From Diacronema lutheri (Eukaryota > Haptophyta > Pavlovophyceae > Pavlovales > Pavlovaceae), in NCBI GenBank assembly GCA_019448385.1, contig JAGTXO010000017.1:434001-498000 (forward strand): DNA of 64,000 bases, read 5' to 3'. Numbering within the stretch: the first letter of the stretch is position 1; every line of letters starts with the position of its first letter. Below the pieces are notes generated by a model, which searched no databases, was not told the origin of the DNA, and saw only the letters and a program-made list of their open reading frames with translations. The position numbers were made by a program, and so were the translations under genes. Positions 1-64,000 of the stretch are shown in pieces.

Positions 1-3000
1 CGTAGCGCACCGGCCGTGCCCTTGTGCGAGGCGACCGTCGGCGCGCTGCTCGGCGCGGACGCGGCGGATGCCGCCGCGCGCTCGGCGGCCGCCGCCGCGC
101 TCGCCGCCATCGCGCGCGCGCTCGCGCCGCGCGCCGAAGGCGCTGCTGCGTGCGTGCTGCTCATGGCGCGCGCAGCAGCGGACGGCGCGGAGGCCGGCGC
201 GCGCGCCGCGGCCGTCGAAGCGCTTGGCGAGGTGCGCGCGCTCGGTGAGATCTGCGCCGACGGCAACACCCGCGCTGCCCGCGCCGACGGCGGCGCGGCC
301 GGCGGCGCGGACGGCGGTTCGGCGAGCGGTTTGGCGAGCGGCGCGGCCGACGCGGCCGCCGACGCGCGCGTGCTCCTCTTCGCGTGCGGCGCGGACGAGG
401 ACGAGGCGACCGCCGCGGCCGCGCAGCGCGTGTGGGACGGTGCAACGCTCGCGCTCGACGCGCCGGCGCGCTCGGCGCTCATCGCGCGCGCGACGGCGGC
501 GGCGGGCGCGGAGCGCGGCCGCGACGCGGCCGCGCGCGCGCTCCGCCGCGCGTGCGCGGCGGCGCTTGAGAATGGCGGCACGGAGGGCGCGGCGGTCGTT
601 GGCGCGGTGCTCTCGGCGCTCTTCGAGACGTACGCGGCCGCCGCAGACGCGTCGACGGGCGGCGGCGCGTCGGCTGACGAGGGCGGCGGCCGCGCGCGCG
701 GTGTGGGCATGTCGAGCGCCGACGCGGCGGCGGCCGCCGCCGCGCGCGCGGCGACGCGGCGTGGCTCGCTGCGCGCCACGGCGGCGCTGTGCCCTCTGCT
801 GACCGCCGCGCAGCTCGCCGCGCTCTTCGCCTTCTTCATCAGCCGAGGCCCGTTCGCCGACGGCGACGACGCGGTGCACGCGGCGGCCGTCGCGGCGGCG
901 ATGGAGTCGCTCGACTCGCCCGCCGGCGGCGCGGGCGGCGTGGCGCTCGTCCTGCCGCTGCTCGAGCGGCGGCTGCTGAGCGCGGCGGACGCCGACTCGG
1001 AGCGCGCCGACCGGCTGAACGGCGCGCTCGTCGCGTGCGTGGGCTGCGCGGCGCAGCGGCTGCCCGATGGCGACGCGCGCGTCGCGTCCGCGGTCGAGCG
1101 GCTGCTCGCGGCGCTGCCCACGCCCGCCGAGAATGTGCAGCGTGCGGTGAGCGGCGTGCTCGCGCGGCTGTGCAGCCGGCCCGACGTCAAGGCGCGCGCG
1201 GCCGAGCTCCTCGCCGAGCTGCTCGCCGTCGCGCTGCCGGCGTCGGAGGGCGTTGCGCGCTCGTATGCCGCGCGGCGCGGCGCGGCGTACGGCGTGGCGG
1301 GCGTCGTGCGCGGTTCGGGCCTGCCCGTGCTCAAGGCGCACGGCGTGATGAACGCACTCCTCGCCGCGACGGGCGCGGACGGCGGCAAGCCCGTGCCGGC
1401 GGCGCGCGAGGGCGGCCTCATGTGTTACGAGCTCCTGTGTGAGACGCTCGGCCGCCTCTTCGAGCCCTACGCGCCGCAGCTCGTGCCGTGTTTGCTGCTG
1501 TGCGCGGCGGACGGCTCGGGCGCCGTGCGCGCCGCGACGGCTGCGGCGAGCCGCGCGCTGATGGGCAAGCTCTCCGCGCAGGGCGTCAAGATGGTGCTCC
1601 CAGCGCTCCTTGCCGCCCTCGCGCAGCCGCAATGGCGGACCAAGCAGGCGGCGTGCGAGTTGCTCGGCGCGACGGCGTGCTGCGCGCCGCGCGTGCTCGC
1701 CGCCGCGCTGCCCACCGCCGTGCCCGCGCTGCAGCAGGTCCTCACCGACCCGCACGCAAAGGTGTGCAGCGACGCGGCGAGGAGCACGGCCGCGCGCCCT
1801 CTGCGCGCGCGCGCGTGCGCCGTGGCAATCGGCGCGACGAGCCGTTGGGGTGGTGTGCGCGGTGTTGTCCGCTTCTTTCCTTGGGGTGGTGTGCGCGGTG
1901 TTGTCCGCTTCTTTCCTTGGGGTGGTGTGCGCGGTGTTGTCCGCTTCTTTCCTTGGGGTGGTGTGCGCGTGCGAGCGGCGCGGCAGCGTTGGCGCGCGCG
2001 CCGCGCCTCACCGCCGCGCCGCGCGCACCCGCCGCGCCGCGCGCGCGGCGCAGGTGCGCGCGTCCGCCGAGGCGGCCCTCGCCGAGATCGGCGCGGGCGC
2101 GCATGCGGGCTCGGCCGAGTTCGCCGCGCTCGCGCCCGTGCTCCTCGAGGCGCTCGCGCGGCCCGAGTCGGCGACGGCGAGCGCGCTGCGCGCCGTCTCG
2201 CACACGCGCTTCACCGCGCGCCTCGACGGCTCTGCGCTCGCGCTCCTCGCGCCCGTGCTGCTCCGCGGGCTGCGCGCGGACAACACCGCCGAGACGAAGC
2301 GGCGCGCCGCGCACATCTGCGGCTCGCTGCCCGCGCTGCTGCGCGAGCGCGAGGCCGTCGCCGCGGCGGCGCCCGAGCTGGTGCCCGCGCTGCGCGCGCT
2401 GCTCGCCGACGCGATCCCCGAGGTGCGCGCCACCGCCGCAAAGGCCGTCGGCGCGCTCGTCGGCGGCCTCGGCGAGGCCGCGCTGCCCGACCTGCGGCCG
2501 GCGCTGCGCGCGAGCATGGCGGACGGCGCGACCGCCGTCGAGCGCGCCGGCGCGGCGCTCGCGCTCGTTGAGGCGGTGAAGGCTCTCGGCGCGGACGCGC
2601 TCGCCGCCGAGCTGCCCGCCATCCTCGCCGGCTGCAGCGCGGGCACGCCCGCCGCGCGCGAGGGTCACCTCGTCGCGCTCGCGCACGCCGCCGGCGCCTT
2701 TTCTGTCGAGCTGCGCGCGCGGCTGCCCGCGCTGCTCGATGTGGCGCTCACGCAGCTCGGCGCCGAGGCGGACGCGGTGCGCGACGCGGCGGCGGGCGCC
2801 GCGCGCGCGATCGCGCTCGCCGCGCAGCGCTCGCAGCCCGCCGCGGCCGTGCGCGCGCTGCTCGCGCGCGCCGACGACGTCAACTGGCGCGTGCGCGCCG
2901 CCGCCGCCGGCCTGCTCGGCGCGCTGCTCGTCGCGCTCGTCACGCTGGCCAAGGCAGGCGGCGCGGCCGGCGGCAGTGCGGCGGCCGCGCCCGACTCGGA

Positions 3001-3047
3001 CGAGGGCGGCAGCGGCAGCGGTAGCGGCAGCGGCAGCGGCAGCGGCA

Positions 3048-3079
<32 letters not shown>

Positions 3080-3770
3080 AGCGGCGCGTCGCGCCCGCTC
3101 GGCTGCGCGCAGCTGCCGCGCACGCTCGAGTGCGCGGCGGCCGCCGCGCTCTACGTCGGACGCTTCGACGCGCACGCCACCGTCCGCACCGCCGCCGCCG
3201 CCGAGTGGAAGCGGCTCGTGCCGCACGCCGCGCGCGCGCTGCGGCTGTGCCTGCCGCAGCTCACCGAGCGGTTGCTCGCCGCGCTGGCGGGAGGCGACGA
3301 GGACGCGCAGCGCGTCGCGGCCGAGGCGCTGTGCGAGGTGGTCTCCAAGATGGGCGAGCGCGTCTTCGCCGAGCTGCTCCCCGCGCTGCGCGCCGGCCTT
3401 GGCGACCCCGAGCCGCAGCGGCGCGTCGGTGTGTGCTACGGCCTCGCGCAGGCGGTCCGCGCCGCGCCGCGCGAGCAGGTGAAGGCGGCGGCGGGCGAGC
3501 TGCTGCCCGCGCTGACCGCCGCGCTGTGCGACGAGGCCGAGGGCGTGCGCGACGCGGCGACGCAGGCCCTCGGCACGCTGCAGCGCGCCGCCGGCGCCGA
3601 GGTTCTTAACGGCGCGCTCGACCAACTACTCGCCGACGTGGCGGCGGGCGGCGCGCGCGAGGACGCAGCGTGCCGCGGGCTCACGGCCGTGATGAGCGTG
3701 CGCCCGTCCGCCATGCTGCCCGCGCTCACCGCCGCGCTGCTCCCGCCGCCGCCCGCCGCCACCGGCGCGC

Positions 3771-3807
<37 letters not shown>

Positions 3808-5111
3808 CGCGCGCGTGCCCGCGTTCAAGTCGCGCGCGCTCGCCGCCGTCGCCGACGCCGCGGCGGTCGCGCTCGGCGGCAACATCGCGCCGCTCCTTGG
3901 CCCGCTCCTCGCGACGGCGGGCCTCGCGCACGCGGACGCGCCTGCCGCTGGCGACGCCGCTGGCGACGACGCTGCCGCCGCCGACGCGCGTCCGCCGCCG
4001 CCGCCGCTGCCGGCGGACGCGGCGGCGGACGCGGCAGCGGCGGCGGACGCGCTGCGCGCGCTGTGCGACGCGCTGCTCGACGAGCACGTCGACGAGATGA
4101 GCGGCCTGCTCTCCGAGATCGCCGGCGCGGACGGCGCGGACGCGCCGCGCGCGGCGGAGCGCGCCGCCGCCTTTGACGCGCTCGGCGCGCTCTGCGCGCC
4201 GCCGGCGCGCGCTGACCTCGTGCCCGACGCCGTCCGGCTTGCGATCGGCTGCCTGGCGGACGGCTCGTCGGCGGTGCGCGTCGGCGCGCTCGGCTGCGCC
4301 GACGCCATCTTCAAGGGGATGCGCAAGGAGGACTTTGCGCTGCACGCCGCCACGCTCGCCGACGCGCTCGGTGCGCTCGTCGACGTCCGCCGCCTCGCGC
4401 GCGCGCGGCTCGCGCGCGCGGCCGCACGCGCCGCGGCGGGCGTCGCGAGCAGCGCGGGCGAGGAGCCCGTCGGCGCGGCGCGGCGCGCGGCGGCCGAGAT
4501 TGAGGCGACGCCGCTCGTGCCCGCGCTGTGCGAGCGGCCCGGCCCCGCGCCGCTCCTGCCTCCGCTCCTCGGCGCGCTCATGGCGGGCTCCGCGGACGCG
4601 CGCGAGGCCGCCGCGCGCGCGCTCGAGCTCGTCGTCTTGCACACGCCCGCAGCCATGCTGAAAGCGCACGCCGTGCAGGTCGCCGGACCGCTCATCCGGA
4701 TCCTCTCTGACCGCTTCGGCGCGCCGGTGAAGGCAGCGATCCTCGCAGCGCTCCGCGCGCTGATGGGCGCACACGCCGCCGTGCTCCGCCCCTTCCTGCC
4801 GCAGCTCCAGACGACGTGCGTGCGCGCTGTGGGCGACGGCTCGTCGCGCGCCGTCCGGCTGCACGGCTGCCGCGCCCTCGCCGCGCTCGCCGCGCTCTCG
4901 CCGCGCGTCGACCCGCTGCTCACCGAGCTCGCCGCCGGTGCGCGCGAGCGGCGCGCGGCGTGCGCGAGCGGCGAGCGGCGAGCGGCCCTCGGCTCGCCGC
5001 CGGCGCGCGCGCGCACGGCGAGCGCGCCGCGCGCCGGCGTTGGGCGCGGGCTGTGCGCCGTGGCGCGCGCCGCGCGCTGGGCCCTTTCCTCACGCCATGC
5101 GCGCCGCCCAC

Positions 5112-5143
<32 letters not shown>

Positions 5144-7275
5144 CACAACCCCCCGCCTTCCACCCCGCCTCCCACCCGCAGCGCTCACCAAGCCTGGCGT
5201 CGAGGGCCCTGCGCGCCTCGCGTCCGCCTTCGCGCTCGGCGCCGCGCTCAACGCGCTCACGGCCGCCGCGCCCTCCGCCGCCGTGGGCGCGTCCGTCGCC
5301 GACGCGCTGCGCGCGCGCATCGCCGACCCAAATGTAACCGCCGCGCGGGGGGACGGGAGGGGACGTGGCGTGTGGACGAGGGTTTGAAGGAGGTGGCGGG
5401 GTGGGCTGCGGAGGGGCTGCGTTGCGTTGCGCTGTGGCCTGTTCCGCGCGGCCCCGCGGCCCCGCGGCCCCTGCGCGCTCGCCCAATCGGCGCTCGCGTG
5501 TCGCGCGCCGGCGCGAGCCCCCACGTGCGTGCACACTTGCCCCCACGCTACGCCCCCACGGCCCGCCCGCCCGCCCACCCACCCCCGCCCTCGCCCTCCC
5601 GCCTTCGCCCGCCCTCGCCCGCCGTGCGCGCCGCTGCAGGAGGACGAGCGCATGGCGTCTGCCGCGGCGCTCGCGCTCGGCGCGCTCGCCCGCTTCCTCC
5701 CGCCCGCCGAGTGCGTGGCGCTCGGCGCGCAGCTCTGCGACGCGGCGGCCGACCGCCGCTCGGACGGCGGGTTGCGCGCCGCGCACTCGGCGGCGGTGGG
5801 GGCGTTCTGCCGCGCGGCGCCGCTCGGCGCGCTGGTGGCGGGGCGCGAGGCGCTGCTGCGCGGCGTGGAGGCGTGCGCTGCGGACGAAGATGAGGTGCGT
5901 GCGGTATGCGACCGGGCGGTGGGCTGGTCGCGCTGCCAGCCCCCCTCCCGCCCCCTTGCGCATGCCCGCCCCTGCTGCGTCCTGCGCGGCGCGGCGCGGC
6001 GCGCGGCAAAGCTGGGCGGCAAAGCTGGGCGGCAAAGCTGGGCGGCAAAGCTGGGCGGCAAAGCTGCTTTGGGCTTGGCCGGGCTGCGGTTGGATGGGGC
6101 GGTGTGATCCCGTCGGGGCCTTGGCCGGGCTGCGGTTGGATGGGGCGGTGTGATCCCGTTGTGCCGCTGTGTGGGGTGGGCGTGCGCATGCGTCGCGTGC
6201 TCGGCGCCAGTGTGTGGGCGCGCCAGTGTGCGGGCAGTGGCAGGGCGTTCCGCTCTCAGTCCGGAGGGATAGGGGGCAGAGTCCGGGAGGGAGAAGGCAG
6301 GGTCCGGGAGGAGGTGCGCGTGAGGGTCACCCGGTGGATGTATCGCACTCCCCCCTCACTGACAGCCGCGGCTTCACCGCCGCGGCAGCAGCTCAGGGAT
6401 TTGGGGCGGCAAGTCGAGAGAAACCGGTACAGCAATGGCGGCGGGCGCTGGCACCGCATTTCAGGCCGCGCGCAACGCCCTCTGTTCTCACGGCGGAGGA
6501 GCGCGCGGCCGCTCGCCATCCCGCAGCACAGCCGCCGCGCGCACCGCCGCGCGCACCGCGCGGCAGCCATCGGAGCCCTTTCACCGCTGCCGCTATTCCT
6601 ATGCTCAATGCGCCGCGCTCAAATTCCCACCCCCCACCCCCCCCCCCCCCAACCCCCAACCTCACAATGCGCGCGCGCGCGTGCGGCCGCTCGCGCGCGC
6701 CGTTACGACAGGCGCTGTGCAGGCAGAGCGCCGCGCGCGCCGCCGCGCGCTTCCTGCTGCGCACGACGCCGCCGCGCGCCGACGTGACGCCATCGCTCGC
6801 CCCCGCCGCGTCGTGGCCGCCGCACGCGCCCGCCGCCGAGGCCGCCGCCCTCGCCGACGCGCCCGAGCTCGAGCCAATCCGCCGCCGGCTGCGCGGCGCG
6901 CTCGCCACCCTCGCCGCCGACGCCGACGACAGCGTGCGCATCGCCGCGCTCCATGCGATCAAGGCGCTCGCGCGCGCGTGGGCGGCCGAGCCGGCGGCGC
7001 GCGGACTGCTCGTCGCCGCGCTCGGCGCGTCGCTCGCCGAGGCGGTCGCGCGCCCGGCCCTTGCGACCAAGGAGCTCGTCGACCGGACCATCTTCCGGCT
7101 GCTCCTCGGCGGTGCGGCCGCGTCGAACGCCGTTGGGCCCGAGGCGGTCGGCGCGGAGCTCAAGTCGCTCGCGCAGCCGGTGCTGCCGGCGCTGAGCGAG
7201 GTGTGCGCGCGCAGGCTCTCGCGGCTCGACCCGGAGGAGAGCGCGCACGAGGACGAGCTTGACGCGTTCTACTGA
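1..7275 (+). CDS. GCN1: GCN1-like translational activator of eIF2-alpha kinase, 5' end outside the window
   Basis: Scaffold of HEAT repeats that in eukaryotes binds ribosomes and activates the kinase GCN2 during amino-acid starvation. Exons as I read them: <1-1761, 2054-4937, 5182-5333, 5640-5894, 6712-7275. They join without breaking frame and give 1871 residues, against roughly 2670 in human GCN1, so about 70% is present and the N-terminus lies to the left. The most diagnostic block is residues 480-580, with FEPYAPQLVPCLLLCAADG, LSAQGVKMVLPALLAAL and QWRTKQAACELLGATA, matching the conserved GCN1 core. HEAT repeats continue to the C-terminus, which ends in an acidic tail and DAFY. An insertion near 3000-3080 encodes a Gly-Ser run followed by an Asp run. 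All four introns have GT donors. The last acceptor is the least certain (6711 or 6726). Identification is firm; the exact exon 5 start is not. Confidence 0.9.
1847..1969 (+). repeat. 36-bp intronic minisatellite, 3.4 copies
   Basis: Three identical 36-bp units (1847-1882, 1883-1918, 1919-1954) and a 15-bp partial unit lie inside the first GCN1 intron (1762-2053). The unit length is a multiple of three and contains no stop in the host frame, so an ORF finder reads straight through. The flanking HEAT repeat joins perfectly when the intron is removed. Confidence 0.9.
6001..6160 (+). repeat. Two tandem repeat families in the last GCN1 intron
   Basis: Five copies of a 13-bp unit containing GGCAAAGCTGGGC (about 6003-6066) are followed by two copies of a 40-bp block (6074-6113 and 6120-6159, period 46 bp). 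Both lie in the 817-bp intron 5895-6711, the longest intron of this gene in the window. No coding signal is seen in that intron; it also carries a C tract at 6637-6650. Confidence 0.8.
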
Positions 7276-7419
7276 GTGACGGTGCCGCCCACGGGGAAGT
7301 GAAAGAGAGAGGCCCGGACCGTCCGATTCTGTCCAGGTCCAGGACGGGGCATCGAGGTCAACGGTTCCGTACCTTACTTACGCGCCTTAACGAAACGCAA
7401 GCGGATACACTGTCCCGCA

Positions 7420-7824
7420 ATGACGAGCCTTCCAGCCGGCAAGCTCACGGCGGAGCAGAGAATGGTCCGCGACCTCGAGACAACGCTGCGCCGCTCGTTC
7501 CGCGACCTCAACCTGCCGATGCCCGCGCCGACTCGCAAGCTCACGCCCGCCGCTCCGGCTCGCGCGATACGAGGGGGTGGCGAGCCGCAGCGCGCACGCC
7601 GCCGGCTCGTGCGCAGCGCGGCACCACCGTCGGCGGCGGGTCTGACGACGGACGAGCGCAAGATGCCCGCCGTGCCTGCCCTGCGTCTCGACGAGCTCGG
7701 CAAGGCGCTACCCGCCGATGACGGGAGCGACTACGACACGGACTCGGAATCGGAGGACGAGGGCGTGTCACTCGAAGGTGACGGCGACGGCGAGGCCGCG
7801 GCCGGTACGAGCGCGGTGGAATGA
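7420..7824 (+). CDS. Small orphan protein with acidic C-terminus
   Basis: An intact ATG-to-stop frame of 134 residues, 144 bp downstream of the GCN1 stop. The N-terminal 35 residues (MTSLPAGKLTAEQRMVRDLE onward) look like a short amphipathic helical segment. The middle is basic and Ala/Pro-rich, and residues 100-125 form an acidic Asp/Ser/Glu tail. I recognise no domain. The ordered composition (basic then acidic) and the in-frame ATG argue for a real gene, but high GC makes open frames common here, so support is moderate. It is convergent with the M50 protease gene. Confidence 0.45.
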   Translation: MTSLPAGKLTAEQRMVRDLETTLRRSFRDLNLPMPAPTRKLTPAAPARAIRGGGEPQRARRRLVRSAAPPSAAGLTTDERKMPAVPALRLDELGKALPADDGSDYDTDSESEDEGVSLEGDGDGEAAAGTSAVE

Positions 7825-8053
7825 GCTCGCGCGGCGCGCGCGCTCTCGGCATCTGCTTGAGGCCCCGGGCTGCGCTCGTTGCTTCACGCGCTCGTTGCTT
7901 CATTCGTTCGTTGCTTGCACACCTCGCCCGGGCCATTCGTCAGCGTGTCAGGCAACTTCAGTTCTACAGAAAGCGGTCCGTCCGTCTCCAGGTTGAGCGA
8001 CGATCATTCACAAAACGGCCTCCCGGCTCAAAGCCCCCGCGGGAGTGGCGCCG

Positions 8054-10220
8054 CTAGCGCTTGCCCAGGAGCCCGTCGACAACGTGCCCCATGTCGCTCA
8101 AGAGCACGCTGAGCGCGAGCCCGGTGAGCGCGAGCGCGAAGACGACGCCGACGCCCTCCTTTACGCGCCGGTCGAGCCGCGGCCTGCCGACCGTCTCGGC
8201 GAGCGCATCGATCGCGAGGAAGGCCATCTGGCCGCCGTCGAGGCCCGGCACGGGCAGCGTGTTGAACACGGCCACGTTGAGCGAGATCGTTGCGATGAAG
8301 ATTGCAAACAGCTGCGGGTCGCCCGCACCGGCGAGCGTGACCGCGTTGGTGATCAGCCCGACCGGGCCCTGCAGCGACGGCCCGCCGCCGCCCCGACCGC
8401 CGCTGCCGGCGCCGAGCGCGCCGCCGTCCGCACCGCCGACCACGCTTGCGAGCGTGACGTCCGCAGCCGCACGCAGCGCCTTGAAGAGCTCGCGGCCGAC
8501 GAGCTGTGCGACCTGCGCCGTCTTGACGGTGGCGAGGCCGAGCGCCTGCGGCACCGACGTGACGGGCGTGCGCGTCGTGCGCACGGGCGCCTTGTCGAGC
8601 TGGATCCCGACGCGCCCACCGTCGGCGGGCGGCGAGACGGTCAGCGTGAGGCGGTGCAGCGCGCGCGGCGCGGCGCGGCGGTCGGCCCCAGCCACCGGCG
8701 CAGCGGCGCCCGGACCGGACGCGGCCGACGGCGAGACCGGCAGAACGGTGCGAGCGGCGGCGGGCTCAAGCGCGGGTCGGCGCGTGGGCGCGCGCGCGGT
8801 CAGTGCCGGCGGCGCTGCGCCCCGGAGGACCTCGACAGTGATTGGCTGCCGACGGGCGACGCGCTCGCGGATCGTGACGAGCGCCGAGTCGATGCCCGCC
8901 TCGGCGGGCGTGGGCAGCGCCTCGCCGCCGATCGCGACGATCAAGTCGCCGGGCCGCACGCCCGCGGCCTCGGCGACGGACGCGTGCGTCACGGCGACGA
9001 CGGCCGGCTCGGCGCGAAAGTCGGTGACGGAGATGCCCGTTGACGCGATGCTTGCGAGCAGGATAGACCAAGCGAGCAGCCCGTTGGCGAAGACACCCGC
9101 GCCGATCACGAGCGCCTGCGGGCGGGGCGAGGGCAAGGCGGGGCGCGCCGCCTTGCGCGTCGGCGTGCGCGCGACGTGCCGGCGTGCAGCGCGCGGCGCG
9201 CGCGGCCCCCGCCGGCCGCGCCGCGCAGCAGCCGCGCCGCGCGCGGCGCGCCGCTGCGCGCGCCTGCTGCGCGAGCGGCCTGTTCTGCAGCAGGTCCGGG
9301 TCGTCCGGGTCCGGGGATCTGGCCAGCTCGGCGATCAGCGTCGCGTCGCTCTCCGCCTCGGCCGCGGCCGTCGCATTCGCCAACTCTGCGACCATCGTCA
9401 CGATGGCGGTCGACACCGACTCTTGCGCGCGCGAGAGCGGCGCGGGCAGCTGCACGCCGCGCCGCGCGCTCGGCGAGCGCAGCGGCGCGGCGCGGCGCGC
9501 GCGGCCGGGAGCGCGCGCGCCGCCCGCTGGCGCCGCCGGCGGCGACGGCGCGCGCCACGCGGCGAAGAGCGCGCCAAGGCCCGGTGGCGGCGGCGGCGGC
9601 GGAGGCGGCGGTGGTGGCGCGAACGGCGCGAAGAGCGCGCGCCATGCCGCGTTGCCGTCGCCGTCGCCGTCGGCGGCGCCGGCGGCGCCGGCGCGCGGCG
9701 CGCCGGCGCGCTTGCGCGCCGCGCCGCCCGCACGGCGCGCTTGAATGGCCTCGATTTCGGCGCGCATCTCGGGCGTGTACGCACGAGGGAAGGCGACGAA
9801 GCCGCCGAGCGGCAGCGCGCGCACCGCCACGTCAAAGGTCGCGTTGGGCGGCGTGAGGAGCGCGATGCGCGGGCCGAAACCGACCGAGAACTCGCGCACG
9901 CGGATGCCCTGCGCGACGGCGGCGGAGAAGTGGCCAAGCTCGTGCACGGCGACGACGAGCGTGAGCGCGCCCACGCCCGACACCACGTTAGCCACCGTCG
10001 CCAATGACGAGACCACCGCGGGCGCGTCGACGAGCGCGGCGTGCGGGGCGGATCGCCGGACGACACGCGCGCGCGACGCGCCGCGCGGCGGCGCGTGCGC
10101 GGCGACCGCGCGGTTTGGCGCGCCGCCGTACGAGTCGGCCACGGGCGCACAGAGCAGCAGCGCGATGGCCGCCGCGCCGAGCCGCGCCGCCGGCATGAGC
10201 GACGCCCGATTCGCGCGCAT
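8054..10220 (-). CDS. M50 site-2 intramembrane metalloprotease (RseP/EGY-like), probably plastid
   Basis: Two exons, 9264-10220 and 8054-9115, give 672 residues. Exon 1 carries the zinc motif HELGH in a hydrophobic segment, followed by FSVGFGPRIA. Exon 2 starts at ALVIGAGVFANGLLAW, which aligns with the RseP segment AAIIAAGPVANF, so the join is confirmed by homology. A PDZ domain follows (AGVRPGDLIVAIGG), then NTLPVPGLDGG, the third metal-binding motif of the family. The intron 9116-9263 has a GC donor (CAG|GCGCGC) and a CAG acceptor. The chosen ATG at 10220 begins a signal-like hydrophobic stretch (ARLGAAAIALLLCAP), and with the Ala/Arg-rich region after it this suits import into a secondary plastid. 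An insertion of about 100 residues with polyproline (near 9600) separates HELGH from the second membrane block. Residues for catalysis all look present. Confidence 0.88.
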
Positions 10221-10332
10221 CTGCCAGCGCAGCCACCACGTGCTGTGCCTCGCAACTGCGCGGGCACGCGCGAAGCTGGAGCGGCGCAAATAAAATCGGT
10301 TGGCCCGCCGCGAGCCCCGACGACCCGGCGCG
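10221..10332. promoter_or_regulatory. Shared divergent promoter region, 112 bp
   Basis: This is the whole space between the ATG of the M50 protease (minus) and the ATG of the membrane protein gene (plus). It must hold both core promoters and both 5' leaders. The only AT-rich piece is GCAAATAAAATCGG near 10285-10298, which could be a TATA-like element for the plus gene. Confidence 0.4.
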
Positions 10333-10876
10333 ATGCTCGGCACGCTGAGCAAGCTCACGGACCGGTTCCTTGGGCACCTGCCGCCGTCGGCGACGGCCTG
10401 GAGCACCGTCGCGAAGCACGCGCTGGCCGCATGGACCCTGCCCTTCTTCGCGCTGCACCCGTGGCTGAGCCGCGACGAGGTCGCGTTCCCGATCCTCGTG
10501 CGCAGCGCCGCGCGCGCCTGCCGTGCCTGGCGGCGCGCCGCGCGCCTCGTGCCGGGCGGCGATTCCTACCGCGACGCGCGCTTCGGGTGCGTGCACGCGC
10601 GGCCGCGCTCTCACGTGCGTCGCCGCGCACCGCGCGCCGCGCCGGCCCCGCCAGGCGGCGAAGACGCACGGCGCGCACAAGCAGGCGTGCAGCACGCTCT
10701 ACCTGATCGTCGCCGCGCCCCTCCTCGAGCGCGCGATCCACGTGGTCGGCGGCGGTGACCGACGCGGCGTGCTCACGGGCATCATCTTCTTGATCGTCAA
10801 CGTGTTCGCTGATTTGACGATCGTGCTCGTGCGGCGCGCGCTCGCGCCGCTCCGCGCCCGAGCGCAGCAGGCGTAG
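10333..10876 (+). CDS. Small membrane protein of unknown family
   Basis: Exons 10333-10586 and 10693-10876 give 145 residues. The intron has a GTGCGT donor and TGCAG acceptor and joins in phase 2. Exon 1 has an amphipathic start and a hydrophobic stretch around WTLPFFALHPWL. Exon 2 has two: TLYLIVAAPLL and GIIFLIVNVFADLTIVLV. An alternative 3' end is possible: CAG|GCGTAG at 10870/10871 resembles the GC donors used elsewhere in this window, and an acceptor at 11213 would join in frame to 11214-11528, whose translation (LGWDEYCSSVLPAYLPVLAI) also looks like membrane protein sequence. I recognise no family. Confidence 0.6.
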
Positions 10877-11060
10877 AGGGGGCGGTGGTCCCGGCGCGCC
10901 TGCCGGCGCTCGCGTCTCCGCCTCACGCACACCGCGTGGCCACGGCGTGCTGTGCGACGCGCCTCGAGGCGCATCGCTTTTCGCCACCGTTGGCATGCGC
11001 GCCTTGGCCGTGTCATCTCCTCCACCTCCTCCCCACCCTTCCCACGCACGCTGTGACCTA

Positions 11061-11163
11061 CGCCTACGCCTGCGCCTGCGCCTGCGCCTGCGCCTGCGCC
11101 TGCGCCTGCTGATAGCGCTTTGCATGACGCCAACCGTCCGCCTCCCCCCCCCCCCCCCCCCTC
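11061..11163 (+). repeat. Hexanucleotide (TGCGCC)n tract and C tract
   Basis: About eight copies of a TGCGCC-type hexamer (11062-11109) are followed by a run of C at 11146-11163. If the longer form of the preceding gene is right, both lie in its second intron (10871-11213). Confidence 0.7.
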
Positions 11164-11713
11164 CCCTTCCCCTCTTCTTCCCTCCCGCGCGCCGAGCGGC
11201 TCCGGCGCGACAGCCCACGCTCCGCCGCCTGGACGGGACGAACGCCAGCGGCTCCGGCACGGCCGCGCACGCCCAGCCGTTGGGCATCACGCCACTCGGT
11301 TGGGATGAGTACTGTTCTAGCGTCTTGCCGGCGTATCTGCCCGTTCTCGCGATCGGCTGGTGCTCGGGTCGGCTATTTGCGGCTGGGCCGGAGGTCGAGG
11401 ACGCGGAGGGGCCCGCTGGCGCTGGCGCTGGCGCTGGCGCTGGGCTACGCTCCGCGGCTGGCGCGCGCTCCGCTGCGGGCGCACAGTCTGCGGCGGGCAG
11501 CCGAAAGCTGGACGCGAAGAAGGCGTGAGCCATGGCGCAGTGCGGCACTCGGCAGCGCCGGCTGCAGAGCCGAGCAGTGCTGTGTTCATTCACTCTTCAC
11601 TCTTCAACCGTCCATTCAGTCACAGGGTCGACGCCCTGATTTCGGCCTGATGTTGCGTGCGCCCTTTCGCTCGCTCCTTCCGTCACGCCTCGGCCCCGTG
11701 CGCGCCCCTCCTG

Positions 11714-11758
11714 CTGACCCGCCTGTAAGCGTCCTTAATGTAAGCTGCGACCACCACG
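11714..11758 (+). promoter_or_regulatory. Leader block shared with 55.3 kb
   Basis: The stretch TGACCCGC followed by GTAAGCGTCCTTAATGTA just before the glycosyltransferase ATG recurs with few changes at 55306-55333, again directly upstream of an ATG. A second shared block (X-Y, see findings) sits about 60 bp upstream at both sites. Whether it is a promoter, a splice leader or part of a dispersed repeat cannot be told from two copies. Confidence 0.45.
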
Positions 11759-12994
11759 ATGGAGGCGAAGGTCCGAAGACGATCGTCGTGCGCGCTCGTC
11801 ATGGTCGGCTGTTTTTGCGCGGGGCTGGTCTATTGGCGTCGCGCGCCCACGCCGCGCGCCACTGCTTCGGTGCCAAGCATGCCGGCCGGCGTCGGCGCGC
11901 CGGCCGGCACCAGCGCAACATCCGCCGGCGCGCGCGGCACGCCGTCTGGCCAAGGCGCGCGGGGCCCGCACGACGCCGTGGCGCCGGCCCAGGCGGTCGG
12001 CGCCTTCGGCGCGCCGTTGGGCACACCGCCCCGCACCGTCTCGCCCGGCTTGCGCGCCGCCGCGGCGCCAGCCGCGCCGGCCAGCGCCGACGGCGCGCCG
12101 CTGCCTTCCGAGCAGCTCGTCCTCCTGCCCGCGCCGATCGCGCCGCCCGTGTGCACGACGAGGTCCGCAAACCCGCCCTTCACCATCCTCTCGATGACCG
12201 CCGGGCTGCCGCGCGAGTTTGCCGCGTGCCTGCGGCAAAACCGGCAGCAGTACGCCGACCGTTACGGCCTCGAGTACTGCGAGTTCAGCGCGCCGTTCGC
12301 GAGCGCCAGTCTCAACTTTTGCTGGCAGAAGCTCGTCGCGATCCAGGCGGTGCTGCGCGGCCTCAAGCGAAGGGCCGTGCTGTACATCGACGCGGACGCG
12401 CTCATCGTCAACGCCTCGCGCAACCTGACCGCGCTGCTCGAGCCGTGGCGCTCATTCGAGGTGCTCTTCGCCGCGGACTACAACGGCTGCGAGCCACACC
12501 ACCCGCCGCGCGACGCGCCCGGCCCGGCCGAGTGCACCGACCCGTCGTGGCGGCCGGTCAGCGGCGGCGTCATCTACCTGCGCAACACGCCATGGGCGCG
12601 CCTCCTGCTCGACCGACTCTTCACGCAGGGCGGCAAGGGGCGCAAGCCTTGGAGTGACAGCGGCATGAGTGACAATCGGGAGGCGACCAAGTGGGCGCGC
12701 GCGCATCGCGACGAGTTCCGCCGGCACGCGTACGTGATCCCGCAGAACGTGATGAACTCGATGCGCAAGACCTTCGAGGCGGGGGACCTCGTCTTCCACA
12801 TGGCGGGCGGCTCGTGGTCGGTCAACCAGACGAGGGCGAGCCAGGCGAAGAAGGAGCAGAAGTACGGCGCGCTCCTGCCCATTTGTCGGGCGCACCTCGA
12901 TGGCGCAGACCCCGCCGAGCAGCGCGCGGTGCACGCGGCTCTGCAGGCCGCCGCGCGAAAGCAGCGCAGCGAGCAGAGGCCGCCATGGGAATGA
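11759..12994 (+). CDS. GT34-like type II Golgi glycosyltransferase
   Basis: Single exon, 411 residues. Residues 9-27 form a membrane anchor (CALVMVGCFCAGLVYW) behind a short basic cytoplasmic tail, then a 110-residue Ala/Pro stem. The catalytic domain has the order typical of the galactosyl/mannosyltransferase GMA12/MNN10 group (GT34): YGLEYCEF, FCWQKLVAIQAVLRG, the metal-binding DxD in VLYIDADALIVN (near residue 210), SGGVIYLRNTPWARLLLD, and IPQNVMNS, ending in FHMAGGSW. The family transfers sugars from nucleotide donors in the Golgi lumen. Substrate cannot be inferred. The ATG at 11759 gives a proper type II topology. Confidence 0.78.
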   Translation: MEAKVRRRSSCALVMVGCFCAGLVYWRRAPTPRATASVPSMPAGVGAPAGTSATSAGARGTPSGQGARGPHDAVAPAQAVGAFGAPLGTPPRTVSPGLRAAAAPAAPASADGAPLPSEQLVLLPAPIAPPVCTTRSANPPFTILSMTAGLPREFAACLRQNRQQYADRYGLEYCEFSAPFASASLNFCWQKLVAIQAVLRGLKRRAVLYIDADALIVNASRNLTALLEPWRSFEVLFAADYNGCEPHHPPRDAPGPAECTDPSWRPVSGGVIYLRNTPWARLLLDRLFTQGGKGRKPWSDSGMSDNREATKWARAHRDEFRRHAYVIPQNVMNSMRKTFEAGDLVFHMAGGSWSVNQTRASQAKKEQKYGALLPICRAHLDGADPAEQRAVHAALQAAARKQRSEQRPPWE

Positions 12995-13070
12995 CCTGAG
13001 GTCGGGGAATGACTCGGGAAAAACTGCTGGGGAGAAAGGGATTGGATCGGACGTACGGCACCTCGGGCTT

Positions 13071-14096
13071 TCACGACGCTGCATCGTGTCGCGCGCTCGC
13101 GACGTCGCCGCGTGCGCTCGCAGCGTCACCGCCTGCGCTCGCGCTCGCGCTCGCGCCCGCGCCCGCGCCGTCGCCGCAACCGCTGCTCGGCTCCGCGGAC
13201 GGGCATGCCGCCTCGCCGGCAAGGCGGCGGCGAGCGCCGCCGCGAATCGGCGCAATTTGTGCCACCTTACGGAATATCTCCCCCATGCCCGAGTTGTACC
13301 CGCTCGCCGCGCGCGCTTCGCACATGGCGGCATATTCAAGCTCGTCATGAAAGGACCGCCCCGCGCCATCCCGCGAGAGGCGGCCGGGCGTGGGCGTGGC
13401 GGGCGAGCGCGCGCGAGCCGCGGCGCGCGCATCGGCCGTGCTCGTCACGTTGGCGTCGAAGAGGAGCGCGACGATCACGTGCCCGCCGTCGGAGAAGGTG
13501 GCGCCCGCGAGCCGCCCGCCCTCGCACCTGACCGCCGGCGCCTCGCGGCGAAGCGACGTGGTGCGGAAGCCAAAGGGCTGGACGAAGGGGGCGTCGAGCT
13601 GCTCCTCGTGCGCGCAAGGGTCGCCGAGCACCGCAAAGACGTGCCGCCGAGGGCCGTCGGTGGTCTCGATCGTCTTCGAGTCGGCGTGGATAAAGTCCTG
13701 CGTGTCGCATACGCACGGCCAGCAGCAGTAGTGCATGAAGCCGCGCGCGAAGCCGGCGCCGTCGGCGGTGGGCAGCGTCACGCGGTAGCGGTTGTACTCG
13801 CTCGGCCGCACGATCGAGCCGGAGACTGCGCAGAAGCCGCCCATCAGCTCGACAAACGTCGACGCGCTCATCTGCGACGCACGGTCGAGCACCCAGGTCG
13901 ACCAGAGGTGAGAGGCCGCGTTGCGGTTGCCGTGCGCGCCAAAGATGACGCCGTATTGCCGGTGTAGGTCCTCCACCGTCGCGCCGCGCCACACCTTGGC
14001 CGGCTTCTGCTCTGTCGGCTCGGCGCGCGCCGCGAGCGCGAGCATCACGCTTGCCAAGCGCAGCATCGTGAGACGCTCTCGAAAGCGCGCGAACAT
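13071..14096 (-). CDS. Secreted protein with conserved-looking Cys-rich core, family not recognised
   Basis: 341 residues from ATG 14096; a second ATG at 14066 starts a cleaner signal peptide (MLRLASVMLALAARAEP). The globular part is rich in aromatic residues and cysteine: YGVIFGAHGNRNAASHLWS, GGFCAVSGSIVRPSEYNRYR, then HYCCWPCVCDTQDFI and VFAVLGDPC. That density of Trp, Cys and Tyr is far from the Ala/Arg background of non-coding frames here, so this is a real protein. The last 60 residues are low-complexity Ala/Ser. I recall similar CCWPCVCDTQDF-type sequences in uncharacterised eukaryotic secreted proteins but cannot name a family. Confidence 0.65.
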   Translation of the reverse strand: MFARFRERLTMLRLASVMLALAARAEPTEQKPAKVWRGATVEDLHRQYGVIFGAHGNRNAASHLWSTWVLDRASQMSASTFVELMGGFCAVSGSIVRPSEYNRYRVTLPTADGAGFARGFMHYCCWPCVCDTQDFIHADSKTIETTDGPRRHVFAVLGDPCAHEEQLDAPFVQPFGFRTTSLRREAPAVRCEGGRLAGATFSDGGHVIVALLFDANVTSTADARAAARARSPATPTPGRLSRDGAGRSFHDELEYAAMCEARAASGYNSGMGEIFRKVAQIAPIRGGARRRLAGEAACPSAEPSSGCGDGAGAGASASASAGGDAASARGDVASARHDAAS

Positions 14097-14117
14097 TTGG
14101 GAGCATCGTACTGGAGC
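14097..14117. promoter_or_regulatory. 21-bp gap between divergent start codons
   Basis: ATG 14096 on the minus strand and ATG 14118 on the plus strand are separated by only 21 bp. Promoter elements must lie within coding or leader sequence, or one of the true starts is further in (14066 for the minus gene). Confidence 0.4.
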
Positions 14118-15956
14118 ATGGTGGTAGTACAGGCGCGGCTCCTCGCCGCCGTGTCGACGAGCAGCAAGGCGGCGCTCGTCACGTCGCCCGGGTTCGGCAG
14201 GGCCTTTGCGGCCAACCTGCTCGCGACGAGCGCGCTTGCCGCCGCCGCCCACCACGTGCCCTTTGTGAGCGCGCACGCCGCGCGCGCGCTCCACGCGTTC
14301 CAGCTGGCGACGCTCAACGCCGCGCACCGGTATGCGTGGTGGGGCGCCATCTCGCTCCTCTCATCGTCGTGCTGCGCGCTGCAGCTGCTGCTCAACCTCG
14401 CGTCGGTCGGCTGCGCAGGCTTCAACCGCGTCCTCGGCCCGCTCCGGCCGTTCCTGCTGTCGGTGACGCTGCTGCTCCAGCTGTCCATGTGGCGCGTTGC
14501 GCTCGCCGAGCAGCCGTGGCAGCTGCCCTTCTGCGCCGCCGCCACGCTGCTCACAGCGACGCTCACGTTTCTACCCGAGCTCCTCGACGCGACGAACCGC
14601 ATCCGAGCCGCGCGCCTCGCGCGCCGCGCGCGCCGCGCGGCAGGCGCGCCGCTCGCCGGCAGGGGCGGCGCGCCCGGCGGCGCGCCCGGCGGCGCGCCTG
14701 GCGGCGCGGAGCGCTTCGAGGTGCGGCTGGCGCTGCCGTCTATCGGCTGCACGGCGTGCGTGAGCAAGATCACCGCCGTCCTCGCCGCGCACCCGCTCGC
14801 GTCGTGCATCGAGAGCGCCGAGCCCAGCGTCGAGGACGCGTGCGTCCTTCTCGTGCTGCGCGCCGGTCGGCGCGACGAGGCGTCGAGCGGCGGCGCGCGC
14901 TCCGGCGGCGGGGCGGAGCCCAGCGGGGCTGCCGCGGCGCCGACCGAGCCCGCGCGCGCATCCGACCAGGCGCCGGCCGTGGACGACATCGTCGCCGCGC
15001 TCAGCGCGGCGCTCGCCACCGCGGGCTTTCCCGCCGCCGGCGCGCCGCCGGCCGTGCGCCCGATCGCCACCACCGACGCGCGCGCGCCCGCGCCTGCCGT
15101 GCGCCGCGCGCGGGGCGGCGGGATCGTCGCGAGCGGTGCCGCGCACGCGCGCGCGGGCGACGCGTCGCCGGCGGTCGTTGCGTGGTGGCGGCACGCGGGC
15201 GGGCTCGTCGGCGCGTTGCTCGCCTCGTCGTGCTGCGTACTGCAGCTCGCGATCAACTGGGCATCGGCCGCGCTCGGCCTCGGGCTCGGCTGCGCGGGCT
15301 TCAACGCGGCGCTTGGGCCGTGGCGGCTGCACCTGCGTGCGCTCACCACCGCGTGGCTCGCCTCGCTTTGGCTGCCGGCGCTGCGCGCGCGCCGATCGCC
15401 CGGCGGGCGCCTCGTCGCCTCGACGGTGCTCACGATCATCCTCGCCTCCTCGCCCGAGCTCGTGCGGCTCGCCGGCGGTGGCGGCGCGCGAGCCGACCTC
15501 CGCGTAGGCGCGGGCGCCGACGTCGGCCATCGCGGCGCGCTCAGCGCGCTCAGCGCGCTGGGGGGCGCCGCCGCGCGTGGCGACGGCGCGGCGCCGCGCG
15601 CGCCCGCCGCGCAGACGGTTACGCCGCAGACGGTTGCGCTGCGCGTCGACGGGATGGGCTGCGAGGCGTGCGAGGTGGCGGTGCGCGCGGCGCTCGGCGG
15701 CGCGCGCGGCGTCGTCGGCGCGCGCGCGCGGTACGAGGACGGCGTCGCGGACGTAACGGTCGCGGCCGGCGACTCGCTCGACCTGGCTGACGTGCGTGCG
15801 CGCCTTGCGGCGGCCGGCTTTGAGCTGCTTGCGCACGGTGGTGGCGCGGGCGCGCACGGCACGCTCACGATGGCGCGCGACGACGCGAGCGAGGGCGACG
15901 CCCCGATGCCGAGCGTCGTGGCGAGCACGCCGGCGGCGGCGACGCTTGTGGACTGA
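14118..15956 (+). CDS. Tandem MerT-like / HMA metal transport protein
   Basis: Single exon, 612 residues, built of two copies of the same pair of modules. Module A1 (residues 70-160) has membrane segments with SSCCALQLLLN followed by GCAGFNRVLGPLRPF. Module B1 (200-250) is a heavy-metal-associated domain with the pair in IGCTAC. A2 (360-450) repeats the pattern with LASSCCVLQLAIN and GCAGFNAALGPWR. B2 (505-570) is a canonical HMA domain, VDGMGCEACEVAVRAALGG. The membrane blocks resemble bacterial MerT (SSCCVLPL ... LxPYRP), which passes mercuric ion across the inner membrane, and the HMA domains correspond to MerP-like or copper-chaperone domains. So it likely binds and moves a soft metal across a membrane. 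No plastid presequence is obvious. Confidence 0.75.
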   Translation: MVVVQARLLAAVSTSSKAALVTSPGFGRAFAANLLATSALAAAAHHVPFVSAHAARALHAFQLATLNAAHRYAWWGAISLLSSSCCALQLLLNLASVGCAGFNRVLGPLRPFLLSVTLLLQLSMWRVALAEQPWQLPFCAAATLLTATLTFLPELLDATNRIRAARLARRARRAAGAPLAGRGGAPGGAPGGAPGGAERFEVRLALPSIGCTACVSKITAVLAAHPLASCIESAEPSVEDACVLLVLRAGRRDEASSGGARSGGGAEPSGAAAAPTEPARASDQAPAVDDIVAALSAALATAGFPAAGAPPAVRPIATTDARAPAPAVRRARGGGIVASGAAHARAGDASPAVVAWWRHAGGLVGALLASSCCVLQLAINWASAALGLGLGCAGFNAALGPWRLHLRALTTAWLASLWLPALRARRSPGGRLVASTVLTIILASSPELVRLAGGGGARADLRVGAGADVGHRGALSALSALGGAAARGDGAAPRAPAAQTVTPQTVALRVDGMGCEACEVAVRAALGGARGVVGARARYEDGVADVTVAAGDSLDLADVRARLAAAGFELLAHGGGAGAHGTLTMARDDASEGDAPMPSVVASTPAAATLVD

Positions 15957-16434
15957 GTGATGCGTGGTTGCGTGTGATAACCGTGTAGGCGCACCGGTGT
16001 TCAAGGGGTCATGTCACGAACAGATTCTGGTATAGATGGTCAAGCCAAATCCGATCAGGGGCACGATCGCGCCCCGAGTGCAGCGCGGGCCATTCGGAAG
16101 GACGTCCTTGAGAGGGAGCTCTTCGCGTTTGGCGAGCGGGGGAGCACGACGCGCAGCGTTGCTGCGGCGGCGTGCGGGCGGCGAGCAGCGGTCGGGCTGT
16201 TCGAGACGAGGCCGGAGCAGACGGCGCCGTGGCCGCCGGCGCAGGTGACGCGCGCCGACGAGCCGTAGCAAGCGTCCGTGATCCGCTCGGCGGTTGGAGC
16301 GGGCCGGCTGGTGCGGCGCGCTCGGCCACGGGCGGCGGCGTGCACGGGCGTGCCGAATGCGTTACGCGTCGCCAGCCGCGCGCGACCTGGGCGGAGCCCG
16401 CAAAGCGTCGACCGCTGCGTGGCTCGGCCGTGCG
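15957..16434. other. Non-coding flank 3' of the Fanzor ORF
   Basis: No convincing coding frame on either strand. On the minus strand this is directly downstream of the Fanzor stop codon. In TnpB and studied Fanzor loci the guide RNA overlaps or follows the 3' end of the nuclease ORF, so this is the place to look for one. I cannot define a hairpin or element end by eye. Confidence 0.3.
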
Positions 16435-19400
16435 TCAACGCCGGCCGCGCTTCGGCCCGCGCGCGCTGCCGCCGCCGGCACTGGCGCTGGCAGCTCCGCG
16501 GGCGGGGGTGCGGGCGCGAGAGCCGCCGCCGCCACCGCCGCCGCGCCCGCCGCCGTCGTCGCCACCGCCGTCGCCGCCGCCGCCTCCCCCGCCGTCATCG
16601 TCGTCGTCGCCGCCGCCGCCTCCGTCGCCGTCGCCGTCACCGTCGCCCTCGCCGCCGCCGCCGTCGCCGCTGCCGTCGTCGTCGTCGTCGCCGTCGCCCT
16701 CGTCGTCGCCCTCGTCGTCGCCGTCGCACTCGTCGTCGCAGTCGTCGCCCTCGCCGTGCACCATGCGCTCCTCACGCTCCCACACCTCGCCGCGCGCCCA
16801 CCAGGCGAGCACGAGGGCAAAGCGCTCAGGCGTCGACGTGGTGTCGCGCCCGGCCGCGTGCGCCGCCATGTCGTGCACGTCGTAGAAGATGTTGCGCGCG
16901 GCGTTGTAGTCGCGGTGCACGGGCTTCTTGCCGCCGTTGCACGCCGGGCAGATGACGAGCGCGTGCACCGTGCGCGTGCCGCCCTTTGCCACGGGCAGGC
17001 GCGGGTTCTGCGCGAGCTCCGCGCCGCAGCGCTGCAGCCTGCCGCCCTTGGCGAGCCGCGGCATCGAGCAGTGCATCGACGTGTACGGCTCGGGCACGAA
17101 GACGGCCGCGACGCCGCGCCGCCGCAGCTCGCGCAGCAGCCCCACCTGGAAGGCGGGCGGCGCGCCCTTGGGCTGCGCGCCCTTGTGGTCGCGCAGCCAC
17201 TTGCCCACGCACACGAGCAGCCGGTCGCGCGTCACGCCGTCGACGCAGTGCGCCGCGATGAGCGCCTCGGCGACGCGCGCCGCGTTGGACCGCCCGCCGC
17301 TGTCGCGCCGCCAGCGCTCCTTCCGGCGCGCCGGCGCGTCGTACACGTGCTCGGCGGCGCGCTCGCGCACCCGCGCGCTCTCGCGGTGGAAGGCGATGTA
17401 TTTGCCCGCGTCGAGCACCTTGGCGCTGTGCGCCTCGCCAAGCCGCGCCTCGTCCGCCTCCACGCTGAACTCCTCGCCGCGCCCGTCCTTGCGCACGCGC
17501 CGCCGCGCCGCGTTGGTCTTGGCCGTCTCGCGCGCAAAGCCCGCGGCGCGCGCGCGCGCGCGCTGCGTGAACTGCCGCCAGACGGCCGCCCGCCCGACGT
17601 GCGCAGAGTAGGTGGTGATGTTGCCCATGTTCGGGTCGGCCGCGACGACGACCGCCTCCTCGACGTCGATCGCCCGCCGCAGCTCGGAGCCGAGCGCGAC
17701 GGCGATGCGCCCGTCCGGCCGGCGCCAGCGGTGCAGGACGCCCGAGCCGCCGGCCGGCGCCTGCGCCTTCGGCACGAGGACGGTCCCGACGGCGTGCACG
17801 GCGACGCCATCCGTCACCACCGACTTGACGGGCTGCCGGCCCGGGAGCGGCACGCGCGGCAGCGGCGCGAGGCCCACCCACGAGCGCCGCGCGTGCCACG
17901 GCAGATCGGCTGGCGGCCGCTCGCGCCCGGCGTAGTCGAAGACGCGGTTGGAGATGTCGAAGCGCGTCGCGAAGACCGCGTACCTGACGCGCACGTCCGA
18001 CATCGGCGGGATGTTGCCGCTTGTGCCTGTCCACTTGATCGGCTCGCCATCGTGGTCGCGCAGGTCCAGCGCCTTGAGCCGCGCGCGCAGCTCCTTGCGC
18101 TCGTCGTCCGGGAGCGTCTCCCAGATGGCGTTCGCGGTGAGGCGCACGTTGCGCGGCACCTGCGCGCAGCGCGCGGCGCGCGAGCGCGCGGGCGCGTGAC
18201 CAACCTGGCCGCGGGGCGGCGCGCACGGCGGCGGCGCGCGCGCTTGGGCGCTCGGCGGCGGCAGCGGCAGCCGCGCCTCGCGCGCACATTGTGCGTGCGC
18301 AGCGGCGCCACATTGTACCGCGGCGGCCGTCCGGTCAGCTGCGTGTGGATGTGCGCGAGCCGGCAGAGCAGCGCCTGCCCCTCGGCCACGTGCTGCAGGT
18401 TGCGGATCTGCACGAGGAAGTAGCGCGTCGTGTGCCGGTCGTAGTTCCACCTATCCGTGGGCGTGCACTTGTAGTCGATCTTGTGGAGGACCATGTCGGG
18501 CAGGTGGCGGTCGAGCGCGGCGGGGCAGCCGACGCGCGCGCCCTCCACGTCGCCGCGCAGCAGCCGCTCGCACAGCTCGCGCACGCGCGCGTTTCGCTGC
18601 ATCTCGGGCAGCGCGACGAGCGCCTCGTCGCGCTCGACTGCCGCGCGGACGACGTCGCGGAGCAGCCCGTTCACGACGCGCGATGGGTGCATCAGGCACG
18701 CGGTGGACACCTGCGTCGCCTCCTCATTGAGGATCTGCGTGAGGCCCACCGCGCAGACGGGCTGGACGCCCTCGGCCATCTCGCCGACGGCGCGCGCCGT
18801 CGCCGCCTTGGTCTGCGCGGCGGCTTGCTCGGCGGGCTTGCCTCGCGGCGCTGCACCGTACGTGCTCTCGTCCTTGTGCCAGCCGATGGCCGAGAAGATC
18901 GCACAGACGGTTCCCTTGTCCATCGTGGTCGACGTGTGCACGCTGGTCGACGGGCCGCCCGACGCCGCGCCGGCGGCCTGCGCGCTCGCCACCGCAGCCT
19001 CGTCGCACACCACCTTGTTGATGACGCGGTACGCCTGTGTCGTGAGCCTGTGCACGGCCGCCGCGATGCGCCGCAGCTCCTTCCGCGCACCGGGCTGCGC
19101 CGTCACCGCCTGCGGCCCCGCGTTGAGCGTCGAGCGCTTGACGACGAAGCCCGGGAGCACGCTGCCGCGCGTGCGCGCCGTCGCGCCGCCGGCCACGCGC
19201 GCGCTCGGCGCAGCGGGCTCGTCCACGCGCGCGCTCTCGACGCCGCGCGCGCGGGGAACGCTCGGCGCGCGCGCGCCCGCGGCGCCGCGCGCGCTCGCGG
19301 CGGCACCCGCCGCGGCGCGCTTGCCCGCGGCGCCCGACACGCCGTGCGCGCGAAGCGGCGCCGACGCCGATGCCGACGCCGCGCCCGCGCCGCCGCTGCC

Positions 19401-22400
19401 GCTGCCCGATCCGCCCGCGCGCCGCTTCTGCTCGTCGCGCGTCTTGCGGAACTGGGCGACGAGGTCGCTGCTCACGTTGGCCTCAGGCTCCCACGTGTCG
19501 GCGCTCTCGTCGTAGCCCCGCCACCTGATCCGGAACTCGAACGTCACCCGCTTGCCCGCCTTGCGGCGCTCGTCGACGACCGCCTCGACCTCGTACGTGC
19601 GCGCCTCCTCGTCGACGCTCGCGCCCGCCGCGCTCGCGCCCGTGTCCGGCCACCCAGCGACCGTGCCGCCCAGCCTCTCGGCGGCCGCGCGCAGCTGCCG
19701 CTCGCGCTGGGCGGCCGCGGCGCCTCGCGCGACGAGCGCGGGCAGCATGCCCGCGCCGCCCGCGAGGCCGTGCGCGCCGACGCTGGCGGTCATCAGCGCG
19801 TCGAGGCACGCGAACGTTGCGAGCGCACGCGCGCCATCGTCGCCGCCGCGCGGCTGCGAGCGCACGACGGGCGATGGCCGCGGCTCCCCCTCGGCCGCGA
19901 GCAGCGGCCAGATCGCACTGGCCAGCGCGACGGCATGCGCGCCGACCGCGACGGCCACGTCCGCGTCGAGCGGCGCAAAGTCGTAGCGCACGAGCGCGGC
20001 CGGGCGCGAGTCGTCCGTCGGCCGGTCGGCGACGAGCAGCCCGACCGGGCGCGGCGGCTCGCCGGACGGCGCGGCGACGGGCACGCAGAGGAGCACGACG
20101 AGCAGGCGCGGCGTGCCGCCGAGCAGCGCGCGCGCGGCATCCGCCCCGTCGGCTCCGCCGCGCGCGGCCGCGGCGAGCAGCTCGGCCGCGCGCGTCGGGC
20201 CCAGCGCCGTGCGCGCGTCCTTGCGCGCGCGTGCGCGCGCCGTGTACGCGGCGCAGGCGTCGTCGAGCACCGCCGCGCTGGGCGCGGTGCCAGTCGTCGC
20301 CCACGCGCGCAGCGCGTCGCGCACCCGCGTGATGATCGCCTGGTCGACCGCCGCCTCGCCGGCAGCGTGCGCCGGCGCGCACGCCGGCGGTGCGGCGGCA
20401 GGCGCGAGCGCGGGCGCGCCGTCGGCGCCGTCAACGCCGACGGCGCCGTCGGCGCGCCGCCACGCGAGCTTCGCCTCGATCTGCTGCCGGACGGCGTGGC
20501 AGTGCCGGTCGATGCCGCGCGCGTCGTCGAGCGCGGCCAGCGCGTCCTCAGCGGCGGGACGGCCGCTCGCGTCCGCGACGGCCTGCAGGCAGAGCAGCGC
20601 GGCCGCACGCGCGTTGCACGCGCTCTGCGGCTCGGGCGCGAGCGCGAGCTCGAGCTCGAGCGGCGACGCGCCTCGCGCCGCGGCGATCGCGTCCATCAGC
20701 ACGTCCAACCGCTGCACCAGCGCCCTGTGCGCGTCGCGCGGCGCGCCCGTCGACGGCGCGCGCGAGCGCGTCGCCACGAGCCCGAGCGCGCGCGCCGGCG
20801 CGCCCGCCGGCGTGTGCAGCACGAGCAGCGCCGCGCCCGCCAAGCTCGCGTTGCGCGTGACGAGCGCGAAGATGCGCGTCGCCTCGTGCGCGCCCACCGA
20901 CGCCAGGATCGCAGCGCGATCGGCGTCCGTCTGCGCGTCGCACAGGTCGCGCACGTCGTCCGGCGCGAGCAGCGCGCCGCCGCCGGCGGAGCGCGCGACG
21001 ATCGCCCGCGCCTCCGCCACGAAGACGGCCTGCGGCAGGTCGGCGTGGCGCGCGTCGACGATGGCGCGCGTCGCGTGCACGCCGAGCTCCACGCCGCGGT
21101 AGAAGGCGCGCGCGTTGGCCGCGCGCGCGTGCGCCGGCCGTCCGTCCGCGTTGCGCCTCGCGCGCGCCTGCTTGCTCGTGCGCGCGAGGCCGTCGCGTGG
21201 CGGTGGCGGCAGCGTGGCGAGGAAGCGCGCGGCGGGCGGCGGCGCGCGCACGCCGCGCTGCCGCCGTGCGATGGCCGCGAGCCGCCGGCCTGCCGCGCTG
21301 CCGCCCGCGCCGACGTGCTGCCGGCGGCCGAGCGCCGCCGGTGGCGGCGGCGGCGGCGCGGCGGCGGGCGGCGGCGCGGCGGCGGGCGGCGGCGCGGCGG
21401 CGGGCAGTGGCGCGGCGGCGAGCGGCGGCGGCGGCGGCGGCGGTATCGCGGCCACGGCGGCGGCAGCAGCGACGGCGGCGGTGGTGGCGGTGGCACCGGC
21501 GCCCAGCGCGGGCGGCGGCGGCAGTGGCGGCGGCGCGGCGGCGGCAGCGGCGGCGGCGGCGTCTGCGGCGGCCTTGGCGCCGCGCGTCTGCCGCGGCGCT
21601 TCTGCGCGATCGCGTCTGCCCCCGCCACGCACCGCGCCCGCGCCGGCGCAGGCGCCGCTCGGCGCACGCCCGCTGGCCGCACCAGTCAGCGCGACGCGGA
21701 GGTGCTCGCCGACAGCGTACATGTCCGCCACGCTGAACGTGCGCGGCGCGGACGCGCCGCCCGCCGCGGCGAGCGCGGCGTCGTTGAGCGCGCCCGTCAC
21801 GGCGAGGCCGCATGTCGCGCCACGCTGCGCCGCCTTGTCGAGCAGCCGCGCGCGGCGCACGGGCAAGACGTCGAGGCCCGCCGCGTGCAGCGTGGCGGTT
21901 ATCGCCCTGGCACGCTTGAGCGCCTGCCTGCTCGGCGACGCGAGCGTGTCGACAAGCACCGCGTCGTAGCGATGCTCGCCCGCGCGCGCGACGCGCACGA
22001 GGCGCAGCGCGGTGAAATGGCCGGAGGCGGGCGGCGTGCAATCGTCACTGCCCGCACCGCCGCGCCCGCTCGGCGGGCTCCACATGCCGATGACCGCCTG
22101 CGTCGTCGCCTCGCTGCGCAGGCGGTGCAGCAGCGCGGCGCGCTCGGCGCCGTCCTGGAACACCGCGGGCTGAGCGGCAAGCGGCACATGGCAGACGCGC
22201 CCTTCGCCGGCCTGCCCGTGCACGCGCAGCACGACCTCGCAGCATGCGTCGACAGTGGAGGCGAGCATGTCGCCGCCCGCGATGCAGTCCACCTCTGCCT
22301 GCGGGATGCCGGCGCGCGCGGCGGCATCGGCCAGCCGGAGCGCAGCCGCGTCGCCCGCCCACGCGAGCAGCGCCGGGGCGGCGGGCTGGACGCCGCGCGG

Positions 22401-24563
22401 CGCCACGGCGGGCTCGGCCGCGGCGGGCCGGGCGGCGGCTGGCTCGGCGGCGGCGGGCTGGGCGGCGGCTGGCGCGGCGGCGGTGGGCTCGGCGGCCGAC
22501 GATTGGGTGGCAGGCTGCGGCGCGGCCACGGCGGCGGTCGGGCGGGCGGCGGAGGCGACGGCGGCCCATGCGGCGGCCGAGCACACGGCGACGAGCCAAA
22601 AGGCGGTGGCTGCAGACGGGCGAGCGGCCGGGGCAATGGCAGCCCGGACGGCAGAGGCGGCGACGACACTCGCGAAGATGCCGACGGCGCACCGGACAGT
22701 GGCGACGGCGACGGCGGCACCGGCACACGGGCGGCGGTGGGGGCAGTCGGGCTCGGCGGCAGGCTCGGCGGCATGCTCGGCCGAGGGCCGATCGGTGCGC
22801 GACGGCGGGCTGCGACTCGCGCGGCAGAGCGGCTGCGGTGCGTGCTGGCCGCCCTTCGCGCACCTGCGCTTGCGCTCGCGGCGCGCGTCGCCGCCACGCA
22901 ATCGTCGGCCGACCGCCCGCTCTGACCTGTCGATTGACCTCCGCAGCCGGTCGCGCGCGCGCTTTGCCGCCCGCCGTGCGCGCCGCGGTGGTGCGCGCGG
23001 GCATTGGTCGGGCGAGCTGCGCGGGGCGGGCTCGCAGCAGCCGCCGTCGCATGCGTGCGCGCAGCCTCGGTCGCACGGCGCGCAAACGAGGTCGTCGGCG
23101 CCGTCGACACCGTCGACGCCGTCGCCGCGCGCTGCGGCTGCGAGCGCGCGTGCCGCGCCGTCGTCGCCGGCCGCCGGCGCCGCTGCGGCGGCCGCGGCGT
23201 CGGCTGCACGGCGCTCGGGCTGCGGCTCGAGCGGCGGGACGGCGCCGGCCGCCGCGGGCGGCGCCGTGTCGAGCGGCGCAGCCGCGGCGCGCGCGCGCGC
23301 GCGCGCACCCTTTGCGCCTGCCGCGAGACGCCACCCGCGCGGGCGCCACGCGCGCCGCGGCTCGGCGGCCGCGCGACCGGCGGCGCCGGGCGTGGCGGCG
23401 GGCGCAGTGCTCGAACTTGCGTCTGGCTCGGTGGCCGCGAGCCGGCGTAATTGCCGCGCAATGCAGGGCTGCACGTCGAGGCGCGCCTCGTCGAGTCGCG
23501 AGAGGAGCTCGCGCGCGCGCGTGCCGAGCGCGGCGCCGTCGCACTCGGCACGCGCGCCCGCCGGAGCCACCGAGCCTTCGGGGTCGCGCGGCGCGAGCAG
23601 CTCGCGCGCAGTCGCGAGCAGCTCCGCCTGCTCGGCGGTGGGGATGCTGGCGCGGCGCAGCGCGAGCTCTGTGTGCGCGGGCAGGTGGGCGCCCACGGCC
23701 TCGGCGTGCATGAGTAGCGCGCGCGCCTCCGCAGGTGCGTCCGCCTCGCCCATCTCGGACGCGGCGAGCACGCCCGCCGCCTCAGCGGCGAGCGCGAGCC
23801 GCGGCGACGCGAGGTCGCGCAGCGACCGCAGCAGGTGCGGGGGCAGCGCGTGGCCACGCGCCTTGACGCGCTCGAGCAGGGCGCGCGCGCGCGCTGCATC
23901 GTCCGCAGAGCCCAGCGCGCACTGCTCGATCAGGCGGCCGGCCGCGCGCTTGTCCTCGCGAAAAAGCTGCTCGCGGTGGAGCGCGCGGCGGGTCTCGCGC
24001 TTGGCGAGCGCGTCGGCACGCGCCCTGCAGCCCTCGTCGGCGGCGGCGGCGAGCTCGGCAACGCCGCCAGGCTCGGTGGCGGCGGCAAGCGTGGCGGCGA
24101 CGGCGCCTACCTCAGCGGCAGCAATGCGGTCGTCAACGCGCTTGGCGGCAGCGCATTTGACGGCGGGCTGGTCGGCTGGCTTGGCGTCAGGCACGGTGGG
24201 AGGCTGGGCCGTGGACTGGGCGGCGGGCTCGGCGGTGGGCTCGGCAGCGGCGGGCTTGGCGGCGGGCTCGGCGGCGGGCTGGGCGGCGGGCTGGGCGGCG
24301 GCGGGCTCGGTGGCGGGCACGTCCGCCCGGCCAACAAAAGCGGCTCGAAGCGGTTGCTCGCGCGCATGCTGGCGCGCGGATGGCTCGGCGGCAGAGCAGC
24401 GGGCCGAACGCCAGCGCCCGCGCCGAGGCCTGGCCGCGCTGGCTGCCAGGGCTGCTCGCGCTGCTCGCGCTGCTCGCGCTGCTCGCGCTGCTCGCGCTGC
24501 TCGCGCTGCTCGCGCTGCTCGCGCTGCTCGCGCTGCTCGCGCTGCTCGCGCTGCGGGCACCAC
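16435..24563 (-). CDS. Fanzor RNA-guided nuclease fused to Ulp1-like protease and chromodomain
   Basis: Exons 18288-24563 and 16435-18159; the 128-bp intron (GTGCGC donor, CGCAG acceptor) joins in phase 0 and restores a Fanzor block (NVAPLRTHN then VPRNVRLTANAIW). About 2666 residues from the first open codon; no ATG opens the frame, so the N-terminus lies upstream. Order: Ala/Pro-rich N-terminus; C48 (Ulp1/SUMO protease)-like domain with His in GHFTALRLV (~847), Asp in VLVDTLA (~869), Gln and Cys in QRGATCGLA (~918); two weaker copies of that fold; chromodomain (~1655-1710, RIRWRGYDESADTWEPEANV); Fanzor region (~1850-2560) with RuvC acidic residues in AADPNMGN (~2267), VPEPYTSMHCS (~2448) and HRDYNAARNI (~2510), and zinc-ribbon cysteines in MHCS, QRCG and CPAC; then an Asp/Gly tail ending in a basic patch. 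The family cuts DNA guided by an RNA. Catalytic sets look intact. The long plus-strand frames here are shadows. Confidence 0.85.
24451..24554 (-). repeat. 9-bp tandem repeat, about 11 copies, at the N-terminal coding region
   Basis: Plus-strand unit GCTGCTCGC. Read on the minus strand it encodes Ala-Ala-Arg repeats in the frame of the Fanzor ORF, and Arg-Glu-Gln repeats in the frame of the exon that starts at 24667. Both frames stay open across it, so the two exon blocks overlap here in different frames and an intron or frameshift must reconcile them. Confidence 0.85.
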
Positions 24564-24667
24564 GTGCGCTTGCGCCGGTTGTGCTGCACATCCCCGCCCT
24601 CTGCTGCCGGCTCAGGATTTGCGCATGCCCCGATTTGGCCGCGCCCAACGGTTGGCGTGCGCTGGTC

Positions 24668-24891
24668 CTGCGCGCGGCCGGTGGGCAAGAGGTCGGGCGG
24701 GCGGGAGGCGTAGGGGATGCGTGAGGGTGCTGCACGCTTTACGCGCAAACTTTACCTGGCGCGAGCGCAAGCGCCGGGCGCCACGCCGTGGACAGCGGAC
24801 GGCGTGCGCGTGCGAGGTGCAAAAGGTGGAAGGGGTAGAAGGAGGGGGGGGGGGGGGGCACAGCGGCCGCCGGTGACGAGGACGCACTCAC
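24668..24891 (-). other. Predicted intron linking the USP exons to the Fanzor-fusion locus
   Basis: The second USP exon ends at 24892 in GCG followed by a strong donor GTGAGT. The downstream sequence has a C tract on the sense strand (plus-strand G run 24846-24858), the intron signature of this genome, and an acceptor GCGCGCAG at 24668-24675. Both ends are phase 0. The exon that follows (from 24667) reads DQRTPTVGRGQIGACANPEP and on into the Arg-Glu-Gln repeat. Confidence 0.5.
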
Positions 24892-26284
24892 CGCCATTGG
24901 CAATGCGCGCGTCGCGGAGACAGCTTGGCGGGCCTCGCACGCAGCTGGGCCGATCGCCGCCGCAGGAGTGTCTGCAGCCGTCTCCGCGATGCCGATCGTC
25001 GCATCTGTTGGCCCCGCTGCCATCTGCCGCACCCGCGACCAGGCTGCCGACAGGTTCGGCGCGTCGGGCGCCGAGCTCGGCCACGAAGGCGATGCGGCCG
25101 ACGGCGGTGACGCTGAACCCAGCGCCGGGTCCAACGGTTCCGCGTCGAGCCGGCTGTAGAAGAGCATGCTCGCACCACTTGCCCACGCCAGCGCGTCGGA
25201 CTGAGACAAGTTGTGCATCTGCGCGGGCAACGCGCGTGCGTGCGGCAGGCGCGCGGCGCGAGCTTTCAGGCCACGCGCGCGTGCCGCGCGGGAGGACGGG
25301 GCGGCTGCGGCTGCGATCAACCGCCGGTCGCGGCGCCAAGCGGCCGTGCGCGCCGCCGCACGTTGTCGTCGTCGCACAGAAACCAAGCCCCGTTGCGGAG
25401 CACGAGGGCGACAGGTGCCCGCTCGTCGACTCCTCGCCCAAGTGCACGACGGCGGCGACGAGGAGGTAGTCGCGCCCGCCGAGCAGCAGCCGCGGCGCGC
25501 ACACGAGCGCGTGCTTGTTCTTGCACTGCGAGCCATTGCCGCGCGTCGTGCGCGGCACCTCGACGGCAATGCTGGCTGGCATGAGCACGTCCGAGCGGCA
25601 CGCGTCCGGGCTGCCACCCTGCGGCGGCCCAGCGACGCCCCCCAGAGCGTGTGCGAGCGTGCGCGCCGCATCGCCGCCAATGCTGACGAGGATGGCGATG
25701 CCCTCGCCGCGCTCGCTCGAGGCCACAGCGATCGGCTCGAGCACTACGCGTCTGTCGTCTTCGAAGGCAGCAGCGAGCCCGGGCACTCGGCCGAGTAGCA
25801 TCTGGAATAACTCAGCAGCGTCCTGCTGCGTCCCTCGCGTGCCACGGCCCAAGATGACGTCGACGACGGACACAAGACACAGCTGTGCCGGCGCCTCGGT
25901 GTCCTCGAGCAGCGTGCCAAAGTCCCGAAAAAGCGCCTTCTCGACTCTTCCCGCACGGCGCGAAGCGGAGCGGGGCATCGGACGGAGCACGTTCAAGGCG
26001 ACGAGCAATTGCGCGAGGGCGTTCACGTAGCACGCGTTGCCCTCGTTTTTCACGCCTGCGCCGCGCCGCGCAGCGCCGGGTGTGCGGGGTGCGCACGCAA
26101 GGTTTACGGCGGGTCGGAGAGAGGCTGACTGGGAGCGCGCCGAACCCCGCGAGCCGTGCAGGCGCTCACCACGCGGCACGTCGGGCACTCTCACCGGCCA
26201 CATCGGGCCGATGAACGCGCCTCCCACAGGATGCCGACCGACGACTCGGAAATTGCTCCAGGCGCTGCGCCGTGCACGCGTCAT
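24892..26284 (-). CDS. USP-type ubiquitin-specific protease (C19) with one frame lesion
   Basis: Exons 25372-26284 and 24892-25218, intron 25219-25371 (GTGCGG...CGCAG). Cys box: KNEGNACYVNALAQLL, with Ala replacing the usual Thr before the catalytic Cys. QQDAAELFQMLL is the conserved QQD motif. His box: YLLVAAVVHLGEESTSGH. After the catalytic His the frame shifts by one base near 25413-25414; in the shifted frame VALVLRNGAWFLCDDDN continues the family pattern exactly. Exon 2 supplies SGASMLFYSR, the family's C-terminal strand. The enzyme removes ubiquitin from proteins. The lesion could be an assembly deletion or real decay; the intact motifs on both sides and clean splice sites favour the former. 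ATG 26284 is chosen because the frame before it starts without ATG. Transcription runs toward the Fanzor ORF, and the last exon ends in a donor, so the transcript continues. Confidence 0.7.
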
Positions 26285-27690
26285 GCGCGCGCTGTTGCGG
26301 GCTACGCAGCAGAAACGACGGGGGAATAGGCGAGCGAGGGTTGGGCGCAGATCAGCGTGGTGGCGCGGCAAGACGGGCGCGCGCCGGGCGCCTGGCGCGG
26401 AGGCGCGCCCGCGCGAGGACGCGAGCCGCTTCTCGCACCGGACGGGCGCCCACGCGCAAACCGGCTTTAGAGGGCCAGATGGATGGTGGCCGATGCCGAG
26501 TCAGCGCGGCACCCGCCTTTGAAAAAGGGCGTCGCGGCACTGCCCGAAACGGGCCGAAAGCGGTACGGACGAGCCGGGCGCCATGAATGGAACGATTCGA
26601 CGGCGGCGCGAGCGCGGGACGAGCGCGGGACGACCCGCGCCGACTGCACGCAGCGCCGGCCTAGGCGCGCATCCGCCCGACGCGGATTTGGACGACGCGT
26701 CGACAGGCACGCCGAGCGTCTGCGCCCGCCTCGCGGCCGGTCGCGCCGGCCCCTCTTCGGCTCGCGGCCGCACGTGCGCCGCGCGCCGCTTCGGCGCGCG
26801 GCGCGGCGCGCCCGGAACGCGCGGAACATACGCGCGGTGCGCGGGCACGCCCGCAACGCGCCATTCCAGCGCGAGCAGTTCGGCAAGCTTGCAGCTCGCG
26901 AGCAGCCGGGCATGTGCCGCGGACACACAGTTCGCTGTGTGCGCCGGCCGCGACGACACGGCGTAGCGGCGCGAGGCTGGCGGCCGGGGCCACGGGCGTA
27001 ATCGTGGCGCGACGCCATGGCATGAGAAAAAAATCCATGCCGAACGCGCTGTACGGCCATGGCGTGTCGGATCCGCCCCGCAGCCAGGACCGCATTTTCG
27101 CTCGGCCACGCAGCGGACCACGGCGCGTTGTGCGCGCCCGGCGCGACTGGTGCGAGTGGCGGGCCAAGCCGCGTCGCCCACGGAGCCCGCCCCCGGCTCG
27201 GCGGCACCGCTACCGCTTGCTCGCCGGGCCGCGCACCGCCGTCGCCGCCGCTGCGCGCTTGCCCAGCTTGCCGGCAGGCGGCGGCGGCGGCGGCGGCTGA
27301 GGTTGCGGCTGCGGCGCGAGCGCGACGCCGGGCGGCGGCAGCGCCGACGGCACGCGCGCAGCGGCGACCCACGCGGCGGCGGGCAGCGCGCCAGCTTGAG
27401 GCCCCTGCGCGCCGGCCGCATTGGCGCCGCCCTGCGCGCCCTCGAAGGGCGCGCAGGTACGCGGGCCGGTCGCGCGGCGCGCGGTGTCGGCGAGCACCCG
27501 CCGGCTGCGCGTCGGCGCGAGCGGCGCGGCGGGCGTCGCGCCGGCGGGTCCTGGCCAGCACCGCGCGCCGGCGGCGCGCCCGCCGCCAGCGCGCCGCCCG
27601 CCGCCGGCGCCGCGCGCGCCGTCCGCGCCCGCCGCCACCGCGCGCCGCCGCCGCGCATTCGCGCGCGGCGGCGACGGCGGCCGCGGCGAG
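26285..27690. other. GC-rich stretch without a convincing gene
   Basis: Between the helicase remnant and the USP start. Minus-strand frames stay open but read as Ala/Arg/Pro-rich low complexity with no motifs. It may include a degraded C-terminal tail of the helicase (one frame runs to a stop at 26467) and the USP promoter. Confidence 0.4.
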
Positions 27691-29590
27691 CGCCGCCGCC
27701 GCCGCCTCGCCACCGCTGACCGCGCGGAGCACCTCTTTGCAGACGACGCTGCGCGTCACGAGGTCCGGGCCGAGCGCAAAGCGGACGCGCGACGTGTGCC
27801 CGACGCGCGAAGCGGCCACGTGGAGCTGGCCGTGCGTGAAGCACGGCTCGGCGAGCCACACGCCCGCGCACCCGAGCGCTTGCCCCTGCGCCTCGTTACG
27901 CCGGCCGCACCGGGGAACTGGCGGCGCATCCGCACAAGCGCGAACGTGCCGTCGTCGGGCGAGTGGTGGTCGACACGCGCGACGAGCACGGTGCTGTCGC
28001 GCCCGGCGGCCGCGCCGGGTCGTGCGCACTCGAGCAGCCGGCCGCCGGCGCGCACGCCGCGCACGATCAGCCGCGTGCCGCCGCACAGCCCCTCGCCGGG
28101 CGAGAGGTTGCGCGGCAGCATCACCACCATCCCGGGCTTCAGGTCGAGGACGCGGTGCGGCATCTGCGCGTGCTCGAGCGAGTCGAGGAATTCGACCGAC
28201 GCCAGCGCAATCTGCTTGCCCGCCCCGTCGTCGCGCCAGCTCGTCCGCCGACGCGCACCTCGCCGCCGCGCCCGGGAAGCGGCCGATCACCAGCCAGTTG
28301 ATCCGCGCCACGTCCGTCTGCTTGGCGCAGAGCACCGCGCGGTCGCACAGCGAGCCGTCGTCGGTCCAACACGTCGCGCCGTGGACAAAGTCGTCACGAG
28401 CTCCGTTGGGTATGCCGAGCCCACGCGGATGGGGACGCCGCCGACGGCCTCGGGCAGCTGCACGGGATCGAGCGAGAATGCGCCGGGCATGGCCCCGGCC
28501 GCCGGCACCGCCGCGGGAAAGGCGCCGTCGCCGGGGCTGCGCAGCAGCTCCGCCCACTCGCCCGCGCCGAGCGCGTCGCCCGTGTCGCGCGCCGCGCTCG
28601 AGGCGCGAAAGTTCTCGACCAAGGCGTGCTGCCGATCGTGCTGCCACGGCGCCGGGTACTTGAGGCAGGAGCGCACGATCTGCGCGCGCGAGCCGCGCCG
28701 CACCACCGGCAAGCACTGGCGAAAGTCGCCGGCGAGCAGCAACGTCTTGCCGCCGAAGCGCTCGTCGACGCCCGTCACGTCGCGCAAACACCGATCAGGC
28801 GAGTCGAGGTGGCACCGCGTCTGCATCGGCGCCTCGTCCCACACGACCAGCCGCCGCGGCGGCCAGGGAGCGCCCGCGCTCGGAGCGCGGCACGCCATTG
28901 AACGGCTTGCCCGTCGGAGTCGGCACCGCCGGGCACCTTGAAGGTCGAGTGGAAGGTGCGGCCGTCGGGCAGCAGCGTGGCGGCGACGCCCGAGGACGCG
29001 CCCACGACGACCGCGTGCCCATCCGCGCGCACGGCGGCGATAATGGCGCGCTCGACGAACGTCTTGCCCGTTCCGCCCGGCGCGTCGCAAAGATGCAGCC
29101 GGTTGCCCACGCCGCGCAGCGCCGATTTGACGACCGCGCCGTGGAGCGCGCGCTGCTGGCCGGTCTCGGCCATCGCCGCGCGCGCCGCCGCCGCGCTCGC
29201 AGCCCGCTCGGCGCGATGGTAGCCCTGCGCGCGCGCGAGCTCGCGCCCGCCCAGCCCGGCCGGCGCGCGCGCCGTGCGCAGACCGGCCACCGCCGCGAGC
29301 GCCGCCGCGCGCTCGCGCTCGTCGGGCACGTACGGCCCCGTGGAGTCGAACGTGTCGGCCCAGGCGGGCACGCCGTACGAGGCGAAGGCGTCCGAGCCGG
29401 GCTGCGGGCGCTGCTCGGCGCGCCTGAGGAGCATGACCCCGCACACGTTCCACTTGGTGCCAAACATCGAGCCCGTGAGCCCCGTGTAGACGCAGTCGAG
29501 CTGCGTGGCGATGGCGCAGACGTCCTCGTGCCGGATCTCGTCGACCGGTTCGCCATCCGTGGCGTCCAGGATGGCGACTGCGCCCGGGCC
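27691..29590 (-). pseudogene. Pif1/Helitron-type SF1 helicase, frameshifted
   Basis: Helicase motifs occur in order but in several frames. Walker A in CDAPGGTGKTFVERAI and motif Ia region ASSGVAATLLPDGRTFHSTF (about 29090-28950). Then a frame change to motif II, LVVWDEAPMQ, and motif III, GKTLLLAGDFRQCLPVV (about 28860-28730). Another change gives DRAVLCAKQTDVARIN (about 28345). A third gives LKPGMVVMLPRNLSPGEGLC and GTRLIV (about 28140-28070). A fourth gives AQGQALGCAGVWL and FTHGQLHVAASRV (about 27890-27810). These match the Pif1 family, especially the helicase half of Helitrons. At least four shifts in 1.5 kb make a pseudogene the simplest reading. A Rep nuclease half is not seen; upstream sequence stops being recognisable at 29.6 kb, next to a MITE. 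Confidence 0.75.
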
Positions 29591-29739
29591 GTGACGCCGC
29601 GGCGTCGTTCGGCTGCGTCACGGAGGAGCGCCATCCGTGCGCCACGGAGGAGCGGCAGGACCACGACGCGGCGTGACGCTGGACGACGCCATGCTGTCGA
29701 GGCGCCATGCTGTCGAGCCGCCATGCTCTGAGGCGCCGC

Positions 29740-30048
29740 CGCTTTCTAAAAGGGTGTAGGGTGTAGGGTGTGGGATGCAAAACAAGCCCTCCCCACATTT
29801 GGGCCCGACGTCATTCCTTCTTTCGTCACAGCGTCATTCCTTCTCCCCCCTATGGGACTTTCATAACCGTACTTATCCTACACCCTACACTATGCAAATA
29901 CTTAGAGAATAGATACATCCTACACTAAGTAAAAGTACTCGTATGTGAGTAACGTCACGGCTTCGAAGAAGGAATGACGTCGGGCCCAAATGTAGGGAGG
30001 GCTTGTTTTGCATCCTACACCCTACACCCTACACCCTTTTGAAAAGCG
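29740..30048. mobile_element. MITE-like non-autonomous DNA transposon with ~80-bp terminal inverted repeats
   Basis: The left end (29742-29825) and right end (29963-30045) are inverted repeats of about 80 bp with few mismatches, starting CTTTCTAAAAGGGTGTAGGG on the left and CTTTTCAAAAGGGTGTAGGG on the right (read inward). Each begins with three telomere-like heptamers (GGGTGTA). The internal 140 bp is AT-rich and has no ORF. GGCGCCG flanks both ends and may be a 7-bp target duplication, although the palindromic core GGCGCC makes this ambiguous. Family cannot be assigned. Confidence 0.85.
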
Positions 30049-30178
30049 GCGCCGAAGGTGGGAGGAAGCCACCCGTATGCGCGCGTTTGAACGTGCGCGG
30101 ACGGCCGTTGGCTTCGCGCCCTTTCGCCCACGGTTTGCGCGCCAACGGACCAGTCCTCCGCAGGCGCCGCGCATCGTC

Positions 30179-30382
30179 TCAGAGGCGGTCGGTGTGGTAC
30201 GCCGCGCGCATCGTCAGCGCCGCGGCGTCGAGCTCGGCGGGCGAGGGCGCGTACGTGACGCCGCTCAGCACCTCGTCCGCGCCCGCCCTCGTTGCGCTCG
30301 CCGCCTCCGCAGTGCGCGCAGGCGGCTTCGTGACGGCACGCGAGGCCACGCCGCGCGCTGCAGGTGCCTTTTCGCGCTGCAT
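30179..30382 (-). CDS. Short orphan frame beside the MITE
   Basis: A 67-residue frame with a plausible ordered end (LSGVTYAPSPAELDAAALTM) divergent from the ORF at 30469. Nothing recognised; could be a gene fragment or chance. Confidence 0.2.
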   Translation of the reverse strand: MQREKAPAARGVASRAVTKPPARTAEAASATRAGADEVLSGVTYAPSPAELDAAALTMRAAYHTDRL

Positions 30383-30468
30383 TGTCTGTCTGCCGGTCCG
30401 ACGCGCTCTGCTCTGAACGAACGGACGTCACGCCCGACGAGATCTCGTCGCGTGCACGCTCGCACAAC

Positions 30469-31513
30469 ATGTACCCCCAGAACTTCTCCGAGCTGCTGCC
30501 CGACGAGATCTTCGGCGACGAGCTGCTCGTCGCCCGGCACTACCGCGTGCGCATCCTTCAGCGCGTCGCCCGCCGCCGCGATGCGGCCGAGGCCAACTTT
30601 TGGCTCGACGGCGGGCCCGCCGACTCGGTCGTCGGCGCGTGCATGTGCGGCCGAATCTACGCGCTCAAGTGCATGGGCCGGCTCGTCCGCGGCGCCCGGA
30701 TCCTCGCGCTGCTGCGCACAAACGTCGCGCTCGCCACGTGCCGCGCGCACCTCATGGGCCACATGCTCCAGCGCATCGTCGGCGACAGCGGCGTCGCGCG
30801 GCTGCTGCAGCTGGTTGCAGCTCGTTCGCGTGGATCACGACACGCTCAACGCCGAGCGCCAGGCCTTGGAAGCACAGCATGACACCGGCCAAATCATGCG
30901 ACGGCATGAACGCGCGCGCCGACGCGCTCTCCAAGGACCTCGCACGGGCGCACGAGCACGCTCACAAGCTCGATGGCTATCTGGTGTGGTGCAGCGAGCG
31001 CCTCGGTGGGAGTGACTCTTTCAACGGAGCGCTCGAGAACCTGAACACGCGGTGCAGCATGAGATGTGCTGGCTCCACGCCGAGATGTCGTCGCTCGTTG
31101 CGAGTTCGCCCGAGGCTTACGCGAACGACAGCGAGGCCACCGACTTCAAGGACCACGGCGTGTGCGTCGAGTTCGATGTCTTCAACCGCGACGGGGTCGA
31201 GGGCGCGCCCGTGCCCGCAATCGCGCCCACGAAGGCAGAGCCGGGCATCGAGTCCGAGTGCATCGCGCCCGCACAGGCAGAGCCGGGCAGCGAGTCCGAA
31301 GCGTCGCGCCCGCACCCGCGCCCGCGCCCGCGCCGGCAGAGCCGCGCACCGAGCACGAGTGCGCCAACGTGCCGCCGAACTCGCCCAAGCTCTCGTCGGT
31401 CGACAGCCAGGCCACTGAGTACAAGACCTCCTACGCGAACTCACGTGCTCGCCACCTGCAACGCCTCGAGTTCACGCACGCGTTCGAGTCTGTGCAGGCC
31501 GAGGTCGCGTAAT
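30469..31513 (+). pseudogene. Decayed ORF of unknown family
   Basis: From ATG 30469 the frame reads MYPQNFSELLPDEIFGDELL and stays ordered to about 30830 (LARHYRVRILQRVARRR; CMCGRIYALKCMGRLVRG). Ordered sequence then continues in other frames: VDHDTLNAERQALEAQHDT (about 30830-30890), NARADALSKDLARAHEHAHK with YLVWCSERLG (about 30905-31050), and CWLHAEMSSLVASSPEAYAN with VCVEFDVFNRDGVEG (about 31066-31210). The middle part looks like a coiled coil. At least three frame changes suggest decay, although unrecognised introns are possible. No family recognised. It lies just outside the MITE and may belong to the same accessory region. Confidence 0.4.
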
Positions 31514-31959
31514 CAAAGCGCGCCAAGGTTCCGGCCACCGGCGCATCGAGGCGCTGGCTGCGCAACACGGCCGTGCGCAACACCCGCAGATCGGCCAACG
31601 GCAAGTAGCGCGCCGGCGCAGCGCACGGTATGCCGCGGCGAGCTCAGTCGCCAGAGTGTCCGACTGGCCGCGCCCTCCACGGGGTGCACGCGCACTCGGC
31701 GCGGTCCGGTCAGTCAGAGGGCCTCAGCTTGCGCGATGCCAGTTGCGATCCCCCCCGGAATCCGCCATTCTATTCGACTGGGCGTCAATCACCCAAGCCC
31801 TTCCGGTCGCCCGCATTCCGGGGTCGGACTCTCCGTCGGCCCGGCTCGGGCCCTCCGTCCGCCGCGCCCGCTCGACCCCGAATTCTACTCAAAATCGGCC
31901 GGTCAGGAGGGGGGTCTCGGTCCTAGGCTCGTCCTAAGCCTCGCTCCGACCCCTCGAGC

Positions 31960-32060
31960 GCTCATTGGCTGGCTTTTAACCCTTGATTGTACGACCCAGG
32001 TCGTACTCTCAGCCGTACACTGGCCGGACCAGCCCGGACCGCGCCCTATATAGCGGGCGT
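31960..32060 (+). promoter_or_regulatory. Orphan core promoter-like region
   Basis: In order: a CCAAT-type box in reverse (ATTGGCTGG, about 31965), an 8-bp inverted repeat with 2-bp spacer (GTACGACC / GGTCGTAC, about 31988-32005) and a TATA box, CTATATAG (32047-32054), flanked by GC-rich near-palindrome. TATA boxes are rare in this GC-rich window, so the set stands out. Confidence 0.45.
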
Positions 32061-32115
32061 ACGACGACGTCTCAAACGACTCGTCTTTGGCAAGCAGCTT
32101 ACAACGCGGTCACTG

Positions 32116-32586
32116 ATGGAAACGGCACGACGGGTGCTGCTGCATGCCTGGCGAGCCACTGGCGGAATGAGCGCGCCGGCGCCGGCCAGCGGACGAGCCG
32201 AGCCGGGCAGGCGCGGCGCGCTGACCCGTCGAAACGCTGCGTACGCGCCGCGCACCTCCAGCCCGGCTTCTCCCGCGAGCTTACGCCCGCCTTGCTCAGC
32301 CTCGCCTAGCGTCGACAGCGTCTGCGTGCAAGCGCCCGCCCCGCGTTCAGGCATGCTGCCTTGCGCAGCGCACGCGCGCCCAGCGAGTGCTCACCCACGC
32401 GCCGAGGGCGCGCACACGGCGTACAGCGCGCCTGCCACTGCCGTGCTGCGGCCGGCGCCGTGCCGAGAGCAACTGCGCCAGCCAGCCGCGCCCGGCGACC
32501 GCGGGCGTCGCGCAACGCCTCGCGCCACGCCTCGCGGCCGCATGGCGCGCCGGCGCGAGCAGCATCGAGCGACAGCCGAGCTATGA
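32116..32586 (+). CDS. Weak ORF downstream of the orphan promoter
   Basis: An ATG 62 bp after the TATA box opens a 156-residue frame. The sequence is Ala/Arg/Pro-rich without motifs, so coding is doubtful. The promoter could instead drive a non-coding RNA. I see nothing else in 31514-32699. Confidence 0.2.
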   Translation: METARRVLLHAWRATGGMSAPAPASGRAEPGRRGALTRRNAAYAPRTSSPASPASLRPPCSASPSVDSVCVQAPAPRSGMLPCAAHARPASAHPRAEGAHTAYSAPATAVLRPAPCREQLRQPAAPGDRGRRATPRATPRGRMARRREQHRATAEL

Positions 32587-32699
32587 GCGAGCGAGGCAAG
32601 CACCGCATCCACCAGCGCCGCGCGAGTACCCCACGCGTGCACCGAGGCACGCTCCACATACGCCGCGCCTGCCGCCGCGCCGGCGCGTCGCCGGCACGA

Positions 32700-32864
32700 T
32701 TACCAAAACTCCGTGTCCTCGAAGAACATGAAGTCTGAGAGGGTGAGCGTGCCGATGGAGATGACGAGGACCGACCACATCAGCGGCTGATGCGAGAACA
32801 TCATCAGCGCGAAGCTGCCCACGAAGAGCCCGGTGAGCGCCTGCCGCCGGCTGTTGAACGCCAT
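32700..32864 (-). CDS. 54-residue small membrane protein
   Basis: ATG 32864 to stop 32700: MAFNSRRQALTGLFVGSFAL, then a loop and a second hydrophobic stretch (WSVLVISIGTLTLSDFMFF) and an acidic end (EDTEFW). The two membrane segments and lack of Arg/Ala bias indicate a real protein, either a complete small gene or the last exon of a longer one. It is divergent from the kinase gene (253 bp between starts). No family recognised. Confidence 0.55.
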   Translation of the reverse strand: MAFNSRRQALTGLFVGSFALMMFSHQPLMWSVLVISIGTLTLSDFMFFEDTEFW

Positions 32865-33117
32865 ATGAGCCGAGCTCCTTCTGCTGCTGTGCGAGGAGGC
32901 CGTGCGAAGGGCGACGGCTGCGCGCGGAGGGTCGGGTGCGCGCCGACGCCGCTGCGCGTGAGCGCTTCGCTCGCCCGCGCGCGCGCGCCTCGCGCCCTGG
33001 CCCGTGCCGCGCCGCGATCGGCGAGGGCCGGAGGCGAGCGCGAGCGCCCGTACATCGATCTTCTGCCAGAGCCGGGGCCGAAGCGAGTCCGGGTCGGCGA
33101 GCGTCCGGATCCGCACG

Positions 33118-36100
33118 ATGGAGCCGGAACCCATGGAGCCGGAGCCCCTGTTCTGCGAGGCCTTCTCGGACGTGGCCGACATGTTCGAGGTGGGCCGGAA
33201 GCTCGGCTCGGGCAACTTTGCAAAGGTGATCCAGGCCACGTGCAAGCGCCAGATCGCTGAGCTCCGCCCCGGCTCGCAGGTCGCGATCAAGATCGTGAAG
33301 AAGCCGAGCAACATGTCGCCGGCCGCTGCCGAGATGCTCCGCTCCGAGATCGCGATCCTGCGCTCGGTGCGCCACCCGAACATCGTCCGTTTGTACGAGG
33401 TCCTCGAGACGCCCGGCAAGCTCTACCTCGTCATGCAGCTTTGCACGGGTGCGGCCGTGCGCGCGCGCGGCGGCGTCGCGGCGCGACCCGCCACGCGTGA
33501 GCGCGCGTGCACGGCCTCACCTCGCGTCCGCACGCTCTCGCCGATGCATGCACGGCCGACGCCCGTCTGCGGCGCTTCGCACGCACCGCACCGCACCGCA
33601 CTGCCCGCTCTGCCGCGCGCCCTCGCCGCGCGCGCCGCCGGCCCGCTCGGGGCCGCGCGCGCTGGCGCAGGCGGCGAGCTCTTCGACCGGATTGTGAATA
33701 TGGGCCGTTACTCGGAGGAGGATGCGCGTTACTTTGCCTTCAAGCTGCTCAACGCCGTGCTCTACCTGCACGACCAGGCGCGCCGCGCGCCGTGCGGCCT
33801 GCCCTCCCCCCTTCCCCCTCCCGCCCAGCGCAAACCCCCCTTCCCCCCCTTCCCCCATACACACACGCACACACACACGCACACTTATACACACACACAC
33901 ACTTCCCGCCGCCATTGTTGCCACGCACGGTGGACCCCGCTGCTGCTGCTGCTGCTGCTGCTGCCCCCCCCCCCCCCCCATCCCCACTTGCAACGCCACT
34001 GAGCGCCGATCGGGTGCTCTCGCGCGGCGCTGCGCCCCTGTGCGCTCGCAGCACATCTGCCATCGTGACCTCAAGCCTGAGAACATTCTCCTCGCCTCCG
34101 CCGACGAGGATGCCGAGCTGTGCATCACCGACTTTGGGCTGGGCAAGGTGAGCGCAGGGGGGGGGGGGGGGGGCGGGGGGGGGGGGGATGTTACAAAGCC
34201 GCCGGGCCCCGCGTCCGTCCGCGCAGCCTTCCGCGCGCGGCAGGTGGCCGCCCCGTGCGCACGGGGCGTCGCGCCCGCCGAGGCCACCATAAGGCGGCAC
34301 GAGCCCCCCCTCCCCCCCCCCCCTACCTACCCACCCACTTCTCTCACCCACCCCGTGCCCTGCCCTGGTGCCCCGCCCCCGCCTGCGGCAGGTGATTGTC
34401 TCGGCAACGGAAGGCGTCTCATGGAGGGAAGTTGCCCTGCGCACACGCTGCGGCACGCCCGGCTACGCGGCACCCGAGGTCATCTCCGCATCATACGCGC
34501 CCGGACTGGAGAGGAGGTGCGCGCGGCGCTCAACTCACGCGTGCCCCCCCCCCCCCCCCCCCCCCACCCCCACCCATTGGCCCTTGGCCCTTGGCGAACG
34601 GACGGCGGGGCGCTGCACGCCGCTTTGCGCGCCGTTCGTGCAGGGGGGGGGGGGGGGGGGTTGGAGGCGTACGCCGCCCAGTCGCCCAGTCGGGGGCGGT
34701 ACCCCCGCTCGCGTCGCTGCGCTAGCCAACCCGTGCCCTGCCCCCCGCCCCCTCCCTACGACCCCTCCTACGATCCTCCCCTGGTTGCGACCTCCCCTTT
34801 TGTGCAGGTATGGCCTCGAGTGCGACATGTGGGCAGTCGGCGTGGTCGTCTACATCCTCGTGCGCGCTGCCACGCCCGACTCATTGAAATTCACCCCCCC
34901 CCCCCCTCCCCCTCCCCCCCCCGGGCCCCTTTGAAAAGTCGGCGCGTGCGGGCGCGGCAGACCCCGTCATCAGCGCGGGCTGGCCCCTCATGTGCCCTCC
35001 CCCCCTTCCCCCCCCTACCCTACCCTCCCTTCCCTCCGCTGCCGCTGCAGCTCTCGGCGTGCCCGCCCTTCTCCGCACGCGACGACGAGGCGATGCAGGC
35101 GGCGATCTGCGACTCGAACGGCCCGCCTTTCCCGCCAAAATATTGGGCGACCATCTCGCCCTCTGCCATAGACCTCATCCGCTCCCTCCTCGTCGTCGAT
35201 CCTGCCAAGCGCCTTACCGCATTCGAGGCACTTCAGCATCCGTGGGTTGTCTCCATACAGGCGCGCATGCACGCGTGCGGTCCTTTCCCCTCTTGCCCCC
35301 CCCCCCCCCCCCCACCCCTTCAGCATCCGTGGGTTGTCTCCATACAGGCGCGCATGCACGCGTGCGGTCCTTTCCCCTCTTGCCCCCCCCCCCCCCCCAC
35401 CCCTTCAGCATCCGTGGGTTGTCTCCATACAGGCGCGCATGCACGCGTGCGGTCCTTTCCCCTCTTGCCCCCGCCCCCCCCCCCCCCCCCCCCCACCCCT
35501 TCAGCATCCGTGGGTTGTCTCCATACAGGCGCGCATGCACGCGTGCGGTCCTTTCCCCTCTTGCCCCCCCCCCCCACCCCCCCCCCCCTTCAGCATCCGT
35601 GGGTTGTCTCCATACAGGCGCGCATGCACGCGTGCGGTCCTTTCCCCTCTTGCCCCCCCCCCCCCCCCACCCCTTCAGCATCCGTGGGTTGTCTCCATAC
35701 AGGCGCGCATGCACGCGTGCGGTCCTTTCCCCTCTTGCCCCCCCCCCCCCCCCCCCCACCCCTTCAGCATCCGTGGGTTGTCTCCATACAGGCGCGCATG
35801 CACGCGTGCGGTCCTTTCCCCTCTTGCCCCCCCCCCCCCCCCCACCCCTTCAGCATCCGTGGGTTGTCTCCATACAGGCGCGCATGCACGCGTGCGGTCC
35901 TTTCCCCTCTTGCCCCCCCCCCCCCCCCCCCACCCCTTCAGCATCCGTGGGTTGTCTCCATACAGGCGCGCATGCACGCGTGCGGTCCTTTTCCCTCTTG
36001 CCCCCCCCCCCCCCCCACCCCCTCCACCCCCCTTCAGCATCCGTGGGTTGTCTCCATACAGGCGCGCATGCACGCGTGCGGTCCTTTCCCCTCTTGCCCC

Positions 36101-37462
36101 CGCCCCCCCCCCCCCCCCCCACCCCTTCAGCATCCGTGGGTTGTCTCCATACAGGCGCGCATGCACGCGTGCGGTCCTTTCCCCTCTTGCCCCCCCCCCC
36201 CCCCCCCCCCCACCCCTTCAGCATCCGTGGGTTGTCTCCATACAGGCGCGCATGCACGCGTGCGGTCCTTTCCCCTCTTGCCCCCGCCCCCCCCCCCCCC
36301 CCCCCCCCCCTTCAGCATCCGTGGGTTGTCTCCATACAGGCGCGCATGCACGCGTGCGGTCCTTTCCCCTCTTGCCCCCCCCCCCACCCCCCCCCCCCCT
36401 TCCCCCCCTTCCCCCCCTTCCGCCTTCTGCCGGATCGCGCGCGCGCCCGGGTGCGCTCGCGCCGCCCCTCCGGACCGACCTGTCCGGAACGCCGCAGAAA
36501 CGATGGGGGCTGCCCCCGTCGCTAGCCCCCGTCGCTAGCCCCCGGGCAGCAACCCGCCACCCATGAGGTGCATGCCACCAAGGCTTGCCCCCGTCGCTCG
36601 CGCCGCGCGCGCTGCCGACGCGCGCGAATGGGCGCCCGCCTCGCGTCCACCGCGCACGCCGCGCCAGGCGAACGCCAACGACCTGCTCGGCGACGAGGCG
36701 GACGCATCCGCGAGCGGCGCGCCCGCGCACGCCGCCGCGCCGCCGTCCGCGCGGCCGGGCGGCGATGGCGTCGCGCCCCCCTTCCGCGACCGCTTTGGCG
36801 AATTTAATTTGCAGCGGCGCACGACGGCGCGTGGGCTGCTGCGCGTGCAGCAGCTGATGGCGGTCGAGATGGGCTTGCCCGAGGGCGAGGACGTGCGGCA
36901 GCTCTGGCGCTGCAGGTGCGGCGCCGTCTGCGCGCGTGGACGCTGCGACGGCATCTGCGGCACGAGCCCCCCCCCCCCCCCCCCCCCTCCTCCCCACCGC
37001 CCTTGCCCCTCCACCCGCCCGCTCACAACGACCCCCCTCCCCCCCCCCCCCCCCCCTCTTCCAATAGTTACGAGAAGCGGCTAGGTCAACTCGTCCTGTC
37101 GACAGAGCACGTCGGCTTTGTCGCTTACGACTCCACTTCACTTTGGCTGAGGCCGCTCTCTGAGCTCGTACACCTCAACACCGCCAGGTCAAGAGCGCGT
37201 GGCCCCGCCGCTGCCGCCGCTGCCGCCGCGCTGCCCGCGCCGCGCCCGCGCGCGACGCGGCCGCGCGACTGCGCCTCCCATCGCAGCGCCGCGCCTGCCA
37301 TCGTAGCGATAGCCGTGATCACAAGGGCGATGGCCGTGGCTGCGGCCACGGGGCTGCGCGCGTTCGCTCGCACCGCCCGCCAGCAGCTCCGCGCCGTGCG
37401 CTCATCGCCGCGCATCATCCCCGTCCCATCCCCTGCTCCACCTTCCACTCATCACGCTGCGG

Positions 37463-37499
<37 letters not shown>

Positions 37500-37813
37500 T
37501 TCCCCCCTCCTCCCCTCCCGTTCGCCCTGCGCTCCGCAGGTACGTCGCGTCGAATGCCGCGACGGACAACTCGCTCATCCTCTCCTTCAGGGACGGCCAC
37601 ACCGCGCAGCTCGACGGCTTCTGGGCGCGCGACGACTGCCTGCAGGCCTTTGGCGCGGAGGAGGCGACGCGGCACGTCACGACACGTCACGAGCCGCCGC
37701 CGCCGCCACCACCGCGCATGGCCGGCCGCGACGCGCACGGCACGAGTGCCGGCGGCGGCGCGGACGGTGGCGCCGTCTTTGTCGGCGGAGGCGGCCAATC
37801 CGTCGCCTCGTGA
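33118..37813 (+). CDS. CaMK-type Ser/Thr kinase with C-terminal GRAM-like domain
   Basis: Nine exons: 33118-33448, 33671-33777, 34052-34147, 34392-34516, 34808-34859, 35051-35260, 36539-36915, 37068-37187, 37540-37813; together 563 residues in frame. Kinase motifs in order: glycine loop LGSGNFAKV, VAIKIVKK, RSEIAILRSVRHPNIV, LCTGGELFDR, CHRDLKPENIL, ITDFGLGK, CGTPGYAAPEV, CDMWAVGVVVYIL, and FEALQHPWV. The set is complete, so it should be active. The C-terminus (YEKRLGQLVLSTEHVGFVAY ... LILSFRDGHTAQLDGFWARD) looks like a GRAM/PH-type lipid-binding fold, suggesting membrane recruitment. Introns 33778-34051 and the one after exon 6 have GC donors (CAG|GCGCGC). Several introns hold C runs and two hold G runs (34157-34187, 34641-34660). 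The acceptor at 36538 is the least certain. Confidence 0.85.
35228..36386 (+). repeat. 13-copy tandem array spanning a kinase exon-intron boundary
   Basis: Thirteen near-identical units of 79-97 bp, the first being the real end of kinase exon 6. Each unit consists of CTTCAG, a 24-nt block encoding HPWVVSIQ, a GC donor-like GCGCGC, about 35 bp of unique intron start, then a C tract of variable length. In copies 2-13 the CTTCAG follows the C tract and so forms a good 3' splice site. Length variation is almost all in the C tract; the 24-nt blocks are identical, and one unit (about 35990) has a single change in the spacer. Confidence 0.95.
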
Positions 37814-37897
37814 ATCGTCATAGTCACATACTTCGATAAAAAAAAAATGTCAATTATGCAGCGCCCCATGACACGCGGCGCTCGGCTGCGCGCTTAG

Positions 37898-38181
37898 TCA
37901 CGCTGCCCGAGCGGGGGAGGCCAGATGTGCGGATACCGCCGTGCGCCTGACGGGCGGTGAGGCGGGTGGCGCCGACTGCGCTTGGCGGCGCGGCGGGCCG
38001 GGCAGACGCGCCGCCGCCGGCAGCCTCTGGAGCGCGAGCCGGCGGCGTGTCGGAGCGCGCGCCCGCCGCTGTGCCGTTCGCGGCGGGTGGCGGTGCTGGA
38101 GCGCTCGCGCTGGCCGGCGGCGCGGGCGCACGGGCCACCCGGCCGCCGGCCGCCGCGCCGCACGCCCCGCCGCCGGCCGTT

Positions 38182-38212
<31 letters not shown>

Positions 38213-38976
38213 GCGCGCGCGCGCGCTCCACGGCGGCGGCGGGCGTGGCTGCGCTGGGGCGGGCGCGCGCGCGGCCAGAGCGTGCGAGCTGGCCGTCGCG
38301 CCGGCGCTACGAGTGGCCGCACACCGCGCGGCCGCGCGGACGGCCGAATGGAGTGCGGCCGCATCGTCGTCGCTCTCCAGCCACGCGCTCAGCTGCAACT
38401 CGCCGACGGGGCTCGCGCGCGCGTGCGCCGCGGCTGCGCGCACGCGCTCCGCACCGAGCGACGCGCCGCGCTCCGCGCGCGCGGTCGCGCCGGCGTCGTG
38501 GCCGCCACCATCGCAGGGGTCGGCCTCGACGACGGCCGCTGCGAGCGTCCCTTCAAGCGCGTCGCGCGCCTCCGCCGGCCACAGCTCAACCGCCACGCTC
38601 GACGGCGCGCTGTGGTGCGCGCTGCCAGCCGCACGACCATCGCCGCCGATTCCGCCGCGCGCGCGCGCCGCCGGCGCGTCGCGCGCGACGGCGGCGGCGA
38701 CGAGCGGGCCGAGGTCGATGAGGCCAAACGCCACGTCGACGGGCGAGCGCTCAAGCGCGCCCGCGGCGACGCGCGCCGCGTCGGCGCTGCCAAATCCGAT
38801 CAGCGACAGCGCGACCATCGCGCCGTGCGCGCGCGCGCGCGGAGCGGCTGAATCGGCGTGCGCGGCGAGCGCGCGCGCGAGCGCGGCGCCGAGGCGCGCG
38901 GCTGGGTCGACGGCGGGATCGGCGGCGGTCGAGGGCGGCGGCCGCTGCGCCTCCGGGCCGGGCAGCGGCAGCGGCA

Positions 38977-39024
<48 letters not shown>

Positions 39025-40576
39025 TGACGGAAAAGCGCACGGCGCACGCCACCTGCCACTCGAGGAAGTCAGCCTCGCCGCCCACGCCGCACGTCGGTGG
39101 CGCGCCGGGCACGCACGCGGCGCGCGCACCGCCCGCGGCCGAGGCGGCGACGGCTGGCGGTGGTGGCGCGGGCGCGCGCAGCGCGAGGAGCGGCGAGCGC
39201 GCGGCGGCGATGCCGAGCGCGTCCACCTCGATCGCCAGGTGGCTTACGAGCACGCCGGCGGACGTTGGCAGCGCGAGCGCGCGCGCGCCGTCCGCGCGCG
39301 CGCCGGCAGCGGCGCCGGGCACGCGCGCGGCGCGCATGCGCAGGGTGTGCAAACCGATGCACAGCGTGCCCGGCCGCAACGGGCGCGCAGGCTCGGCGCG
39401 CGCCGAGCCGGTCATGCGGCGCGCGGCGCGCCCGCGCGCCGCCGCCGCGATCCGCGTGGCCGCCGCGTTGTCGCGCGTGCGCAGCGCGTGCGGTGTGTAC
39501 GCGAAGGCGCTGTCGTCGCCGTACGGGTCGTCACCGTCGATCCGCCGCTCAGCGTCGGCGCGATCGTCGTCGTCGTCGGCGTCCACGGACGGCGGCGGAG
39601 GCGCGCGCCGGTGGCTGACGCGTTCGCCGTTTGCGCCGGCGCTCGCGGCGCGCGCGCTCGCGCGCGCATCACAGGCCGAGTCGGCCCCCTCGTCACCCTC
39701 CACCGCGGCAAGGTGCGCGATGGCGAGCGAAGGCTGCGCCGCGCCGCCGCCGGCCGCCACCCCGGCCTCCGCGTCGACGGCGCGCGCGCGCGCGCACGCG
39801 CCCATCGTCCCGCCGCTCGCGCGGTCGCTCGACTTCATGGCGCGCGTGCGCTCGGGCGACCGCGCGCGAGGCGCGTCGCCGCATGCGCCGCACTGGCTGC
39901 CGCACAGGGGCCACGCGCGCAGGTCGGGCGCATCGCCCGCGCGCCCGCCCGCACGCGGCAGCCGGTGCGCCGCGCTCCTGTCCGGAGGGCGCGGTGGGGC
40001 GCGGTCGTCCGGCGCGCGCAACGCCGCGAGCTGCGCGCTCTCAGCCCGCACGCGCGCGCCGTCGGCGGCGTCCAACGCGGTCGCGTCGGCGGCGGCGCGG
40101 TCGCTCGCGCGCCGCGCGTCGGCGGCCGCGTCGGCGGTGGCGCGCTCAGCGCGCGCCGCGCGCGTTGCTGCGCGCGCCGCGCGCCCTTTGGCCGCCGCGC
40201 CGATGGAGGCGGCCGCCGCGTCCTTGCGCCGCGCCGCCGCGTCGCGCGCGGCCGCCTCCGCCGCGTTCGCCGCCGCCGCGGAGCGCGCGGCGCGCGCGTG
40301 GGCCGCGGCGCTGCGCGCTGAGCGCGCGCGGCTTGCGCTCGCGATCCGCGTCGCGGCGAGCGCCCGCGCCGTCGCGTCCGCCGTCGCGTCCGCCGTCGCG
40401 TCGTCCGCCGCTTCCGTCGCGCCGTCCTCGTCCGCGCGCGCCGTCGCCACGGCGGCGGCCGTCCACGCGGCGGCGGCGGCAACGGCGGCGCGCGCGCTTG
40501 CGCGCGCGCGCGCTTGCCGGCCGATGCGCGTCGCGGCCGCCGCCTGCCGCGCGTCACGTCGCTGCTGCTCGCGCGC

Positions 40577-40607
<31 letters not shown>

Positions 40608-42580
40608 TCGTCCACCCCGCCGTCACCGCTCGAAGCCGTCGCCGCCGCCACGCCCACCGCCGCGTCGCGCCGCCGCGCGATCTCTGCGCGCGCCATCGCC
40701 GCGTGCGCGCGCGCCGCGCGCGCGCGCGCCGAGCTGCCGATCAGCGTTGCGGCGGCCGCTTCGCGCTCCGCCGCGTCGGCCGCACGAGCAGCGCACGCCG
40801 CATCGCTCGCCGCGCCCTCGACGGCGCTCGCCTCGTGCGCCACGGCGAACGCCGCGAGCGCCACGTCGACGAGCGCCTCGCGCGCGCCCAAGAGCAGAGG
40901 CGGCGGCGGCTGCGGCGGCGGCGGTGGCGGTGGCGACGGCGAGGTGCCCGCCGGTCGCGCGGCAGGCGGCCGGTGCGCCGCCCGTGCGCTGCTCGAGCCG
41001 CCGCCGCCACCGCCACCGCCGCCGGACGCAGCGGCGCGATCGCGCGCGCACGCGCCGCGCGGCGGCGGCGGCTCGGGAGGCGGGTAGAGCGGCGGCGAGG
41101 GGGGCGGTCGCGGCGCCAGCCTCGGACGCGCGAGCACGACGTGCACGGCCGGAGCGCGCCCCCGAGGCGCACGCGTCGCCGCCGCGGGTAGGGCGGTGGG
41201 CGGTGCGGCCGGCACGTCACTTTGCGCCGCGCGGCCGGGCGATACGGACGCAGCCGCGCCAGCGCGCGCGCCGCCCGCGCCGCGCGAGCTTCCGAGGGGC
41301 GGAGACGGCCGCAATTGCGCCAGGCGGAGGGCGGCAAAGGCGGCCGCCGCCCACGACTGGTCCGGTCCGGCCTGGTCCGGTCCGGCCTGCACGAGAGGCA
41401 CGGCGGGCATGGCGGGCGCCGCGAGCGCGCTGGCCGCCGCGCCGTTGCCAAAGTTGAGCTGCTGGGCCGCCTTTGGTGGTGGCTGCGGCGGCGGTGGCCG
41501 CTGCGGCTGCGGCTGCGGCTGCGGCTGCGGCTGCGGCTGCGGCTGCGGCTGCGGCTGCGGCTGCGGCTGCGGCTGCGGCTGCGGCTGCGGCTGCGGCTGC
41601 GGCTGCGGCTGCGGCTGCGGCTGCGGCTGCGGCTGCGGCTGCGACTGCGGCTGCGGCTGCACGTTCGCCATGTGCCCCGTTGCCGCGTCGCGCCCCCCCG
41701 CGCCGGCGTCCATCCCACCCATCGCCGAGGCGCGCGGCACGGCGACGTCGGGTAGGAGCACGCACACCACGCCGGCGCTGTGCCCGCCACTGCCGACGCC
41801 GCCGCACGCCGCTGCCGCAGCCCCCGCCTCCGCACCAGCCCTGCACGCGGCGTCGCCTGACCCCTTCCGCGCGGCAGCCGCGCGGCGCGCGCGCCAGCGC
41901 CAGCGCGCGGCCCAGCCGAGGAGGGTGAGACACGCGCCGCCCAGCGCCACGAGCGCCATAAACACGCCGGCGGGCAGCGCGCCGCCCGCCGGGCCGCCCG
42001 CCGCGCCGTGCGGCCCGGTTGCAGACGCGCGCGCGACGGGGCCGGCGCGCGACGGCTGCGGCAGCAGCGCGAGCCGCGCCGCATCCATCGGCAAGCCTGT
42101 CGCGCTCTCAAAGCGCTCGGCCGTGAGAACCTCGATCAGTCGTTCGATGCGCGCGCGCTCCGCCGCCTCGTCGCTCGCGAGCACTCGCACACTGAACGCG
42201 ACTGTCGACGTCGGCGCGGGCGCGCCCGACGCGTCCACGGGAGCGGCGGCGGCGCGCGCGCTCCGCGCGGTGGCGTGTGCGTCCGGCCACATGGTTGCGG
42301 CCTGCAAGGATGCGGCGAGCTGCCGCGCGTGCGCGCGCCCGCCGGCAGCGGTCGCCGCGTCGTCCGCGAGCGCGCCGGCGAATGGCGTGAGTGAACGCGG
42401 CGCGGGCGCCGGCCGGTGCGTCAGAGGCCGGTCTGTTGAGGCGCGCGCCGGCGGCTGGCTGCCAGGATACGACGCAGCCTCCGGCAGCGTGCTCAGCGCG
42501 GCGGACGGGCCCGCGACCGCCGCGGCGAGCAGCGCTGGAGTGGCGCCGGCGGCTGCGCCACTCCAACGGTGGCCACACAT
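37898..42580 (-). CDS. Large single-pass membrane protein with IQ-like repeats
   Basis: Single frame of 1560 residues from ATG 42580. The N-terminus is signal-like (GATPALLAAAVAGPSAALS); one membrane segment at about 203-225 (GVFMALVALGGACLTLLGW) precedes a basic stop-transfer stretch. A Gln-Pro repeat of about 55 residues follows. Between about 610 and 1050 there are five IQ-like motifs of the pattern AAxxI-x4-RARxAR (AAATLIGSSARARAARA, AAATRIGRQARARASAR, AAATRIAAAARGRAARR and others), which in other proteins bind calmodulin or centrin. The last 450 residues may form beta-rich, C2-like domains (GTLCIGLHTLRMRAARVPG; VALSLIGFGSADAAR). Composition is extremely biased, so local coding could be interrupted by unrecognised introns, but motif spacing supports this strand over the long opposite frames. 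Confidence 0.55.
41497..41665 (-). repeat. (GGCTGC)n hexanucleotide microsatellite, about 25 copies
   Basis: Pure hexamer run with one interruption near 41642, encoding the Gln-Pro repeat of the IQ-like protein on the minus strand. The same run gives Cys-Gly or Ala-Ala tracts on the other strand, which explains several spurious frames. Confidence 0.95.
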
Positions 42581-43122
42581 TTCCCGGCGGGCCCACCGTT
42601 GCCAGCCAGCAGAGCTTTCAAAAGCTTTGATGTGGTGAAAGGAATGGCGGCCCCTACCTCAACGCGGCCATTGGCCCGATCCCGCCGCCGCCGTCGGCGC
42701 GCGAGTTTCCGCTTTGTTTGCCGCGCTCAGTGGGGCCCATCCTGATGACGCGTGGTGCGCCGCCGCCTCGCCCGTCTGTACAGCGCATGCCGACGCGGCG
42801 CCGCGCGAAAGGATCTGTCCGCCAACGTGGCCGCATCCGCGCCAGTGCGCGCGCCCCGCGGGCGCGCTGAGCGCACTGGGCCGTCGCGCGCCGCGCGGCG
42901 CGGCATGTGGTGGCGCCGGCTTTGTCGGCTTCCACCCGTCGCAGTGCCTGGCGATGGAGGGGCACCGCGTCTCAAGCCCCCGCTGCGGGGCGGCTAGGCG
43001 CTTGGGGGGAAGGGGGGGAGTGGGAGGAGTGGGCGCGGGGCGTAGCCCTCTCCCGAACCAGGTGCGCGCAAGTGTACGGGCACGGCCAGCCACGGCGCGA
43101 CTGTCTCGACGTCTTGTCAGTG
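42581..43122. other. Intergenic region, nothing recognised
   Basis: 540 bp between the start of the IQ-like protein gene and the stop of the hydrolase gene, both on the minus strand. It must hold the promoter of the former. No frame looks coding and no motif stands out. Confidence 0.5.
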
Positions 43123-43827
43123 TCACTCCGTCCTCTCGGTTGCGCCCCCGCTGGCGCTGCGCGAAGCGGAGTCGAGCTGAGCGCTCGCGCTGTCATTGCC
43201 GCGCGCATGCGCGGTGCCTTTTGGTGCGTCGTCACCGCACGCCGCCGTCGCGTGCTGCCCGAGCACGCCGGCGCACCGCGCAATCACGCCCGCACCAAAG
43301 TGAGCGACGGCGCGCTTGAGCGCTTCGGCGTGCGCGCGCGCGCCGCCGATCGTCGTGACGGCGTCCTCCAGGATGACGGGCGCGTAGCCTCGATAGAAGG
43401 CATCAAGGGCAGTCGCGAACACGCAGTAATCTGTGTTCATGCCCGCGAGGTACACGCGCTCGATGCGCGCGCGCTGCAGGAGGTGGTCGAGGCGCGTTTG
43501 AAAAAATGCCGAATACTGGAGCTTGGCGTCGAAAGCTTTGCGCCCGCAGTCGATAGCGTCCCACGAGGCGCGCAACTCGTGCGCGAGCGCCGCGCCTGGA
43601 GTCCTCGCGTGCCCCACATCGGGGTAGACCGCGGCAAGTGTCGTCTGTTCGGGCGCCTCGATCCAGAGGCGCGAATCGACGACGAGCTCAAACGGCGGCG
43701 TATCATGAGCGCTGGCGGCGCAGCGGTCGAGGAGTGCGCCGATCGCAGCAAGCGTCTCCACGCGCCGGTACCGCACGGCGCGCATCTGCTCCACGCTCGC
43801 GTCGACGATCACGAGCGCCGCGCGCAT
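43123..43827 (-). CDS. Isochorismatase-like cysteine hydrolase
   Basis: 234 residues from ATG 43827. The fold's catalytic triad is recognisable: Asp in ALVIVDASVEQ (near residue 9), Lys in KAFDAKLQYSAFF, and the nucleophile Cys in LAGMNTDYCVFATALDAF, followed by YAPVILEDAV. The family includes isochorismatases, nicotinamidases and ureidoacrylate hydrolases; the substrate cannot be told. The last 45 residues are low complexity. An in-frame extension upstream exists but starts without ATG. Divergent from the S1 gene with 72 bp between starts. Confidence 0.78.
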   Translation of the reverse strand: MRAALVIVDASVEQMRAVRYRRVETLAAIGALLDRCAASAHDTPPFELVVDSRLWIEAPEQTTLAAVYPDVGHARTPGAALAHELRASWDAIDCGRKAFDAKLQYSAFFQTRLDHLLQRARIERVYLAGMNTDYCVFATALDAFYRGYAPVILEDAVTTIGGARAHAEALKRAVAHFGAGVIARCAGVLGQHATAACGDDAPKGTAHARGNDSASAQLDSASRSASGGATERTE

Positions 43828-43899
43828 TCTCGCGACCGACTTGGACGGACGTGCCGTTCCTTCTTCGTAGGCCGGGGTTTGGGGGCAGGCACGAGGCAA

Positions 43900-44859
43900 A
43901 TGGCCCCTACCGCGGTTGCGTTTGGAGCGGCCCTCTCCCTCGCGCTTCTGCTCGGGGGCGGCGCGCACGCGGCGGCGCCCCCGCCGCGCGGCACACAGCC
44001 GGCGCCACGCGCCGGTGCTTTTGGGCGCGCCGCCGGCGCCGCGCGCGCCGACCGCTTCCGCATCACGGTCGGCCGCGAGCGGCGGGAAGGCACGCGCGAC
44101 GACGCGGACGCGCGCGTCGCCGACGCGGCGCTGGTGCGGAGCATGCGGCCGGCGGCGGGCGCGGGCGCCGGTGGCGTGCCAGTGCGCCTCGACGAATGGT
44201 TGCCCACCGTCGCCGAGGGCGATCGCTTCGCCGGCCGCGTGACGCGCGTGTGCGCGTATGGAGCGTTCGTCGAGATTGTGCCCAGCTCGTCGTCCGACCC
44301 GCGCGATCCGGACCTCTTCTTGCAGCAGGGCTTTGACCGGCCGTGGCGGCCAATCGGCCTGCTACACATCTCCGCGCTCTCCTCCGAGCGCGTTGCCGAC
44401 GTCGAGGCCTTCACCAAGGCCGCCGTCGGGCCCGAGGGCACGCGCGTCGTCGTCGCGCTCAAGTCGACCGTCTTCAACGCGAAGAAGCGGATCGCGCTCG
44501 ATCTTGTGGAGGTGCTGCAGCGCGAGGACGCGTGGCTCGAGCCCGTGCGCAAGGTGTCCAACCCCGCCGACGCGCGCCGGCCTGCCGCCGCAGCCGCCGG
44601 CGCGGCGTCGGCTGGCGCGCGCGCCGATCGGGCCGGTGGCGCGGAATGGCTTGCGGCTGCGCGCGCGGCGCGGCCCAGCTGCCGAATCGGCCGGACGTCG
44701 GCGGCGCGATGGGCGGTGTGGGCCCAAGACGGCGTCAAGCGCGGCGTCGGCTCGCTCCCTGTCGGCGCCGCGCTTGACGCGGCGAACGCGGAGGACGAGG
44801 CCGACGCGCCGGCGCAGCGGCCCGACCGGCGCAAGGCCGTCATCCTGCGCAACGTCTGA
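43900..44859 (+). CDS. S1-domain RNA-binding protein, probably plastid
   Basis: 319 residues, single exon. A signal-like start (MAPTAVAFGAALSLALLLGG) followed by an Ala/Pro/Arg stretch suits a bipartite plastid presequence. Residues 100-210 hold one S1 domain: GDRFAGRVTRVCAYGAFVEI, GLLHISALSSERV, and VVVALKSTVFNAKKRIALDL. A 20-residue insertion sits in the middle of the S1 domain (SSSSDPRDPDLFLQQGFDRP). S1 domains bind single-stranded RNA in ribosomal protein S1, PNPase and related factors. The C-terminus is basic and low complexity. Role is probably plastid translation or RNA processing. Confidence 0.7.
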   Translation: MAPTAVAFGAALSLALLLGGGAHAAAPPPRGTQPAPRAGAFGRAAGAARADRFRITVGRERREGTRDDADARVADAALVRSMRPAAGAGAGGVPVRLDEWLPTVAEGDRFAGRVTRVCAYGAFVEIVPSSSSDPRDPDLFLQQGFDRPWRPIGLLHISALSSERVADVEAFTKAAVGPEGTRVVVALKSTVFNAKKRIALDLVEVLQREDAWLEPVRKVSNPADARRPAAAAAGAASAGARADRAGGAEWLAAARAARPSCRIGRTSAARWAVWAQDGVKRGVGSLPVGAALDAANAEDEADAPAQRPDRRKAVILRNV

Positions 44860-44905
44860 CGGTGGGTGAGAAGGGGGGACTCGCGTTCGCCCGCCGCCGC
44901 CCCCA

Positions 44906-44928
44906 CCGTATATAGTTGACTATATAGG
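44906..44928. promoter_or_regulatory. Near-palindromic double TATA element
   Basis: TATATAGTTGACTATATA has 8-bp inverted arms around a 2-bp centre, in an otherwise GC-rich 230-bp gap between two convergent genes. Such a bidirectional TATA would be expected upstream of genes, not between their 3' ends. Confidence 0.35.
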
Positions 44929-45089
44929 GCGCGTGCACCCCTTCGGCCGAGCGCCGGGTGTCGCGAGAGTGCCGCACACGGCGGCCCAAAGCGGCCGCCT
45001 GTCGCAGCGAGCGCAAGCGGTTCGTGCACGATTTGCCGACTGTCGGCGCAGGCGACGCGGCCCGCGGTGGCATCGAGCAACGCTTCGCC

Positions 45090-45548
45090 CTACTCTTCAT
45101 GAACGCGAGCATCGAGATAGCGCGGGTGGGCAAAGAAGTCGCGCGTCGCCGCGTCGAAGCGGAGCTGCCGCTCCAGGTACGCGGCGGACTGGTCCAGCCT
45201 CGACGACCGCGGCGGCGGCCCCAGAGCGGCCTTGAGCTCGGCGATCGTGAGGTGCTCGCCATTTGGCAGCGGCACGTGCGTGCGCCACTCCACGCGCGCG
45301 CACTCCCTCGCCAGCTTAAGTTGCGTCGCGTGCGCGCGCGCGGCGCGCGCTTGGATCCTCGTCACCGTCGGCCCGTCGCGGACGCGTCCGTCGACGCTGC
45401 TGACGGCGTTGCTCAGCCGCACCGACACAGGCTCGAGGGCGGCGTCGGCGGCGGTTGCGTCGTCGGCGGCCGGCTCGTCGGCGCCTGCGACCTTGCGCCC
45501 GCCCTTGCCGCGCCGTCGCCCGCCGCGGCGTCCGCGGTGCTCGACCAT
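45090..45548 (-). CDS. Small basic orphan protein
   Basis: 152 residues from ATG 45548. A basic N-terminus (HRGRRGGRRRGKGGRK) is followed by an acidic stretch and an ordered C-terminal half: VRLSNAVSSVDGRVRDGPTV, HVPLPNGEHLTIAELKAALG, SAAYLERQLRFDAATRDFFA. The frame stays open upstream to 45728 without ATG, so an earlier exon is possible. Not recognised. The basic start could be a nuclear or nucleolar signal. Confidence 0.5.
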   Translation of the reverse strand: MVEHRGRRGGRRRGKGGRKVAGADEPAADDATAADAALEPVSVRLSNAVSSVDGRVRDGPTVTRIQARAARAHATQLKLARECARVEWRTHVPLPNGEHLTIAELKAALGPPPRSSRLDQSAAYLERQLRFDAATRDFFAHPRYLDARVHEE

Positions 45549-45825
45549 CCCAAAAGAGAATCCGAGGGGGAATCCTGGAGACTCCTCATCAGCTTTTAAA
45601 ACAAAGCTGGGGTGGGAACCGAATTCTGAGATGCTGAGAGTTTGTCCGACGGGTTCGTCACCGTTGAATTGGCCAACGGAAAAACGAGCGGAGATGGCGC
45701 GCACTTTTCGGTGAATGACCAGCCACAACCGAGCGAGAGCCTCTCTTCCTCAGCACGCTGGGCGGCCGCGCTCCTCCGAGATGGCGCGCGGGGCATTGGC
45801 GGCGTTCCTCGCCACCTAGTCCTTC

Positions 45826-47595
45826 ATGCTACCCTCGCCCGCTCCCCCGGACGACACCTGCGTCTCGCCGCAGCCGTCGCCGTCGCTGCCGTCGCCGCCG
45901 CGCGCCGCCGCCCAGCGAGCGCTGGCGCGCGCCGCCACGACCGAGCCGCGGCGCGGTGGCGGTGGCAGACCGCGCGCGCACTGGCCCTCCGGAGGCACCG
46001 GTGGCCGTGCCGTGCGCCCGCGCCTCGCGCCGACTGCCGCGCACGCGCACGCCGGCGGGGGCGTCCGCCCGCTGGGCGCCGCGCGCGACACGACCAACGG
46101 CGCTGCGCTCAATGCAGCATTGGCCGCCGCCGGCCTCGCTGCTCCTCCTGGACTTGCGCGTGCTGTGCGTCCGGCGGCCCATCCGGTTTTCAACGCGCAC
46201 GCCGGCGGTGGCCTGCTCGCGCTCGGCGGCGCGCGCCACACGACGGACGGCGCAACGCTCAACGCAACTGTGGCCGCCGCCGGCATCAGCCACTCCGCGG
46301 CGAACGCTACCGCCGCCTCCGCCGGCACGGGTGGCCGTGCCCTGCGCCAGCGCCTGGCACTGACTGGTGCGCACGTGGCTGTTGGCACCACGCACGCCGG
46401 CGTTAGCACCTCCCGCACCGCAGGGCATGCTCTCGCCGCCGACGCCGCCGGTCGACTCGAGCGTGCCCTCGGCCGGGCGCAGTACGCAACTCTGCGCGCA
46501 TGCCTCTCCAGCCTTCGCCATTCGCACAACCAGATCGTCATTCGCGTGCACCTCCTGGACTTGCGCCTCGCGCACGTAGAGGGCATGGGCGGCTTGCCTG
46601 CGGTGCGACCGTACGCAAGCAGCTTGCGCAACACGCAACGCGCAGTGCAGGTCGTGGTCGTGCGCGTGCGCGCCGCCGCCGCCGAAGGCTCCATTAATGG
46701 TGCTCGCGAGCTCGACGACGCGCTCTCGTACGCTCTCGCGCTCGCCGCGACGCCCGTTGCAGCCGCGGCGCTGCTCGTTCCTGACGGCCAGCCGCCGCCG
46801 CTGCTGCTCGGCGAGCTTGGCGCCCACGCGTTCGGACACCTTGCGCGCCTGCTCGCCACCATGCCCGATGCGCCCGCCGCGACTCGCACGCGGCTCGCGC
46901 TCCTCGAGCTGCGCTGCGCCTTCGGGCATCGGCTCGGCGGGCGCGTGGCCGTGCGCGCCGTCGACGGCCAACGCACCATCAGCAAGGCCTGGGGCGTCGT
47001 CAAAGGCGTGCTCGCCGTCGCCGCGGCGTCCTCAGCGACATCGAGCCCGTCGCTGCCAACGTCGCGAACGTCGACGCCGCCGCCGGCCCCCTCGCCGGCC
47101 GGCTCGCGCTGCCGGAGGGCGTCTAGCCGACGCGCGCCACCGACCGTCCGCGATCGCGCCGCCGCTCGCGCATCGGACCGCGGCGCGCACGCCGCGCGCG
47201 GCCACCACCGTCTGACTCGCGCCCGGCCGAGCGCGCGGGCACGCCTGCGCCTGCGACTACGCCGCCGCCGTGCGCGCGCTCCCGCTCGGATCGCGACTGC
47301 CTGTACGCCACGCTTGCTCGCCTCCCAGCACCTGGCCCTGCACCCGCCGCCGGCCCTCGCCTCGCACCTGGCCGGCCACCTGGACCTGGTCGTGCACCGG
47401 CCCCCCCTCTTCCCTCCGGGCCCCTCTAGGCATCGTGACTACATTCTCGTTCGCTTGAGAAAATTCCCCGGGCTCATTGTCGCGCCAAGCGGCTGGCGGT
47501 TGCCCGCGCGCGCGCGCTGGTCGCAGGGGGCACGCCGGCCGGGCATAGCTGCCCGGCAGACGTTGCACCCGCGCCTCGGCAGCAGCGCGCGTTGA
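45826..47595 (+). CDS. Orphan protein with internal repeats
   Basis: 589 residues if unspliced. Residues 60-190 contain about three diverged repeats of the form RLxxTxAHxxAGG ... ARxTTxGAxLNAxxAAAG. Residues 200-400 look globular (ATLRACLSSLRHSHNQIVIR, NTQRAVQVVVVRVRAAA, FGHLARLLATMPDAPAATRT, GRVAVRAVDGQRTISKAWGV). The last 180 residues are Arg/Ala-rich and may be outside the true end. The opposite strand also has long frames (45816-47003) but these read as Ser/Ala/Arg shadow. Not recognised. Confidence 0.4.
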   Translation: MLPSPAPPDDTCVSPQPSPSLPSPPRAAAQRALARAATTEPRRGGGGRPRAHWPSGGTGGRAVRPRLAPTAAHAHAGGGVRPLGAARDTTNGAALNAALAAAGLAAPPGLARAVRPAAHPVFNAHAGGGLLALGGARHTTDGATLNATVAAAGISHSAANATAASAGTGGRALRQRLALTGAHVAVGTTHAGVSTSRTAGHALAADAAGRLERALGRAQYATLRACLSSLRHSHNQIVIRVHLLDLRLAHVEGMGGLPAVRPYASSLRNTQRAVQVVVVRVRAAAAEGSINGARELDDALSYALALAATPVAAAALLVPDGQPPPLLLGELGAHAFGHLARLLATMPDAPAATRTRLALLELRCAFGHRLGGRVAVRAVDGQRTISKAWGVVKGVLAVAAASSATSSPSLPTSRTSTPPPAPSPAGSRCRRASSRRAPPTVRDRAAARASDRGAHAARGHHRLTRARPSARARLRLRLRRRRARAPARIATACTPRLLASQHLALHPPPALASHLAGHLDLVVHRPPLFPPGPSRHRDYILVRLRKFPGLIVAPSGWRLPARARWSQGARRPGIAARQTLHPRLGSSAR

Positions 47596-47800
47596 GCGTG
47601 CGCACAGTCGCGACGCGGCCGCGCCATTCCCACCGTCATCCCCACTCGCTGCAGCGCGCCGCCGACCCCGCCTGTCCTCCAACCGGCGGTCTTGGAAGCG
47701 TCGTTGGCGCCTTCCGCACGCTGGCAAGTGCGGCTGGCCGCGCCGTGGTGTCGCGCAAGTGGCGCCGATGCGACGAGGGCGTGGCGCGCGGCGCCGAATT

Positions 47801-49166
47801 CTAATCAGAGTCGTCGAGCAGGTCGTCGAGCGGGTTGTCGCCGCGCTTCTTCATGATGCGGTAGAACTCGTCGGCGTTAATCTCGCCGTCGCCGTCGCGG
47901 TCGGCCTGGTCGATCATGTCCTGCAAACATCGGGGGGCGGCGCAGCGACGCCGCGCGCAGCGTCGGACGCCATGGCGTGAGCGCCGACGTCCGTCCGTCC
48001 GCCCTTCTGCTGAGGGGTTGGAGGGGACAGGGGGGGGGGGGGGGGGGGGGCACGCGGTGAGTGGCGGAACGGCTGCGCGCGAGGTGCGCACCTGAAGCTC
48101 CTCGTCGGTCATGTTCTCGCCGAGCTCCTTGGCGACGCGCTTGAGGTTGCGGAACGAGATCTTGCCCGTGTTATCGTCGTCGAAGAGCTTGAACACCTGC
48201 GCTCCGCGAGGGGAGGCAGGAGGGGGACGCTCAGGGACAGGACGCTGGCGCGCGCGCACGCTGCCTGCCTGGCGCAAGGCGCTCGCTCGTCGCGCGGCAG
48301 CCGAGCGGCGCGCCCAACGGGTTGAACCGCATGCAACAGAGCGGGACGGGGCTGGGCGGCTGGGCGCGTGCCTTGAGGATCTCCTCGCGCGTGTCCTTCT
48401 CGCCCATCTTGCCCGTCATCATCTCGAGGAACTCAGGGAACTCGATGTGGCCCGAGCCGTCCGAGTCGACGTCGAGGATCATCTTGCGCAGCTCCTCCTT
48501 CTTCACCTGCAGCCCAGTGCGCGCGGCGACGGCGGCAAGCAGCGCACGGGGGAAGGGGGAAGGGGGGGGGGGGGGGGGGCGCGTGCGTGAGCGCGCGCAA
48601 CGGGCGGCGACACGGTGATAGCCGGGCGTGCCCGCGCGCGCGGGACGCGGCGCCGACCTCGAAGCCGAGGGCACGCATGGCAGCCTTCAGCTCGCGGTAG
48701 TCGATAGAGCCTGGCGCGACGCGGCGTGAGGCAAGGCGAAGGCGCGAGACGCGCGCGGGTCGCAGCGCGGCGAATTTGAGCGCAGCGGCTGTATGGGCCC
48801 ACGTCTGCGCCTATCCCCGGATCGAGCACGCTCCGCGCGCAAAGCGCGCCGAGCGCATGTGAAAGGCTCGGGTCGACCGCAGCCGCCGCCGGCCCTCGCG
48901 CGCGGGCTCCGGCGCACGGCGAGCGCGCGCGTCTCGCGCGAGCGCGATGTGCATTCACGCGCCAACGCGCCTCGGCCCCCGCGCACGCGCACACGCGCAG
49001 AGCGCACGCGGCGCGCGCGTGGCTGCGCCGGGCGCGATCGCGCCGCACCGGAGTGGTCCGTGTCGAACAGGTTGAAGGCCTCGCGGATCTCCTCGATCTG
49101 CTCGTCGGTGAGTCCGGGCTTCTTGCCGCGGACGCCGCCACGAGCCGCCGGGTTCGCGCGCCGCAT
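47801..49166 (-). CDS. Centrin (caltractin), EF-hand protein
   Basis: Five exons: 49049-49166, 48658-48710, 48372-48506, 48092-48196, 47801-47920; 176 residues, matching the usual 165-175. The spliced protein has four EF hands: [59 protein letters not shown] and [19 protein letters not shown], with the centrin signature [15 protein letters not shown] before the first. Loops 1 and 3 are slightly degenerate, as in many centrins. It works in basal bodies and the cell-division apparatus. Exon 2 is only 53 nt. The third intron has a GC donor (AAG|GCACGC); the others have GT. Two introns carry C tracts on the sense strand (plus-strand G runs near 48032-48050 and 48561-48578). Confidence 0.95.
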
Positions 49167-49764
49167 GGCCTGCACATGGCGCGGAAGGGCGGCGGGGGAA
49201 GGGGGACGGCCACGAGCACGCATGCAGCACGCGCGCGCGCGGCATCAGTCGCGCCGGCGCGCGCGGCGCGCCGGCGAGCGGCAGCCGGCCGGAGACGTGT
49301 GCGCATGTGTGCACGCCCCCCCTAGTCCGCGCACGAGCTGGCCGCCGCCTCGCGCGCGCCGGCGCGCGCGAGCCGCGCCCGAAGGCGCAGACCATGGTGT
49401 TTTCGTGGGAGTGATGCCGAGAGACCGCGCCCGAGAGCCCACCCGCCAGCGGCGCAAGATCTCAAAATCGCCGGATCGCCCGGACTCAGTCGTTGGGAGG
49501 GAAAAGGGCGCGAAAGGCGTCTTTCGCGCTTGCCGACGACGAGGAGGCGCCCTGGTGGCGTGTGCGTCCTCGCGCACGGCGTTGCTCGTTTTGAGTTTGC
49601 GCGCGTCGTGATACGGGATCAGCTCTGCGCTTGTGTGGCGGCTTGGATGAGGGGTAGCTTCGTCATTGGCTCTCGTGTCGGGTCCCGTGTGTCTCCTGCC
49701 GTGGGCCCGTGGCGGGCGCGAATTCTCGGGCGCCATCGTTTGAGAGGCGTCTCGGCCCGATTCA
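49167..49764. promoter_or_regulatory. Divergent upstream region of centrin and the Aha1-like gene
   Basis: 598 bp between the two ATGs with no convincing frame. GC falls somewhat in 49440-49700 compared with the surroundings. No TATA box is evident. Confidence 0.35.
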
Positions 49765-51738
49765 ATGGCGCTACTCCAGGAGGCGGACGAGCGCTGGATC
49801 GTGCGCGAGCGCGAGGACGGCACGAACGTGAATGGTGGGCCCCGCGCGGCATTCACCGTCCGTCCGCTGCGCGCCGCCCGGCCTGCCCCCGGCGCGCGCC
49901 CATGGGCGCGCGCCAGCAATGCTGCGCGCCTGATTCCCGTGCCGCTACCACCCCCTGCCCGCCCCCGGCGCGGCGGCGGGCACGACGCAGGCTGGCACTG
50001 GACCAACAAGGATCTCACGGCCCGTGGCACGTCGGCGCTCAAGTCTGCACTCGAGGCGCTCAATCTCGTGCAGCCGCTCGGCGGCGCATCTGCTCCCGTC
50101 GCGAGCGCCGGCGCGTGCGAGGCGCCGCTGCTGCGCGTGCAGCTCGCAAAGGTGACCGTCACGGGCTCGGTCGAGGCGCTCAATCGGAAGGGCCGGCGGT
50201 TCTTGATATACGAGCTCGACATCGCCGCCGAGTGGACAGCCACGCTCGAGGACGCACAGCCCGAGGCCGTCGCCGCGGCGAGCGCGCCGGCCGGCGCGGT
50301 CGCCGCGGCGGCGGGCGAGGACGACGAGGCGATGGCGCGACGGCTGCAGGCGGAGGAGGATGCTGCGTCCGCCGCCGCACTCGCGGGAACGGCTTCGCGC
50401 CGTGCGGGCACGCGCCCGGGCGCAGTGCGCGGCCGCGTGAGCATTAGCGAGTGGGCGCAGGACGAGGAGGATGAACCAAACTTTGCGTGCGAGCGCACCG
50501 CGGCCGAGCCGTTCGCGCGCGAAGGCGGCGGCGCGGTGATTGTGGGCGCGGACGCGGTGTACGTTGAGGCGCGAGCGCTGCTGCTGCCCGCGCTCAAGGC
50601 CGCGCTCAAGTCGTGGGCGCGCCGCGTGCGCGACGAGGGCACGGGGCCGGCGGTGGGCGCGGTGCCCACCGCCGCGGCCGTGCCGCCCAAGCCGTCCGCG
50701 CCGCCCACCGCCGCACCCGTCGCTCCCGCGCCCCCGGCGCACGCCCGTGCCGTCGCCGTCGCACACGACGCGCCGGAGGCGCTGCGCGACGCGCTCGCCG
50801 CCTACTGCGCACGGCCGCCGGCCGCGCGGCGCGAGCTGTCGCTGCGCGGGCTGCAGCTTGGCACAGGCGAAGTGCCGCTCCTCGCGGCATTCCTCAACTC
50901 GGGCGGCGCGGCTGGCGGCGCGCTCGCCGTGCTCGACGCATCCGCCAACGAGCTGGGTGACGATGGGTGCGATGCGCTCGCCGGTGCGCTCGAGCAGGGC
51001 GGCGCGCCGTGCCTCGAGGAGGTGCGCCTCGGCGCGAACGGAGCGACGCCATCATGCGTCGAGCGCGTCACTGCGCGCCTGCGCGCCGCGCGGCCGCGCC
51101 TCGCCGTGAGCTGGGCGGCGGGCACCGCGGGTGCGACCGCTGCGGCAGTCGCCGCGCGCGCCATCTGCTCGGTCGGCACGGTGCACGACGGTGCGCGCGC
51201 GCGCGCTGCCGCGCGGCCGCTGCGCGCGCGCGGCGCACCACCGACCCCACACGCGCCGACCGCGCGTGCTGCCCGCCGCCGCACGCGCGTGCGCGCCACG
51301 CCGCACGCTCCTCAACCGCCGAGCCGCCCGCCAGGCTCACCCGCCGCCGAGGCCGGGCTGCGCGAGGGCGACCGGCTGCTGCGCGCGGGCGGCATCGACG
51401 GCTCATGCTTCGTTTCGATCGAGGAGTCGCTCGTGCCGCTCATCCGCGCGCACCGCGACAAGCCCCTCGAGGTGCGCGCGCGAGAGCTTCGGCACGTGCG
51501 CGTCCGCACGCGCCGGTGCGTCGCACGGGCGTGCGCCCCGGGTCGGCGCCGCGCGCGCGCGCCCACTCTCGTGCGCTGCACGCGTGCCATGTGCGCGCGC
51601 GCGCGCTCGCGGCATCAGGTGGATGTGCTGCGCGCGACGGCGGGCTCTGCGCTTCCGAGTCGGCTGCGGCTGTCGCTGCTGCCGCACGAGTGGAGCGGCA
51701 ACGGGCTGCTCGGCTGTGTGCTGCACCCGGTCATCTAA
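49765..51738 (+). CDS. Aha1-like domain fused to UIM-like, LRR and PDZ regions
   Basis: Exons 49765-49834, 49991-51190, 51335-51471, 51619-51738; 508 residues. The N-terminus matches the Hsp90 co-chaperone Aha1 N-domain: DERWIVREREDGTNVN joined across the first intron to GWHWTNKD, then VTGSVEALNRKGRRFLIYEL. A UIM-like helix (DDEAMARRLQAEEDAASAAA) is inserted in that domain, which resumes at LLLPALKAALKSWARRV. Residues 330-430 contain ribonuclease-inhibitor-type leucine-rich repeats (LRGLQLGTGEVPLLAAFL; LDASANELGDDGCDALAGAL). The C-terminus is a PDZ domain rebuilt by splicing (GSPAAEAGLREGDRLLRAGG), ending WSGNGLLGCVLHPV, reminiscent of GRASP-type PDZ ends. Aha1 stimulates Hsp90 ATPase; the other parts suggest ubiquitin binding and scaffolding. 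All introns are GT-AG with matching phases. Confidence 0.8.
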   Translation: MALLQEADERWIVREREDGTNVNGGPRAAFTVRPLRAARPAPGARPWARASNAARLIPVPLPPPARPRRGGGHDAGWHWTNKDLTARGTSALKSALEALNLVQPLGGASAPVASAGACEAPLLRVQLAKVTVTGSVEALNRKGRRFLIYELDIAAEWTATLEDAQPEAVAAASAPAGAVAAAAGEDDEAMARRLQAEEDAASAAALAGTASRRAGTRPGAVRGRVSISEWAQDEEDEPNFACERTAAEPFAREGGGAVIVGADAVYVEARALLLPALKAALKSWARRVRDEGTGPAVGAVPTAAAVPPKPSAPPTAAPVAPAPPAHARAVAVAHDAPEALRDALAAYCARPPAARRELSLRGLQLGTGEVPLLAAFLNSGGAAGGALAVLDASANELGDDGCDALAGALEQGGAPCLEEVRLGANGATPSCVERVTARLRAARPRLAVSWAAGTAGATAAAVAARAICSVGTVHDGARARAAARPLRARGAPPTPHAPTARAARRRTRVRATPHAPQPPSRPPGSPAAEAGLREGDRLLRAGGIDGSCFVSIEESLVPLIRAHRDKPLEVRARELRHVRVRTRRCVARACAPGRRRARAPTLVRCTRAMCARARSRHQVDVLRATAGSALPSRLRLSLLPHEWSGNGLLGCVLHPVI

Positions 51739-51906
51739 GGGGGAGCGGCCAAAAGAGAAGAGAAGAGAAAAGAAAAGAAGGCTGCTCTGCACCCGGTCAT
51801 TTAAGGGGGAGCTGTGCAATCCGGTCGGTCGTCCCTCGCTCCGCGCAGAATATGTCTGAGTGCTGAGTTGGCAGAAGCCGTGGCCTCGCTGCGTCGCTGG
51901 CCGCTG

Positions 51907-52998
51907 CTACGTCCCGGAGCCACGCGGTGTGCGCGCGGCGGCGCGCGGCGGCGCGCGTCCCGAAAATTGCATGCATAGCTCGCCCGCGAGCGAGCGCGCG
52001 AGCGCGAGCCGCGTACCGCCACCGTCGCCTTGCCTCGCGCCAACGCCGCGCAGGCCGAAGCGCGCGCGAACGCCAAACGCGCCCGTGCGCGGACGCGCGA
52101 GTGCCGGGCGAGGCTGCTGGTCGAGCGCATGCGCCGGGTTGGCAAAGTTTGCGGGGAGCGCGTGCGGCTTTGGGCACAGCGCGTGCGCATCGGGCAGCAG
52201 CGACGAGCCTACGCTCGCGGGCGGCGCCGCGCCCGGCGCCTGGTCCGGCTCGGCCGTGCGTGCGCCATCGTGTGCGCGCGCATGGCGGCGCGTGCTGCGT
52301 TCGCGCGCGCGCGGCGTCGCGGCGCCGGCGTCGGCGGTGTTGGTCGAGCGGGCGGCCGTTGGACTAGACGCGCGCAGCGCTGCCTCGACGGCGTCGTCTG
52401 CGCTCGGCTGCTCGTCCGCGGCGGCCGGCGCGCCGGAGCTGGCGGGCGGGCGCGGCGGCTCAAAGGGCACGAAGCGAGTGGCGTCGAGGCGAGTGACACC
52501 GGCGGCCCATGCGGACGGGCGATAGCTGCCCGACTTGTTGGACCAGCGTACCAGCGTGCCATCCTCGCCGACCTCGAGCTCGCCCGCGAAGAGCACCGGC
52601 GCACCCGCCGAGAGCACGAGGTGGCCGCACATGTGGCCAAATTTGCCGCTCGCCGCGCCGACGCGCAGGAAGGGCTCGCCGGGCATGTGCACGAAGACGT
52701 GCGAACCAGGGCGAAGGCGCGTGCGCTCCAACTCGCCACCGCTGCGCGCGGCCATCTCTGGGCCAGGCGGAGGGCACGTCGGCGCGCGCGGCGGCTCGGG
52801 CACGGGCGCGCCGCGCACGCCGGGCCGTGACCGCCGCACGCGGTACGTGACAAGGCCGTGCGCGTCGGGGTGGACGAGGAGGGCGAGCGGCGAGATGAGC
52901 GGTGTCTCGGGCTGCTCGCTTGGGTCGAGCAGGCTCCACGACCCGCCACGCCGCTCGGCGTACAGCTCGGGCGCGATCGCCGCCCAAACGATGCACAT
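51907..52998 (-). CDS. Orphan with an SG-x-Y-[KR]-P type domain
   Basis: 363 residues from ATG 52998 (MCIVWAAIAPELYAERRGG). The recognisable part is residues 115-165: GHLVLSAGAPVLFAGELEVG, EDGTLVRWSNKSGSYRPSAW. The pattern of a 'GxPVxxAGE' strand followed by 'W/I-x-N-x-SGxYxP' occurs in uncharacterised proteins of bacteria and protists, where SGHY[KR]P is usual; I know no function. The last 150 residues are low complexity. Direction and start fit with the neighbouring renalase-like gene on the same strand. Confidence 0.5.
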   Translation of the reverse strand: MCIVWAAIAPELYAERRGGSWSLLDPSEQPETPLISPLALLVHPDAHGLVTYRVRRSRPGVRGAPVPEPPRAPTCPPPGPEMAARSGGELERTRLRPGSHVFVHMPGEPFLRVGAASGKFGHMCGHLVLSAGAPVLFAGELEVGEDGTLVRWSNKSGSYRPSAWAAGVTRLDATRFVPFEPPRPPASSGAPAAADEQPSADDAVEAALRASSPTAARSTNTADAGAATPRARERSTRRHARAHDGARTAEPDQAPGAAPPASVGSSLLPDAHALCPKPHALPANFANPAHALDQQPRPALARPRTGAFGVRARFGLRGVGARQGDGGGTRLALARSLAGELCMQFSGRAPPRAAARTPRGSGT

Positions 52999-53104
52999 CC
53001 TCGCGAGCGTTGATTGAACGATAGGGCTCGTGTCCAATTTTAGGTGCTAAAAAAATGGGTGCGACCCTTGACGGAGCAGTCTGTGACACCGTCCGAACTG
53101 CCAA

Positions 53105-53210
53105 GCACAGCCCTGACTGGCGGACCCTTGACTGCCTCCGTCCGAACTGCCAAGCACGGACGGAGGCACGGAATTGACGCCGTCGGCGGGTCCGCCAGTC
53201 AGGGCTGTGC
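53105..53210. repeat. Nested perfect hairpin, 23-bp outer and 11-bp inner arms
   Basis: Outer arms 53105-53127 and 53188-53210 are exact reverse complements. Inside them 53133-53143 and 53158-53168 (TGCCTCCGTCC / GGACGGAGGCA) form a second hairpin with a 14-nt loop. A 20-bp direct repeat (about 53091-53110 and 53140-53157) overlaps the arms. The structure lies between two minus-strand genes, in the 3' flank of the renalase-like gene and upstream of the next gene. Confidence 0.9.
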
Positions 53211-53285
53211 CATGGCGCAGCGAGACCGGGCGGCACTGCTGTGCGGACCCACCGAGTGTGCACCGCAGGGGCGAGTGCCCACGAG

Positions 53286-54618
53286 TCACGCTCCAAGAGC
53301 GGCCGCGTCGCCGGGCCCGCGTGGCGCGCGCAGGCCCAGGCCCGTGCGTAGCGCACTCGCCGCCGCGTGCGCGCTCTCAAAGCACCCGTCGAAGCGCGAG
53401 CCGTGCTTGCTCAGCGCGTCGCCCGCAAGAATGAGCGGCGCGTCACCGTCCGCGAGCGTGTGCGCCGCGTGCGCGCTCTCGAGCGGCGCGCGCACCTGCG
53501 AGAGGCGCCAAAGCGTCGTGCGCGTCTCGACGGGCTCGGGCAGCCCGGGGAGCAGCGCGCGCACGCGCGCGAGGAGCTCAGCGGTCGCGTCGTCAGGGTC
53601 GACCGACTCCTTGAGCTTGGAGAGCGCGAACGGGACGCTCGAGTGTACGACGAGCGACGGCGGCTCCGACGCGTCGCGTTTGGCCGCGCACTTCGACAAG
53701 AAGACGACTGCATCGTCCTCCTCCTGTGCGGGCGCGCATCGGGCGACGGTGGGCCGCAGCGAGGCCGCGCGGTCGGCGACGGCCGGCGAATAATCGTGCG
53801 ACACGCACGACGGCGCGTGGATGATGGAGGGCGAATCCCGCTTCCGCGCCGCGCCGTGCGCGCGCGCGCGCGCCATCCGATGTCGCGTGGGCGCTCACCT
53901 TGGGCACGTACTTGCACGTCCACGGCAGCTGCGCGAAAAAGGCAGCAGCGCGCTCGTCGTCCGGCGCGTAGAAGAGCGCGAGGGCGTAGCGGCTTGAGTA
54001 CTGCACGCCGCGCAGGCCCTCGAGGAGCTCAGGCCGCGCGAGCAGCGCCTCGGCAACCGCGCCACCAAGGGCGAGCACGTGCGGCACGGGCATTGTGAGC
54101 ACGACGGCGTCAAACTGCTCGTCGCCGCCGCCGCTGAGACCCGCGCTGCTCACGCGCCACGTCGTCGAGCTGTGCCCGTCCGCGTGTGAAGTTGTGACGC
54201 GCTCGATCGCCGACACGGCGCGCCCGAGCGCCAGGTGCGCGCCGCTCGCATCGAAAAGCGCCTTGGTCACCGCGTCAAAGCCGCTCGGCGCGACCCACTT
54301 TGGGCCGTCGCCGTCCGCGTTGCGCGCGCCGTCGATCGTGGCGTGCATCGGCACGAGCAGGCCCGCGCGCTCGAGCGCGTCGTACAGCTCGCGATGCTCG
54401 CCCGACACGCCGTCGACCTCCGTCACGTACTGCAGGCCCATCTCCGCCGTCCCGCCCGTCTGCTCGCAGTGCTCGACGCTCGCGCGGCCGCCGATCGTGT
54501 CGCGCCTGTCCCACGCGTGAAGCTCGATCTCGCCGGCGAGCGCGGCGTCCCGCAGCAGGCGTGCGACCATCGCGCTCGTCAGCCCGCCGCCGACGAGGAG
54601 GACGCGCTTCCGCGACAT
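53286..54618 (-). CDS. Renalase-like FAD-dependent amine oxidase
   Basis: Exons 53899-54618 and 53286-53723 (GT-AG intron 53724-53898, phase 0) give 385 residues; renalases have about 340. The N-terminus is a dinucleotide-binding fold (KRVLLVGGGLTSAMVARLL) followed by the family's acidic strand and WDRRDTIGGRAS. The middle has FDAVVLTMPVPHVLAL. The C-terminus restores the FAD-binding end: LSQVRAPLESAHA, PLILAGDALSKHGSRFDGCF, ESAHAAASAL. Renalases oxidise isomeric forms of NAD(P)H; other members oxidise amines. Catalytic specificity cannot be read. The start at 54618 is the only ATG before the GxGxxG region. Confidence 0.85.
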
Positions 54619-54848
54619 GACGATTGATTGGACGGTCCTGACGTGCGTCCTCTTTTAAAAATACTAACGGCGCTCTCTTTTAAAAATGCATGCACAGGCG
54701 GGTTCGCCCGGTCACCGACCCCGAGTCAACGCGCGCCCCTGCGCGGCCAAGCCTCGTGCGGCCGCTTGGGTGCAGACCGGCTTTCATCCCGTCCCTCAGG
54801 CCGCCAGCCCGTGCTTCAACGCGCAGTGTTACGTTGCGCACGACGCAC

Positions 54849-54926
54849 ATGAGCAGCGATCACACTTTGATTCGAAGTAATTTCGCGAGAGTAAGAGCGT
54901 GCGCATCCCCCCACCCCCCAACCCCC

Positions 54927-54961
<35 letters not shown>

Positions 54962-55275
54962 CGCCGCAGCCTGTCCGCCAACGCTGCCGCCGCAGCGCCA
55001 ACAGCAGGCGCCGTCACACCGCCGCAGGCGTCCACATCGTCCTGCACCCCGTGTTTGGCCTGGCGCTGCGGCGGCGCCTGTTCTCTCGCCATCTCCGCGG
55101 GCACGAGCAGGAGCTGCACATGCACGCGAACGACGTAGGCCGTGCTGGCCGGGGGAGCGTTGCGTTCTGGATGCGGCGGCCCCAGAGCGCGCGCCCCTGC
55201 CCCTGTGGAGAGCGTGCGTGCGCACGCCGACCGCAGGGCGTCGACCCTGTGCACGCAACATCAGGCCGAAGTTAG
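54849..55275 (+). CDS. Small two-exon orphan gene with C-tract intron
   Basis: Exon 54849-54890 encodes MSSDHTLIRSNFAR and ends in a GTAAGA donor. A 79-bp intron with a 35-base C tract (54926-54960) ends CCGCAG. Exon 54970-55275 joins in phase 0 and encodes HTAAGVHIVLHPVFGLALRR, HLRGHEQELHMHANDVG and a Cys/Arg-rich end. The total is 115 residues. No family recognised. The donor, C tract and acceptor together are more persuasive than the protein sequence. Divergent from the renalase-like gene. Confidence 0.4.
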
Positions 55276-55334
55276 CCGAAATCAGGGCGCACCCCATATA
55301 TGAGCTGACCCGCATGTAAGCGTCGTTAGTATAT
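55232..55334. promoter_or_regulatory. Second copy of the shared leader block, with TATA-like sequences
   Basis: 55306-55333 repeats the block before the glycosyltransferase gene (TGACCCGCATGTAAGCGTCG, then TTAGTATATATG). The segment 55232-55287 contains, in reverse orientation and rearranged order, the other two blocks found at 11621-11662. ATATAT occurs at 55296 and 55330. Confidence 0.5.
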
Positions 55335-55794
55335 ATGAGCTCGGCTAGCTTCACATCTCTCGGCTCTCTTCCATCCAAGCGCGTCGCCACCTCCGGCCGT
55401 GACGAGCTCGGCGATGGCCCGTCCAAGCCCGCGCCGCGTCGTGCAGCAAGCGCCACTACCGCCGACCACAACGGTCGTCGCCGCCGTGCCCGCCCCGCCG
55501 CCTTGCACCCGGCCGATCGTCAATACGCTCGCCGGCGTTTCTCCATCGCCGCCGCCATGCGCTATCAACACCAGGGTTCGTCGGCGCTGCGCTGCGCCGA
55601 AGACTGGCTGACGGCGCACCGTGTTCTACTCATTTTGGCACCGCACTTTGTGAGGAGCGCCGCAGCAAACCGTGCGCAGCGCTTTGCGCGGAGAAATGCG
55701 GTGCGCACGACTCCGCTTGCGCGACGAGAATCACGCGCGTTGGCGTGCGCGGTATGCCGCTCTATTCTCTCTATGCCTCGCTTAAGCGCCCGCT

Positions 55795-55832
<38 letters not shown>

Positions 55833-55850
55833 ACGCCCCGCTGGCCCTAG
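55335..55850 (+). CDS. Doubtful ORF after the shared leader block
   Basis: A 171-residue frame begins at the ATG right after TATATATG and ends in a proline run produced by a C tract (55798-55832). An opposite-strand frame (LVLIAHGGGDGETPASVLTI) looks about as protein-like. I cannot choose between them; the leader block is the only reason to prefer plus. Confidence 0.2.
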
Positions 55851-56349
55851 CATTGCTGCGTTCGGCGTCAGCGGCGCTAGCCGCCTCACGCAAAACCTTG
55901 GCGGTGGGTCAGCGGTCGATGTGAAGCCGGATTTCTTTTTGAAGTCTTCTCTCATTCTTTTTTGAAGCCGTGTATGTTACCCATACTGCGTCGAAAACCT
56001 GGCCGCGGGACAGCGCTGAAATTTCGACAGACAAAAGGGCGAGCTTTGACCTCCCAGCGAGAGCCTGCAACATACGGCGAGATATTGGTTGCGATCATTC
56101 GAGAGAAGAATGTTGCAAACCTGCAGCGAATGGCATGGCGAGCAAGTCCGATCGCGCACGAACGACCCGTCGAGCATGATTACCGACTGCACTGGCAAGA
56201 CCCACGTGCATCGCCCTTGGGGGAGGAAAGGAACTCGCCGTTTAAGCATAGGTTAGTTGGTGAAAATATCGCCCTTGCCTCGCGCCCTTGGCTCCACTGG
56301 CTCGCTAAGGCTGAGCGAGCGCGAATGATTTGTCGCAGCGTAGCCATTT

Positions 56350-56680
56350 GATGTCGCGCCGCCACGTCCGCTGCCGCTCGGCTTGGCGATCAACATGAAC
56401 TCGAGCGCCTTGAGCGAGTCCAAGTCGAGCGGTGGGTCCTCATCATTGTGCGTGCTCGGCAGCACGTTGATTTTCACGATGACGAGGTCTCCCTTTCCTC
56501 GTCGTTCGTCGTCACCGTCTCAAGACGCCAGACCATGGGCAGATTGACGAGCAAGGAGAAGTTGGAGCAAAGTCGCGTCGAACGGACGGTGGGCGAGCCT
56601 GTGAGCGGCGACTTGGACGCCTTTGTGCTGTCAATGTCGATCCGCTCTAGTGGCTCGGCGAACGCGGTGGCCTATCCGCG
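56350..56680 (-). pseudogene. Protein fragment with a frame break
   Basis: From about 56680 downward one frame reads EPLERIDIDSTKASKSPLTG, RLCSNFSLLVNLPMVWRLET, VTTNDEERE and then stops. A different frame continues at once with DLVIVKINVLPSTHNDEDPP, LDLDSLKALEFMLIAKPSGS. The two halves look like one protein broken by a one-base shift, and an in-frame stop closes the upstream side. Family not recognised. Confidence 0.4.
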
Positions 56681-58483
56681 TCCGCTCCCACGTCAGGCCG
56701 TCGCCGGGTCGAGCGGCCGCGGCCGCGGCCATCGGCGGCTGTAAGCGAGGCCAAGAGGCCGCGGCCGAGGTCTCGGCAACGGCGGCGGCCGCAATCTCGG
56801 CCGGCATCATTCGCTGTGACCCAAATTTCGGTTGTCGCCAAGCGTGAAAAGCTCTGGATGTCCGTCAAATAGCTCGAAGTTCAGGGCCCTATCGAACTTT
56901 TTAAGGGGTGTGGAGGAAAAACTTGCGCCGTCGCGCGTCATGAAAGATCAACGATCCAGATCTTCTTCTCCGGTTTGCCACGAAAAAGCGAGTCTTTGCG
57001 CGCTCGTCATAGCCTCGTGCGAAGAGAACTTGTTCGAACAAGCTGAAACATTTTGAAATCAAAAGGGCGAAAGGGAGGGAGTGATTGGGTTGGAAGCCTT
57101 CTGTCAAACTTTGCCGCCGTTGGTTTGACATCGACTGCACAAAACGTGCTCTAGGCTGCGCAACGAATGGGCGGCGCGTTCAGCGGAGTAGTCGGCGAGA
57201 TGAGCGGCGCCGCACGCACGCGGCGGGTACTGATGAATACGCCGAGGTTGCGCCTCATCGCCGACTACCGCGCGCCACTGCGTGCACAAATTCATCGCGA
57301 CGGCGACGTCGTAATTAACGGCGCACTCCCTATTCTCGAGGTCGCGGCTAGAAAGGAGGCCAAGCAGCAGGTCGCGACCGAGGTGCGCGACGCAGCCCGA
57401 TTTCACGTCTGAGTTGGGCACGTGTTACTTGCTGCGCGGCTACTTCATTTGGTGACAGGCAGTTCATTGCTTTGCACCTTGCCTCGTGCGCGTGTATGAA
57501 TGATGGGCGTAAGCAACGTCCGTCCTGCACTCTAGGGAAAGAGGGATATGGTCAATGCCCCCTCCTCCCTTCCCTTTTTCCTCTTTGCGCACGGGCTTAT
57601 AGCCAACACGCTAGCAACACGTAGCGTGAGTCGAAACGCCCTTCCGCACATTCCGGGCATGGGCACGGCAGAGCATAGTGGTAGGTAGCACGCACGCGCT
57701 CTGCGCGCACCCGAGAAGATTTCGGTCAACCGTCGTTCAAGGAATCTCGCGGTGCGTGCTGCAGCGCAACGAAGCGTCCGTTGGAGCCACAGTGCCCACT
57801 GGCACATTCTTGTGCGGACCAGAATTAAAGTTCTCGTTATAGGGCTAAAAACATGGACAAAGCGTGAGTCTACGCTGTTGCCGACGGCTTATTAGAGGGG
57901 AGCCGAGGGTAAATTTTAAAAGAAGTGGGCCTTTTTTTAATATCACTCTCAGATGCCCAGCCCGGGGCGGGCGAAAACCGAAGAATCAACTCGATTTGCC
58001 CGGGAAGGACTTCGCTGCGCAGGGCGACATGGACATGCGCAAGACAAGCGCTCCTTCGCGCAACGAGGAGCGCAGCATCGCGCCCGTTGGTGGTGCACGG
58101 AGGGCGTTGACCAACACGCCCGTCACCGACGCTCGCCACTTGGATGGCGCGCCTGTCGATGGCGCCGGCGGCGCGGCAGGCGGCGCGGCGAGCGGCGCGA
58201 TGAGCGACGCATTGCGCGGCGCAGCGGGCGCCGGTGGCGCGGTGGGCGCGTTCGGCGGCGGTGATGGCGCGGCTCGCGAGCCGCGTTGCAAGGCGTCTAC
58301 CGCGCCAATTGGCGCGCCGCCGCACGGCGCGCCGCAGCCGGTTGTGCGGCCTGCGCCTCCGCCGACGCGCACAACTTCTTCAAGCTTGACGCCAGCCGAG
58401 TCGCATTTACCGGTCTACGTGTCTGTCGACTTCGCGCCCCTTGATGCCGCGCTCGTTGACGTGGACCAGCTCGCGCGCATCAC

Positions 58484-59050
58484 TCATTGCGTGAAGACGA
58501 ATTGGACGGCGGGTTCGATCATTATTGAAGCGGCGATGAGCGTCGGGTACGCTTGCGCGGTCAAGAAGAGTGAGCCTAGCTTCATGAGCAAGGCCAATAT
58601 GCTCAGCAAGATGCTCATCATAATCGCGGCCCACCCGCAATGGAGGTTGTTCAACCTGCCGAGCCGCCCAAGGTCGAGACGATCGGAGATTGGATATAAC
58701 TCTGGGACGTCGCCGTTCAGCTGACCGAACTTCCTCTTCTTGAAGCGCTTGCAAAGCTTGAACTCCGCGTTCGTTCGGCTGCTCATAGAAAAAGGAACGC
58801 GCGCGCGCGCGTTTCGTAGCTCATGGCTGGGCAGCGCGAACGCGCGTTCGACTTGAGTGAGCGCCTCGATGGCCGGGACGATCGCAATCACGTCCACCTC
58901 GACGAACAGCATAACCCACACGACCAATTCGAGGTTCGTTCGGAGCGCAGCGAGCTGGCGCATCTCCCAAATCGTCCTTATTGTCGCGCCCGACATTTCG
59001 GCCTCACGTTTTCGGGATGGCGCGGAATTTCCCCTCGCAAATCGCCCCAT
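58484..59050 (-). CDS. Possible membrane protein fragment
   Basis: 188 residues from ATG 59050. Hydrophobic stretches: LELVVWVMLFVEVDVIAIVP, AAIMMSILLSILALLMKLGS, and YPTLIAASIMIEPAVQFVF. A basic/polar loop (FKLCKRFKKRKFGQLNGDVP) lies between. The plus strand has a competing frame over part of it. Unrecognised; may be a remnant. Confidence 0.3.
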   Translation of the reverse strand: MGRFARGNSAPSRKREAEMSGATIRTIWEMRQLAALRTNLELVVWVMLFVEVDVIAIVPAIEALTQVERAFALPSHELRNARARVPFSMSSRTNAEFKLCKRFKKRKFGQLNGDVPELYPISDRLDLGRLGRLNNLHCGWAAIMMSILLSILALLMKLGSLFLTAQAYPTLIAASIMIEPAVQFVFTQ

Positions 59051-60924
59051 TCCCAATACAACGGACTTTTCACGGATTGGTACACCTTCCCCCCCCCTCC
59101 CCCCCCCCCCCCACCCCCCCCCCCCCCCCCCCCCATTTCACCCTGGCGCGGGGTTTCCCACGGACTATCGCGTTTTACAAGCTGAGATTCACAATAAGCT
59201 GCGAAAAGCTTACGATGTTGTCAACGACAGGCGCCGCGCACCCGTTGTCTGACTTTAAGCCCCTTGAGTACCATTGGCGATTTTTTTATCCGTCATCTTT
59301 GGTTCGCGAGTGGAGGCACGCCCAAAATGCCGAGGCTTGGGCCCGAAATGCCGAGGCTTGAGCGTACTAGTTCAAAGGTCGACTGCGGCAAGAAGGTAGT
59401 GCACCTTGCCTTCTTGGATGTGACATGCAAGCCCGCCGGCTGCCGCCGCTGATGCGCCGACGGTCGGCACGTTCGCGGGCGCGCTTGCGCCCTGCAGCGC
59501 GGAACAAACACGGCGCGCGGTCGGCCGCGGGCACGCAGTCTGTTATGCTGGTGGCGCGATCCGCTGGCCTTGCACGACGAAGCCGGCCGCAAAGTTGCCG
59601 CCAACAAAAAGTCGAGCCGTTGATGCGCGCGTTGTTCATCGGCGCGATGTGCCTCGAGACCGTTGTGCGCGTACCCACGCGAGGAGCGCAATAGGAATAG
59701 TGGTATGCGAGCCACGAAGCTGATCAGGAAAAGGGCCCCTTGCCTAGGACCGCCGCACATAGACCCAAATGTGAGCGTAAGCTGTGCGTTTTGCGGCTTA
59801 GCTAGTTTATTATCGCCATATCCACCTACCACTGCTTCGCATTCATGCGCGCGCCTTTTGATGCAATTCGCGGTTTGTGACGATCACGTTTACTGGCCGC
59901 GATATTCTACCCTTTTCATGGCAGCTGATAGGCCAGATTGCACGGCGAATGTGATAGAATGCCACCGTAACAATCGCCCCCCGTATCTCGCTCGCCTCGC
60001 GCCCGATGGTCGAATCGACTGAAGGCGCGCAGAGCCTGAACTTGCACCACATTCGAGTGACATACTTCGAATCTAGTTATCGCCTTCATAGCGCGTCGAT
60101 TGATTTTTGCTACCCGCGCGCCTATGAGTGCGCTGCCAAACTTGAACAGGCTTCATTGAGCACGTACACGCCCGAACGCATTGCCCATTGCTACGTGCTT
60201 GCGCCCTATCGCTTAGTATTTGTAATATACACGCGTACACTCCTCGATGCTCGAGAGGACGTGACAAACTTCTGATTGCTTGCATTTGTAACTCATCGAT
60301 GCGCATCTCTCTCGAATCGAGTATCCACATCTACGTAGGTGGATGGTTGGCGAGGAACTATTTTTCCCTCCACATCGTCAACTGAAAAGCAAACACGCCG
60401 TTCTCGCGTTTAACGACGTGACAGCGCCCGATTTGCAGCGTGCGCCATTCAAGCAACGCAGCACGACTTCGATGTTCTGCGTTCTGCGGTATTTCAAAAT
60501 TTGCGTTGACTTCAGAGCTTCCATGCCGATATGTGCATCGCGGCCCTACTAAGCCTGCGCCGATGCCACGGACACCCGAATGTGCGTGCGCACACTGGAT
60601 CCGAAGCGTAGCGTCACCCCATGAGCACTGCATGCCACTCACCTCGCTTCCAAACCGCAAAAAGGTGCGTCCGCTGGCCCCCGCGCCGCGAGCACCCCCT
60701 GAGCGAGCGTGTGAAGAAGACATCGCGCCTAGGCGGGCGACCAGAGGCGCGCTGCGCGGTGAGCAGAAGGGCAAACTGCAGGCGCGCGAGAAGGAGCTGC
60801 GCGTGGCCGTGCGTCATCATTGTGCTGAGTCTCGCAAAGAGCAGCCGCTTCGCGGATATCGCGTTCGACTGAGGCCAACGCGTTCGACTGAGGCCAAGGC
60901 CCAACAATTTCTCCCCCCACCCTT

Positions 60925-60960
<36 letters not shown>

Positions 60961-61435
60961 CCTCGATCGGGCCTATCTTCGCTTTCTCGGCAGCCGCACC
61001 CGCCAGCGCGAAGCCAAACGCGCAGTCGAGCGCGCGTGCCTTCCGCAGGTACTCAGGGACGAAGGGCGCTCACGGCGAGCGACACCGTCGGTCGCATCGG
61101 ACGAATACCACGGCGTGCAGAGGCTGGTGGTCTTGACATCGACGAGTTCGAAGCCGCCGGCGGCGACTTGCGTGTAATTGAGTTTCACAACAAGCTTATA
61201 CATGAAGCCTTTTAACGGTGCGTAGATAGGAAAAATATAGGGGGAAGGGGGGAGGGTGGTGAAGAGATGAAGAGGTTTAAGCTCAACAGCGATGACATCA
61301 GCAATTTACGCTTGTATGCATAATGCGCCGGATCCCCGCCCCGGAACGCATTGCGCGGGCCGGGCTGCGCTGCCCTGCGCAAGTGGGCGCGGCGGGCGCT
61401 GCCATTGGCTTATCGTCGAGTCAGACGGGGGTTTT

Positions 61436-61466
61436 CCCCACGGCCGGTGCGCCGTGGGGTTTTTTT
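61436..61466 (+). terminator. Bacterial-type intrinsic terminator-like hairpin
   Basis: Perfect 9-bp stem CCCCACGGC / GCCGTGGGG with a 6-nt loop followed directly by seven T residues. Confidence 0.5.
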
Positions 61467-61602
61467 GTCCACCTGATGGCCTGCAGTGTTGGTGTGCAGC
61501 CACCTCCTGGTCACTACTTCGGTGTCAACATGCTGCGCGGCGACCGACCTGTCGGGCATTTCGCGCCGGCGCAGCACTCCTACGGCCTTCAGCTCCGGGG
61601 TT

Positions 61603-61627
61603 CCCCACTGCGGTGGCAGTGGGGTTT
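61603..61627 (+). terminator. Second hairpin of the same kind
   Basis: Perfect 9-bp stem CCCCACTGC / GCAGTGGGG, 4-nt loop, followed by TTT only, so a weaker terminator candidate. Confidence 0.35.
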
Positions 61628-62057
61628 ACCCGGGTGGCCGGCGCGCTGTGCGTGAGCCGTCGTCGCGCTCACTCGTTCTTTCGCCACCTGGTTTTCCCGG
61701 CGCAGGCCTGCTGGCGCTCGCCGGCGCGCTGGTGGGCTGGTGCCCTGCCTGGTTCTCTTTCCCCGCGACTCGGCTTTGTTTTGTGCTGCGCGGCGCGCCG
61801 GGTGTGGGCGGGCGGTTGGGCGGTGTGCCGCCAGGGTGGCGGGGTATTGTCGGGCGCTGCGAGATTGCATGAGTCGGTGCGGGGGGGAACTTATCTGGGG
61901 ATGTGAAGCACCTGAACCGAAAGAGGGACTCATCTGTCGGCCTGACAGCCGTGGATGCACGGGAAATGCGCACAGGCGAACCTGCCCACCGCATGCTCGC
62001 ATAGGGAATGCTTGCGCACATTTAACATGATCGCCACGGTTGGCATGGCCGTCCGTG

Positions 62058-62081
62058 CCCACACAAGTGGGTGGATTTTTT
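62058..62081 (+). terminator. Third hairpin followed by a T run
   Basis: CCCAC / GTGGG with loop ACAA, then TGGATTTTTTG. The area 61300-62070 around the three hairpins shows no protein I recognise, and its composition differs from both neighbours. Confidence 0.35.
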
Positions 62082-62148
62082 GTTGACGTGGCTTAGCCAT
62101 GCCACGGGCGTTTCATCTCGCTGCGCAGCTGCGTCCGCCGTCGTCAAG

Positions 62149-62343
62149 ATGCATGCAGACCACCCAGCCGCAGAGTCACACTACTCTTGCCAGATCTGCC
62201 CCAGGCGTCGCGCTGCGCCGACCGCCGTCGTGGGTTGCGAGCGCACGGCCGACCGCGACGTCTGGTGCTCTGCCTGCGACGCGGCCGCTTGCCTCGTCGG
62301 TGCGGGCGGAGCGTCGGCGCCGCGCGCCGCGGCCGCAGCGTAG
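62149..62343 (+). CDS. Short Cys-rich ORF
   Basis: 64 residues from ATG 62149. Cysteines are spaced SCQIC...GC...WCSACDAAAC, like part of a zinc-binding domain. It may be an exon of a larger gene; no partner exon was found. Confidence 0.25.
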   Translation: MHADHPAAESHYSCQICPRRRAAPTAVVGCERTADRDVWCSACDAAACLVGAGGASAPRAAAAA

Positions 62344-62947
62344 GCGCCACAAGGCGGAGGGTGGCTCGCGAAGGTTGCGCGGGGATCGGCGTGGGGATTG
62401 GGCAGGGTGCAGGGAACGGCAAGGGAAGGGGGAAGGGTGCATGCACCTCGACAGCCGACGGCGACGTGCGCGCGGACGATTGCCAGCGCACCGATGCGGG
62501 CAGGTGCGACTGCGCCCGCCCGTGGCGAGCTAACTGTGCGCGCGCGCGCCCCGCCGCGCCGCGCGCAACGCGCGCGGTGCCGTGCGGCGCAGCGTGGTGC
62601 ATGCGCTCCGCCGGCGCGCGCTGTGCTCAACTGCGCGAGGTGCGTCCCCGCTCACGCAATCCGCGTGCCGCGATCGCTCAGGACGGCGCTGGGCGAGCTC
62701 GGCTGGCTTAACCGCCGCGCGGACGAGCGCTCGCACCGGCTCCCCCCGTGTGCCGTTAAGCCAAGCGTACCAAGGTGCGCGCTCGCGCACACGCGGGCGG
62801 CCCTGGCGGGCACTCTCGCGCCACCCGATCTGAGCTCGCCGCCCGTGCGACGCCATGCAGGCGCGAGCGATAGGCCGGCTCGACATTCGACAGAATCTAC
62901 GGACACACCAACACCGCCGGGCACACCGTATATGTACTCGCCAGATG
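62344..62947. other. No gene recognised
   Basis: About 600 bp of GC-rich sequence downstream of the Cys-rich ORF and in the 3' flank of the WD40 gene. Open frames on both strands are Arg/Ala-rich shadows. Confidence 0.4.
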
Positions 62948-64000
62948 TCACGCGACGAACGTCTCGAGCTCGCGAAGCTTGCGTTTCCACTCGGCGCGCG
63001 CCTCGTCTTTCCCTCTCCCAGGCCGTGCGCAAAACTCGTCGGCGAGCGCATGCACGGCGACGCGCCCATTCTCGAGCGCGATTGCGAGGGCCGCTCTGCC
63101 CGCGGCCGCGCGGCCCGCGCGACCCCGCTGCGGGGCGAGGGCAAATGCGACTGCCGACAAGCCCTCCTCGCCGGCGACGTTGAGATCGGAGAGCTGCTGT
63201 CTGAGCACAGGTTCCTGCAGGACGTGCAACCAGGGGCATTGCGGCGCGCGCGGCGCGCTGTCGCGTGAGGACGCGCCTAGCACGGCGGGCACACGCCAGC
63301 AACTCGCGCAACCGTCCCTGCCACCCAGCTGTCGTTCACGCGCGCGGCGCCTCGCCTGCATGCTCCTGAAGAGATCAAAGGCGAGCAGCTCCCTGCCGCC
63401 GCCGCGCAGCGCCCAAAAGAGGCCGGGCCGCGCCACCACCCACTGCACGGATTCGACGGAGCCATCAGCCAAGCGGCCACCGTCCGTCGCACCCGCGGCA
63501 GGCGCGCGGAGCGGCTCGCCATCGAAGCGCAGCAGCGGCCGCTCGCAGCTCAAGTGATAGAGGCAGATCGATCCTGCGCGCGCGTCAGGGGTGTGCAGTG
63601 CGCGCGGGGCACAGGCGTCGGCCTCGGGCGCGCCCTCTGCGCCGTGCGGCACGCGCGCGCGCGGCACGGCGCGCCCGCGCGCGGCGCGGCGCGGCGTTGC
63701 GCGCACCGTCGGTCCGCCCTGCGAGGAAGAGGTCGGCGCTGTGCGGGCAGAAGGCAAGCGCGCTCACCTGTGCGCCGCCGCCCGTGAGCGCCGCGCGCTC
63801 GGCCGGTGACGCGCCGGCCGCCTCGCCGCGCGGCCGTCGGCGCGCGGCCGCCTCGTCCGCCGCTGGCGCGGTCGGGAAGAAGGCGGCGGGGCTTGGCGGC
63901 CGTCCAAAGCGAGCGCGGTGTAAGACGAGACCCGCGCCCGACAGGTCGGCGATCAGGTAGCCGTTCTGCTCGCCCGGCAGGAAGGCGAGCGCGCCGACGC
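62948..64000 (-). CDS. WD40 repeat protein, 5' part outside the window
   Basis: Exons 63707->64000 and 62948-63573; the GT-AG intron 63574-63706 joins in phase 1 and rebuilds a WD repeat: VSALAFCPHSADLFLAGRTD joined to GSICLYHLSCERPLLRFDG. Further blades: SVESVQWVVARPGLFWALRG with LLAFDLF, and EEGLSAVAFALAP with LAIALENGRVAVHALADEF. The upstream end shows AFLPGEQNGYLIADLSGAGL. The protein ends in a short basic helix (EWKRKLRELETFVA). The sequence order is compatible with a dynein intermediate chain (for example the dynein-2 chains), but that is a guess. Confidence 0.7.

Follow-up and report, generated by a model that had tools for sequence, protein, structure and literature searches.

Gene structure at the locus

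The window analysed here is a 64,000-nucleotide stretch of a Diacronema lutheri contig (JAGTXO010000017.1). The first-pass annotation placed a single gene on its minus strand, encoding a protease-like domain, a chromodomain and a Fanzor nuclease. The open frames are confirmed (17814-24563 and 16435-18450), but they are two, and the Fanzor portion is split between them by a 128-nt intron (18287-18160). The coding features and the adjoining 3' region are as follows.

18288..24563, minus strand: exon 1, an open frame encoding three parts (protease-like region, chromodomain, N-terminal half of the Fanzor)
21660..22373, minus strand: protease-like region (His 22017-22019, Asp 21948-21950, Gln 21825-21827, Cys 21810-21812)
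19443..19595, minus strand: chromodomain (cage residues Y1657, W1681 and Y1684)
18288..19160, minus strand: Fanzor N-terminal half, running through the intron junction
18160..18287, minus strand: intron, phase-0, GT..AG, 128 nt
16435..18159, minus strand: exon 2, encoding the RuvC nuclease and zinc ribbon of the Fanzor, then an acidic/Gly-rich tail and the stop (PF07282, 1.9e-6; homologues P0003, P0004 and P0005)
17635-17637 (first D), 17089-17091 (E) and 16909-16911 (D), minus strand: RuvC residues
16888..17127, minus strand: zinc-ribbon/TNB region (Cys at 17068-17070, 17026-17028, 16948-16950 and 16939-16941)
16033..16434, minus strand: 3' region from stop codon to element terminus, the expected place of a guide RNA (reRNA) by position only

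The intron has the same length and ends in seven of seven copies, and its junction (RTHN/VPRNVRL) is common to P0006, the annotated D. lutheri protein KFE25_006464. The chromodomain proposed in the first pass is borne out by a Pfam match over residues 1657-1707 (PF00385, E 6.4e-12, 45.6 bits vs a cut-off of 25.1), and an alignment to CDYL indicates that the aromatic cage Y-W-Y is kept. The cage positions are those of HP1. Between the chromodomain and the Fanzor portion lies a stretch of 146 residues that is free of in-frame ATG codons in all six copies read, and the sequences give good support to an in-frame fusion of the chromodomain with a Fanzor-type nuclease.

Protein-database searches with the C-terminal half and the Fanzor N part found no chromodomain-Fanzor fusion in other species. 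The long C-terminal half gave no match, low-complexity words having probably swamped the candidates, and the sole match of the Fanzor N part was KFE25_006464. In agreement with the first-pass annotation, no described fusion of a chromodomain with either Fanzor or TnpB was found in the literature searched, mostly outside subscription journals, and none is described in the part of PMC6338049 consulted.

A divergent Fanzor-type nuclease

The RuvC/zinc-ribbon end had been called intact. Its D-E-D residues and four cysteines are identical in the seven copies read, and the TnpB/Cas12f zinc-ribbon model PF07282 matches at E 2e-6 (28.3 bits vs a cut-off of 26.3); the description fails at two points. 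RuvC1 reads DPN in all seven copies instead of DPG, which has been described as near exclusive (P0005 has DPG and P0004 DTG). Because DPN replaces DPG, we class the protein as "Fanzor-type, divergent" and file it under neither Fanzor1 nor Fanzor2. The zinc ribbon is also irregular, with the second pair (CPAC) present and the first reading C-S-M-P, its other Cys 14 residues on. The two CxxC pairs expected for a Fanzor are not found, yet PF07282 lies above its cut-off.

The protein otherwise resembles described Fanzors (Saito 2023, PMC10432273; PMC10711439) in being a eukaryotic TnpB relative beside its element's 3' end. It fits the published motif D-X(125,275)-[TS][TS]-X-X-[zinc finger]-X(5,50)-RD (PMC3627910) as D-X(184)-TS-XX-C...RD, with TS-M-H-C after the gap of 184 and RD 9-10 residues past the last Cys. 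Six residues separate the RuvC Glu from the first Cys, as for the alternative RuvC2 glutamate (Ealt) that lies six residues ahead of the zinc ribbon in Fanzors (PMC10711439). Unlike those Fanzors, it carries an in-frame N-terminal chromodomain, forms the tail of a giant polyprotein within a very large host element, and has the two deviations noted above.

Exon 2 has four matches in the protein database. The first RuvC Asp is conserved in Fanzor relatives of 39-46% identity, and P0004 (46% identity) also has the Glu and last Asp; P0005 stops ahead of the Glu and is too short to tell. The Fanzor N-terminal half has no Pfam match of its own, and the NCBIfam TnpB model scores 12 vs a cut-off of 100. 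No solved Fanzor or TnpB in the PDB matched the exon 2 frame by sequence (there was one chance-level match), and the best match of an exon 2 profile among solved structures was Cas12f1 (E 0.01). Of 35 pattern matches sought as viral relatives, none was confirmed. In the 3' region, the predicted fold of 16033-16260 is not better than that of shuffled sequences (z -0.26), and no known RNA family reaches its gathering score in 15000-33000.

A giant high-copy transposable element

At this locus lies the 3' part of a single copy of a giant DNA transposable element, present in high copy number in D. lutheri. Comparison of this copy with others, among them the long copy C9a, identified the following features.

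16033..32053, minus strand: whole mobile-element copy of the window, 16.0 kb, with bounds from alignment with other copies
32046..32053, minus strand: 5' terminus CTATATAG, then GGCGCGG..., adjoining a 26-base motif
31989..32006, minus strand: palindrome near the 5' end, perfect in C9a and with one mismatch in the window copy
29734..30054, minus strand: inverted-repeat region near the 5' end, with 89-nt arms that are 94% complementary; its C9a counterpart is a palindromic region of ~880 bp
28515..28961, minus strand: PIF1-like helicase domain of Helitron type (Pfam PF05970, 6.1e-24)
25790..26056, minus strand: ubiquitin carboxyl-terminal-hydrolase-like domain (Pfam PF00443, 1e-7, 32.3 bits vs 23.9)
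21329..21497, minus strand: deletion junction zone of Pro/Ala-rich repeats, where both flanking C9a matches overlap

The ends of the window copy, 32053 (5') and 16033 (3'), are accurate to within a few bases, and ATAC to 16030 is possibly included. Allowing up to two mismatches, the 3' terminus occurs at 228 places in the D. lutheri genome and the 26-base motif adjoining the 5' terminus at 239, with no match for either backwards control; these counts rule out a single-copy host gene. Among the first 100 matches listed for each end, the commonest element length is 31.0 kb: 31 of 68 paired copies measure ~31.0 kb, and 12 of 68 measure ~21.5 kb. In the 20 copies inspected, the element begins with CTATATA... 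and ends with ...CATCTATAC, TATA is present at the borders, and the flanks are mostly unrelated to one another. Copy C9a lacks TATA at its own 3' border. The element has no long target duplication and a hairpin near its 3' end, and comparison of its two ends for terminal inverted repeats gave only short, chance-like matches.

The helicase and the ubiquitin-hydrolase-like protein are encoded in frames apart from the polyprotein. The C9a helicase is closer to Helraiser (3.9e-25) than to human PIF1 (4.6e-6), and the C9a counterpart of the ubiquitin-hydrolase-like domain matched no solved structure at E 0.01. In the frames scanned, neither a transposase nor an HUH Rep was recognised, and there was no match to any reverse transcriptase or integrase family. 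The HUH Rep model PF14214 occurs once in the genome, at C63, outside the copies read.

An internal deletion in the window copy

Relative to C9a, the window copy contains an in-frame deletion of ~5.5-5.6 kb. The protease-like region and the chromodomain are 2,134 bp apart in the window copy vs 7,753-7,786 bp in copies of its subfamily, of which 20 of 30 could be paired for this comparison. The deletion thus brought the two close together in the window copy. Of the protease-chromodomain-Fanzor architecture first described, the chromodomain-Fanzor frame stands, and the short protease spacing is a product of this deletion.

In C9a, the frame is stop-free across 4,513 codons (~10^-18 under an independent-base model), and the other five frames of this stretch contain 9-48 stops. 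Chromodomain places lie in frames of at least 4,000 codons in 102 of 146 cases, the 146 being the 150 scored of 260 candidates minus the four best, host-like rows. In the interval from the protease-like region to the chromodomain, C9a encodes a putative RecE/lambda-type exonuclease that is absent from the window copy. This assignment rests on a match of ~190 residues to PHROG 434 (1.1e-15), for which there is no curated cut-off; the scores are below the cut-offs of Pfam (21.2 vs 22) and NCBIfam (25.4 vs 68), and there was no convincing PDB match. The likeness is to the YqaJ exonucleases of phages and large DNA viruses, from which it differs in being embedded in a eukaryotic transposon polyprotein. 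No literature linking Fanzor with YqaJ was found in a search that lay outside most subscription journals. The first-pass reading had overlooked this exonuclease, along with the high-copy transposon, the internal deletion and the intron in the Fanzor.

In comparison with C9a, 65 changes in the protease-like region give a dN/dS of 0.44; the value is 0.53 (8 changes) in the stretch leading from there to the chromodomain and 0.40 (16) in Fanzor exon 2. It exceeds 1 in the chromodomain (1.4, 3 changes), the linker (2.6, 7) and the Fanzor N part (1.2, 13), where the changes are few, and therefore does not demonstrate selection on the chromodomain-Fanzor link.

The protease-like region

The C48-like His-Asp-Gln-Cys set is present in order at residues 849, 872, 913 and 918, and of 228 candidate places, all 150 that were scored, among them the one in the window, have the region without stops. 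Its assignment to C48 gained no support: no C48 family model matched, nor did any other Pfam family at E values up to 10. An AlphaFold2 model (mean pLDDT 42.5) was too poor for a fold search. Across 294,962 translated residues, a post hoc H-D-Q-C pattern occurs at two separate sites, both inside the element, and these do not match each other (BLASTP E 0.23). A SUMO-specific protease is thus unproven, with no support past the motif, and the earlier suggestion that SUMO is stripped at the target is unsupported. Proteases of large mobile-element polyproteins may equally cleave their own polyprotein.

Possible roles in transposition

The interpretation that we favour, and consider fairly probable, is that the chromodomain-Fanzor tail of the polyprotein acts as a chromatin-tethered RNA-guided nuclease, aiding the retention of this giant transposon and its copying by recombination. 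Fanzor1 is found inside Helitrons and other transposons, and copy-promoting cuts have been proposed (PMC3627910, PMC10432273). The tail unites chromodomain and Fanzor in a single polypeptide, and the polyprotein of the long copy further includes the protease-like region and the putative RecE/lambda-type exonuclease. With RNA derived from the 3' end of the element and its flank as guide, the Fanzor may cut the empty site or sister allele beside the TATA border motif, after which the element would be copied back through recombination, with help from the exonuclease and the helicase. This machinery would be tethered by the chromodomain to a chromatin state marked by methylated histones, and the protease-like regions might serve to process the polyprotein or have host proteins as substrates. 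A more specific version has the transposon spreading or persisting by means of a single chromatin-tethered, RNA-guided recombination machine, with the cut made by the Fanzor, the ends resected by a RecE-type exonuclease from its own polyprotein, long copying synthesis driven by the PIF1-type helicase and the complex anchored on marked chromatin by the chromodomain; as a whole this appears rather unlikely.

A serious competitor, albeit a somewhat doubtful one, is a rolling-circle transposon of Helitron type whose Rep went unrecognised, in which the Fanzor, chromodomain and exonuclease would be accessory cargo. The helicase nearest to Helraiser, the palindrome near the 5' end, the hairpin near the 3' end, the missing long target duplication and the occurrence of Fanzor1 in Helitrons (PMC3627910) are consistent with this, and are shared with Helitron or Helitron2. 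The element differs from these in its 31-kb length, RecE-like exonuclease and chromodomain. Further, Helitron_like_N has no match in the copies read, and the CTATATA... and ...CATCTATAC ends with TATA at both borders are not the 5'-TC and CTRR-3' ends of Helitrons (PMC3627910). A canonical Helitron was rejected because the copies read gave no HUH Rep match and because of the ends seen in 20 copies.

It is also conceivable, though unlikely, that the chromodomain serves ordinary target-site choice and that the Fanzor is a passenger or acts only in cis, with no RNA-guided function needing the chromodomain. Chromodomain-bearing retrotransposons are known as chromoviruses. Chromodomains are accessory in the polyproteins of LTR retrotransposons (PMC6338049), which the element resembles in having one within a mobile-element polyprotein, and the low change counts without demonstrated selection on the link are compatible with such a role. 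Unlike those retrotransposons, the element pairs its chromodomain with a probable RNA-guided nuclease and lacks reverse transcriptase or integrase matches in the frames scanned, and the D-E-D residues intact in seven of seven copies and in P0004 argue against a mere passenger. A fusion that strips SUMO at RNA-chosen chromatin, to which three sequence patterns in one gene and the frame that the N-terminal half of the Fanzor shares with the chromodomain and the protease-like region had pointed, is highly improbable given the high-copy mobile element, the internal deletion, the missing C48 match and the unusable structure model.

If the favoured reading of a tethered nuclease is correct, nature would already have joined an RNA-guided nuclease to a reader of histone marks in this element, with a recombination exonuclease added in its longer copies; such parts are now joined by hand for targeted gene insertion. 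The role of Fanzors for their transposons is an open question (PMC10432273), and many near-identical copies in a culturable alga offer a concrete system for testing it.

Assembly contigs often stop at the element's 3' terminus. A telomeric element was considered and set aside in favour of assembly breaks as the simpler cause, since repeats of 31 kb are longer than the subread N50 (23.458 kb) of the PacBio data behind the D. lutheri assembly (PMC8379373).

A chromodomain-Fanzor fusion in a giant transposable element

The first-pass annotation had proposed a Fanzor nuclease fused to both a chromodomain and a SUMO-protease-like domain. The junction between chromodomain and Fanzor is borne out and is solid at the sequence level, with one open frame, no ATG between the two parts and a shared intron. 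The relevant features of the window are as follows.

16033-32053, minus strand: copy of the element, 16.0 kb
17814-24563, minus strand: chromodomain frame (profile match 6.4e-12)
16435-18450, minus strand: TnpB/Cas12f zinc-ribbon frame (profile match 2e-6)
18287-18160, minus strand: phase-0 intron of 128 nt joining these two frames, from copy comparison

The length and ends of this intron are identical in 7 of 7 copies, and the gene model of KFE25_006464, an annotated D. lutheri protein that carries a piece of the Fanzor, has the same junction (RTHN/VPRNVRL). None of six copies has an in-frame ATG from the chromodomain to the N-terminal part of the Fanzor; in the window copy, the closest are at residues 1591 and 1606 upstream of the link, and the first downstream is at 1881. 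Thus, barring an unseen splice acceptor, a Fanzor begun at an ATG 5' of its N-terminal half includes the chromodomain. Sequence comparison indicates that the chromodomain aromatic cage is kept, so binding of a histone mark is predicted as likely. The architecture is real and unusual, and its carrier is of a known kind, a Fanzor-bearing transposon.

The window copy was compared with C9a, a long copy of the same element. The dN/dS values were 1.4 for the chromodomain (3 changes), 2.6 for the linker (7) and 1.2 for the Fanzor N-terminal part (13), with 0.40 for Fanzor exon 2 (16) and 0.53 for the stretch 5' of the chromodomain (8). These values do not demonstrate selection on the fusion and count mildly against strong constraint on the joined part in the window copy.

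Abundance and borders of the element

The genome searched comprised 103 contigs (43,492,796 bases), including contig C9 of 3,042,068 bases. Sections of the published description of the haptophyte Diacronema lutheri NIVA-4/92 give 103 contigs, 43.503 Mb, a longest contig of 3.042 Mb and a GC content of 73.25%, with BRAKER2 annotation using RNA-seq and repeats at 22.9% of the genome, those annotated being mostly LTR and LINE (PMC8379373). At up to 2 mismatches, a 25-base pattern from the 3' terminus of the element occurs 228 times and a 26-base pattern from the 5' terminus 239 times, and both backwards controls gave 0. Pairing the first 100 listed matches of each terminus yielded 68 copies, among which 31 are ~31.0 kb and 12 are ~21.5 kb, with most others near 26 and 29 kb; the copy at C9:1127562-1158600 measures 31.04 kb. 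By an order-of-magnitude estimate, the family would take up about a tenth of the genome in ~200 copies of 20-31 kb.

Both ends were retrieved for 20 copies. The sequence bordering the 5' end is TATA in all 20, and so is that bordering the 3' end in all 19 that are readable, one contig stopping too early; the 3' flanks of six run out at a contig end. C9a, examined apart from this set, lacks TATA at its 3' edge. The flanks are otherwise mostly unrelated to each other, apart from another repeat common to three 5' flanks. The elements at L034, L056 and L068 adjoin another abundant repeat containing GCTGTCCTGACGTAAGCGCCGTT, found at 206 genomic places. Contigs C1, C3, C5, C6, C8, C10, C12, C13, C14, C32, C33 and C43 stop at the 3' terminus of the element, give or take a few bases, probably because reads were shorter than the repeat.

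The window copy as a deletion product

The tight order of three domains in the first-pass annotation results from a deletion. Positions 21520-24790 match 30 other copies at 96-97% and represent a second subfamily; the larger group among 150 scored places has 84-85% identity in the protease-like region. The distance from the protease-like region to the chromodomain is 2,134 bp in the window. Pairing was possible for 20 of the 30 subfamily copies, and in these it is 7,753-7,786 bp, which identifies the window arrangement as a deletion product. The difference is a whole number of codons in 18 of the 20, and the absent segment includes the exonuclease region as read in C9a. Identity to C9a is 98.3% over the 3' 5.4 kb and 97% in the 5' parts, and the middle is at 86-93% or without a match; the copies therefore look mosaic, which suggests exchange between element subfamilies. 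Elsewhere in the window are a C-rich tandem array with a unit of ~90 bp (35115-36494) and, on the plus strand, a large frame with EF3/GCN1-type HEAT repeats (1610-5893), probably a host gene.

Coding content and the protease-like region

A 4,513-codon frame of C9a contains the protease-like region, a candidate exonuclease of RecE/lambda type, the chromodomain and the N-terminal part of the Fanzor, and is followed by the Fanzor exon. The candidate exonuclease has a PHROG match (1.1e-15) and scores 21.2 bits against Pfam YqaJ (cut-off 22); a PDB search gave no convincing match. C9a also encodes a PIF1 helicase (1.8e-24), which among solved structures is closest to Helraiser, a Helitron (3.9e-25 versus 4.6e-6 for human PIF1), a ubiquitin-hydrolase-like domain (4.3e-8; no PDB matches at E 0.01), and a second H-D-Q-C-like stretch in a 1,345-codon frame.

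The protease-like region is free of stops in 150 of 150 scored places, including the window (identity 84-100%), and its dN/dS between the window and C9a is 0.44 (65 changes). A post hoc H-D-Q-C pattern occurs at two distinct places among 294,962 residues, both inside this element, and these two have no mutual BLASTP match (E 0.23). Pfam searches of the region returned no family, and AlphaFold2, from a 2-sequence input, gave a model too poor for use (pLDDT 42.5). The region may be a cysteine protease; the SUMO protease label is not justified, and the proposed removal of SUMO at the target is not supported.

A possible route of mobilization

The Fanzor is the last gene of the element, 400 bp from the 3' end. 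In known systems, according to sections of PMC10711439, the guide RNA arises from the element end and flank, and this Fanzor has the corresponding position near the 3' end. A guide RNA ending in ...CTATAC plus flank would match the empty site adjoining TATA; cutting there by the Fanzor could allow the element to be copied back, and the exonuclease and helicase of the same element would be consistent with such recombination. Folding the 3' region as RNA yielded no support for a guide RNA (z -0.26). Because the sequence varies from one new insertion site to the next, an integrating enzyme would still be required; neither one nor any transposase family was found in the element frames scanned, a part of all frames.

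Fanzor relatives

Judged by lineage criteria in sections of PMC10711439, motif spacing and an alternative glutamate agree with the Fanzor lineage, and the DPN motif and first Cys pair deviate from it. The nuclease scores far under the cut-off of the NCBIfam TnpB model, and sequence searches matched it to no Fanzor among solved structures. Database homologues P0003, P0004 and P0005 are 97%, 46% and 39% identical, and come from contigs of only 1.5-2.4 kb, too short to show presence or absence of a chromodomain; P0005 stops upstream of the glutamate position. In the gene model of P0006 (KFE25_006464), a Fanzor piece spanning the intron is joined to SAM domains, reflecting either an annotation artefact or a gene's capture of element sequence. 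A further 20 genomic places score 40-44.5 bits; the two inspected, L002:1-1758 and L004:802-1758, show a second, more canonical Fanzor family with DPGKNK, GDWS and DESYTSQDCSKC...CAWC...DRDFNAARN, in open frames of up to 1,779 codons.
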